DNA from: Cornus controversa
Taxonomy: Eukaryota; Streptophyta; Magnoliopsida; Cornales; Cornaceae
NCBI GenBank assembly: GCA_026545225.1
Contig: CM048845.1
Span: 107,830,533 to 107,894,532 of the forward strand
Reading direction: 5' to 3'
DNA length: 64,000 nucleotides
In this document: positions 1-64,000 of the stretch, one piece after another
Numbering within the stretch: position 1 is the stretch's first letter
Layout of the letters: the number at the start of each line of letters is the position of its first letter
Notes under the pieces: generated by a model
The model's database searches: none
What the model was told of the DNA's origin: nothing
The model's input: only the letters and a program-made list of their open reading frames with translations
Made by a program: the position numbers and the translations under genes

Positions 1-240
1 CAAAAGATCATACAGTATAGTAGCAACATGTAAGACATTTTAAAATGTGATCAATTTCCATGAATTTTAGAATCATGTCAGAAATAAACATTTGCACATA
101 TAGTATAGTAGTAGCAAGAGTGAGATTTGGACAAAATATAAATAGAACAAGATTAAAACAGGTACATAACCAAATGGACATAAAGCATAAGAAATCTGGA
201 AACACATATTTCGCAAATTGGAAAATAAAGGGTGAACTAC

Positions 241-516
241 CTTGCCTGAATGAATCCTGCATCAGCCAAATCCTTATCCTCATTCATGCATAACCCAATC
301 AGTTCTATCTCCATTCAGTGTACGACCTTGGTGAAAGACCAAAGTTTTCACCATTCCTACTGTTTGTTTTTTGTAAAGAACAGCTCTATCCTCCTTTCCT
401 GTTGTTTTTCAATACCCATTTCCAGTTGAGCGACTTGTTTTGGGCCAATTGCATATTTCCTCTCTCGCAGACAAAAGAAATACATTCACGATCTTTACTT
501 CGCAAACAACATTTAT
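241..516 (-). pseudogene. NAC transcription factor pseudogene, exon 2 of the NAC domain
   Basis: On the minus strand this 276-bp segment is bounded by a good acceptor (pyrimidine-rich TTTCCTCAG before 516) and a donor (AAG then GTAG at 241/240). 276 bp is close to the usual size of the second exon of plant NAC genes. Conceptual reading gives [44 protein letters not shown] and EDKDLADAGFIQ-like blocks, i.e. NAC subdomains C to E, which bind DNA and contact nuclear targets. The LADAG tail resembles the NAC78/NAC82/NAC103 group. Three lesions are visible: a missing base at the DREW-YFF position, a TGA where the invariant GYW tryptophan should be, and a small deletion with frameshift after VMHE. 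A third exon would lie to the left of the window. A weak PGFRF-like trace near 900-930 could be the remains of exon 1. Confidence 0.75.
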
Positions 517-521
517 CTGAG

Positions 522-1772
522 GAAACACCAAGCATTAGGTAAGAACCACAAAAAGAAAATAGGATGTGCAAATACATGATGAAATAAACTATAAAAAGCT
601 TATTTTCATGCACCAAGATGGTAGCTTCTCAATAAAAAAATAAAATAAAAAATGAGTGCTTCTAAAGAACAACAGTACGACAAAAACAAAAATTAGATGA
701 CAAAAAAGACAAAACCATCAGAAAGCAGAAAAATATTCCCAGACCAAGTAAAAGAAACATATGATATGTCATCTCATAAAGCCATTAGCATATATCTGCC
801 AACTGAAAACATCACAAATGCCAAGAGCATGTGTTAATCATACATATAAAACCCTACAGTTACATATCAGCAAACAGCAAACCTACTGAAGAACAAAGTG
901 AATTTAGTGAAACGAAATCCTGGAGTGGGGGACAATCTCGCTATAAAGTATGCTAATAGGACGTCCCACAGTCTAATAATCTTTTGAATACAATATTGTG
1001 TCTTGTAAACTAGGAAAAGAAGGAACCCTTCCCACAAATATTTTTTTCCCAGAGTATAAATAAGATGGAGACAGGAAAACCTTTTGAAAACCATAAAAAA
1101 TATGCATATAAATGCCACAAGGAACCCTTCCCAACACATTTAAATCCCATCAAGCCCAATGTCGAAACAAGATCTTCCACGAACACCACAACCTACCGGA
1201 GTTCATGAAACAAAAAGCACAGCCAAGAAACCACTAATACCACTGATGCTTCTTGGAGAGATCAAAAGACATTTGGTGTGCAAGACAAATCCTGTTGTTT
1301 TCAATATTATCAGCCTCATATAATAGTACCTCAAAAAACGCACAACTACTACACATACTTGAAACAAAAAGAGAGCAACAAATCAATCATTCCCTTTTTT
1401 GTCAAAAGATAGGGAACTTAGATGATTCTTCCAAGCAGAAAACATCATAAACCCATCTCAACAAAAAAAACGCATACTCTGCTTTCAACACATTATGCTT
1501 CACAAAGTTGACAACTCAAAACTCAAAGTAGCCACAGACAAATGAAGACCCAAAAACTAGGTAACGAGACTCTAACAACCTCATATATAACTATATATAA
1601 CTATTATTTATGGACAATGAGAAAGACCTGAACACACATGTCAAAAACTGAAAAACATGAGACCGCAACAAAAGATTATCAAAAACCTCCAAATCACACG
1701 ATGTACTGAAAATTACAGACACTGTGTCATACAAATAGAAGTGCGAAATATGAAATCTGACCTAGGGTACTA
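522..1772. other. AT-rich spacer or intron of the NAC relic
   Basis: No convincing coding region is seen. The minus strand at about 893-925 reads PTPGFRFTKF, which shares five residues with the start of a NAC domain, but the following residues do not match. It could be chance or the last trace of exon 1. The rest is A-rich on the plus strand with many short open frames. Confidence 0.4.
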
Positions 1773-1775
1773 TTA

Positions 1776-2027
1776 ACTAATAATTTCACAAGTAGAATTC
1801 AAAAACAAGGTCAATAGAGCATACGGCGATAAACTTGTTGACTCTCTTAGACTCTTCGTTGGCCAAGAAATCTGTCTCAAATGCAGAGGCGCTTTGTCGT
1901 CGGAAACTTCGTTTGATTTCGGGCTTAATCTCCGGTGCCGTGGCGGTGGTGTCGCCATTGGAGTTCTTGGTAGAGAGAGAGATTTAAGTTTCATCGATGA
2001 ATCTGTCGCCCAAAGAACGAAAAACAT
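1776..2027 (-). other. Unrecognised short open frame, possible first exon
   Basis: A minus-strand frame of 84 codons lies in a patch with higher GC than its surroundings. It contains an internal ATG followed by a proline- and arginine-rich start (MATPPPRHRRLSP). An overlapping frame gives a stretch with a protein-like charge pattern (ETDFLANEESKRVNKF), but it has no ATG. TATA-like runs lie upstream at about 2059-2068. I do not recognise a family. It may be a 5' exon, a pseudogene piece or chance. Confidence 0.2.
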
Positions 2028-2039
2028 GTGAGAGAATAG

Positions 2040-3125
2040 TAGACTGTCAGCGATTGATCGTATATATATAGTTTAAAAATATAACCGTTAATCTAGCTTG
2101 AGGCCCACGCACACAGAACTCGTGAAAACTAAGGGTAAATCTGTACTTCTGTTGAGGTTTTGTGTTGATTAAACTTTTAAAAAAAATTGGTGAACAAAAA
2201 AATGGTCGATTAATCCCGTTAAATAGGTTTTTTTTTCCAGTAAATACCAATTTCACCGTTCTTGCATAAAAGACTTTAGTAGCCTTGTTCATTCTCCTAA
2301 AATTAGATTTTATGCTCCTTATTATAACATTTTCACCGAAACCTTGTTTTTGTTTTAAAGTGTTAAAAACTTCCATAAATTATGTCCAACTTTGTAAATA
2401 ACCACATAAACTATGTTTTGTACACAAAATCTTTTAAACTATGACATTTTGGTGCAAAATGCTGCTCATGCCTAGTTCTTTTTCATTAAATGACCATAAC
2501 ATATTTTCTTATTGAATTACACTTAATCTATTTTTTATTAAAATAGATAATTTAAAAAATTCATATTATTTTGCAGTACTCGACGGGTCTGACAGGGTGG
2601 TTAGTGTAAATTGATAAACAAGAGAAAAACACAACATATATTTACGATAGCTTAGGGATGTCAATATAATTTGACTTTCAAAAATCATGTGAGTATAGAA
2701 ATTTACTTCCATTAAAGGAAAGCTCCCTTCTACAAAAATTTTAGGATAAATATCACTAACATCCCCCAAAGGTTTGATGTATTGACATGCAATTACAACT
2801 TTGTGAATTTTCATCACTAACACTCTCTGTCAGCTTTTTCATTTTTTTAATATGTGAAATGTCTTGATTGTCTATGATTATTTAAATATATTTTAATATA
2901 AAAATATCATAAAAAAATGACCACAATACCCTTCTTGATTGTCATTTCAATTAATTTTTTATTTTATGTTAATATTATTATTTATGGAAATAAATAATTA
3001 TATATATTAGGTTATATTTATTATATTCTATATATATAGATGAATAGAGAAAAAGAAAGAAATTTAATTACTTTTTATTTATGTTAACATTATTATTTAT
3101 GAAAATAAATAATTATATATATAGG

Positions 3126-3161
<36 letters not shown>

Positions 3162-3252
3162 ATAATGTATATATATAGATTGATAGAGAAAAAGACACAG
3201 AAATTTAATTACTTTTTTATTTTATGTTAACATTATTATTTATGAAAATAAA

Positions 3253-3287
<35 letters not shown>

Positions 3288-3594
3288 TTTTTATTGTAAT
3301 TTTATGGAACCCCGAATGTAGGAAGGTAAATTTTGAAGCGCCCTAGTTGAATTCGGACTCTTGCATGTTAAATTACTTTCTTCATATATTTCTTATATAA
3401 TAATTCCTAACATGTTTGGTAATTTTATTTATTTATTGAGGTATAACAAAATATATAAGAATCATCGATTTTTCAGGTTTTGGTGGAACCGTGTGAGTTT
3501 GCCTCCACGTCCACCTATTCTCGGCAGGAATGTTAATTATTATGTATGGATTAAAAAAATCCTACCATTAGATGGAACTTTTTTCTTTTTATTC
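2040..3594. other. AT-rich intergenic DNA
   Basis: Very AT-rich sequence with no coding signal that I can support. It contains the tandem repeat at 2950-3290, annotated separately. The retrotransposon fragment starts after it. Confidence 0.6.
2950..3290. repeat. Tandem repeat, ~2.6 copies of a ~110-140 bp AT-rich unit with (TA)n cores
   Basis: Three successive copies share ATTTTATGTTAA, ATTATTATTTATG and AAATAAATAATTATATATA, near 2951, 3062 and 3204. The first two copies end with a GATAGAGAAAAAG-like block. The copies differ mainly in the length of an internal TA run (about 3127-3154 and 3259-3284), so the dinucleotide seems to expand and contract within a larger tandem unit. Confidence 0.75.
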
Positions 3595-4715
3595 TGTTCC
3601 TTGGACATGTAACGTTGGAAGGAGAAATTTATGTGGATCGTTTTAAGATCGAAGCGATAATGAATTGGGAAATGCCGAAGAGCGTATTGTAGATACGTAG
3701 TTTCTTAGGATTAGCCGGATATTATCGACGGTTTGTGAAGGACTTTTCGCGGTTAGCAGCACCCATGACTAAACTTACTCGCAAAGAATTTAAGTTTGCA
3801 TGGAATGATTCTTGCAAGCATGAATTCATGGAGTTGAGAAAAAGGTTGACTAGTGCTCCAATATTAATTATTCCTAAATGTGGGTTGGGATACACTATTA
3901 ATTGTGATGCTTCACGACTCGATTTGGAACGTGTTTTAATGCAAACTGAAAGGATTGTGACGTATGGCTCTCGACAGTTGAAGACACATGAACAGAATTA
4001 CCTAACTCATGACTTGGAGCTAGCAGTGGTAATTTTCGCATTGAAGGTGTGGAGATATTACTTATATAGAGAAAAGTTTGAAGTGTTCTCTGATCACAAG
4101 AGTCTCAAATACCTTTTCTCACAAAGAGATTTAAACATGAGACAACGAAGATGGATGGAGTACATAGAAGATTATGATTTTGATTTGCAGTACATCTAGA
4201 AAAGGCTAATGTAGTAGCCGATGCATTGAGTAGGAAATCATAGGGTAGCTGGCTAATATTACTCTACACAAGTAAAAAATGTTGAAATATATCTCAGAAA
4301 TAGGATTGTATTTTAGTGAAGAGGGGGGAACTGGCAACTTTATTCACTCTTATCGCTCAACCAACTCTAGTGAATAGAGTGATCGAGGAACAAAGACAAG
4401 ATAGTGAAATGGAGGTTATTCTCAACCGAATTTCGAATGACAAAGTGGTAGAAAATTGGACAGTTCATTAGTGGTTTGAGATTCAAAGGAAAGATGTTTG
4501 TTCCTTTGGTTTGTAAAGATGATGTACTTTGGGAGTTTCATTAATCTAGACTTGCAATGCAACCTAGTGGTACCAAAATGTATCACAACTTGCGCCGATA
4601 GTATTGGTGCAAAGGAATGAAGAAAGATGTTACACAGTTTGTAACAAAGGGCCTCACTTGTCAACAAGTGGAGGTCGAACATCAAAGGCCGGCTAAGTAT
4701 TCCAAATTCCAATTA
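3595..4715 (+). pseudogene. Ty3/gypsy polyprotein fragment (end of RT, RNase H, start of integrase)
   Basis: Translation begins at the RT thumb with an FLGHV-like block, followed by IEAIMNW and [20 protein letters not shown]. RNase H follows from about 3885 to 4200 ([37 protein letters not shown]). Next come a NVVADALSRK linker at about 4207 and an integrase zinc-finger stretch ending near CQQVEVEHQRPAKYSK (about 4480-4700). This order and wording are typical of chromoviral Ty3/gypsy elements of the Del/Tekay type. The fragment is dead: there is an in-frame TAG at about 3690, a TAG at about 4198 and further stops in the integrase part. Most of RT, the integrase core, gag and both LTRs are absent. 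Of the RNase H acidic residues, those in CDAS and SDHK are kept. Confidence 0.9.
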
Positions 4716-5888
4716 ACTCACACTGTGTATACTGTATATACATTAACTAGTTAAGCTGCAGTACGAACTTCCCCACCAGTGCCACCTCTAGGTAATCACT
4801 ATTGCTTCATGTTTAGATCACATCACTGGAAGTCTTTCTTTGCATGACATATTATGATAAAATTATGGCAATATGTTCCTTTGTTAATCTATATATGTTG
4901 GTCTTGAGACAGACGCTACAATACCCGTGATTAGAAGTTATTTGCTTTCATTATTGAGTTTCTTTCATTAATAATGCTAGAACTGCAAAAATACTTCAAA
5001 TCACATCTCAAAGTTAATCCACCGTATAAAATAGAAGAGAAATGAATGTAAAAATCATAATCATTCTACATTTTAAAAGACTGGTCCAACATCTCTGTGC
5101 CTCTTGCTTTTTTCTCAACATTTCAAGAAAGTCAATCTTTCCATATGCCGCACATATTTTAGACCTCAATAATTGTTTAAAGCAATCTCTATTTCGACGT
5201 AAGCTCTCAGCCAATTTATACATCCATAAGGCCATTGATTTTTTGTTCATACCATAATAATTAAAATATAATGGAAATCTAATTTTTTTTAAAAATTAAA
5301 AAATTAATTATCAATAAAAATTAAAAAAAAATTATTTAAATTTTTATTTAAGCAGTCTAACTTTATAGTGATCCTTTTTTTTTTTTTTAGAAATATAAAA
5401 AATACAACTATCAGAGAATCATTAAAATCAAGACTGTGTCAGATTCAAATGTTACTATTTCCTCAAAAAAAATGTAAACTTTCGATTTCCTCATTTGATA
5501 ATATCAAAATTTTCACTATTTGCATATTTAACATCCATATATCTTATTGATGTTATTGAATTGTTTTCATAAACATGACATATTAGGCCAAATAAATATA
5601 CATATATATTTTTTTCACGACAAGAATGAAAGATATAACATATAAAAATAGGAAAAATACACACCAACCTTAAGCTTTAGTAACAATGTTAATATATTAT
5701 AATACAATTTAGTGATGTTACAATACAAAAATTACAAAAGAGGGACAAAATTGTAGTTCATTCTCAAATTAGGTGGATTAACTAATAGAGGGTTATGATC
5801 AATTACCAATATGCTAGCAGAACAACGTGCAAAAAAATTGTGAGAAAATTTGATTCTTGCATGTAATTTAATTGATGGAAAGAATTGG

Positions 5889-6050
5889 GAGAAGTTGAGA
5901 GTTAGAATGGAGATATGAGTGTATTAGTTAAGAATTATTATAAAAGTGAATGATTTGAATGATCAAAGTGATGTTAGGAGGAGTTGAGAGTTATAGTGGA
6001 GGATAGGAGTGTATTAGTTGAAAAATTATTATAAAAGTGAATGATTTGAA
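5889..6050. repeat. Imperfect tandem duplication, ~89-bp unit
   Basis: The block GTTGAGAGTTA, GTGTATTAGTT, AATTATTATAAAAGTGAATGA occurs at about 5891-5957 and again at about 5981-6048, with scattered substitutions. It lies in non-coding AT-rich DNA. Confidence 0.7.
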
Positions 6051-7176
6051 ACAACTTGTGTGTGTGTATATATATATATATCTGTGTGTGAACTAACCTT
6101 TTAGTGAAACAAAAACATTAACCACTCCACCTGATTCTCTTTGGTCAAAACTCATATATGTCTCTCCTAAATAACCCAACCTATTCCTTTGTCATTTTTT
6201 TGTCAATGCAAAAGGAACGCATGAATAATTAAATGTTCAATGTATTTGACCTTACAACAATAAAAGAAGATATTCAAGTTGTAGCTTTCATATAACTTAA
6301 ATACATAGCCTCATCTTTGATCAAACCACAAATTCTGATTATGCTAATTTCTCCTCCCTTCAACACACCTGGCATCAGGAGAATGAATATACACCAAAAG
6401 GGTAAGATATGATTTTCAAGTTACTGAATATTCTAAATACTTCTCATCATCATTTGAAACAAACATAGCTGATATTAAAACAGTCATTGTATTACTGACC
6501 ATTTATGCCCAGCTTTCAAGCTAATTCCAAGTTAATTACAATCTGATTATGGTTATGTAGATTAATATTATGAAAAATCTGTGCACCCAAGTTTCCCATT
6601 TATTGTGCAACAATGTGATACATACTCTTCTAGAACATTGATTACTGACGAATAGATACAGTATTGTACTTTTTTTCAACCCCCCTCCTCATTATTGCAT
6701 AACCAAGCACTCTGTGAAGTCTTTTACATACAAGGATCCCTTCGGTGAGTCTTGTTAAAATCGAACATGTTATAAAACCCTCACCTCTAATTGAACGCCA
6801 CTAGTTTTGCATATAACCCCTCAACCCCACCACTTTTAAGATTCTCATACAATAGACATTGATTTTGTAATGAGGGATTCTTTTTTATTTTAAATTATTA
6901 ATGATTTTGGATTCTCAATTAGATACTCAAATCTAAAAGTTAATTAATTTCAACAGAGTAATTCCAAGATTGATTATTCAGTTAAATTAAACGGGTTCAA
7001 AAGAAAAGCATATGCTAAATAAAAAAACAAAACGATATATAAGAGTGCGTGTGTTTACTCATATAGTATGAAATGTTTCATGTGAACTGAGAAACATATT
7101 TCAATATGACAGTGAAAAGAAAAGAAAAAACATGCAAGATTAGATAATAGTGCAATAACAAAAAAATAAAATAATC

Positions 7177-7300
7177 ATTCTCAAATTAAAAGTCTTAAAT
7201 TCTCATGAATACACAATAAGTTCATCACACATCCATAGTTATTCTCAAATTAAAAGTCTTAAATTCTCATGAATACACAATAAGTTCATCACACATCCAT
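7177..7300. repeat. Tandem duplication, 64-bp unit, two copies
   Basis: ATTCTCAAATTAAAAGTC starts at 7177 and again at 7241. The two copies look identical through ATCACACATCCAT, about 60 bp. The near identity points to a recent duplication. Confidence 0.85.
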
Positions 7301-7433
7301 GATAAATTTGCTCAAATAATATGTCATCATTACATCATAATCTTACCACAAAGTTCACTCAATATGCATATAAATGAAGTAATTCAATTTCTCTAGGACA
7401 TAATCCGATCTTCATTCCCATTTCTTTGACTTG

Positions 7434-7579
7434 TAAAGCAAAAATATAGTGAACTCATAGATTGCACGTAACAACCAATCTTAAAGCAAAAATATAGTGA
7501 ACTCATAGATTGCACGTAGCAACCAATCTTAAAGCAAAAATATAGTGAACTCATAGATTGCACGTAGCAACCAATCTTA
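7434..7579. repeat. Minisatellite, 48-bp unit, three copies
   Basis: TAAAGCAAAAATATAGTGAA begins at 7434, 7482 and 7530. The copies are nearly identical; one changes ACGTAACAACC to ACGTAGCAACC. Because 48 is a multiple of three, the minus strand stays open and shows a 16-residue peptide repeat, but nothing else suggests coding. Confidence 0.9.
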
Positions 7580-9313
7580 TAACAATATAAACAAGTGTAC
7601 GTAAACTCCATGATATTAGAATAAGCAGTCAGTCAACCTAAAATTCCTATCATGATTATCATTTTAGTCAATGAAGTAATATAAGTGATCACTAAATATT
7701 ATATGTCAATAACTATTGTCACCACAAGATAACTCATCACTTGTAAATCTGCAATATTAAATCATCGACTTAATTCTAAATCCTTACTGAATGAACCCAC
7801 CAAACAATAGCACATGGCTCATATCATTAATTAATAACTCTAATATATAATTTGTAGATGTATTTTTTTTTTATTTTTACAAGTGGTTGTTTTCATATTC
7901 AAACTTACATTCTCATGCTTTTCAGCCCAAACTTTTACCAATCAATGAGAGTACTTCGAGACATAAATAATGTAAATTCTCATTAATTTTGTATTCCTGG
8001 GCAATTACTGTACTGTAGAGGTTAATATCATTCCAACATGCAAGTCGGAGTCAATATGATTTTTCAAGCAATTACTGTATTGTAGGAAAGAAAATGTTGG
8101 AATACTTCTTTAAGAAGCACATTAATAATGCATCTAGAGAAGCCTGCATAAAGGCACATTGCCCATGAATTTCATTCATCAACATGAGTAAACTTCACCA
8201 ATGCGGCGTCTACTAGCACAATGAATAGGAGACATCCTTGAGAAGTATTTGAAAACACAACACGGTTGCAGTTACAAACAATGAACAGAACCCTCTAACA
8301 CACACAAAAGATGATGCAATTCATTCTCTGTTGTATGCCAACAGTTGCATAAACTTCTGTTTTAGAAACCCACTTGGGATATAATATTAACATTATAAGA
8401 ATATGACAGAACATAGGCCACACCTTTAAGAGATATTTTCCAATGATATCTATAGCATCACACTGCATCAAACTTCTCTAATTTTTCCAAGAAAATTTTC
8501 AACTGCAACCTGCACAAGAAGAGCAACCAATAAGCATATGCCTAATAAGAAGAAAACTTGCCTAGCTAGATAGAAGTTTTGGATCTACATAAGGATGGAG
8601 ATTACATTTTTTTCCATCTAAACTATCTTTCGAAGGTGCCTGAAAACATACAGGCAATAAGACAGATGAAAAACTGTTTGGCTTTTGAATGTTTGTATAC
8701 TATTCCACCTCAACAACTGTGGAATAGCATACAAAGAAAGAACTAATTTTACAATAATAAATGCACTTAATTTTTATCCACCACCATTGATTTGAATCCT
8801 AACATTGTTAAGGAAACCAAATTGGTTGCCCTTCTAACTGGTTTTGTCTTCGTTTTTCTTCTTCTTCTCCTACCAGAAATCATGCTTTCATATCAAAAAG
8901 TTTATAGACCAGGCTGATCAGCATAAGATTGTTAGTGATTTGTAGACGACCACTATTGCTTTAGGTTTTTGTTTATCTTCAACAAGAGATATGATAGGCA
9001 AGTTAGAGTTACCATTAAAAGCATATAAATGTGTATGGTCAAAATTTATTGTTTCTTTTCTTGATTCATACAAATTTTTAGTGGCAATGACACGTCTGCA
9101 ACCCCGATAAAGTCATCCTTTTGTTTGAAATTCTAAAAGTTTTATTTTAAGTGCATCGATTTTCAGTAGTGCTTTAATATACTGAATTCCGAGATTTATT
9201 AAACTATTGTCACAGAACCAGCCAAATGAAGAGAACTATAAAAACACAAGAAACAACAGAGACAATGTTGAAAAAACATAATAATACAAATTTACAGCTA
9301 GATCAGAAGTTGC

Positions 9314-12300
9314 TCACCAAGTACAAATTAAGGCTTTCATATTGACATAGAACTGCCTGCTTTTAGGAGACCCAATGCATTTATGAGGAATGTGGGCTAT
9401 CTTCAGCCAATCCTCACCTCTATATTGTGTACATCGCTCTTCAACCTCAGGACAATCTTGAATAGACAAGTGCTGGAGTGCAGTGAGAAGTTTCAGACCA
9501 TCACGCAAGCATTTCAGATTAGGACTGTCTGAAATTGCCAAAGATCCATGCAAGGTTCTCAACATGTTCAGACAATGCCATCAACTCAGGACAGCTCTGT
9601 ATCTCCAGTCTATGCAGCATTTTGACACGTTGTAGCCCCTGTGGCAGACAAGAAAACTTTGGACAGGATATGATGGTCAAACTATGAAGGGCGGGGAGGT
9701 GCTGCAGATCCTCTGGCAAGGAATCTAGACTTGGACAATACATGACAGTTAAGTGCTCAAGGGATGTAAGACATTGCAAACTCGTTGGTCTATGACAGAT
9801 TGGTGCAGTTCTCAATGGACAAAATTTGAAGGGAACTCAAACATCCAATATGGTCATCTGAGAGAGCTGTCAGATTGTGGCAATCACCAATTTCCAGGGA
9901 CTCCAAAGCTGTGAGGTATTGCAAACCTTGTGGCAAAGAAGAGAGATTTTCACACCAGCGAATTATTAGTAATTTCAGAGTAGTAAGTTTACCCTACTCT
10001 AAAGGTAGTGATTGAAGCTCAGGGCAAGATATAATTTCAAGAAATCAGAGATTAGATTTGTTTGCAAGTTGTTCTCCTGAGAGAGACAACAATCCAGGGA
10101 CATTTTCAATTACGAAAACTGAAATGGAGGTTGAGATTTCAGTGGAATTCAATATCGATACTCTACAATACCGCAACTCCAAATGTTGAAGGGACGAAAA
10201 GAATGGCATGGCCTTCAGGTTTGGACATCGGTTGATAATTAATTTGGACATCCTTGGGAATGCATCTTGGCCATCTGGACTTGATCATTCTTCCAAACAA
10301 AGAAAATCTATTAAGGCTAGTTCTTTGAGTGATTGGAAAAATGGTCTTCCTTCCCTGGCAATATAACTGATGGGGCTATTGGATGTCCAACGTTTTCACA
10401 ATAAAACTCTTTGCCTATTTGCTTCATGCCATCCATTCCACGAAGAGTGAGAATCCTAAGTAATGGAAGTTTTCCGTGGGTAGGAATAGACAGACAGTTA
10501 TTACACTGGCTCATATTAACCACAATCAACTTTGAAAGTTCCGCTATCCAAGCAGGAAACTTGGTTCCAGGATACCCCTAGAAGAAACCCTTTTAGATTG
10601 ATGTGTGGTTGGAGGTCTGAAATAATGTCTTCTCCCACTGCAGCATCATGCTCATGTTGTTCTGATGGTCTTGACGACGAAAGGATTTCTGCTTTCAGGA
10701 GACTAGCAACATCTGATTCCATCACTCTCTCATCATCAATGTCTCTCCAATAAAGGCCAAACAATTCTAGGTTTTCCCTCTTCCTCAAAATTTCCCTCCC
10801 TGCTTCATATGGAGCATCTAGTTTCCGTAAATGTTTAATTTTCAACTCACCATGACGGTCCAGATTTCCCAGCTGAGAAATGCTTCTTCCAGGTGTGTTT
10901 TCTACAATGTATATTGGCAAGGTCTGAAGATGATATAATTCACCAATAGCAAATGGCATCCCAGCCAGTTGTAGACATCCAGTTTTATTGAGATGTCTTA
11001 GCCTTTTCATGTTTGCCATAGAATATGGCAACTCCCTGAGATTGTAGCAACCAGATAAGTTCAGCGTCTGCAAATGTTTGAGATTGCCGATAGTGATGGG
11101 TAATTAATTGATTTGATTGAATGAGAGGTCAAGGTACTTCAACAACACTACGTCACCAATTGATTCGTGCAGTGCTGCAATGCCACAGTGACTCAAATCC
11201 AGTATGCGCAGATAATTAAATCTTGAAAATTGGGCATTATCCCTGAGGTCTCTCCCCGACAAGAAAATTAGAGTTTGCAAATGTTTGGTTTCATATAAGG
11301 CATTTGGAAATGAATTGATCTGAAAAGAGACACATACATGACGATAGTCACTTTTAATTGGATGATCAGGATGCTCAAGAATCATTATTTCATTTGCTCC
11401 AATAGATCGTGCAAGATCAAGGATGAGATCATGCATCTTGAACTCTGTTATGTTGCTGCTGCCATCATCATCGTCATCACTTTTCTTGACAACTTCAAAG
11501 AAAGACAGCCACAACAAATCATTGAAGTACTCATTACCAATGTTCTCTGGTATTCTAAATGTCTCTGATGGCATAAAGTCTTCCGCCATCCAAAGATGTA
11601 TTAACTTGTCCTTGCTGATGTGATAACTTTTGGGGAATATTGAGCAGAAAGCAAAGCATTGCCTCAGATTGGATGGCAAATGACTGTATCTCAATCTTAG
11701 TGCAGGTAGAATTCCCATTTGGCATTCCCCTATATACCAAAGTTCACTATTTTTCACGTATACCCACTCCCTTTCCTTTCTCTTGTAGCGCATTAGGCTT
11801 CCAAGAGTCTTAGGAGCTAAAGGAACGCCTCCACATTTCTTGACAATTTCCTTACCAATTGGCAACAAGAATGGATGCTTAATTATCCCCTTCCCTCGGA
11901 TTAGAAAAAGCCCATTGCTTGAAAATAGCCCAACGGTCGTCTTCATCCAACCCCTTCAAACGGTACAAGGAAGTTGTGCCCATAATTGAAGCAACAGTTT
12001 CACTGTGAGTGGTGACTATGACTGTGCTTCCTTTCACACTAGTACCCCTTCTTATTCCTAACAAAGTTGTTAGCTTCTCCCACTCATCAATATCTTCATT
12101 CCAGACATTGTCTAGCACAATCAAGTACCTCTTCCTGCTTAATAAATACAGCAAATGAGACTGGAGGGCATCCATGCCTGAGATCTCACACTTGCTCTTG
12201 GTTCCAGTCTCAATAGCTTCTTTCACGATTTTTCTCAGGTTAAAATCTTGAGATACACAAACCCACAATTTCAAGTCAAAGTGTTGGCTTACTTTCTTAT

Positions 12301-12789
12301 CATTGTATACTAGTTGAGCTAGTGTCGTCTTGCCTAATCCACCGATCCCAACTATTGTAATGACCGAGACATCATCCGCAGTAGCTGCTTTACATGCATC
12401 AATCAAAGATTCTACAATCTTCTCTTTATCCTCCTGTCATCCACAAACTTCTGATTCCATAACAATAGATCCCATTTGTCTCTGATCAAATGCACTTCAA
12501 CAGATACTCAATGTGCAGAATTGGGCAGCTCCTCTATTTCCAGGACCAAATTATACAACTCATGTGCAACTAGTGCATACTTGGGTTGCGGCACCATTGA
12601 AGGGCGCAACTCTGAGTGTAGCCTTGTCAGTTACATGGTTCTCTGCATCGCTTGAATCCCCGGTAATGTGATCTGCAGCTTTTTGACATTCTTATTGAGA
12701 ACATGGAGTTCACCAAACAATGCCGTGGCAGTAGATACTAATCTGTCAAGGATCACCTGCAAAAGCGGAGATAGAAATATCTCTGCCAT
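9314..12789 (-). pseudogene. CC-NB-LRR disease-resistance gene, pseudogene (RGA-like)
   Basis: The relic spans a full-length family layout. ATG at 12789 opens an N-terminal coiled-coil-type start (MAEIFLSPLLQVILDRLV), broken by TAA after 52 codons (12633-12631). The NB-ARC follows: P-loop GIGGLGKTT at about 12349-12323, kinase-2 LIVLDNVW at about 12124-12101 (usual DDVW, so the second Asp is Asn), RNBS-B VIVTTHSE, GLPL-type CGGVPLAP at about 11835, and MHDL at about 11436-11425. Leucine-rich repeats run to a C-terminal EERCTQYRGEDWLKIAHIPH block near 9400. The tryptophan ending kinase-2 indicates the non-TIR class. Lesions include a frameshift near 11880-11946 between RNBS-D and GLPL, TAA at 11106-11104 in the LRR start, a frameshift near 10530-10560, and several stops or shifts between 9570 and 10320. 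An intact relative would be a cytosolic immune receptor that switches on nucleotide exchange. No neighbouring paralogue is seen. Confidence 0.95.
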
Positions 12790-14017
12790 TTTTTTCTTCT
12801 TTCGGGACAAAGTTTTCAGCGAGTTTGAATGTCAATGTCACAGTATGAAGAAAGATTATGACTTCTTCAAGATAATTGCATTGTATCATTGTCATTCCTT
12901 TACTTTGATCATGGCACGCTTCCAGCTGGAACTAAGTGGACCCTGAGGCTGACCTTTTTGTCTTGTTTTAACTTCTATTGAAAAAATCACTAAGTTTTGA
13001 CCCCACACACATCCTCGCCAATGTCGCCTGTGGGAAAAAAATATAAGCAAAATGATAAAAGAGCAATAGGATTTATTCTAAATCTACAAAACTAGTAAGA
13101 TTCAATCAATACATTGAGAGTGTAACTTAAGTATTAGATGTTAAAGAGAGTGCAACTTAAGTATTTGAATACTCTAACATGTCCCCTTAAGCGTGATTAG
13201 AATTTCACTTTCCAAAACTAGTAAGAATTCTCCGGATGATGTTTTAGCTCATAACTTTGTTCGCTATGATACAAGAGTAACTACCATTTACTCTCAAAGC
13301 TTAACTTATTAAAGAGAGTGCAACTTTTAGTATTTTTACACTAACAAATCAAGTTGTGTAGAATTGTATGATTTTAAATCAATTACCAACCGTGCCGGCG
13401 CATTCAGTGCTTCTTATTCTCATTAAGTGCCCTGCTTTAGAAAACAGATGCGGTTTATATACATATTTTCAACTCTTTTGCTCTGTTAGAAAATGAAGTA
13501 TTAAATTAGCCACAAATGCTTTTGATGTCATTTCCCACTCCCTTACATGTCCAATGCCAAAAGCTTTACACTCTTGAGTTACAAAAAATACTCTCTTGTA
13601 CATCTCATAGAACAGCTTATGTGCACATCCACGAAACATCTAAAGAAGCCTCGTTTTCAAGTCTAAACAAACAGATCAATAGTCTCAACTAGTAAAGCAC
13701 AGAGCATCAAGAAAAATCACGCAACATATGCCCAAATTATCGCTCAATCCTTAGCTCAATACTCATCTCTCATTTGAGCTCTAACACAATCTTCCAATAC
13801 ATGTAAACACCTCTGCTTTACAAGAAAAACTACAGTGTAACGGTGATATATACCACTTCATCAAGCAGAATGGTATCAATAATTAATCCAATCTTGTCGT
13901 ATAAGTACAGGGAGAGCACAAAATATAAATAGTTAGTTACATGACATTTAATTTATATGCAAGTGTTATTTATTTAACTAAGTCAAAAAAATTCATGATC
14001 ATGATTATTAAATATTT

Positions 14018-14059
<42 letters not shown>

Positions 14060-14285
14060 CTTATTTAAAATTGGTTTAAGATTGATTTTTTTTTCTTAAA
14101 AATTATTTGGACAGTCCAAGCTGCCCATCTTAATGCTATACAGGGTAAATCAATATAGTGAATTAGTTATTCATTACCGCACACACAAAAACACACACTC
14201 ATAAAGGACAAGTTGAACCCTCGAACACATAAGCAAAACAATATTACTTTTCAAACCATTTTCTTTAGTTATTGCAAAACTTCAA
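12790..14285. other. Intergenic region between the CC-NB-LRR and PPR relics
   Basis: No gene recognised. The two relics are divergent, so both promoters would have been here. A short repeat with AGAGAGTGCAACTT occurs near 13114-13178 and again near 13313. A (TA)n run of about 30 bp lies at 14024-14055. Confidence 0.5.
14024..14055. repeat. (TA)n microsatellite
   Basis: An almost pure TA dinucleotide run in the spacer upstream of the PPR relic. Confidence 0.9.
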
Positions 14286-16017
14286 ATGCATGTGATTCTA
14301 TGGTCCAAACCCACTTTCTTTATAGCTCGTTTCAAACAGTTCAAATATAGAACTAGTCATTCATTAACCACCTTTCCCGCCACTTTCAAACCAACCTACC
14401 CAGACCCATTTGTCCTCCCTAATAGTAATCTGCACACACTCTCTCACCTTCTGAAGCAACGCCCACCACTTTTTCATCTCAAAACAAATTCATGCCCAAG
14501 TTGTCACTCAAGCATTATCATTAAATCCTTCTCTAACTGACTCTCTCATCCGTTGCTTAGGTCTACGCAAGGTACCTCACCACTGCAAGAACCATATTTG
14601 ATTGATATCCTTTGTTTTCTCCGCCAATTGTACTATGGAATCTCATGACCAGAATTTACTCCAAACTGGAAAGTTCTCATGAACTCATCGATCTATACCG
14701 TCAAATGGTTGCGTTAGACCATCCATTGCTGGTTGCCCTGGACAAGTACACATTCACTTTTGTGATCACTTCACGTGCTCATAAAAAATCAATATTATAT
14801 GGAGAAAATTTTCATGGGTTGGTGTTGAAAAATGGGATTGATTCTAATTTGTTTGTGGGCAATTCATTGTTGAATATGTGTACTCTGTTTTTGGGAAAAT
14901 GGAAGATGCCCGCAAAGTATTCAGTGGAATGTCTGAAAGGGACGTGTGCTCGTGGACTACTCTAGTATGTGGGTATGCAAAGCATGAGGAGATGGATAGA
15001 GTTTGTGAAATCTTTGACTCAATGCCAGTGCATAATGACGTATCGTGGACTGTTATGATTTCTGGTTTTGTTGGAGGTGGAAGATACATTGAAGCCCTGA
15101 GATATTTCCAAGAAATTTATGTGATGATAATGTGAAGCCCAATGAGGCTGTTCTTGTTTGTGCTCATCTTGGAGCCTTAGATCAAGGGAATTGGATTCAT
15201 GTTTACATCGACAAGAATGGAATTTCAGAGAGCTGAAACATTGCTACTGCTCTTATTGATATGTATGCAAAATGTGGAAGGACAGATTGTGCAAGTCAAG
15301 TTTTTTTATGGAATTTCTCGACGTGATCTCAATTTTACAAGCATGATTTCAGGGTTATCAGTTCATGGGCTTGGTAAGGATGCACTGCATGTTTTTGGTC
15401 AAATGTTATCTGAGAACATTTTAAGCCTAATGAGATCACCCTCCAGGGGGTTCTAAATGGATGCAGCCATTCAGGTTTAGTGAAAGAAGGTTCATCAATC
15501 TTCTACAGAATGGAAATATCATGGGAGGTTTCACCCAAGATTGAGCACTACAGAAGCTATATTGATTTACTTGGCTGTGCCGGTTACTTAGAAAGGCATA
15601 TGAAGTTGTTAAGAGCATGCCCATGGACCCTGATATTGTTATATGGAGGGCTCTGCTTAGTGCCTGTAGAATCCATCGCAATGTGAATCTTGGAGAGCAG
15701 ATTTTAAATCATACTGAGCAACTGTACTCTGGTGGTCATAGTAGAGTTGAGGTACTTCTTTCTAGGTAGATGGGAGAGAGTTGCTGAACTGAGGAAGTTA
15801 ATAAGTGAGAGAGAATAATTCAAGCCCTGGTTGTAGTTGGATTGAGGTGAATGGTGTCATTCATGAGTTTCGAGTTACTCTGTGTCCACAAATTTTGGAG
15901 AACCGAGAAAAGTTGAATGAAATTATGGGAAGAGTAAGCCTTGGAGGCTATGTTGCTAATACAAGGCATGTTTCATTTGATTTAAGCGAGGAAGATAAAG
16001 AGCAAGCAGTGGCCTGG

Positions 16018-17208
16018 TGTTACACCCGTGACATCCTCTCACGCTAGGGCTTAGGCCATGACATGCCCATGGCTAATCCCTTGACAGCCAACTGGTGTGC
16101 AACAGGTTGTCAACATCTCACAAGTATGCGGCGGTGGCATTTCGGTAATTATCTGGAAGTCTTCAATTGGCCTTGGCATAGTGGTGCACCTCACCAGAGG
16201 TGGCATCACATCATGGTCCAGCAGCAGCTAGCCTCATGGGCGGGTAACGCCAGTGGGTGCGCCCCAAGCCGAGCGCCTGGCAGGCATGCCACGTGCATAT
16301 GGACCCATGGGTGTGCAAACTTGCCCTTAGGCAAGGTGATGGCTTGAGACATAGGCAGTGGACTCGGTTATGGCTCACAAGCTCGTGTGCGCACAGGGAT
16401 GGGCTCAGGCAGACTTCATGGGCATCGCACCAGCATGACCCAACAGACTAAGTCATGGTGCAAGCTTGGTCAATACAGGTGGGCTTCAATCCACAACAAA
16501 GTGAATGTAAGATATGGGCTTGGCATGGGGCTAAGTCTCCACCCAGTGGGCCTCAGATATTCGTGGACCTAGACTTGGGCATAGGCATGGGTTAAACCAT
16601 GGGCACATGACCCAACTTGACTTGACACATGGCATGCAATGGGCTAGTCAACAAGTGGTTCCTAGTATCACTCCTACTAATAATGCTAACATTGTGGGAG
16701 GTGGAGAAGACTGACATATACATATATGTCCAACAATATATATAGGCAAGAGGTGGCAAAGAAATCTTCCACAAGAGCTATTTTGGGGGAGTCAAAACAA
16801 GTGGTTGCAACTTCCTTGACATGTGGCGCGATCTTGATGGTTCAACATTACCCTAGCATTTGGTGTCACAATCCTAACGGATGAGAGTGTCATCCACTAC
16901 GTTAGTGGGCACTAAATTAGTGGGATGTATAGGTATTGAGAGCCTATATAAACCCCATTTGGTAGTTTGCATATGCATTAGAAGATAATTGAGAGTTGCC
17001 TTGTAAGCTTGTGTAGACATCATTTGAGACTTCCTTTGTATCTATTATTGATTTATAGTGAAAGGTTGGAGGGCAAAGCCTTCTGTAAATTCGTGTGTCC
17101 CTTGTGCCTTATTATATACATTGTGTGTGCGCATTTGGCTGAGATTTAGTGCGCAACCAAGTGCCATCACAGCGGCAAAATTTTGGCGTTTAATTGAACC
17201 CTGTGACA
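16018..17208 (+). mobile_element. Solo-LTR-like insertion in the PPR-DYW pseudogene
   Basis: The 1,191-bp insert begins TGTTACACCC and ends CCCTGTGACA, so it has TG...CA ends with a short imperfect inverted repeat. It is flanked by a 5-bp target duplication, CCTGG at 16013-16017 and 17209-17213. It is more GC-rich than its surroundings, has no RT or gag homology and shows no internal pair of LTRs. TATATAAA at 16945-16952 sits about 255 bp from the 3' end, as expected for a U3/R boundary. I infer a single LTR left by recombination between the two LTRs of a full element. A small non-autonomous element is the alternative. Its family is not identified. Confidence 0.82.
16945..16952 (+). promoter_or_regulatory. 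Candidate TATA box of the solo LTR
   Basis: GCCTATATAAACCCC lies about 255 bp before the LTR end, in the normal place for an LTR promoter. It reads in the same direction as the interrupted PPR gene. Confidence 0.5.
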
Positions 17209-17423
17209 CCTGGCATAGTGAGAAGTTAGCTATTTCTTTTGGACTAATGAGTACTATATCAGGGACTTTGATTCGGATAGTGAAAAATTTAAGGACTTGT
17301 GAAGATTGTCATTCAGCTCTGAAGGCCATTTCCAAAGTATTTGGTAGAGAAATTATTGTTAGAGACCATTCTCATTTCCACATGTTCAAAGGAGGAAACT
17401 GTTCGTTCAATGATTACTGGTAG

Positions 17424-20299
17424 TTAAAGATGTTATGGAAAATGAACATGAATGAAATCTTTTGTAGCTTCTGTAATCCTTTAGTGCAATCAATAGCCAG
17501 GGTAGAGCTACACGCCTCCAAATTATTTTCTAAGGTACATTTATACACTCCCCCCATCCAACCAAAAATTTTCCTTCCATTTATCAAAGATAGTGAAATT
17601 GGAAATAAAGGTAAATTGTGTATCCTCAAAACTAAAAAAAGTATAAACTTGAACCAAATGAGTAAGTTCATGATATTATATATGCTAATACTTTCGGTTG
17701 GTTAAATGACAATTCAATAACTACTCCTTGTATAAGCTACATAAGTATGTGAGATTTGGTTTAGTTAAAAGATATATTTTTCTGACAAACCGAAACCTAA
17801 GAAAGTAAAACAATGGACCAACCACAGCCAACTATAAAACATTCTTATCCTAACCAAGCCACAAAAATCCTCTCAATATTTAGGATTTTGGTTCACATTA
17901 AAGTAGCAAAAACCCTTTCGACTGCCGGCATGTGTGTGTTTTATTTGTACACCCATGTGCAGTGCTAGCTATGATAGCTTTCTATGCCTTAAATGTATTG
18001 TTTGTGGTTCAATACACACACATAACTTGTATGGTCTTTAACTTCTTTTTTGTTTAGGATCTGTACAACCATAAATTATAGATGAAAAGTGACCCTAACC
18101 TTTTAAATATTTGTGTATATTATATAAGTGGTTGTAGCATTCAACTCCACATGTTTTCCATTAAAAAGAAACATGGTGGAGCTTTGTACCATAAAGGAAA
18201 TAACGTAGAAAACTGTTCTCTGTGCCAATTTTATACATACATGCATGTGTATATACTATATAATTCTAACAAACGTAAAGAATGTATAATGATTGTTTAA
18301 TAGTGTTGAAATTGGAATTTAGGAATTAGGGTTTGAGGGAAATAGAGAGAGAAAAAAATTGGTATTTTGCATCTTTATTTCTTCTCCAGGTATTATAGTG
18401 AAAACACTAATATGCCCCTATGAGAGATACTAATTACAATATATTCATTCTAACAAATAGCATACAAGTGAATGTGATAGCCAACAAGATAATGATGATC
18501 TGTTTGGTAAATGCGAAAATGAAAATTGTGGATTCTGAATTTTTTTTCTATTCGTCTAAATACTTGCAGCATTTCAATCAGAAAACAAGGAGTACGAAAA
18601 ATAATTACACTAATGAAAAGGAAAATGTTATTTCAGTTGCACAAGTTCATAAAACGAGGACTTTAAACTTGATTTGGATTTTCCAACAACGTTGCTAAGA
18701 TCTTACTAAAAGCTCAATCAAATTTATACATGATTTAGTGAGAAGGATAATTCAAGTCATAGCAATATCAATCTAACTTTATGCATGATTTAATGTCCGG
18801 ATTGAATGATTGGATATAGTTTTAGTAATTTAAAGATTAGCTTAAATTTAGATTTGATATCTTAAATTTATATATCAACAACGCATGAACCAAGTCTTGA
18901 GAATCTAACTAAAAAGAGCATAAAAGCAATTATAATGGTGATGTTGATTAGTTTATGACAAGGGTCCTCCCCTGAGGCCCTGACTAGGATTATCAAAAGT
19001 GGCAAGTGGTAACAAGCCAAGTCATATTTGATATTCTTGAAGTGGTCCATGAAACATCCATCTATCCAAGAACTGTGACCACTGCAGGTAAACCAATGAG
19101 GACAACAATATTTCCAAGTATTTTCGTTGAGCACATGTTGACTTTGAAGTGAATGCATCTTTTTTACCTTCATCAGATGGTGTATGGAAAGACCTTCTTC
19201 ATTACATAAGGAACTCATCTCCATTCCATACCTGATAATTGCATTTTTTGTAGCTATCACTTTATATGGGATGGTTCTAATAATTTTGATCTAACAACAA
19301 CAAAACAACTTGTCAATATAAGCTCAATTATATTTGATATATGGCTGAACCCATCATAGGAGATATTTTTTCACATTCTTCCTCCATCTCAAATTTCAAG
19401 TCTTCAATTTTGTACTAAGTGGTTGTTGCCTATTGCAAACACTTCAATTGCTTCCAGGTTACTCAATGTGGAAGACCAAGTCATTTTTCTTCCATATTCA
19501 CCAAATAGGGTTATTCCTTATTTTTTCCAAATTTCTCCAGTCCTCACTTTGCTCTTCCATAAATCTCATCTTATATATTGGGAAATTAAGGTTTGAGATT
19601 GCCACTTAGTAATAACTAATAAGGATCTACTAGCTTCAATAGTGGCGTAAGTAAACATCTAATTAATATAAAAAGAAATGCTTTGAGCGTGCCAGTTCAT
19701 TGATGCTTTTCCAACCTCACTCCAAAAAAGGTACAAAAATATGTTATATAAAACTAGGTAGATTTACAAGCACCCTCAAAAGCGTCTCGACTCGACATAT
19801 ATAAAGTGTAGGGAAATAAACGAGTCTACATGGATAGAATTTACTTTTTACAACACTTCTTCGGAATTGCATCTCAATCATATATCAATTCGTTTTTTAT
19901 GTTATAATGTGCAAGAGGTCTGCTTTCAAATTCATCCTATAGATTGTCCCTTTGGTATGATTGGAAAAATATACATTAACATGTATAACCTAAATATTTT
20001 CCCCATATACACCTTGGAATAAACATTAAGAATCAAGTCAAACAAGAATTAGAAAATTCAGAAAATTAGAAACATAAGCTTGCAAGAGATACCAAAAACA
20101 AATGAAAGAAGAAAAACAAGATTGTTATACAGCATCAGAATCAAATGTGGAGAAATTAAGACATCCGCGAGTCGGTTCATAAATCAAGTAGTCATACACC
20201 TTCAGATGAAATCCAAGTGATTTTGCATCTCTGATTTGCTCCGTAGTATATGTCAAAATAAGTCAGAATCTATTTGAATGGCCGAATCAATTAGCCTTT
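17424..20299. other. Intergenic region with no supported gene
   Basis: AT-rich DNA without a recognisable complete gene. The frame on the minus strand at 18868-19260 is treated separately as a possible LINE remnant. A second stretch near 19480-19560 (minus: IWKKNDLVFHIE) vaguely resembles the end of plant LINE polyproteins, but its order relative to the first stretch is wrong, so I do not combine them. Confidence 0.5.
18868..19260 (-). pseudogene. Possible LINE endonuclease-domain remnant
   Basis: The 130-codon minus-strand frame contains WFTCSGHSSWIDGCFMDHF, followed about 20 residues later by a short LPLLIILV block and a GEDP. This vaguely follows the pattern around the end of the apurinic endonuclease domain of plant LINEs (FTW-SNG, LDRFLV, SDHxP). 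The key SDH residues are not present in frame. No RT domain was found nearby. It may be chance. Confidence 0.25.
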
Positions 20300-20516
20300 G
20301 AGTGATCTGTTTATTATATAGGACCTTTATAAGAGAGCTATACATGGAAAGAAACTAATTGCCGAGTGATTCTAGCAGTCTAGCTTTATATGGAAACTAT
20401 ATATTCTGTCAATATGCTAACTGTACAAACCTACGTAAATTAAGTAAAGGTGAAATAAGGAAAGAAGAATAGAAGGAAAGAAGATTAATTATGGACAGCA
20501 GAGCTGTCCATTGACA
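20300..20516 (-). mobile_element. Start of the 3' LTR of the copia fragment
   Basis: On the minus strand, TGTCAATGGACAG starts at 20516 directly after a polypurine tract, which is where a 3' LTR begins. A TATA-like CCTATATAATAA lies near 20312-20323 on the same strand. The outer (left) end cannot be placed because no second LTR is present for comparison; 20300 is only a nominal limit. Confidence 0.5.
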
Positions 20517-20528
20517 GCCCCCCTCAAA
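20517..20528 (-). other. Polypurine tract of the copia fragment
   Basis: Minus-strand TTTGAGGGGGGC immediately precedes TGTC of the LTR and follows the end of the RNase H frame. This is the usual plus-strand primer position. Confidence 0.7.
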
Positions 20529-22435
20529 TTGATGCGAGTTGATCAACAAACATCAATTTGCTACTTAAGAAACAATGTCGATGGCGAGTAAGAGCTTTGG
20601 TGAAGATATCAACAATTTGTAGTTCGGTGGAAACATGTGGAAGACTTATAACACGAGCTTCAAATGCTTCACGAATAGAGTGACAGTTGACTTCAATATG
20701 CTTTGTGCGCTCATGATAGACAGGATTAGCCGTGATCTGTATAACACTCGTATTATCAGCATGTAGAGGTGTAGGATCAATCTCAGAAAAATCTAACTCA
20801 GCAAGCAAACCTCGAAGTCAAATAATTTCAGAACAAGCAAGAGACATCGCCCGGTACTCAGATTCTGTAGATGACTTAGAGACTATATCTTGTTTCTTAC
20901 TCTTCCAGGAGATCAATGCATCACCTAAGAACACACACCACCAGTGATGGAGCGACGTGTATCAGCACAACCACTTAATCAGCATCGCTATAAGCAGTAA
21001 GTCGAGGAGAATTGCCTGCAGGAAAGAATAAGCCACGGGCAGAAGTGCCCTGAACATAGCGTATGATCCTACGGACAGCAGCCAAATGAAGATGACAAAG
21101 GGTCTGAAGAAACTGGCTGACTTGCTGAACTGCAAAAGAAATGTTCGGTCTAGTAATGGTGAGGTAGACAAGACTACCCACCAACTTCCGGTATAAACTG
21201 GGATCAACAAGTAAATCACCCTCCTCTTTGCAAAGCTTGACATTCAATTCCATGGGAGTATCAACAGATGTAGCCTCTTGTAGGCTAGCTATAGCCACCA
21301 GGTCACTAGCATACTTATGTTGATTGAGGGAAATAGCAGATGGACTACGATGCACCTCAAGACCGAGAAATATGTGAGAGATCCAAGATCTTTCATGTGA
21401 AAGGACTCAGATAGATGAGTCTTGAGCTGACTAAGTAAAATAGAATCAGAACCAGTAATCACAATATCATCAACATAAACCAAAAGAACAACAATTCCCA
21501 TGTCTAATTTTTGAAGAAACAAGGAAGTGTCATACTTGCTCTGCTTGAATGAGAAGTGTAATAAAGTAGTTCAAAATTTATCAAACCAGGCCCTCGGAGC
21601 TTGTTTGAGACCATAAAGAGAGCGACGAAACTTACACACATGTGAGGTCGGAGAGGGAAACAATCCCGGTGGTGGCTTCATATAAATACACTCTTTAAGA
21701 TCCCCATGAAGAAAAGCATTCTTGACATCCATCTGATGTAGTGGCCAATCATTGGAAGCAGCAAGAGCTAGAATCGTACGAACAATGGTCATTTTAGCCA
21801 CAGGAGCAAATGTCTCTTCATAATTGACATCATATTCCTGATTATTTCCAAGTGCAACAAGCAGAGCTTTATAACAATCCAAACTTCCATCAGATCGAAC
21901 CTTGACTGAGTAAACCCATTTGCAACCCAGGGGAACTATGGTGGAAGGACAAGGTGCAATGTCCCAAGTGTGATTGGCCTCTAGAGCAGCAATTTCTTCT
22001 TGCATAGCTTGTCGCCAACAATCATGCTTGACAGCATGTAAGTAGCATATGGGAATATCAAAATTAGACAATGTAGCAGTAAGAGCGGAAATAGAGTGGC
22101 CAGAAGAAAAACTATACCGATCTGGAGGTATAGACACTCGAGAAGAGCGATGTAACAAGGACTCTGGAGGTGCTGCAACTGACTGGTTCTGGAGCATGGT
22201 AGGATTAGATATCGGTGGAGCCATCGGAAGAGACTATGGGAGGGAACGTCTCGTATACACAATACCTGGTTTAAAGCGAGAGCTAACTTGATGAAGATCT
22301 GAGAACTGCTGCTCAAAGGAGGGGAGGACCACAGTAGAAGAAGAGGGCACAGAGGACACGGGAAAGAAATGTTGATTTTCAAAGAAAATAACATTCCTAG
22401 AAATGCGTTTACAATGAACATGTTTCACACCTCTA
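20524..22435 (-). pseudogene. Ty1/copia polyprotein fragment (RT and RNase H)
   Basis: From high to low coordinates: RISRNVIFFENQHFF at about 22400 (linker between integrase and RT), then RT with [44 protein letters not shown] and [12 protein letters not shown] (about 21950-21580). The catalytic VYVDDIVITGSDS lies near 21480-21440 and is intact. KLVGSLVYLTITRPNISFAV follows near 21190, and RNase H ends with HADNTSVIQ and HERTKHIEV (about 20760-20690). Frameshifts near 21545, 21380, 20970 and 20830 break it into several frames. Gag, protease, integrase and the 5' LTR are missing; the fragment stops at the junction with an unrelated LTR sequence near 22436. It is not the same family as the complete element at 33001-37811, judging by different LTR starts and protein wording. 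Confidence 0.92.
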
Positions 22436-23393
22436 CATTTCACATAGCACACATCCTTCACAATGTTTTTAAAGCAATTTATCAAACACATGAAGTCACC
22501 CTCACAATTATACATGAATCCACCAACATAATTTCACAAATCAATCCCAACATGCTCATAAATTTCTCTAAGGCATTTATAAGCATACAATCATATCAAC
22601 CAACATTATGAGCACATTTAATGATATAAAATAGCATGCTTGAACATTGAGGAACATCTACTTACTCCACATAACCAATTGGTTGTCATAGACAACCAAT
22701 ATACTCACAAGAATCCCGGATTTTATGAGTTAAACATCCCTACCTCAAATTGGAAGAGCTTCCAATTGAATTCCCCCAAATCTCACCCAAAAGATCAACC
22801 TTCTCCAAAAATGATTTTGGACCGATCAATCTCAAGCTCTCAACGCGTAGATCGTTTCTTCCTTCTCCGACGAAATCAAACTCTCACCCGAAGCCCCTCA
22901 AAATTCATGAAGAAAGGAAGAAGATGAAGAAGCTATGTATATATATGTATAGATGCTTACACGGCTGGGAGAAGAGAGTGATAATGGCTGAGATCTCATG
23001 GCTATTTATAGCCTAAATGACCTACTCATAATTACAAGTATGCCATCACATTTTCACTAAACCTTTTCGGGCTCATTTTCGGAGTTCCGTAACTCCAATT
23101 GACACGAAATCAATTCCTTTGCGCGTCAAATATTTTATTTAAGCTACCCTCAAAATTTGAGGTCATTCCGAGACTTTTGAATTTTTTGGGCCCACGGGGC
23201 CCGCGCTCCTAGGTTGACCGGACCTGAAAAAGTCAACTTTTGCCAAACGCTCCAAAAACTTCTCCAAACCTTAAATAAGTTATCTAAACATGCATTTTAC
23301 ATTTAAAACACATATACAATTCATATAATGTCTTAATATGACAATTAAATGAAAATTCAAGAAAATCGGCCAAAAATGGTCACGGTCTTTACA
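22436..23393 (-). mobile_element. Partial LTR of a gypsy-like element next to the satellite array
   Basis: The right end is a clear LTR terminus: GGTCTTTACA at 23384-23393 borders satellite DNA. On the minus strand it starts TGTAAAGACC, comparable with TGTAAGGACCGG of the LTRs ending at 32477 and 39711. It shares with them a TACCTCAATTTGGA-like module (22741-22756). The left part is cut where copia sequence begins near 22436. Plus-strand frames at 22640-23016 look like antisense chance frames. Confidence 0.6.
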
Positions 23394-25390
23394 TGATGGC
23401 CCTATTTGGTCTTTGTTTTTGAAACGGGGAGGGGTAATAGGATGATTTAAAATCGTTATAATAATAATAATATTAATTTTGAATGGGGTCTAAAAAGATA
23501 GTTTTAAAAACATAGATTAAGAAGATTTTGGAACATTGAGAAAAAAAGATAAATTTTGAAAGAATGAGTTGAATTTGAAGATATTTTAAACGGAGAATAA
23601 AACTATAGTTTTTCAAACAGGCAGTTACAACGAGGATTTTGCAACAAGGAGTTAAAACTATCATTGGATCTTTTTTTTGATAGTTTATGAAAGAAATTTT
23701 ATATCCATGGGGACATTGTTGACATTTTGGGCATATTGAGAGGCTGAGGGCCCTATTTGGTCCCTATTTTTGAAATTAGGAGGGGTAAAAAGATAACATT
23801 GAATAGGGTGGTAAAATAATGACTTTTAAACATTAAGGTAAAATGATGATTAGTTCTCTTTTTTGATACATTTATGAGAGAAATTGTACATCATTGGGGA
23901 CATTATTAACATTTTGGAAATATTGAGAAATTGAGGGCCCTATTTGGTCCTTGTTTTCAAAACAGAGAGGTAATAGGATAACTTCGAACATGGTGGTAAA
24001 AGAATGATTTCGAAACATTAAAAGAGAGAGTTACGATGTAGATTTTGCAATAGGTTGTTAAAACTATCATTAGTTCTCCTTTTTGATAGGTTATGAGAGA
24101 AATTATATATCCAGGGGGACATTGTTGGCATTTTGGAAAGATTGAGTGGTTGAGGGCTGTCTTTGTTTTATAAACAAAGGGGTAATAGAATGATTTGAAT
24201 CGTTATAGAAAATAGATTATTCAGAGGTTGACGGCCCTATTTGGTCTTTGTTTTTGAAACGGGGAGGGGTAATAGGATGTTTTAAAATCGTTATAATAAT
24301 AATAATATTAATTTTGAATCGGGTCTAAAAAAGATAGTTTTATAAACATAGAGTAAGAACTTTTTGCAACATTGAGATAAAAAGATAAATTTTTAAAGAG
24401 GGAGTTGAATTTGAAGATATTTTAAATGGGGAATAAAACTATAGTTTTTCAACCAGGGAGTTACAACTAGGATTCTGCAACAAGGAGTTAAACTATCATT
24501 GGATCTCTTTTTTGATAGTTTATGGGAGAAATTGTATATCCATGGGGACATTATTTAAATTTTTGACATATTGAGAAATTGATGGCCCTTTTCTGTAACA
24601 GAGAGGGGTAATAGGATAACTTTGAACAGGGATGTAAAAGAATGATTTTTAAACATTTAGGAAAATGATGAATAGTTTTTTTTTGGAGACATTTATGAGA
24701 GAAATTGTACATCCATTGGGGACATTATTGACATTTTGGACATATTGAGAAATTGAGGGCCCTATTTGGTCCTCGTTTTTGAAACAGAGAGGGGAAATGG
24801 GATAACTTTGAACAGGGTTGTAAAAGAATGATTTTGAAACATTAAAATAGAGAGTTACGATGTAGATTTTGCAAAAGGGAGTTAAAACTTTCATTAGTTA
24901 TCTTTTTTGATAGGTTATGAGAGAAATTATATATCCATGGGGGACATTGTTGGCAATTTGGACATATTAAGTGGTTGAGGGCTGTCTTTGTTTTTGAAAC
25001 AGAGCTGTAATAGAATGATTTGAATCATTATTGTAAAAAGATTATTGAGAGGTTGACGGCCCTATTTGGTCTTTGTTTTTGAAACGGAGAGGGGTAATAG
25101 GATGATTTAAAATCGTTATAATAATAATAATATTAATTTTGAATGGGGTCTAAAAAAGATTGTTTTACAATCATAGGGTAAGAAGATTTTGGAACATTGA
25201 AATAAAAAGATAAATTTTGAAAGAGGGAGTTGAATTTGAAGATATTTTAAACGGGTAATAAAACTATAGTTTTTCAAACAGATAGCTACAATGAAGATTT
25301 TGCAATACGGAGTTAAAGCTATCATTGGATTTCTTTTTTGATAGTTTATGGGAGAAATTGTATATGAATGAGAACATTGTTGACATTTAG
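23394..25390. repeat. Complex satellite, four-part (A-B-C-D) ~830-bp units, left block
   Basis: The A header GGCCCTATTTGGTCTTTG occurs at 23398, 24233 and 25058, spacings 835 and 825 bp. Between them come B (TTGGTCCTTATTTTTGAAATTAGG), C (TTGGTCCTTGTTTTTGAAACAGAG or degraded) and a short D (GGCTGTCTTTG). The block is cut at 25390 near offset 332 of an A subunit. Confidence 0.93.
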
Positions 25391-27933
25391 TGTACTTGTC
25401 GCTGCAAGCCACATAATCTTGCCTAGTCTCATAGACTACAACCTATTGGAATCCAATGCCAAGTCTCGTTACATCCCACTGGTTTATAGTCTCGTTATTC
25501 AAGAGGAGAACCCTCATTTCATCCTTCACTCCAAGGAACTAGTTGACAGTTAGAGAGAAGTTCTCTCATATTAGCACTTCACTTTAGATAACCCTCACCA
25601 ATGAAAGTTCGAGGTCACCTACAATCACATATACCAACCTGGTGTACAACACGGACTGCGTCTATTGTGTTCACCTCTCCCCTTCATGGTAAGAAATTAT
25701 CCTCACTTCAGATACCATATGTCAGGATCCTCATTCATTACCAGCTCATTTTTTTTTCCACGCCATGATACAACTGTACTAATCCTGCGCACATAACAGC
25801 GCACCGCCTAGATTAAGGCACATAAGGAGTGCGCTTGTCAAAACAAATCATCTAGTCCTGTCCGTCTTCATAGACTACAATCCATTGGCATTTAGTGCCA
25901 AGATTAGGGTTTTACATACTCTTAACTTCACAATCTCCTTTCTTACAGAATGAATCCCACTTACCTGTTCATTAACCCTAACGGATCCTTTTCGACCTCT
26001 CGAGTACCCATCCATTCCTTTCCAGCATCTCACTGAGCACCCCAAGATCCTAAATGATTCGTCTAAGCCCCACAATTCTCCTTACATATTATTCTATAAC
26101 AAATCAGCATCCCTACATTTCGATGTATCGAACTGCTGACTTTGATGCATCGCTCAAGTATCGTAACAAGTATCGAAAGCTACTGGATTTTGTACAGACG
26201 TTTGGCCTCAAATCTTCGATGCATCGTTCTGTGCATTTCAATGCATCGTTCTGTGCATTTCGATGCACCGAAATTCCCCTGATGCAAATTCTACAGAATT
26301 TCTTGCAGATGGTCCTTTGGCCTCACATGATCCTAAGTTATCATTCATCATACAATAGCCATCTCAACAACATCCAATCAATATAGTGAGGTCCCCACCA
26401 TCCTTCATGAGTCTTAAACCATACATTCTCTCATAATCAAGTCTCAAACCTAGACATTCCCGTCATTCTTACATCTCAATTCATTCCATATAATCCAAAC
26501 ATCCCATTTCTTTTTTCAAACGTGAAAATCATCACATGTTCGCTAGCTCCAAGAATTAGATCAATTCCGAGTCCTCATCTGACCATCTTAATAACACTTC
26601 TTAGGTGTACTCTGTCCAGAATCCCGGTATCATAATACCACCACTAACCTTAGTCAATCAACTAACCTTTAGCCCTCAATAATCCTGCAACTATTGCAAC
26701 ACTAATTGAATCACTAAACTCTCAATTTTGAAAACTCCAAGGCAATTCATACCTTTTTCATCAATACTAGACTCTCATTCTCAAAGTCTATCACAACATG
26801 TCTATTTCAACATCACCAATCAATTCAACTCCAACCCTCAACCTAAGGTTTGCCAATCCTTAAAGTTTAGGATTTCTAAATAGTAGTTACATGTCACTAC
26901 TAGCCATGTGACACAAAATGAAACACTCAAATGCAATGTTCGGTCACAAGAGTCATATATACCACATAGCACATAACACATAACATGCTAAATCAAATAA
27001 ACACATACCATGCATGATATAACATATGATGCATCTACACAAATCAAAACCCTAGCCCACGGGCTACAACCAGAAAAATACGTCTGACCACATACGGTCC
27101 TGGTACCTCCTCTGCCTGAACAAGTGCGCAAACACGGTCCAATCCCCCTAGTACACACACATACTAGGACATACAATATCTAAAGTGGTTTAAACCAATC
27201 TACTTTCATCCTCAGTACTCATTGGTAAACACCTACCAATGTATCCACATCTATAGTCTAAGGTAGCATCCTTGATTATCTACATCAATCACTCTCTATG
27301 ACATCTCCTTATTATTGGGAATCATTTATCCATCGTCATCCGGACGAAACAACTCAATAACTACAAGAGCCGGCGTATTGTAAGAGAAGTGCTAATCCAA
27401 GAAAAATGTCTGATCAGTCCATTTTTCCCAGTTAGCCCAACTCCGGCAACATGCCTTTCTTGTATCTTATCTTGGTCTCAATTGCCATCCTTGGCATTAC
27501 ACTTACCTACCATGCAACACAAGCCCCTAAGTGTCTGTAAGGACTCAAATACTTGCAACCTTCCTTGCGTTATCTCATCATTGCTCACTAACAAAACTTA
27601 ATCACATAATCAAAATTCTAACCTCAACCAACTCTGGATGTATTTTCAAATGAAATCAGTTTCTCACACCAATACTTTGATCTTTCATTATGATTGCTCA
27701 AACCGAGCTAATCATTCCATTATCGTCCATAGGTAACCAAACTATCGTCTAGACAACTATCAATCACTACATATCTCCAAATCAACTGTTGATTTGACCA
27801 TTTTCCTACGTCCTTAGGTATTCAAACCTATGACCTTGATACCTTAGGTTTTCAAACCTAATGTTTCACTAACAGTCCATAAATCCTCAAATCATCAACC
27901 CTTACCCGTCGCCCCTAGGTATTCCAATCTAGT
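25391..27933 (-). mobile_element. Internal (non-coding) region of the outer LTR element, truncated
   Basis: This lies downstream, on the minus strand, of the primer-binding site at 27934-27945. No gag or pol block is found in any frame, so it is either a very long leader or a non-autonomous element. It holds a 21-bp direct repeat (GCATCGTTCTGTGCATTTC, about 26221-26262) and a motif present twice (CATAGACTACAA..CATTGG..TGCCAAG near 25429 and 25870). The left edge joins satellite DNA without a target duplication and without an LTR, so the element is truncated there. Confidence 0.6.
26219..26265. repeat. Short direct repeat, 21-bp period
   Basis: GATGCATCGTTCTGTGCATTT followed by AATGCATCGTTCTGTGCATTT in the internal region of the outer element. 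Confidence 0.7.
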
Positions 27934-27945
27934 GCTCTGATACCA
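27934..27945 (-). other. Primer-binding site (initiator-Met tRNA type) of the outer LTR element
   Basis: Minus-strand TGGTATCAGAGC, separated by three bases from the LTR end GGGGCTTGACA at 27949. This is the standard 12-mer complementary to plant initiator methionine tRNA and fixes the element's orientation. Confidence 0.9.
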
Positions 27946-28945
27946 TGTTGTCAAGCCCCGATTTCCAATACTCGAAAATCGAGGGTGATTGTGTAATAAA
28001 CCATCACCTCTGACCGTTCTCACATACACTGAACACATCCTCAACATATATAATATTATGACACCTGGACTAATCATCAAGTGAACACATGTATCATTAT
28101 CCAAAAATCATTCCAATTTGCAAAGCAACATTAAAGTCACAATGTCCATATACAATATCTCAAAATAGAAGTCTCTTTATACATGTCTAAGCGCATCATG
28201 TCCACATCTCGGACGCGCATAACATAAAATGTCAAAAATAAGAGATCTTTAACTCTAAGTCCAACTCACGATTGTACACCGCCAACCATCTCCTTGTCAT
28301 GTCCTGAAAGTGTTAGTGTAAGGGGATGAGCAATTTTCAACGGGCTCAAGGTAATACGTTGTGCAATTCGTCCAAATTCATATCTCATATCAATGCATAA
28401 ACACAAATCAACACGCACCGCTTAACTACGTGTCATGCTTCCTAGCATTCTAGTCCAAAGATCAAAACTTTCACTTCACATGGCATAGACATCAAGATGC
28501 TTGACTACCATAAAATTTTCAACTTAAAACATACAATAATGCACAATCTCATCCTATCTATAACATATGACCAAATGGGATTCGAACACAAGTTTGGCAA
28601 AATTATCATAAAACTCACATTTCTACTCATTTCTTTCAAATCGTGGCATATGAATCAAATGTAACCTGACAACCACATAATTTCAATTCATGCATAAAGC
28701 ACATTCTCCATCATATAAGTGACATATGACATTTTCAAATCGGATAAATATTGTCACGCCCCGGAACCCGGACTGCCGGGACTTCCCCGGACCGGCCCGA
28801 ATCCCGAGTGTGAACCCGTGAGATTGCCCTCACGACATAACCATCACCTGATCACGTAACCTTAATTTGCTATTATTTTCACGAAAATCGGGCATGACCC
28901 ATTCTAAATAATCAGATCCTGGCATGTTATACCTGCTTTCAATTC

Positions 28946-29034
28946 AAATGGACACTTCTGGGCTCGTGTCCCCCCAGCATTTATATCTAACAATAAAAAT
29001 GGACACTTCTGGGCACGTGTCCCCCCCAGCATTT
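28946..29034. repeat. Tandem duplication, 51-bp unit
   Basis: AAATGGACACTTCTGGGC starts at 28946 and 28997; the second copy runs on through GTGTCCCCCCCAGCATTT. It lies near the terminus of the inner LTR. Confidence 0.8.
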
Positions 29035-31024
29035 CTACAACATACATAATCATGATATCTAGACTAGTCATCAAGTAAACACAGGTATCATCATCCAAAA
29101 TCATTCTAATCTGCAAAGCAACATTAAGGTCACAATGTCCATAAACAATATCTCAAAAATAGAAATCTCTTTATACATGTCTAAGCGCACTATGTCCACA
29201 TCTCGGATGCGCATAACACAAAATGTCAAAAATAAGAGATCTTTCTAACTCTAAGTCCAACTCACGATTGCACACCACCAACCATCTCCTTGTCATGTCC
29301 TGAAAGTGTTAGTGTAGGGGGATGAGCAATTTTCAACGGGCTCAAGGTAATACATTGTGCAATCCGTCCAAATTCAAATCTCATATCAATGCACAAACAC
29401 AAATCAACACGCATCGCCTACTACGTGTCATGCTTCCTAGCATTCTAGTCCAAAGATCGAAACTTTCACTTCACATGGCATAGACATCAAGGTCCTTGAC
29501 TACCACAAAATTTTCAATCTAAACATGCAATAATGCACAGTCTCATCATATCTATAACATATGACCAAAATGGGATTTAAACACAAGTTTAACGGAATCA
29601 TCATAAAACTCACATTTCTACTCATTTCTTTCAAATCGTGGCATATGCATCAAATGTAACTTGACAACCACATAATTTCAATCCATGCATAAAGCACATT
29701 CTCCATCATATAAGTGGCATATGACATTTTCAAATCGAATAAATATCCACACGAGTCATGTAATTTCACATAAGTTACACATAAGACTCAACACACTCTC
29801 TCGGATTTGGTTCACACTCACACACACACACGAGATACGTACCGAAGTCCCATATCTCAAACTCTTGGTTATTTCGGGCTACTAACCCATCCGGTTACCA
29901 CCCACTTGCGCAAGGTAGAGGTCTTTCAACCCCAAGGGGATATGTTCCCCCTCTATTTTCCATGAGCCACTTCCGAGACACACCCCACACTCACACAAAA
30001 TATTTCACATTTTGCACCCACATTCACAAGTTCGATGCATTGCACCCATTAAATGTCCTAATTCAATTCTAGCATGTCACACAAGAATCATAAGACATAA
30101 GAACACGCTTATTTCCCAAAACTCGATTTTCATCATTTTTCCCAAAATTCTGCACATGCCATACATATACCATTTTGCATGTATAATATCAATTCAAGCA
30201 TTTTAACACATAGACCACTCCTTTTAACACAAAAGAAACTCATTCATCTTCTTGCAAAACACAAATTTTAAACCAATGGTCCATATATGCATACCTACCA
30301 GATAAGGCATATTCAACAATTTATGCGATTTAAATCATACTTCAATTTAAATCATAGATTATATTCCAAATTTCATTTAATCACAAATAGCATAAAAACG
30401 TATACTTTATGTCATTAACATGAAATTAAACTTGGAATGAAAAACACAACGCACACCCCCTACCTCAATTTGGAGTGAGAACTCCAAAAATCTCCAATTT
30501 CGTCCCACTGTGTATCCGCCAATTTACTGTCGCTACACTTTCCGCCAAGCCCACGGTTTAAGTCAAAATCAGACTCCATCCATAATGAGCCCAAAATAAT
30601 TGTCCAGCCCATAACCATGAAACAAACCCAATTTATCAAAGTAAGCCTCAACCAAACACAAAGTTAGCCCAATTAAATTGGAAGCCAACCCAACACTAAA
30701 CTCGGCCCATCTCCTTTTCAAATATTGAGTCATCATCATCTGCACATACATGTGCGTATATATATATATATATTGATATATATTACAACCCAAAAACACA
30801 AGTCGTAACATCCTATCATGCAAAACCCATCAAGCCAACACCAAGGCCGGCACCACCAAACCACCCAATCCAAGCCCTAAGCTTCGGCACTATTGTCGAC
30901 TCCAAAGCCGAACCCAATTTTAACCTCCATGATCAGCCGCCATAAGTTCCGCAAGTCCAAGCTAAAACAGCCCCTAACCAAGCCATTACCCTGTTGCCAA
31001 ACAACCCAAAACAACCATTATCCA

Positions 31025-31396
31025 GCCACATCGCTAACCATCTCATGCACCACCCCTTGCCGGCTAAACCAACCACCGTGTACTAGCCGAATCATAAACC
31101 CCGAAGCCCCTAAAACAGGCTGTCCGAACAGCCGTAAGGAGCCATCCTTGGACCACCCGAAGCCGTCGAACAGGCAGCCCAAGTCACTGCCGGACACGAC
31201 CACCATGGCAGCCACATCGCTAACCATCTCATGCACCACCCCTTGCCGGCTAAACCAACCACCGTGTACTAGCCGAATCATAAACCCCGAAGCCCCTAAA
31301 ACAGGCTGTCCGAACAGCCGTAAGGAGCCATCCTTGGACCACCCGAAGCCGTCGAACAGGCAGCCCAAGTCACTGCCGGACACGACCACCATGGCA
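31025..31396. repeat. Perfect tandem duplication, 186-bp unit, two copies
   Basis: GCCACATCGCTAACC begins at 31025 and at 31211. The copies translate to identical 62-residue blocks on both strands, so they are identical or nearly so. Because 186 is a multiple of three, long frames run through on both strands, which should not be taken as genes. It is inside the inner LTR. Confidence 0.9.
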
Positions 31397-32061
31397 GCCA
31401 CCTCCAGCCACCACTTGCCACTGTCGCCAACCACCGTCGGCCTTCATTTCCTTCACTGAACAACCATTCAAAACCCACCTGGAACAACCAAAAAACCGGA
31501 TCACCAACAACCAACCACGGCCGAGTCAAACGCCGCCGTGTCACGGTCGAACCCAACACAAGCCACTGGCCACCATCACCGGCAGCCCCTCATCACCAAC
31601 CAAACTCAGTACTACAACCACAGCCAAGCCGAGACCAAACATCAACCGCAACTCCCATGGAAAACCCACCGGAAGCCGCCTATTTCCACCAACTTCCCTG
31701 GATGTCCACTGCCGGAACACACCTGCTGAAGCCACATCAAAGCTTTAAAGATCCAACTGGAACAACCCCAAAAGAATCGGACCAAACACAGCCCAAACAC
31801 GCCGTGCGCACCCTCGTCGAGCCATCCGAAGCCACCGTCGGCACCAGCCACGGCCAAACCCACCACCGTGACCTCCGTGACCACCACCATCTGGCCGCCA
31901 CAACCGGAACCACCCGAAAACCCACCGTGATCGGACCCCCATCGAACCAGCCGAAGCCCCCTTCGCGAACGGCCCAACTGCGAAACCCCCAGTCGCGGCC
32001 AGCACTCACCACCTGCCGTCGGCCCACGTCAACCGCCGCCCCCGCCGTGAGCGCCGCCAGC

Positions 32062-32178
32062 CGTGGCCTCCTCTTCCCCTCTCGGTTCTCTCTCTCCCCG
32101 ATTCTCTTTCTTCTCTCTTCTTTTCTTTTCTTTTCTTTTTCTTTTCTTTCTTTCTTTTCTTCTTTTCCTTTTTCGGCA
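32062..32178. repeat. Polypyrimidine (CT-rich) tract in the inner LTR
   Basis: A long TTCTTTTCTTTTC-type tract. The outer LTR has a CT tract in the matching place (39043-39260). On the LTR's own strand this is a GA-rich stretch in the U3 region. Confidence 0.7.
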
Positions 32179-33000
32179 GATCACTCTCCTCCTCTCATTT
32201 CTTATCCTCTTTTCTTACTTATTATACACCACACATTATACACCTACACTTGTAATCACACATGTGCACCCACATTCCTTCATAATTGCATAAAGTCCCC
32301 CATATATTTATAATTGAATATAAATACATTGATCATATATATATATATATATATACACATCTCCATATATATATATATATACATATTTTCACTCTCTTCC
32401 GGAATTAATTAATTCGGAAAAAGAAAACCCGGTCCAAAATTAGTTCGGAACTGGCCAAAGTTAAACCGGTCCTTACAAATATCCACGCGAGTCATGTAAT
32501 TTCACATAAGTTACACATAAGACTCAACACACTCTCTCGAATTTGGTTCACACTCACACACACACGAGATACGTACCGAAGTCCCATATCTCAAATTCTT
32601 GGTTATTTCGGGTTACTAACCCATCCGGTTACCATCCACTTGCGCAAGGTTGAGGTCTTTCAACCCCAAGGGGATATGTTCCCCCTCTATTTCCAATGAG
32701 CCACTTCCGAGACACACCCCACACTCACACAAAATAGTTCACATTTTGCACCCACATTCACAAGTTCAATGCATTGCACCCATTGAATGTCCTAATTCAA
32801 TTCTAGCATGTCACACAAGAATCATAAGACATAATTATAAGCCTATTTTCCAAAACTCGATTTTCATCATTTTTCCCAAAATCCCGTACATACCATACAT
32901 ATACCATTTTACACATTTAATCAATTCATGCCTTGTAACGCATAAACCAATCTTTTCAACGTAAAAGAAACTCATTCATTTTCCTGAAAAACACAATTTT

Positions 33001-33212
33001 TGTTGAAATATTTGAATTTAGATTTAGATAACTGCTGAGGTTGTTACTCAGCCGTAGGAGTAGGGTTGGTTAGTTTTTTAAATTCAAATTCCTATAGTTT
33101 AGCAAGGAGTTAAACATCTCCTGATTTTGTGCATAATACTTAGGCTTGTGTTATCTCTGTAACCTATATAAGAACACAGAAACTTATTTATCAATATCCC
33201 TTGCTGCGTTTA
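33001..33212 (+). repeat. 5' LTR of the copia element
   Basis: 212 bp. It contains CCTATATAAG (TATA box at about 33165) and, compared with the 3' LTR, has lost 25 bp just after the TATA core, between two TA-rich stretches. Confidence 0.93.
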
Positions 33213-33224
33213 TGGTATTAGAGC
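33213..33224 (+). other. Primer-binding site of the copia element
   Basis: TGGTATTAGAGC directly follows the 5' LTR. It matches the initiator-Met tRNA primer 12-mer with one change (C to T). Confidence 0.88.
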
Positions 33225-33300
33225 AGTAAGCGCAGCCCTCCTTTGTTATTCTCTAAGCCATTCTTCTCCCCGAAACACTTAGCCTGACCCACCTATTACC

Positions 33301-36300
33301 ATGTCTGATATTAGCACCCAAACCTCCGCCCAGAATTTGGCTCCTGCTCGTACTACAATAGCTAAAAGTTCTTCCCTCCATATTACAACCCATAAACTTA
33401 ATGGTTCTAATTATCTACAATGGTCCCAGTCGGTGAAGATGTATGTTACTGGTCGTGGCAAGATGGGTTACCTGAATGGCACCATTGCTGCCCCGAGTCC
33501 AGATGACCAGGCAGCGATGTTTCTGCGGGAGACTAAAAACGCCATGTTAATGGCTTGGCTCATCAATTCGATGGAACCTGAGATTGGACAGGTCCACTTA
33601 TTTCTGAACACCGCCAAAACAATTTGGGACACCGTGGCTGCGACGTACTCCAACCGCGGGAACTCTGCCCAGGTGTTTGCCCTGAAGACATCCTTGAAGG
33701 ATATTCGTCAAGGTGATCAAGATGTTACTCGGTATTTTAACCAACAGAAGAATATTTGGCAGGAGATTGATCAATACTTCGTGCTTGATTGGGAAACTCA
33801 GAATGACAGTGTTCGTTTTAACCAGCTGGTGGAGAAAGATCGGGTGTACGACTTTCTCGCTGGTCTAAGGGCAGAGTTTGATGAAGCCTGTGAGCGTGTC
33901 CTTGGTAGGGAGCCCTTGTAGTCCTTGATGGACGTATTTGCTTATATTCGGCGTGAAGAGATTCGTAAAGGAGCCATGAATGGTCCTCGCTCCGTTCCCA
34001 CCTTGGAGAAATCAGCCCTGCTTGCTGAACCAGCTGAAACAGCCGCTGTTGCCGAGCTTGGAGCTCGTTCCAACACCAAGAAGCATGACCCAAAAGCACA
34101 CTTATGGTGCGATCATTGCCAGAAGCCCCGTCACACGAAGGAAACTTGCTGGCAGCTTCATGGTAGACCTGCCAACTTGCCCCAGCGAGGCCCAAACCAA
34201 CAGCGCTTTGGCCGAAACACGAGTCGTGCTCACACTGCCAATTCAGAATCTGGAACTTAGCCTTTTACCAAGGAGCAGTTCGAGTGGCTCCACCAATTGA
34301 TCAGCCAATCAGCCCAGTCCGAAGCTCCAGCGCATACCAATCCTACCTGCACGGTACCTCAGCAAGGTATAGTTTTTAATGCTCTTTGTAATCCAAAAAT
34401 TCCCTGGATTATTGACTTTGGCGCTTCTGACCATATGACTAGCCAATTTCACCTTTTTAATACTTATTTACCATCACCTGGATGCAATAAAGTTCGTATT
34501 GCCGATGGCTCTTTGTCACCCATTGCAGGAAAAGGCTCCATCTCACTTTCCAAACGCTTATCACTCACCTCTGTTTTACATGTTCCAAACCTTTCTTGCA
34601 ATCTTTTCTCTGTGAGCAAATTTACCAAATACAACAACTGTGAAGCTAAATTTTTCCCTTCTTACTGTGAGTTTCAGGATATGGATTCGGGGAGGAAGAT
34701 TGGCAGTGCTAGAGAAGTCAATGGTCTCTACTATTTTGAAGATGTTGCTATTCCTGAGGAACAAGTTCATGTGGTCAATAAGGTTCCTTCTGAGTCAGAA
34801 GAAGTTATGTTATGTGAAGTCTGTGAATTGGCAAAACATCAACGTTTTGTATTTCGTCCTTGTCCTTATAAAAAATCATTTCCATTTTCTCTTATTCACA
34901 GTGACATTTGGGGTCCATCTCGTGTCCCAAACCTTTCCAACACACGGTGGTTTATCACTTTCATTGACGATCACACACATTTATTCAAACCTGAAGCATG
35001 TCAAATATTCAAACAATTCCACTTAATGGTCCAAACACAATTCAAGCAGGATATTCAAATGATTAGGACAGATAATGGAACCGAGTATTTTTCCAAAATC
35101 TTAGGATCCTATTTTACCAATAATGGCATCATACATCACTCATCCTGTATCGACACACCCCAACAAAATGGAGTTGCCAAAAGAAAAAACCGCCATCTAT
35201 TAGAAGTAGCCCATACCCTTATGTTCCAATCACATTTACCTAAACGTTTTTGGGGTGAAGCCATCCTCACTGCATCCTTCCTAATCAATCGTCTACCATC
35301 CCAAGTCCTCTATTTCCAAACTCCAGTTCACGTGTTTACTCAAACCTTTCCCCATTCTCGCCTTATCTCATCCATACCCCTTAAAGTCTTCTGTTGTGTA
35401 GCGTTTGTCCATGTTCACTCTCATCAAAGAAATAAATTGGATCCTAGACCTTTTAAGTGTATTTTCTAGGGTACTCTCCTACACAAAAGGGTATAAGTGT
35501 TATGACCCTCTTACTCGAAAAATGTTTGTTAGGTATGATGTCAACTTCTTTGAAACCCAATATTACTACCCCAAAAATTCACTTCAGGGGGAGAGAGAGA
35601 GTGAAGATCATTTTTGGGAAACCATCACTAGTTCTATCCAACCATTGCCACCCATAGAACCTATGATCAAACACTCAGTCCAGATAATGCCATTAACAGA
35701 GCTTCAGCCGGAGAAGGAAAACATAAAGACAACAAGCCCTGAACTACGTGTTTACTCTCGAAGACAGCAACATCTAAAAGATACAACAGAGCTACGTAGC
35801 ACAAGTCAACTTCCAAACCCGAATTCAGATCCTACATCGAGCCCTAATGAACCACCTAGCCATGAGTTACTTGGTCAACAGCAGCAAAGTCAAAAGAAAG
35901 AGTTACCAATCGCCCAGCGAAAAGGAGTTCGGTCCTGTACACTCTATCCCATTGAGAGGTTCATTTCCTATCAGGCCCTATCACAACCCCACAAGGCATT
36001 TCTGTCCAGTATTGCCGAAGTGACAATCCCTAAAGATATAAATGAAGCCATGAAGAATCCTACATGGAAGGCAGCAGTACTTGAAGAAATGAGGGTGTTA
36101 AAAAGGAACAAAACTTGGGAAGTAGCTCTACCACCGAAGGGTCTTGTACCCGTGGGTTATAAGTGGGTATTCACTGTAAAACACAACGCTGATGGAACGG
36201 TGAACAGTTCAAGGCTAGATTAGTGGTGAAAGGGTATACTCAGACGTATGGGATCGACTATCAAGAAATCTTTGCCCCAGTAGCAAAGATAAATACAGTG

Positions 36301-37567
36301 AAAGTCCTTCTCTCTCTTGCAGCTATGAGGGACTGGTCACTACACCAAATGGACGTAAAAAAATGCTTTTCTTAATGGAGAGCTTGAAGAGGAAGTGTAT
36401 ATGCAGTGCCCCCTAGGTTTTAAAGGAAAGGAAGGAGAAAACAGGGTGTGTAGATTATTAAAGTCGCTGTATGGGTTGAAACAGTCACCTCGTGCCAGGT
36501 TTGATAGCTTCTCTAAGGTGATTCGAAAGGCTGGATACTCTCAGGGGCAAGCAGATCATACTATGTTTTTCAGACACTCAAATGGAGGGGGAGTTACGGT
36601 ATTGATTGTCTATGTAGATTACATCATCATAACCGGAAGTGATGAGGCTGAAATTCGAAGGTTGAAGGATGTACTTGCTGCTGAGTTTGAGATAAAAGAT
36701 TTGGGGAAGCTAAAGTACTTTCTTGGTATAGAGGTGGCTCGGTCTAATGAGGGGATAAGTGTGTCTCAGCGAAAATATATGCTGGACTTACTCAAGGAAG
36801 TTGGCATGCTAGGGAGTAAGCCTGTGGATGTACCTGTTGAACCCAATCACAAATTTGGGTTGTCCGAGGATGGCAAGGGTGTGGATCGAGAGAACTACCA
36901 GAGATTGGTTGGCAAGTTAATATATTTATCACATACCAGACCTAATATTGCTTTTGCAGTAAGTGTGGTAAGCCAATTTATGCATTCACCTAAGGAGGAA
37001 CACCTAGATGCAGTACTTCGGATACTAAAATACTTAAAAGGGAGTCTGGGTAGAGGCTTGTTGTTCAAGAAAGGAGGTGATTTGAAGGTAGAAGCTTACA
37101 CCGATGCTGACTGGGCAGGGTTAGTTAGTGACAAGAGGTCTACTTTTGAGTGGTGTACATTTGTTGGGGGGAACCTGGTTACATGGAGGAGTAAAAAACA
37201 ATTTGTGGTGGCTCGTAGTAGTGCTGAAGCCGAATATAGAGCAGTGGCCCATGGGATGTGTGAATTACTTTGGCTAAAACGATTACTGGAAGAATTAAAG
37301 GTTGAAGTGGTGCTTCCTATGAAACTGTACCATGACAGTAAAGCTGCCATCAGCATTGCCAATAACCTTGTGCAACATGACCGCACAAAGCACATCGAGA
37401 TAGATAGGCAATTCATCAAAGAAAAACTTGAGAGTGGAGTGATTTGTATGCCGTATATCCCTACAAAGGAACAAGTCGCTGATATGTTCACTAAGGGTCT
37501 ATCTAAACCTATGTTTGAATTTCTTACAAGCAAGCTGGGTTTGCGGGATATCTTCAAACCAACTTGA
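33301..37567 (+). pseudogene. Copia gag-pol polyprotein, inactivated
   Basis: The single long frame starts at ATG 33301. Gag: KLNGSNYLQWSQSVKMY and DVTRYFNQ, zinc knuckle CDHCQKPRHTKETC at 34108-34149. Protease: DFGASDHM at 34414 (usual DSGA; the catalytic Asp is kept). Integrase: CEVCELAKH, HSDIWGP, RTDNGTEYF and PQQNGVAKRKN. RT: WKAAVLEEM, YKWVFTVK, then SLYGLKQSPRARF and VYVDYIIITGSD. RNase H: TDADWAG, SSAEAEYRAVA, HDSKAAISIA and RTKHIEIDRQFI, ending at TGA 37565-37567. Lesions: TAG at 33919, 34258 and 35467, frameshifts near 35470-35510, 36200 and 36360. The integrase catalytic Glu is Lys (35179-35181), the HH half of its zinc finger is missing, and RT YVDD is YVDY (36611-36622). The polyprotein would have packaged, copied and integrated the element. 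Confidence 0.95.
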
Positions 37568-37574
37568 GGGGGAG
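37564..37574 (+). other. Polypurine tract of the copia element
   Basis: TTGAGGGGGAG, immediately before the 3' LTR start TGTTGAAATA at 37575. Confidence 0.9.
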
Positions 37575-37811
37575 TGTTGAAATATTTGAATTTAGATTTA
37601 GATAACTGCTGAGGTTGTTACTCAACCGTAGGAGTAGGGTTGGTTAGTTTTTTAAATTCAAATTCCTATAGTTTAGCAAGGAGTTAAACATCTCCTAATT
37701 TTGTGCATAATACTTAGGCTTGTGTTATCTCTGTAACCTATATATATATATCCTCTGTATTGATCAATAAGAACACAGAAACTTATTTCTCAATATCCCT
37801 TGTTGCGTTTA
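37575..37811 (+). repeat. 3' LTR of the copia element
   Basis: 237 bp, collinear with the 5' LTR. It carries TATATATATATCCTCTG and following bases that are absent from the 5' LTR. Confidence 0.93.
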
Positions 37812-39042
37812 ATTTTTTTAACCAAAAGTCCATATATGCGATACATGTCACATAAGGTATATACAACAATTCATGCAATTTAAATCATGCATCAATTTAA
37901 ATCAAGGATTATATCTCAAATTTCATTTAATCATAATAACATAAAAACATCTACTTTATGTCATTAACATGAAATTAAATTTGCAATGAAAGATACAACG
38001 CACACCCCCTACCTCAATTTGGAGTGAGAACTCCAAAAATCTCCAATTTCATCCCAAGAGTATTCGCCAATCTCGCTATCACAACACTTCCTGCCAAGTC
38101 CAATTCACCATTATTGCCAGCCCAATTAAATTGTTGCCCCGGACTTTGACCTAAATTAAATACCAAGGCCAATGCTAATTGCCAAAAACCCGATCCGTGG
38201 CTAAACCAACACCAATCCTTGAAACCCAATTTATCAAACTAAGCCTCAACCAAACACAAAGTTAGCCCAATTAAATTGGAAGCCAACCCAACCCCAATTT
38301 CAGCCCAATTACTTGCTCCATTACTTAATCATACATCAAGCCAAATCTTCCAATACAACCCAATTGTCCAGTCCATGTAACCAGCCCATGATCAAAACCA
38401 TGTTGGCCCAATTTAATTAGGCCCAAGAATAATCACATTCAGCCCACTACCTTGGTTGCCCAACATTTCAGTCCAATTCTAAATCAATTGCAAATCAACC
38501 CAAATTCAAGTCCAACCCATACAAAACCACCACCATGGCCCAAACAACCCCTGTCATGAGTTCAACCCAGACACCACCCGAGCTTCCTTCAAGCCCGAGA
38601 CCACCGTGTTCCACCACACCTCAACCCGCTGAAGCTGCCACCGGCCAGCACCTATAGCCGAGCCAACCACCAGCCAGCCGAGAGACCCACCATTTAATCC
38701 CTCAGCCGAACCACCTTAGCCCACCGTTCGAGCTGTTGAACCCAAGTCAACCATGAATAACCATCCTCAAGTCACACCAAACACAACCCATAACAGTCGA
38801 GTACCCAGCTTGTGGAACCACCTTGTCGCCGCCGTTCATGGCCGTACCCAGCTACGGCACAACGACCTTGCTCCATTTTCAGCGTCAGCAACCTCACCGC
38901 CATTGAAGACCCATTGCTAGGAGCCTCCAAACTCGCCGAAACCGTGACCCTCTTTCCCTTCCTCGGCCGAACCACCTCACAACCGCAGTCAAGGCTCACC
39001 GAAACAGACCCAACACAGTTTGAGCATCATCACCTTCATCCT

Positions 39043-39260
39043 CTCAATTTCTCTCTCTAGAAACCCTCTCTCTCTCTCTAGACTTCACTCTTTCTCTCTC
39101 TACTTTCTTCTATTTCTCTCTCTCAAGCTCTCGGTCTCTCTTCTTCTTCTTCTTGGCTTCATCTTCTCTCTCTCTCTCTCGAGCTTTCTGTCTCTAAAAC
39201 TTTCTCTCTCTCTAGCTTTCTCTTCTTCCTTCTTTTCTCCTTTTTCTTCTTTTCTTTTTC
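39043..39260. repeat. (CT)n-rich tract in the outer LTR
   Basis: Repeated TCTCTCTCTC blocks interspersed with TTCTTCTTCTT. On the LTR's own strand it is a GA-rich region about 450-670 bp from the LTR start. Confidence 0.75.
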
Positions 39261-39364
39261 CTCTCGGCCGAACCACTCACTTGGTCTCTTTTGTCTTTTA
39301 TTTTGAATTATCATTCTTTCCTTTTGCTGTACACCACTCATTCTCACCACCCAAAATTTGGTCC

Positions 39365-39625
39365 ACATGTTCTATATATACTTATATACATACACATAAT
39401 ACCCACATGTGCATAAATACATCTCTCTCTACACATGCATAACTACATACACGTATTTCCATATATTATAACTACATACTAATATAACCACTATATATAT
39501 ATATATCACTCTCCACGATATATATATAATCTCATTTATATATATATACCTACATCCTCCACTTATATATACATAAATCCATATATGTATATACACACCA
39601 TCCATATATATATATATATATCCAC
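39365..39625. repeat. TA-rich microsatellite cluster at the end of the outer LTR
   Basis: Alternating ATATATAT runs separated by short CA and CT-containing blocks (39490-39505, 39521-39549, 39605-39621). Confidence 0.75.
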
Positions 39626-39711
39626 ACCTTTTCGAAATCAATTAATTCAAAAAAAAGAAACCCGGTCCAAAATTTTACCCGGAACCGGTCAAAAATAATC
39701 CGGTCCTTACA

Positions 39712-42700
39712 TTGTTTTTGAAACAGAGGGGGTAATATGATGATTTAACATCATTATAATAATAGTAATAATATTAATTTTGAAAGGGGTAAAAAAATAT
39801 AGTTTTAAAAACATAGAGTAAGAAGATTTTGGAACATTGAGATAAAAAGATAAATTTTGAAAGAGGGAGTTGAATTTGAAGATATTTTAAAAGGGGAATA
39901 AAACTATAGATTTTCAATCAGGGAGTTACAACGAGGATTTCGCAACAAGGAGTTAAAACTATTATTGGATCTCTTTCTCGATAGTTTATGGGAGAAATTT
40001 TATATCCATAGGGGCATTGTTGACATTTTGGGCATATTGAGAGGTTGAGGGCCTTATTTGGTCCTTATTTTTGAAATTAGGAGGGGTAAAAGGATAACTT
40101 TGAATAGGGTGGTAAAAGATTGATTTTTAAACATTGAGGTAAAATGATGATTAGTTCTCTACTTTGATACATTTATGAGATAAATTGTACTTCCATTGGG
40201 GACATTTTTTAATTTTGGACAAATCGAGAAATTGAGGGCCCTATTCGGTCCTTGTTTTTGAAACAGAGAGGGGTAAATAGGATAACTTTGAACAAGGATG
40301 AAAAAGAATGATATTCAAACATTAGAACAGAGAGTACGATGTAGATTTTGCAAGAGGGAGTTAAAAATATCATTAGTTCTTTTTTTTGATAGGTTATGAG
40401 AAAAATTATAAATCCATGTTTGTAAAAATATCATAAGTTAAAAAAGAATGTTGGCATTTTTGACATATTGAGTGGTTGAGGGCTATCTTTGTTATTGAAA
40501 TAGAAGAGTAATAGAATGATTTGAATCGTTATAGTAAAAAGATCATAGAGAGGTTATCGGCCCTATTTGGTCTTTGTTTTTGAAATGCGGAGGGGTAATA
40601 GGTTGATATCAAATCGTTATGATAATAATAATATTAATTTCGAATGGAGTCTAAAAAAGATAGTTTTACAAACATAGAGTAAAAAGATTTTGGAACATTG
40701 AGATAAAAAGATAATTTTTGAAAGAGGGAGTTGAATTTGAAGGTATTTTAAACGGGGAATAAAACTATAGTTTTGCAAACACGGAGCAACAACAAGGATT
40801 TTGCAACACGGAGTTAAAACTATCATTGGAGCTTTTTTTTGATAGTTTAGGGGAGAAATTGTATATCCATGGGGACATTGTTGACATTTTGGGTTTATTG
40901 AGAAGTTGAGGGCCCTATTTGGTCCTTATTTTTGAAATTAGGAGGGGGTAAATGGATAACTCTGAATAGGGTGGTAAAAGAATAATTTTTAAACATTGAG
41001 GTAAAATGATGATTAGTTCTCATTTTTGATACATTTATGAGAGAAATTGTACATCCATTGGGGACATTTTTGAAATTTTGGACATATTGAGAAATTGAGG
41101 GCCCCATTCAGTAACAGAGAGGAGTAATAGGATAACGTTGAACAGGGATGTAAAAGCATGATATTCAAACATTAGAACAGAGAGTACGATGTATATTTTG
41201 CAATAGGGAGTTAAAACTATCAATAGTTTTCTTTTTTCATAGGTTATGAGAGAAATTATATATCCATGGGGGACATTGTTGGCATTTTGGACATATTGAG
41301 TGGTTGAGGGCTGTCTTTATTTTTGAAACAGAGGGATAATAGAATGATTTGAATTGTTATAGTAAAAAGATTATTGAGAGGTTGACGGCCCTATTCGGTC
41401 TTTGTTTTTGAAATGGGTAGGGGTAATAGGACGATTTAAAATCGTTAAAATAATAATAATATTAATTTTGAAAGGGGTCTAAAAACAATAGTTTTAAAAA
41501 CGTATAGTAAGAAGATTTTCGAACATTGAGATAAAAAGATAAATTTTGAAAGTGGGAGTTGAATTTGATGATATTTTAAACGGTTAATAAAACTATAGTT
41601 TTTCAAACAGGGCATTACAACGAGGATTTTGCAACAAGGAGTTAAAACTATCACTGAATCTCTTTTTTGATAGTTTATGGGAGAAATTTTATATTCATGG
41701 GGACATTGTTGACATTTTTGGCATATTGAGAAGTTAAGGGCCCTATTTGGTCCTTATTTTTTAAATGAGGATAAAAGGATAACTTTGAGTAGGGTGGCAA
41801 AAGAATGATTTTTAAACATCGAGGTAAAATGATGATTAGTTCTCTTCTTTGATACATTTATGAGAGAAATTGTTCATCCATTGGGGACATTATTGACATT
41901 TTGGACATAATGAGAAATTGAGGTCCTTATTCTTTGTTTTTGAAACAGAGAGGGGTAATAGGATAACTTTCTACAAGGTGGTAAAAGAATGAATTTGAAA
42001 CATTAAAACAGAGAGTTACGATGTAGATTTTGCAACAGGGAGTTAAAACTATCATTAGTTCACTTTTTTGATAGGTTATGAGAGAAATTATATATCCATG
42101 GGGGACATTGTTCGCATTTTGGACATATTGAGTGGATGAGGGCTGTCTTTGATTTTGAGACAGAGGGGTAATAGAATAATTTGAATCGTTATTGTAAAAA
42201 GATTATTGAGAGGTGGACGGCCCTATTTGGTTTTTGTTTTTGAAACGGGGAGAGGTCATAGGAAGATTTAAAATTGTTATAATAATAATAATATTAATTT
42301 TGAATGGGGTCTAAAAAAGATAGTTTTATAGACATAGAGTAAGAAGATTTTGGAACATTGAGATAAAAAGATAAATTTTGAAAGGAGTTGAATTTGAAGA
42401 TATTTCAAATAGGGAATAAAACTATAGTTTTTCAACCAGGGAGATACAACGAGGATTTTGAAACAAGGAGGTAAAACTATCATTGGATCTCTTTTTTGAT
42501 AGTTTATGGGAGAAATTGTATATCCATGGGGACATTGTTGACGTTTTGGAAAAATTTAAAAGTTGAGAGCCCTATTTGGTCATTATTTTTGAAATTAGGA
42601 GGGGTAAAAGGATAACTTTTAATAGGGTGGTAAAAGAATGGTTTTTAAATATTTAGGTAAAATGGTGATTAGTTCTTTTTTTTTGACACATTTATGAGAG

Positions 42701-44899
42701 ACATTGTACATCCATTGGGGACATTATTGACATTTTGGACATATTGAGAAATTGAGGGCCCGATTTGGTCTTTGTTTTTGAAACAAAGAGGGGTAGAAGG
42801 ATAACTTTGAGCAGGGTGGTAAAAGAATGATTTTGAAACATTAAAACAGAGTGTTATGATGAAGATTTTGCAAAAGGAAGTTCAAACTATCATTAGTTCT
42901 CTTTTTTGATAGGTTATGAGAGAAATTATATATCCATGGGGGACATTGTTGGCATTTTGGACATATTGAGTGGTTGAGGGCTGTCTTTGTTTTTGAAACA
43001 AAGGGGTAATAGAATGATTTGAATCATTATAGTAAAATGGTTATTGAGAGGTTGACGGCCCCATTTGGTCTTTGTTTTTGAAACGAGGAGGGGTAATAGG
43101 AAGATTTAAAATCGTTATAATAATAAAAATAGTAATAATTTGAATGGGATCTAAAAAAGATAGTTTTACAAACATAGAATAAGAAGATTTTGGAACATTG
43201 AGATAAAAAGATAAATTTTGAAAGTGGGAGTTGAATTTTGAAGATATTTTAAACAGGGAATAAAACTATAGTTTTTCATACAGGGAGCTACAACGAGGAT
43301 TTTGCAACAAGGAGTTAAAACTATCCTTGGATCTCTTTTTTGATAGTTTATGGGAGAAATTGTATATCCGTGGGGACATTGTTGACATTTTTGGCATATT
43401 GAGAGGTTGAGGGCCTTATTTGGTCCTTATTTTTGAAATTAGGAGGGGAACTTTCGATAGGGTTGTAAAAGAATGATTTTTAAACATTGAGGTAAAATGA
43501 TGATTAGTTCTCTTCTTTGATACATTTATGAGAGAAATTGTACATCCATTGGGGAAATTATTGACAGTTTCAACATATTGAGAAATTGAGGTCCCTATTC
43601 TGTAACAGAGAGGGGTAATAGGATAACTTTGAACAGGAATGTGAAAGAATGATATTCAAACACTAGAACAGAGAGTACGATGTAGATTTTGCAACAGGTA
43701 GTTCAAACTGTCTTTAGTTCTCTTTTTTGATAGACATTGTTGGCATTTTGGACATATTGAGTGGTTGAGGGTTGTCTTTGATTTTGAGACAGAGGGGTAA
43801 TAGAATAATTTGAATCGTTATTGTAAAAAGATTATTGAGAGGTGGACGGCCCAATTTGGTTTTTGTTTTTGAAACGGGGAGAGGTCATAAGGAAGATTTA
43901 AAATTGTTATAATAATAATAATAAATTTTGAATGGGGTCTAAATAAGATAGTTTTATAAACATGGAGTAAGAAGATTTTGGAACATTGAGATAAAAAGAT
44001 AAATTTTGAAAGGAGTTGAACTTGAAGATATTTCAAACGGGGAATAAAACTATAGTTTTTCAACCAGGGAGATACAATGAGGATTTTGAAACACGGAGGT
44101 AAAACTATCATTGGATCACTTTTTTGATAGTTTATGGGAGAAATTGTATATCCGTGGGGACATTGTTGACATTTTTGGCATATTGAGAGGTTGAGGGCCT
44201 TATTTGGTCCTTATTTTTGAAATTAGGAGGGGAACTTTCAATAGGGTTGTAAAAGAATGATTTTTAAACATTGGGGTAAAATGATGATTAGTTCTTTTTT
44301 TTTTATACATTTATGAGAGAAATTGTACATCCATTGGGGACATTATTGACATTTTGGACATATTGAGAAATTGAGGTCCCTATTCTGTAACAGATAGGGG
44401 TAATAGGATAACTTTGAATAGGAATGTGAGAGAATAATATTGAAACATTAGAACAGAGAGTACGATGTAGATTTTGCAACAGGGAGTTCAAACTGTCTTT
44501 AGTTCTCTTTTTTGATAGGTTATGAGAGAAATTATATATCCATGGGGGACATTGTTGGCATTTTGGACATATTGAGTGGTTGAGGGTAAAACTATCATTG
44601 GATCTCTTTTTTGATAGTTTATGGGAGAAATTGTATATCCATGGGGACATTGTTGACGTTTTGGGAAAATTTAGAAGTTGGGGGCCCTATTTGGTCCTTA
44701 TTTTTGAAATTAGGAGGGTGTTAAAGGATAACTTTGAATAGGGTGGTAAAACAATGATTTTTAAAATTTGAGGTAAAATGATGATTAGTTGTCATTTTTG
44801 ATACATTTATGAGAGAAATTGTACATCCATTGGGGACATTATTGAAATTTTGGACATATTGAGAAATTGAGAGTCCCATTCTGTAAATGAGAACTTGAC
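39712..44899. repeat. Complex satellite, A-B-C-D ~830-bp units, right block
   Basis: A subunits start at 40559, 41387, 42219, 43057 and 43848 (spacings 828, 832, 838, 791). In the 42219 unit the parts measure A 349, B 189, C 222 and D 78 bp. All four start with a version of GGCCCTATTTGGTC..TTGTTTTTGAAA, and A, B and C share the tail TTTTTTGATA, TTTATGAGAGAAATTGTA, CCATTGGGGACATT. They therefore look like diverged copies of one ~190-220-bp ancestral monomer, with A enlarged and D shortened. The block begins at about offset 16 of an A subunit, next to the outer LTR. The last unit is 1,052 bp and is a transition to the next block. Confidence 0.95.
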
Positions 44900-47800
44900 G
44901 GCCCTATTTGGTCTTTGTTTTTGAAACGTGTAGGGGTAATAGGATGATTTAAAATCGTTATAATAATAAAATTATTAATTTTGAATGGGACCAAAAAAAG
45001 ATAGTTTTAAAAACAGAGAGAAAGAAGATTTTGGAACATTGAGATAAACAGATAAATTTTGAAAGAGGGAGTCGAATTTGAAGATATTTAAACGGGAATA
45101 AAACTATAGTTTTTCAAACAGGGAGCTACAACGAAGATTTATTAACTCGGAATTAAAACTATCATTGGATCTCTTTTTTGATAGTTTATGGGATAAATTG
45201 TAGATCCATGGGGACATTGTGGACATTTTTGGCATATTGAGAAGTTGAGGGCCCGATTTGGTCCTTATTTTTGAAATTAGGAGGGTGTTAAAGGATAACT
45301 TTGAATAGGGTGGTAAAAGAATGATTTTTAAAATTTGAGGTAAAATGATGATTAGTTGTCATTTTTGATACATTTATGAGAGAAACTGTACATCCATTGG
45401 GGACATCATTGAAATTTTGGACATATTGAGAAATTGAGAGCCCTATTCTGTAAATGAGAACTTGACGGCCCTATTTGGTCTTTGTTTTTGAAACGTGTAG
45501 GGGTAATAGGATGATTTAAAATCGTTATTATAATAAAATTATTAATTTTGAATGGGACCAAAAAAAGATAGTTTTAAAAACATAGAGAAAGAAGATTTTG
45601 GAACATTGAGATAAACAGATAAATTTTGAAAGAGGGAGTCGAATTTGAAGATATTTTAAACGGGACTAAAGCTGTAGTTTTTCAAACAGGGAGCTACAAC
45701 GAGGACTTTGCAACTCGGAATTAAAACTATCATTGGATCTCTTTTTTGATAGTTTATGGGAGAAATTGTATATCCATGGCTACATTGTTGACAGTTTGGG
45801 CATATTGAGAGGTTCAGGGCCGATTTGGTCCTTATTTTTTGAATTAGGAGGGGTAAAAGGAAAACTTTGAATAGGGTGGTAAAAGAATGATTTTCAAATA
45901 TCGAGGTAAAATGATAATTAGTTCTCTTTTTTGATACATTTATGAGAGAAATTGTACATCCATTAGGGACATTATTGAAATTTTGGACATATTGAGAAAT
46001 TGAGATCCCTATTCGGTAACAGAGAACTTGACGGCCGTATTTGGTCTTTGTTTTTGAAACGTGTAGGGGTAATAGGATGATTTAAAATCGTTATGATAAT
46101 AATATTATTAATTTTGAATGGGGTCTAAAAAAGATAGTTTTAAAAACATAGAGCAAGAAGATTTTGGAACATTGAGATAAACGGAAAAATTTTGGAAGAG
46201 GGAGTCGAATTTGAATATATTTTAAACGGGACTAAAACTATAGCTTTTCAAACAGGGAGCTACAACGAGGATTTTGCAACTCGGAATTAAAACTATCATT
46301 GGATCTCTTTTTTGATAGTTTATGGGATAAATTGTATATCCATGGGGACATTGTTGACATTTTGGCATATTGAGAAGTTGAGGGCCCGATTTGGTCCATA
46401 TTTTTGAAATTAGGAGGGTGTTAAAGGATAACTTTGAATAAGGTGGTAAAAGAATGATTTTTAAAAATTGAGGTAAAATGATGACTTGTTGTCATTTTTG
46501 ATACATTTATGAGAGAAATTGTACATCCATTGGGGACATTATTGAAATTTTGGACATATTGAGAAATTGAGAGCCCTATTCTGTAAATGACAACATGACG
46601 GCCCTATTTGGTCTTTGTTTTTGAAACGTGTAGGGGTAATAGGATGATTTAAAATCGTTAGGATAATAATATTATTAATTTTGAATGGGGTCAAAAAAAG
46701 ATAGTTTTAAAAACATAGAGCAAGAAGATTTTGGAACATTGAGATAAACGGATAAATTTTGAAACAGGGAGTCGAATTTGAAGATATTTTAAACGGGACT
46801 AAAACTATAGTTTTTCAAACAGGGAGGTACAACGAGGATTTTGCAACTCGGAATGAAAACTATCATTGGATCTCTTTTTTGATAGTTTATGAGATAAATT
46901 GTATATCCATGGGGACATTGTTGACATTTTTGGCATATTGAGAAGTTGAGGGCCCGATTTGGTCCTTATTTTTGAAATTAGGAGGGTGTTAAAGGATAAC
47001 TTTGAATAGGGTGGTAAAAGAATGATTTTTAAAAATTGAGGTAAAATGATGATTTGTTGTCATTTTTGAAACATTTATGAGAGAAATTGTACATCCATTG
47101 GGGACATTACTTAAATTTCGGATATGTTGAGAAATTTAGAGCCCTATTCTGTAACATAGAACTTGACGGCCCTATTTGGTCTTTGATTTTGAAACGTGCA
47201 GGGGTAATAGGATGATTTAAAATCGTTATGATAATAATATTAGTAATTTTGAATGGGGTCTAAAAAAGATAGTTTTAAAAACATAGAGCAAGAAGATTTT
47301 GGAACATTGAGATAAACCGATAAATTTTGAAAGATGGAGTCGAATTTGAAGATATTTTAAACGGGAATAAAACTATAGTTTTTCCAACAGGGAGCTACAA
47401 CGAGGATTTTGCAACTCGGAATTAAAACTATCATTGGATCTCTTTTTTGATAGTTTATGGGAGAAATTGTATATCCATGGGGACATTGTTGACATTTTGG
47501 GCATATTGAGAAGTTGGGGGCCCAATTTTGTCCTTATTTTTGAAATTAGGAGGGTGTTAAAGGATAACTTTGAATAGAGTGGTAAAACAATGATTTTTAA
47601 AAATTGAGGTAAAATGTTGATTAGTTGTCATTTTCGATACATTTATGAGAGAAATTGTACATCCATTGGGGACATTATTGAAATTTTGGACATATTGAGA
47701 AATTGAGAGCCCTGTTCTATAAATGAGAACTTGACGGCCCTATTTAGTCTTTGCTTTTGAAACGTGTAGGGGTAATAGGATGATTTAAAATCGTTATAAT

Positions 47801-50800
47801 AATAATATTATTAATTTTGAATGGGGTCTAAAAAAGATAATTTTAAAAACATAGAGCAAGAAGATTTTGGAACATTGAGATAAACAGATAAATTTTGAAA
47901 GAGGGAGTCGAATTTGAAGATATTTAAACGGGAATAAAACTATAGTTTTTCAAACAGGGAGCTACAACGAAGATTTATTAACTCAGAATTAAAACTATCA
48001 TTGGATCCCTTTTTTGATAGTTTATGGGATAAATTGTATATCCATGGGGACATTGTTGACATTTTTGGCATATTGAGAAGTTGAGGGCCCGATTTGGTCC
48101 TTATTTTTGAAATTAGGAGGGTGTTAAAGGATAAGTTTGAATAGGGTGGTAAAAGAATGATTTTTAAAAATTGAGGTAAAATGTTGATTAGTTGTCATTT
48201 TTGATAAACTTATGAGGGAAATTGTACATCCATTGGGTACATTATTGAAATTTTGGACATATTGAGAAATTGAGAGCCCTATTCTGTAAGAAAGAACTTG
48301 ACGGCCCTATTTGGTCTTTGTTTTTGAAACGTGCAGGGGTAATAGGTTGACTTAAAATCGTTATAATAATAATATTACTAATTTTGAATGGGGTCTAAAA
48401 AAGATAGTTTTAAAAACATAGAGCAAGAAGATTTTGGAACATTGAGATAAATAGATAAATTTTAAAGAGGGAGTCGAATTTGATGATATTTTAAACGGGG
48501 AATAAAACTATAATTTTTCAAATAGGGAGCTACAACGAGGATTTTGCAACTCGGAATTAAAACTATCATTGGATCTCTTTTTTGATAGTTTATGGGAGAA
48601 ATTGAATATCCATGGGGGGACATTGTCGACATTTTGGGCATATTGAGAAGTTGAGGGCCCATTTTGGTCGTTATTTTTGAAATTAGGAGGGTGTTAAAGG
48701 ATAACTTTCAATAGGTTGGTAAAAGAATGATTTTTAAAAATTGAGGTAAAATGATGGTTAGTTGTCAGTTTTGATACATTTATGAGAGAGATTGTACATC
48801 CATTTGGGACATTGTTGATAGTTTATGGGAGAAATTTTATATCCACGGGGACAATGTTGACATTTTGGGCATATTGAGGACCCAATTTGGTCCTTATTTT
48901 TGAAATTAGGAGGGTGTTAAAGGATAACCTTGAATAGGGTGGTAAAAGAATGATTTTCAAATATCGAGGTAAAATGATGATTAGTTCTGTTTTTTGATAC
49001 GTTTATGGGAAAAATTGTACATCCATTGGGGACATTACTGAAATTTCGGAGATATTGAGAAATTGAGAGCCCTATTCTGTAACAGAGAACTTGACGGCTC
49101 TATTTGGTCTTTGTTTTTGAAACGTGTAGGGGTAATAGGATGATTTAAAATCGTTATGATAATAATATTATTAATTTTGAATGGGGTCTAAAAAAGATAA
49201 TTTTAAAAACATAGAGCAAGAAGATTTTGGAACATGGAGATAAACGAAAAAATTTTGAAAGAGGGAGTCGAATTTGAAGATATTTTAAACGGGAATAAAA
49301 CTATAGTTTTTCAAACAGGGAGTTACAACGAGGATTTTGCAACTCGGAATTAAAACTATCATTGGATCTCTTTTTTGATAGTTTATGGGAGAAATTGTAT
49401 ATCCATGGGGAAATTGTTGACATTTTTGGCATATTGAGAAGTTGAGGACCCAATTTGGTCCTTATTTTTGAAATTAGGAAGGTGTTAAAGGATAACTTTG
49501 AATAGGGTGGTAAAATAATGATTTTTAAAAATTGAGGTAAAATGATGATTAGTTGTCATTTTTGATACATTTATGAGAGAAATTGCACAACCATTAGGGA
49601 CATTATTGAAATTTTGGACATGTTGAGAAATTGAGAGCCCTATTTGGTCTTTGTTTTTGAAACGTGTTGGGGTAATAGGATGATTTAAAATCGTTATTAT
49701 AATAATATTATTAATTTTGAATGGGGTCTAAAAAAGATGGTTTTAAAACCATAGAGCATGAAGATTTTGGAATATTGCGATAAACGGATAAATTTTGAAA
49801 GAGGGAGTCGAATTTGAAGATATTTTAAACGGGAATAAAACTATAGTTTTTCAAATAGGGAGCTACAACGAGGATTTTGCAACTCGGAATTAAAACTATC
49901 ATTGGATCTCTTTTTTGATAGTTTATGGGAGAAATTGAATATCCATGGGGACATTGTCGACATTTTGGGCATATTGAGAAGTTAAGGGCCCAATTTGGTC
50001 CCTATTTTTTAAAGTAGGAGGGTGTTAAAGGATAACTTTGAATAGGGTGGTAAAATAATGATTTTTAAAAATTGAGGTAAAATGATGATTAGTTGTCAGT
50101 TTTGATACATTTATGAGAGAGATTGTACATCCATTTGGGACATTGTTGATACATTTATGAGAGAGATTGTACATCCATTTGGGACATTGTTGATAGTTTA
50201 TGGGAGAAATTGTATATCCATGGGACAATGTTGACATTTTGGGCATATTGAGGGCCTAATTTGGTCCTTATTTTTGAAATTAGGAGGGTGTTAAAGGATA
50301 ACTTTGAATAGGGTGGTAAAAGAATGATTTTCAAATATCGAGGTAAAATGACGATTAGTTCTGTTTTTTGATACATTTATGAGAGAAATTGTACATGCAT
50401 TGTGGACATTACTGAAATTTTGGAAAAATTGAGAGCCCTATTCTGTAACAGAGAACTTCACGACCCTATTTGGTCTTTGTTTTTGAAATGTGTAGGGGTA
50501 ATAGGATGATTTAAAATCGTTATAATAATAATATTACTTATTTTGAATGGGGTCTAAAAAAGATAGTTTTAAAAACATAGAGAAAGAAGATTTTTGAACA
50601 TTGAGATAAATAGATAAATTTTAAAGAGGGAGTCGAATTTGAAGATATTTTAAACGGGGAATAAAACTATATTTTTTCAAATAGGGAGCTACAACGAGGA
50701 TTTTGCAACTCGGAATTAAAACTATCATTGGATCTCTTTTTTGATAGTTTATGGGAGAAATTTTATATCCATGGCGACATTGTTGACAGTTTGGGCATAT

Positions 50801-53800
50801 TGAGAGGTTGAGGGCCGATTTCGTCCTTTTTTTTGGAACTAGGAGGGGTAAAAGGAAAACTTTGAATTGGGTGGTAAAAGAATGATTTTCAAATATCGAG
50901 GTAACATGATGATTAGTTCTTTTTTTGATACATTTATGAGAGAAATTGTACATCCATTGGGGACATTATTGAAATTTTGAAAATATTGAGAAATTGAGAG
51001 CCCTATTCGGTAACAGAGAACTTGACGGCCCTATTTGGTCTTTGTTTTCGAAACGTGTAGGGGTAATAGGACGATTTAAAATCGTTATGATAATAATATT
51101 ATTAATTTTGAATGGGGTCTAAAAAAGATAGTTTTAAAAACATAGAGCAAGAAGATTTTGGAACATTGAGATAAACGGATAAATTTTGAAAGATGGAGTC
51201 AAATTTGAAGATATTTTAAACGGGAATAAAACTATAGTTTTTCAAACAGGGAGCTACAACGAGGATTTTGTAACTCGGAATTAAAACTATCATTGGATCT
51301 CTTTTTTGATAGTTTATGGGAGAAATTGTATATCCATGGGGACATTGTTGACATTTTGGGCATATTGAGAGGTTGAGGGCCGATTTGGTCCTTATTTTCG
51401 AAATTAGGAGGGGTAAAACGATAAACTTTGAATAGGGTGGTAAAAGAATGATTTTCAAATATCGAGGTAACATGATGATTAGTTCTGTTTTTTGATACAT
51501 TTACGAGAGAAATTGTACATCCATTGGGGACATTACTGAAATTTTGGACATATTGAGAAATTGAGAGCCCTATTTGGTAACAGAGAATTAGACGACCCTA
51601 TTTGGTATTTATTTTTGAAACGTGTAGGGGTAATAGGATGACTTAAAATCGTTATGATAATAATATTATTAATTTTGAATGGGGTCTAAAAAAGATAGTT
51701 TTAAAAACATAGAGCAAGAAGATTTTGGAACATTGAGATAAACCGATAAATTTTGAAAGATGGAGTCGAATTTGAAGATATTTTCAACGGGAATAAAACT
51801 ATAGTTTTTCAACCCGGGAGCTACAACGAGGATTTTGCAACTCGGAATTAAAACTATCATTGGATCTCTTTTTTGATAGTTTATGGGAGAAATTGTATAT
51901 CCATGGAGAAATTGATGACATTTTAGGCATATCGAGAAGTTGAGGGACCAATTTTGTCCTTATTTTTGAAATTAGGAAGGTGTTAAAGGATAACTTTGAA
52001 TAGGGTGGTAAAAGAATGATTTTTAAAAATTGAGGTAAAATGATGATTAGCTGTCATTTTTGATACATTTATGAGAGAAATTGTACATCCATTGGGGACA
52101 TTATTCAAATTTTGGACATATTGAGAAATTGAGAGCCCTATTCTGTAACAGAGAACTTGACGGCCCTATTTGGTCTTTGTTTTTGAAACGTGTATGGGTA
52201 ATAGGATGATTTGAAATCGTTATAATAATAATATTATTAATTTTGAATGGGGTCTAAAAAGGATAGTTTTAAAAACATAGAGCAAGAAGATTTTGGAACA
52301 TTGAGATAAACAGATAAATTTTGAAAGAGGGAGTCGAATTTGAAGATATTTTAAACGGGAATAAAACTATAGTTTTTCAAACAGGGAGTTACAACGAGGA
52401 TTTTGCAACTCGGAATTAAAACTATCATTGGATCTCTTTTTTGATAGTTTATGGGAGAAATTGTATATCCATGGGGAAATTGTTGACATTTTTGGCATAT
52501 TGAGAAGTTGAGGACCCAATTTGGTCCTTATTTTTGAATTAGGAAGGTGTTAAAGGATAACTTTGAATAGGGTGGTAAAATAATGATTTTTAAAAATTGA
52601 GGTAAAATGATGATTAGTTGTCATTTTTGATACATTTATGAGAGAAATTGCACAACCATTAGGGACATTATTGAAATTTTGGACATGTTGAGAAATTGAG
52701 AGCCCTATTCGGTAACAGAGAACTTGACGACCCTATTTGGTCTTTGTTTTTGAAACGTGTTGGGGTAATAGGATGATTTAAAATCGTTATTATAATAATA
52801 TTATTAATTTTGAATGGGGTCTAAAAAAGATAGTTTTAAAACCATAGAGCATGAAGATTTTGGAATATTGCGATAAACGGATAAATTTTGAAAGAGGGAG
52901 TCGAATTTGAAGATATTTTAAACGGGAATAAAACTATAGTTTTGCAAATAGGGAGCTACAACGAGGATTTTGCAACTCGGAATTAAAACTATCATTGGAT
53001 CTCTTTTTTGATAGTTTATGGGAGAAATTGAATATCCATGGGGACATTGTCGACATTTTGGGCATATTGAGAAGTTAAGGGCCCAATTTGGTCCCTATTT
53101 TTTGAAGTAGGAGGGTGTTAAAGGATAACTTTGAATAGGGTGGTAAAATAATGATTTTTAAAAATTGAGGTAAAATGATGATTAGTTGTCAGTTTTGATA
53201 CATTTATGAGAGAGATTGTACATCCATTTGGGACATTGTTGATAGTTTATGGGAGAAATTGTATATCCATGGGACAATGTTGACATTTTGGGCATATTGA
53301 GGGCCTAATTTGGTCCTTATTTTTGAAATTAGGAGGGTGTTAAAGGATAACTTTGAATAGGGTGGTAAAAGAATGATTTTCAAATATCAAGGTAAAATGA
53401 CGATTAGTTCTGTTTTTTGATACATTTATGAGAGAAATTGTACATGCATTGTGGACATTACTGAAATTTTGGAAAAATTGAGAGCCCTATTCTGTAACAG
53501 AGAACTTCACGACCCTATTTGGTCTTTGTTTTTGAAATGTGTAGGGGTAATAGGATGATTTAAAATCGTTATTATAATAATATTATTAATTTTGAATGGG
53601 GTCTAAAAAAGATAGTTTTAAAACCATAGAGCATGAAGATTTTGGAATATTGCGATAAACGGATAAATTTTGAAAGAGGGAGTCGAATTTGAAGATATTT
53701 TAAACGGGAATAAAACTATAGTTTTTCAAATAGGGAGCTACAACGAGGATTTTGCAACTCGGAATTAAAACTATCATTGGATCTCTTTTTTGATAGTTTA

Positions 53801-56800
53801 TGGGAGAAATTGAATATCCATGGGGATATTGTCGACATTTTGGGCATATTGAGAAGTTAAGGGCCCAATTTGGTCCCTATTTTTTAAAGTAGGAGGGTGT
53901 TAAAGGATAACTTTGAATAGGGTGGTAAAATAATGATTTTTAAAAATTGAGGTAAAATGATGATTAGTTGTCAGTTTTGATACATTTATGAGAGAGATTG
54001 TACATCCATTTGGGACATTGTTGATAGTTTATGGGAGAAATTGTATATCCATGGGACAATGTTGACATTTTGGGCATATTGAGGGCCTAATTTGGTCCTT
54101 ATTTTGGAAATTACGAGGGTGTTAAAGGATAACTTTGAATAGGGTGGTAAAAGAATGATTTTTAAAAATTGAGGTAAAATGATGATTAGCTGTCATTTTT
54201 GATACATTTATGAGAGAAATTGTACATCCATTGGGGACATTATTCAAATTTTGGACATATTGAGAAATTGAGAGCCCTATTCTGTAACAGAGAACTTGAC
54301 GGCCCTATTTGGTCTTTGTTTTTGAAACGTGTATGGGTAATAGGATGATTTGAAATCGTTATAATAATAATATTATTAATTTTGAATGGGGTCTAAAAAG
54401 GATAGTTTTAAAAACATAGAGCAAGAAGATTTTGGAACATTGAGATAAACAGATAAATTTTGAAAGAGGGAGTCGAATTTGAAGATATTTTAAACGGGGA
54501 TAAAACTATAGTTTTTCCAACAGGGAGCTACAACGAGGATTTTGCAACTCGGAATTAAAACTATCATTGGATCTCTTTTCTGATAGTTTATGGGAGAAAT
54601 TGTATATCCATGGGGACATTGTTGACATTTTGGGCATATTGAGAAGTTGAGGGCCCAATTTGGTCCTTATTTTTGAAATTAGGAGGGTGTTAAAGGATAA
54701 CTTTGAATAGGGTGGTAAAAGAATGATTTTTAAAAATTGAGGTAAAATGATGATTTGTTGTCATTTTTGATACATTTATGAGAGAAATTGTACATCCATT
54801 GGGGACATTACTGAAATTTTGGACATATTGAGAAATTGAGAGCCCTATTCGGTAACGGAGAACTTGACGGCCCTATTTGGTCTTTGTTTTTGAAATGTGT
54901 AGGGGTAATAGGATGATTTAAAATCGTTATGATAAAAATATTATTAATTTTGAATGAGGTCTAAAAAAGATAGTTTTAAAAACACAGAGCAAGAATATTT
55001 TGGAACATTGAGATAAACAGAAAAATTTTGAAAGAGGGAGTCGAATTTGAAGATATTTTAAACGGGACTAAAACTATAGTTTTTCAAACAGGGAGGTACA
55101 ACGAGGATTTTGCAACTCGGAATTAAAACTATCATTGGATCTCTTTTTTGATAGTTTATGGGATAAATTGTATATCCATGGGGACATTGTTGACATTTTT
55201 GCATATTGAGAAGTTGAGGGCCCGATTTGGTCCTTATTTTTGAAATTAGGAGGGTGTTAAAGGATAACTTTGAATAGGGTGGTAAAAGAATGGTTTTCAA
55301 ATATCGAGGTAAAATGATGATTAGTTCTGTTTTTTGATACATTTATGAGAGAAAGTGTACATCCATTGGGGACATTATTGAAATTTTGGACATATTGAGA
55401 AATTTAGAGCCCTATTTGGTAAATGAGAACTTGACGACCCAATTTGGTCTTTGTTTTTGAAACGTGTAGGGGTAATAGGATGATTTAAAATCGTTATTAT
55501 AATAAAATTATTAATTTTGAATGGGACCAAAAAAAGATAGTTTTAAAAACATAGAGAAAGAAGATTTTGGAACATTGAGATAAACAGATAAATTTTGAAA
55601 GAGGGAGTCGAATTTGAAGATATTTTAAACGGGACTAAAACTATACTTTTTCAAACAGGGAGCTACAACGAGGATTTTGCAACTCGGAATTAAAACTATC
55701 ATGGATCTCTTTTTTGATAGTTTATGGGAGAAATTGTACATCCATGGCGACATTGTTGACAGTTTGGGCAAATTGAGAGGTTGAGGGCCGATTTGGTCCT
55801 TATTTTTGGAATTAGGAGGGGTAAAAGGAAAACTTTGAATAGGGGGGTAAAAGGAAAACTTTGAATGGGTGGTAAAAGAATGATTTTTAAAAATTGAGGA
55901 AAAATGATTATTAGTTGTCGTTTTTGATACATTTATAAGAGAAATTGTACATCCATTGGGGACATTATTGAAATTTTGGGCATATTGAGAAATTGAGAGC
56001 CCTATTCTGTAACAGAGAACTTGACGGCCCTATTTGGTCTTTGTTTTTGAAACGTGCAGGGGTAATAGGTTGACTTAAAATCGTTATAATAATAATATTA
56101 CTAATTTTGAATGGGGTCTAAAAAAGATAGTTTTAAAAACATAGAGCAAGAAGATTTTGGAACATTGAGATAAACGGATAAATTTTGGAAGAGGGAGTCG
56201 AATTTGAAGATATTTTAAACGGGACTAAAACTATAGTTTTTCAAACAGGGAACTACAACGAGGATTTTGCAACTCGGAATTAAAACTATCATTGGATCTC
56301 TTTTTTGATAGTTTATGGGAGAAATTGTATATCCATGGGGACATTGTTGACATTTTTGGCATATTGAGAAGTTGAGGGCCCGATTTGGTCCTTATTTTTG
56401 GAATTAGGAGGGGTTAGAGGAAATCTTTGAATAGGGTGGTAAAAGAATGATTTTCAAATATCGAGGTAACATGATGATTAGTTCTCTTTTATGATACATT
56501 TATGAGAGAAATTGTACACCCATTGGGGACATTACTGAAATTTTGGACATATTGAGAAATTGAGAGCCCTATTCGGTAACAGAGAACTTGACGACCCTAT
56601 TTGGTCTTTGTTTTTGAAACGTGTAGGGGTAATAGAATGATTTAAAATCGTTATTATAATAATATTATTAATTTTGAATGGGGTCTAAAAAAGATAGTTT
56701 TAAAAACATAGAGAAAGAAGATTTTGGAACATTGAGATAAACGGATAAATTTTGAACGAGGGAGTCGAATTTGAAGATATTCTCAACGGGAATAAAACTA

Positions 56801-59800
56801 TAGTTTTTCAACCAGGGAGCTACAACGAGGATTTTGCAACTCGGAATTAAAACTATCAATGGATCTCTTTTATGATAGTTTATGAGAGAAATTGTATATC
56901 CATGGAGAAATTGATGACATTTTGGGCATATTGAGAAGTTGAGGGACCAATTTTGTCCTTATTTTTTAAATTAGGAAGGTGTTAAAGGATTACTTTGAAT
57001 AGGGTGGTAAAAGAATGATTTTTAAAAATTGAGGTAAAATGATGATTAGTTGTCATTTTTGATACATTTATGAGAGAAATTGTACATCCATTGGGGACAT
57101 TATTCAAATTTTGGACATATTGAGAAATTGAGAGCCCTATTCTGTAACAGAGAACTTGACGGCCCTATTTGGTCTTTGTTTTTGAAACGTGTATGGGTAA
57201 TAGGATGATTTGAAATCGTTATAATAATAATATTATTAATTTTGAATGGGGTCTAAAAAGGATAGTTTTAAAAACATAGAGCAAGAAGATTTTGGAACAT
57301 TGAGATAAACAGATAAATTTTGAAAGAGGGAGTCGAATTTGAAGATATTTTAAACGGGGATAAAACTATAGTTTTTCCAACAGGGAGCTACAACGAGGAT
57401 TTTGCAAGTCGGAAATAAACTATCATTGGATATCTTTTTTGATACTTTATGGGAGAAATTGTATATCCATGGGGACATTGTTGACATTTTGGGCATATTG
57501 AGAAGTTGAGGGCCCAATTTGGTCCTTATTTTTGAAATTAGGAGGGTGTTAAAGGATAACTTTGAATAGGGTGGTAAAATAATGATTTTTAAAAATTGAG
57601 GTAAAATGATTATTAGTTGTCATTTTTGATACATTTATGAGAGAAATTGTACATACATTGGGGACATTATTGAAATTTTGGGCATACTGAGAAATTGAGA
57701 GCCCTATTCTGTAACAGAGAACTTGACGACCCTATTTGGTCTTTGTTTTTGAAACGTGTAGGAATAATTGGATGATTTAAAATTGTAATAATAATATTAT
57801 TATTAATTTTGAATGGGGACTAAAAAAGATAGTTTTAAAAACATAGGGCAAGAAGATTTCTGAACATTGAGATAAACAGATAAATTTTGAAAGAGGGAGT
57901 CGAATTTGAAGATATTTTAAACGGGACTAAAAGTATAGTTTTTCAAACAGGGAGGTACAACGAGGATTTTGCAACTCGGAATGAAAACTATCATTGGATC
58001 TCTTTTTTGATAGTTTATGAGATAAATTGTATATCCATGGGGACATTGTTGACATTTTTGGCATATTGAGAAGGTGAGGGCCCGATTTGGTCCTTATTTT
58101 TGAAATTAGGAGGGTGTTAAAGGATAACTTTGAATAGGGAGGTAAAAGAATGATTTTTAAAAATTGAGGTAAAATGATCATTTTTGTCATTTTTGATACA
58201 TTTATGAGAGAAATTGTACATCCATTGGGGACATTACTGAAATTTTGGATATGTTGAGAAATTTAGAGCCCTATTCTGTAACATAGAACTTGACGGCCCT
58301 ATTTGGTCTTTGTTTTTGAAACGTGTAGGGGTAATAGGATGATTTAAAATCGTTATAATAATAATATTACTTATTTTGAATGGGGTCTAAAAAAGATAGT
58401 TTTAAAAACATATAGCAAGAAGATTTTGGAGCATTGAGATAAATAGATAAATTTTAAAGAGGGAGTCGAATTTGAAGATATTTTAAACAGGGAATAAAAC
58501 TATATTTTTTCAAATAGGGAGCTACAACGAGGATTTTGCAACTCGGAATTAAAACTATCATTGGATCTCTTTTTTGATAGTTTATGGGAGAAATTGTATA
58601 TCCATGGCGACATTGTTGACAGTTTGGGCATATTGAGAGGATGAGGGCCGATTTGGTCCTTATTTTTGAAATTAGGAGGGGTAAAAGGAAAACTTTGAAT
58701 TGGGTGGTAAAAGAATGATTTTCAAATATCGAGGTAACATGATGATTAGTTCTCTTTTTTGATACATTTATGAGAGAAATTGTACATCCATTAGGGACAT
58801 TATTAAAATTTTGGACATATTGAGAAATTGAGAACCCTTTTCTGTAAATGAGAACTTGACGGCCCTATTTGGTCTTTGTTTTTGAAACGTGTAGGGGTAA
58901 TAGGATGATTTAAAATCGTTATTATAATAAAATTATTAATTTTGAATGGGACCAAAAAAAGATAGTTTTAAAAACATAGAGAAAGAAGATTTTGGAACAT
59001 TGAGATAAACAGATAAATTTTGAAAGAGGGAGTCGAATTTGAAGATATTTTAAACGGGACTAAAACTATACTTTTTCAAACAGGGAGCTACAACGAGGAT
59101 TTTGCAACTCGGAATTAAAACTATCATTGGATCTCTTTTTTGATAGTTTATGGGAGAAGTTGTATATCCATGGCGACATTGTTGACAGTTTGGGCAAATT
59201 GAGAGGTTGAGGGCCGATTTGGTCCGTATTTTTGGAATTTGGAGGCGTAAAAGGAAAACTTTGAATTGGGTGGTAAAAGAATGATTTTCAAGTATCGAGG
59301 TAACATGATGATTAGTTCTCTTTTTTTATACATTTATGAGAGAAATTGGACATCCATTGAGGACATTATTGAAATTTTGGACATGTTGAGAAATTTAGAG
59401 CCATATTCTGTAACAGAGAACTTGACGGCCCTATTTGGTCTTTGTTTTTGAAAGGTGCAGGGGTAATAGGTTGACTTAAAATCGTTATAATAATAATATT
59501 ACTAATTTTGAATGGGGTCTAAAAAAGATAGTTTTAAAAACATAGAGCAAGAAGATTTTGGAACATTGAGATAAATAGATAAATTTTAAAGAGGGAGTCG
59601 AATTTGATGATATTTTAAACGGGGAATAAAACTATAAATTTTCAAATAGTGAGCTACAACGAGGATTTTGCAACTCGGAATTAAAACTATCATTGGATCT
59701 CTTTTTTGATAGTTTATGGGAGAAATTGAATATCCATGGGGGGACATTGTCGACATTTTGGGCATATTGAGAAGTTGAGGGCCCATTTTGGTCGTTATTT

Positions 59801-62800
59801 TTGAAATTAGGAGGGTGTTAAAGGATAACTTTCAATAGGTTGGTAAAAGAATGATTTTTAAAAATTGAGGTAAAATGATGGTTAGTTGTCAGTTTTGATA
59901 CATTTATGAGAGAGATTGTACATCCATTTGGGACATTGTTGATAGTTTATGGGAGAAATTTTATATCCATGGGGACATTGTCGACATTTTGGGCATATTG
60001 AGGGCCCAATTTGGTCCTTATTTTTGAAATTAGGAGGGTGTTAAAGGATAACTTTGAATAGGGTGGTAAAAGAATGATTTTCAAATATCGAGGTAAAATG
60101 ATGATTAGTTCTGTTTTTTGATACGTTTATGGGAGAAATTGTACATCCATTGGGGACATTACTGAAATTTCGGAGATATTGAGAAATTGAGAGCCCTATT
60201 CTGTAACAGAGAACTTGACGGCCCTTTTTGGTCTTTGTTTTTGAAACGTGTAGGGGTAATAGGATGATTTAAAATCGTTATGATAATAATATTATTAATT
60301 TTGAATGGGGTCTAAAAAGGATAGTTTTAAAAACATAGAGCAAGAGGATTTTGGAACATTGAGATAAACGGATAAATTTTGAAAGAGGGAGTCGAATTTG
60401 AAGATATTTTAAACGGGAATAAAACTATAGTTTTTCAAACAGGGAGCTAGAACGAGGATTTTGCAACTCGGAATTAAAACTATCATTGGATCTCTTTTTT
60501 GATAGTTTACGGGAGAAATTGTATATCCATGGGGAAATTGTTGACATTTTGGGCATATTGAGAAGTTGAGGGACCAATTTGGTCCTTATTTTTGAAATTA
60601 GGAGGGTGTTAAAGGATAACTTTGAATAGGGTGATAAAATAATGATTTTTCAAAATTGAGGTAAAATGATGATTAGTTGTTATTTTTGATACATTTACGA
60701 GAGAAATTGCACAACCATTAGGGACATTATTGAAATTTTGGACATATTAAGAAATTGAGAGTCCTATTCTGTAAATGAGAACTTGACGGCCCTATTTGGT
60801 CTTTGTTTTTGAAACGTGTAGGGGTAATAGGATGATTTAAAATCGTGATAATAATAATATTATTAATTTTGAATGGGGTCTAAAAAAATAGTTTTAAAAA
60901 CATAGAGCAAGAAGATTTTGGAACATTGAGATAAAAAGATAAATTTTGAAAGAGGGAGTCGAATTTGAAGATATTTAAACGGGAATAAAACTATAATTTT
61001 TCAAACAGGGAGCTACAACGAAGATTTCGCAACTCGGAATTAAAACTATCATTGGATCTCTTTTTTGATATTTTATGGGATAAATTGTATATCCATGGGG
61101 ACATTGTTGACATTTTTGGCATATTGAGAAGTTGAGGGCCCGATTTGGTCCTTATTTTTGAAATTAGGAGGGTGTTAAAGGATAACTTTGAATAGGGTGG
61201 TAAAAGAATGGTTTTCAAATATCGAGGTAAAATGATGATTAGTTCTGTTTTTTGATACATTTATGAGAGAAATTGTACATCCATTGGGGACATTATTGAA
61301 ATTTTGGACATATTGAGAAATTTAGAGCCCTATTTGGTAAATGAGAACTTGACGGCCCAATTTGGTCTTTGTTTTTGAAACGTGTAGGGGTAATAGGATG
61401 ATTTAAAATCGTTATTATAATAAAATTATTAATTTTGAATGGGACCAAAAAAAGATAGTTTTAAAAACATAGAGAAAGAAGATTTTGGAACATTGAGATA
61501 AACAGATAAATTTTGAAAGAGGGAGTCGAATTTGAAGATATTTTAAACGGGACTAAAACTATACTTTTTCAAACAGGGAGCTACAACGAGGATTTTGCAA
61601 CTCGGAATTAAAACTATCATTGGATCTCTTTTTTGATCGTTTATGGGAGAAATTGTATATCCATGGCGACATTGTTGACAGTTTGGGCAAATTGAGAGGT
61701 TGAGGGCCGATTTGGTCCTTATTTTTGGAATTAGGAGGGGTAAAAGGAAAACTTTGAATAGGGTGGTAAAAGAATGATTTTTAAAAATTGAGGTAAAATG
61801 ATTATTAGTTGTCGTTTTTGATACATTTATGAGAGAAATTGTACATCCATTGGGGACATTATTGAAATTTTGGGCATATTGAGAAATTGAGAGCCCTATT
61901 CTGTAACAGAGAACTTGACGACCCTATTTGGTCTTTGCTTTTGAAACGTGGAGGGATAATTGGATGATTTAAAATTGTTATAATAATAATATTATTAATT
62001 TTGAATGGGGTCTAAAACAAATAGTTTTAAAAACATAGAGCAAGAAGATTTATGAACATTGAGATAAACAGATAAATTTTGAAAGAGGGAGTCGAATTTG
62101 AAGATATTTTGAACGGGGAATAAAACTATACTTTTTCAAACGGGGAGCTACAACGAGGATTTTGCAACTCAAAATTAAAACTATCATTGGATCTCTTTTT
62201 TGATAGTTTATGGGAGAAATTGTATATCCATGGGGACATTGTTGACATTTTGGGCATATTGAGAGGTTGAGGCCCGATTTGGTCCTGATTTTTGGAATTA
62301 GGAGGGGTAAAAGGAAAACTTTGAATAGGGTGGTAAAAGAATGATTTTCAAATATCGAGGTAAAATGATGATTAGTTCTCTTTTTTGATACATAAATGAG
62401 AGAAATTGTACATCCATTGGGGACATTACTGAGATTTTGGACATATTGAGAAATTGAGAGCCATATTCGGTAACAGAGAACTTGACGGCCCTATTTGGTC
62501 TTTGTTTTTGAAACGTGTAGGGGTAATAGGATGATTGAAAATCGTTATGATAATAATATTATTAATTTTGAATGGGGTCTAAAAAGGATAGTTTTAAAAA
62601 CATAGAGCAAGAGGATTTTGGAACATTGAGATAAACGGATAAATTTTGAAAGAGGGAGTCGAATTTGAAGATATTTTAAACGGAAATAAAACTATAGTTT
62701 TTCAAACAGGGAGCTAGAACGAGGATTTTGCAACTCGGAATTAAAACTATCATTGGATCTCTTTTTTGATAGTTTACGGGAGAAATTGTATATCCATGGG

Positions 62801-64000
62801 GAAATTGTTGACATTTTGGGCATATTGAGAAGTTGAGGGACCAATTTGGTCCTTATTTTTGAAATTAGGAGGGTGTTAAAGGATAACTTTGAATAGGGTG
62901 GTAAAATAATGATTTTTAAAAATTGAGGTAAAATGATGATTAGTTGTAATTTTTGATACATTTATGAGAGAGATTGTACATCCATTGGGGACATTATTGA
63001 TAGTTTATGGGAGAAATTGTATATCCATGGGGACATTGTTGAAATTTTGGGCATATTAAGAGGTAGAGGCCCGATTTGGTCCTTATTTTTGGAATTAGGA
63101 GGGGTAAAAGGAAAACTTTGAATAGGGTGGTAAAAGAATGATTTTCAAATATTGAGGTAAAATGATGATTAGTTCTCCTTTTTGATACATTTATGAGAGA
63201 AATTGTACATCCATTGGGGACATTATTGAAATTTTAGACATATTGAGAAATTGAGAGCCCTATTCTATAACGGAGAACTTGACGGCCCTATTTGGTCTTT
63301 GTTTTTGAAACGTGTAGGGGTATTAGGATGATTTAAAATTGTTATTATAATAATATTATTAATTTTGAATGGGATCTAAAAAAGATAATTTTAAAAACAT
63401 AGAGGAAGAAGATTTTGGAACATTGAGATAAACAGATAAATTTTGAAAGAGGGAGTCGAATTTGAAGATATTTTAAAAGGAAATAAAACTATAGTTTTTC
63501 AAACATGGAGCTACAACGAGGATTTTGCAACTCGGAATTAAAACTATCATTGGATCTCTTTTTTGATAGTTTATGGGAGAAATTGTATATCCATGGGGAC
63601 ATTGTTGACAGTTTGGGCATATTGAGAAGTTGAGGGCCCAATTTGGTCCTTATTTTTGAAATTAGGAGGGTGTTAAAGGATAACTTTGAATATGATGGTG
63701 AAAGAATGATTTTTAAAAATTGAGGTAAAATGATGATTAGTTGTTATTTTTGATACATTTATGAGAGAAATTGTACATCCATTGGGGACATTATTGAAAT
63801 TTTGGACATTATGAGAAATTGAGAGCCCTATTCTGTAACAGAGAACTTGACAGCCCTATTTGGTCTTTGTTTTTGAAACGTGTAGGGGTAATAGGATGAT
63901 TTAAAATCGTTATAATAATAATATTATTAATTTTGAATGGGGTCTAAAAAAGATAGTTTTAAAAACATAGAGCAAGAAGATTTTGGAACATTGAGATAAA
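44900..64000. repeat. Complex satellite, A-B 566-568-bp units with ~790-bp variants
   Basis: From 44900 the A header recurs at 45467, 46033, 46600, 47168, 47736, 48303, then 49096 (793 bp later), 49636, 50461, 51027, 51594, 52162, 52729, 53511, 54301, 54869, 55436, 56026, 56593, 57161, 57728, 58295, 58861, 59427, 60220, 60788, 61354, 61920, 62487, 63284 and 63852. Most steps are 566-568 bp. C and D have been lost; A carries an AATAATAATATTATTAATTT core and B the TTGGTCCTTATTTTTGAAATTAGG header. The array continues beyond the window. Short frames recurring in step with the unit are by-products of the repeat. Confidence 0.97.

What the first reader, a model, noticed from the sequence alone, without database searches (positions are those of the whole stretch)
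39712..64000. Satellite that switches from an ~830-bp A-B-C-D unit to a 567-bp A-B unit within one array
The left and right parts share A and B but differ in higher-order structure: four parts near the retrotransposon nest, two parts with very regular 566-568-bp spacing after 44.9 kb. All four parts share the same header, so the array preserves the growth of a simple monomer into a composite unit and its later contraction. I do not recognise this family and cannot tell whether it has been described.
Basis: seen in the sequence. Interest (0 to 1): 0.7.

Follow-up and report, generated by a model that had tools for sequence, protein, structure and literature searches.

The report
LINE-born plant satellite, shrinking composite repeat
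A stretch of tandemly repeated plant DNA really does switch from a long repeat unit to a shorter one, and sister arrays on the same chromosome indicate that the short unit arose once, by one internal deletion, in a repeat that partly comes from the tail end of a jumping gene.

Summary
The array is real. It runs 39712-68079, past the window edge, and also fills 23394-25388. Left units are ~830-840 bp and right units 567 bp, but the anatomy differs from the finding.

The 567-bp unit is A + front of B + D. It is the 840-bp unit minus one ~270-bp segment, with the same junction in 31 of 32 places. In a tree of 55 units the 32 of 567 type form one group (100/99.6).

The array's right edge keeps ~354-bp monomers. 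A, B, C and D are truncated pieces of them, C+D being one monomer with an 86-bp internal duplication. Up to 126 bp of the monomer matches the 3' end of dispersed LINE-type elements. Much of the rest is ~27-bp sub-repeats.

In this 772-Mb genome the satellite forms seven blocks on one chromosome, all in one orientation, each beside a copy of the same flanking sequence. It was copied within a segmental-duplication module. The 567 junction was placed only in the three blocks whose flanks also group together (91/93); 27 of 153 matches could not be placed.

Growth then contraction is supported. The kind is known: TE-derived satellite, higher-order repeats, old array edges.

The parts
23394..25388 (+). 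satellite, 840-type units, cut off from the main array by retrotransposon insertions
   Evidence: decode (consensus 557->51 without a jump); BLAST coverage
25389..39711 (.). retrotransposon nest between two satellite pieces (Ty1/copia gag, Pol_BBD, rve and RVT_2 frames at 33283-37564, + strand)
   Evidence: satellite phase differs on the two sides (consensus 51 and 576), so it is not one simple insertion
39712..44586 (+). 840-type satellite units A-B-C-D with small rearrangements (30-bp filler at 40419; jump at 43733)
44587..44883 (+). transition piece (consensus 484 -> 817 jump, then A and front of B)
44884..64000 (+). 567-type units: A + 5' part of B fused to D, common junction GTAACAGAGA/ACTTGACGGCCC with variants; satellite continues beyond the window to 68079
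48812..49079 (+). example of an extra ~229 bp (44 bp of B, then A again); further jumps of this kind at 50187, 53236, 54018, 59936 and 62997
   Evidence: TRF periods 43 and 222-229
1..3285 (+). copy 6 of the flanking sequence found beside the satellite blocks; 1-19483 matches 70452-~81800 right of the array in the same order, in pieces of 67-94% identity
41041..44400 (+). stretch in which three 840-type units (B at about 41102, 43593 and 44378) carry the shortened B on which the 567 deletion is nested

Best explanation
This is a low-copy, single-chromosome plant satellite of mixed origin. About 95-126 bp of a LINE 3' end, fused to ~27-bp minisatellite repeats, became a ~354-bp tandem monomer (sequence match shown; order of events inferred). 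Three neighbouring monomers, two shortened by internal deletions (A, B) and one carrying an 86-bp internal duplication (C+D), were amplified together as an 840-bp composite unit. The array with its neighbouring DNA was copied to seven places on one chromosome by segmental duplication. In the common ancestor of three of these copies, one deletion between B and D removed ~270 bp. The 567-bp product was amplified (153 junction matches) and later re-duplicated and trimmed into 796-bp, 371-bp and 2.3-kb higher-order units. The driving process is most likely replication slippage or unequal exchange inside the array, with array edges rarely taking part (inferred). No function is needed to explain it.
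For: 567 units are one side of a branch, 32 rows against 23, support 100/99.6. The junction pattern gives 153 forward and 0 reverse matches. The 100 listed lie at C1:107645715-107804887 and 26 more in the window. Exact matches in the window are missing from that list while earlier 2-mismatch ones are in it, so it runs by position and C1 holds none before 107645715. Samples of blocks 1, 3 and 4 also hold none. A, D and the edge monomer keep the stretch that short-B lost; short-B occurs at 97.6 and 107.53 Mb; the 567 junction sits on it. Edge monomer against A 167/181, B 197/220, C 130/141, D 260/282. LINE match 80% over 126 bp, E 5e-27, in a copy with zf-RVT, E 3.5e-16. Seven flank copies, all + strand, each beside a block. 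Flank tree groups the three 567 blocks at 91/93. Edge satellite is 97.3-98.5% identical between blocks, like the spacer; 840-type interior units of different blocks differ by 8.8-12.0%.
Against: The flank grouping is moderate (91/93, below the tool's 95/80 mark) and rests on 1-3% divergence. The tree is unrooted and holds 55 units from eight stretches; units with a jump inside the compared stretch were left out and not counted. 38 of 160 and 27 of 153 pattern matches lie beyond the listed range and could not be placed. Patterns with few mismatches would miss diverged copies on other chromosomes. The AC at the junction matches neither parent exactly, so the microhomology reading is loose. The reading frame that overlaps the monomer match has no Pfam hit itself. 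The LINE copy number was not obtained.
Confidence: 0.85

Rival explanations
1. Reverse direction: the 567-bp unit is the older one, and 840-bp units arose by insertion of the B-tail plus C segment.
For: No outgroup species roots the unit tree. One block, 107.645-107.70 Mb, has 567-type units and no listed C-block match.
Against: The C-block was found in six of seven blocks and the 567 junction in three. The B front in 567 units is the shortened form, while A, D and the edge monomer keep the full stretch. Insertion would have to restore paralogous sequence exactly.
Confidence: 0.06
2. The 567 deletion happened several times independently by recurrent recombination between B and D.
For: Other jumps recur, such as A/D fusions giving 371-bp units, and one window unit has a different B/D junction.
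Against: One junction in 31 of 32 places, and a single group at 100/99.6 on columns away from the junction.
Confidence: 0.04
3. The seven blocks arose by independent insertion of satellite circles or by transposition, not by segmental duplication.
For: Satellites can spread as extrachromosomal circles (recalled); blocks lie up to 27 Mb apart; left flanks were not read.
Against: All blocks have one orientation, similar monomer-header layouts at the right edge and the same flank about 2.3-2.4 kb further in the six blocks read.
Confidence: 0.04
4. The unit switch is an assembly artefact.
For: Tandem arrays are prone to collapse; no reads could be seen.
Against: Most sampled units differ from each other by several percent (group means 6-12%; three pairs were identical), which helps placement, and the junction recurs in three separate blocks.
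Confidence: 0.03

Closest known systems
Plant satellites grown from tandem repeats inside retrotransposons (Lathyrus sativus FabTR repeats from Ogre 3' regions, PMC7004042; passages read)
   Same: A satellite tied to the 3' region of a retrotransposon that expanded into longer arrays
   Different: Here the source is a LINE-type (non-LTR) 3' end fused to a 27-bp minisatellite, and spread was by segmental duplication on one chromosome
LINE-derived satellites in general (named as a class in the review PMC12628747; passages read)
   Same: Review names untranslated regions of LINEs as one source of satellite DNA
   Different: Here the match lies mostly over the end of the reading frame seen in L042, and covers only about a third of the monomer
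Human alpha-satellite higher-order repeats with older monomers at array edges (recalled)
   Same: Composite units in the interior and more diverged simple monomers at the edge
   Different: Not shown to be centromeric; low copy; one chromosome; monomers unequal in length because of internal deletions

Membership tests
satellite DNA | long head-to-tail arrays of tens of kilobases | tested here: met
   28 kb at 39712-68079; further blocks on C1
satellite DNA | late-replicating or heterochromatic location | not testable with these tools
   no chromatin data
higher-order repeat satellite | multi-monomer unit that repeats as a whole | tested here: met
   840 unit of three monomers; 1615-bp and 2306-bp repeats in the 5-kb samples L032 and L029
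LINE-derived satellite | monomer homologous to a dispersed LINE, beyond chance | tested here: met
   E 5e-27, 7e-25 and 1e-22 for three dispersed places; alignment scores 68-75 against at most 24 in 200 shuffles each; zf-RVT E 3.5e-16 in L040, weak (0.011) in L042; L041 was not scanned for domains
LINE-derived satellite | whole monomer derived from the LINE | tested here: not met
   95-126 of 354 bp match; much of the rest is 27-bp repeats
segmental duplication | same non-satellite flank beside each copy | tested here: met
   seven C1 copies, 91-97% to the query besides the query itself; shared right edge
segmental duplication | same flank on the left side too | not tested
centromeric satellite | CENH3 association | not testable with these tools
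   no ChIP data; seven blocks over 27 Mb of one chromosome and a PPR reading frame ~9 kb from the array argue against
a named published satellite | sequence match | not testable with these tools
   no plant satellite database on hand; six paper-search listings showed no such family, but none could use the sequence

The most novel reading that the evidence does not exclude
Seven satellite arrays copied together with the same flank form a natural replicate experiment. Their right edges behave like single-copy DNA (97-98.5% identical over aligned bases) while their interiors were rebuilt into different higher-order units. Within the 567 lineage, recombination is stepping back towards single-monomer length (840 to 567 to 371 bp). 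Satellite units may therefore build up and contract in cycles whose rate can be read against the flank.
Probability: 0.5. Interest if true: 0.6.

Novelty: new member of a known kind. Interest (0 to 1): 0.5.

Why it matters
Satellite evolution is usually inferred from the present mix of repeats without a clock. Here one family shows part of its source (a LINE end), its simple ancestor (edge monomers), a composite stage and a single contraction. Seven copies sharing a flank would allow rates of unit gain, loss and homogenisation to be measured.

Tried and rejected
Considered: 567 unit as A-B (rejected); recurrent deletion (rejected); a genome-wide dispersed satellite (the C-block, at up to 3 mismatches in 83, gave 35 forward, 0 reverse, all listed, all on C1; more diverged copies would be missed); an origin from the LINE fragment right of the array from 68080 (no match to the monomer header); diverged satellite beside the C2 copies of the flank (none found beside 2 of 5 copies, about 5.7 kb beyond each). 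The test for NB-LRR paralogues near the blocks was asked three times, never answered and dropped. For the monomer consensus four of eleven header-to-header pieces were used (322, 354, 375, 352 bp); left out were 220, 430, 347, 162, 989, 294 and 131 bp, by a length and start filter. The LINE family's copy number was asked eight times without answer. Six paper searches showed no description of this family in their listings; none could use its sequence. The species was not identified.

Full report
WHERE IT IS. The window is C1:107830533-107894532 of an unnamed 771.7-Mb genome in 61 contigs. Its copia, NB-LRR and PPR reading frames point to a plant (inference). C1 is 129.1 Mb.

OBSERVATION. k-mer distances at 39.7-44.9 kb peak at 786, 1628, 830 and 1671; at 44.9-52 kb at 566, 1134 and 1701; 566 also leads in the two later stretches, beside other peaks such as 2138 and 1725. 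I made an 840-bp consensus from seven window units and decoded the array with a model that allows jumps between consensus positions. The array covers 39712-68079, the last 4 kb being in L009. A separate piece lies at 23394-25388. BLAST found no more satellite up to the end of the fetched stretch, some 196 kb further.

THE SWITCH. Up to 44586 the units run through the consensus with few jumps. From 44884 on, 31 jumps lead from consensus 270-273 to 541-545, and one further place has a variant, 260 to 561. The 567-bp unit is therefore A, the first ~87-100 bp of B, and D; the rest of B and C are gone. The common junction reads GTAACAGAGA/ACTTGACGGCCC. B has CAGAGAGGGG and D has TTGAGAGGTTGACGG at this place, so a short shared GAGA is a likely meeting point, but the AC in the product matches neither parent. 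Six units carry an extra ~229 bp, 44 bp of B followed by A again.

WHAT A-D ARE. A, B and C align to each other from the first header base; D aligns to C only from C position 60. The edge at 64104-68079 is more diverged (83-87% to the consensus, against 92-95% elsewhere). Eleven headers were found there; four header-to-header pieces of 322, 354, 375 and 352 bp passed my filter, seven of other lengths (131-989 bp) did not. The consensus of the four, 354 bp, aligns to A (167 of 181 aligned bases identical), B (197 of 220), C (130 of 141, monomer positions 1-150) and D (260 of 282, positions 64-354). All four scores far exceed 40 shuffles each. The 840 unit is thus three monomers: A and B with internal deletions, and C+D with an 86-bp duplication. 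The 567 unit is two: A and a B/D hybrid of about full length. A 371-bp unit in L029 is one A/D hybrid.

SUB-REPEATS. The consensus holds 11 matches to a 20-base core TTTTGAAACAGGGAGTAAAA with at most 5 mismatches, spaced 23-29 bp in the D tail, against a mean of 0.065 and a maximum of 1 in 200 shuffles. The core was chosen after looking, so the size of the effect, not the exact figure, is the evidence.

SOURCE OF THE HEADER. A monomer-header pattern (up to 3 mismatches) matched 106 times forward and 7 times reverse, control 0 and 0; 100 of 113 places are listed. 97 of these lie in the C1 blocks and three elsewhere: C6:40798190, C9:38851592 and C1:1666130, all on the - strand. These three were fetched. 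The monomer matches them over 126 bp at 80% (E 5e-27), 95 bp at 86% (7e-25) and 120 bp at 77.5% (1e-22). L040 encodes a zf-RVT domain some 170 bp upstream of the match (E 3.5e-16); L042 has a weak one (0.011) and matches L040 at 88.5% over 1143 bp. L041 shares only about 270 bp with the other two. In L042 the match lies mostly over the end of a reading frame, which has no Pfam hit itself. The LINE piece right of the array, from 68080 (RVT_1, E 9.9e-12), does not share the header.

GENOME DISTRIBUTION. A D-tail pattern: 160 forward, 0 reverse; the 100 listed lie on C1, 22 are in the window and 38 are unplaced. A shorter pattern: 432 forward, 16 reverse, controls 16 and 28. The C-block, 83 bases with up to 3 mismatches: 35 forward, 0 reverse, all listed, all on C1, in six of the seven blocks (none at 107.645-107.70 Mb). 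The 567 junction: 153 forward, 0 reverse; 100 listed between 107645715 and 107804887, 26 in the window, 27 unplaced. Exact matches in the window are absent from that list while earlier 2-mismatch places are present, so lists run by position, and the unplaced 27 lie beyond 107804887. The 5-kb samples of blocks 1, 3 and 4 hold no junction. Blocks lie at about 80.69, 97.50, 97.60, 107.52, 107.645, 107.777 and 107.854 Mb.

THE MODULE. Window 1-19483 matches 70452-~81800 right of the array in the same order, in pieces of 67-94% identity. The flank 70452-73750 has seven C1 copies including itself, the others at 91-97%, all on the + strand, at 80725971, 97561265, 97646031, 107602614, 107704950, 107830533 and 107900984, one right of each block. 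Five weaker copies (75-82%, - strand) lie on C2 at 31.98-32.11 Mb; beside two of them no satellite was found in about 5.7 kb. Satellite ends about 2.3-2.4 kb left of the flank in the six blocks whose right edges were read, and monomer headers sit at similar distances from it in all seven, with some headers missing from the pattern's list in blocks 1, 5, 6 and 7. Edge satellite in blocks 1-5 is 97.3-98.5% identical to block 7 over 313-600 aligned bases, gaps aside (block 7 lacks about 60 bp), and the spacer 97.7-98.5%. Monomer-type headers also occur at the left ends of blocks 1, 2 and 6, not read.

HISTORY. In a tree of 55 units (536 columns, the stretch common to both unit types, without the junction) the 32 units of 567 type form one side of a branch, support 100/99.6. 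The 23 others include three with a jump or block end on one side. None of the seven window 840 units falls with the 567 units, and one lies in an 80.7-Mb group (100/98), 27 Mb away. Mean differences: within 567 groups 0-7%, within 840 groups 6-9%, between 840 groups of different blocks 8.8-12.0%, between 567 and 840 groups 9.5-11.5%, between 567 units of blocks 5 and 7 6.6-7.4%. The flank tree (7 rows, 2357 columns) groups blocks 5, 6 and 7, the ones with the junction, at 91/93, and the two 97-Mb blocks at 99/98; pairwise differences 1.1-3.2%. A shortened B was seen at 97.6 Mb (2 of 3 units the script found), 107.53 Mb (6 of 6) and in 3 of 8 window 840 units, not in the 3 found at 80.7 Mb; the 567 junction sits on it. 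The likely order is long B, short B, 567. The samples have their own higher-order patterns: an extra 178-bp C copy at 80.7, uniform units without jumps at 97.6, 1615 bp (two units) at 107.53, and 2306 bp (four units) at 107.685.

MECHANISM. Shown: one main junction, one group, nested variants, edges alike and interiors different, shared right flank. Inferred: slippage or unequal exchange as the process, and LINE end plus minisatellite as the starting fusion. At commonly used plant rates (recalled) 1-3% flank difference means roughly one to a few million years.

NOVELTY. Satellites from retrotransposon 3' regions are described in Lathyrus (PMC7004042, passages read), and LINE untranslated regions are named as satellite sources in a review (PMC12628747, passages read). 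Of the banana paper PMC2956553 I read passages only; its 'derived from LINE' concerns a probe. The family itself was in none of the six listings seen, but no sequence database of plant satellites could be searched.

Noticed in passing
window 1-19483 and window coordinate 70452-~81800 (L009-L010): Segmental duplication on both sides of the satellite block; the right copy holds a 721-aa PPR-DYW reading frame (L010:3318-5480), while the left copy has no reading frame of 180 aa or more there.
   Followed up: partly
C2:31977755-32106244: Five copies of part of the flank (75-82% identity, - strand) within 130 kb, without satellite beside the two examined.
   Followed up: partly
window 10519-12436 (-): NB-LRR disease-resistance gene fragments (winged helix, NB-ARC, LRR) in separate frames; 10519-11955 were scanned.
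   Followed up: no
window 31023-31404: A 186-bp sequence duplicated head to tail with 99.5-100% identity inside the retrotransposon nest.
   Followed up: no
window 40001-64000: Strong and even strand bias of the satellite: GC skew +0.39 to +0.48 in each 2-kb step.
   Followed up: no
window coordinate ~88009-88173 (L011): Another piece resembling the LINE 3' end (73% over 167 bp) lies 20 kb right of the array, with a weak match to the satellite header (E 2e-7).
   Followed up: no
L022:5509-6321 and L023:1385-2818: Leucine-rich repeat frames, the second with part of a protein kinase domain, about 131-137 kb right of the array.
   Followed up: no
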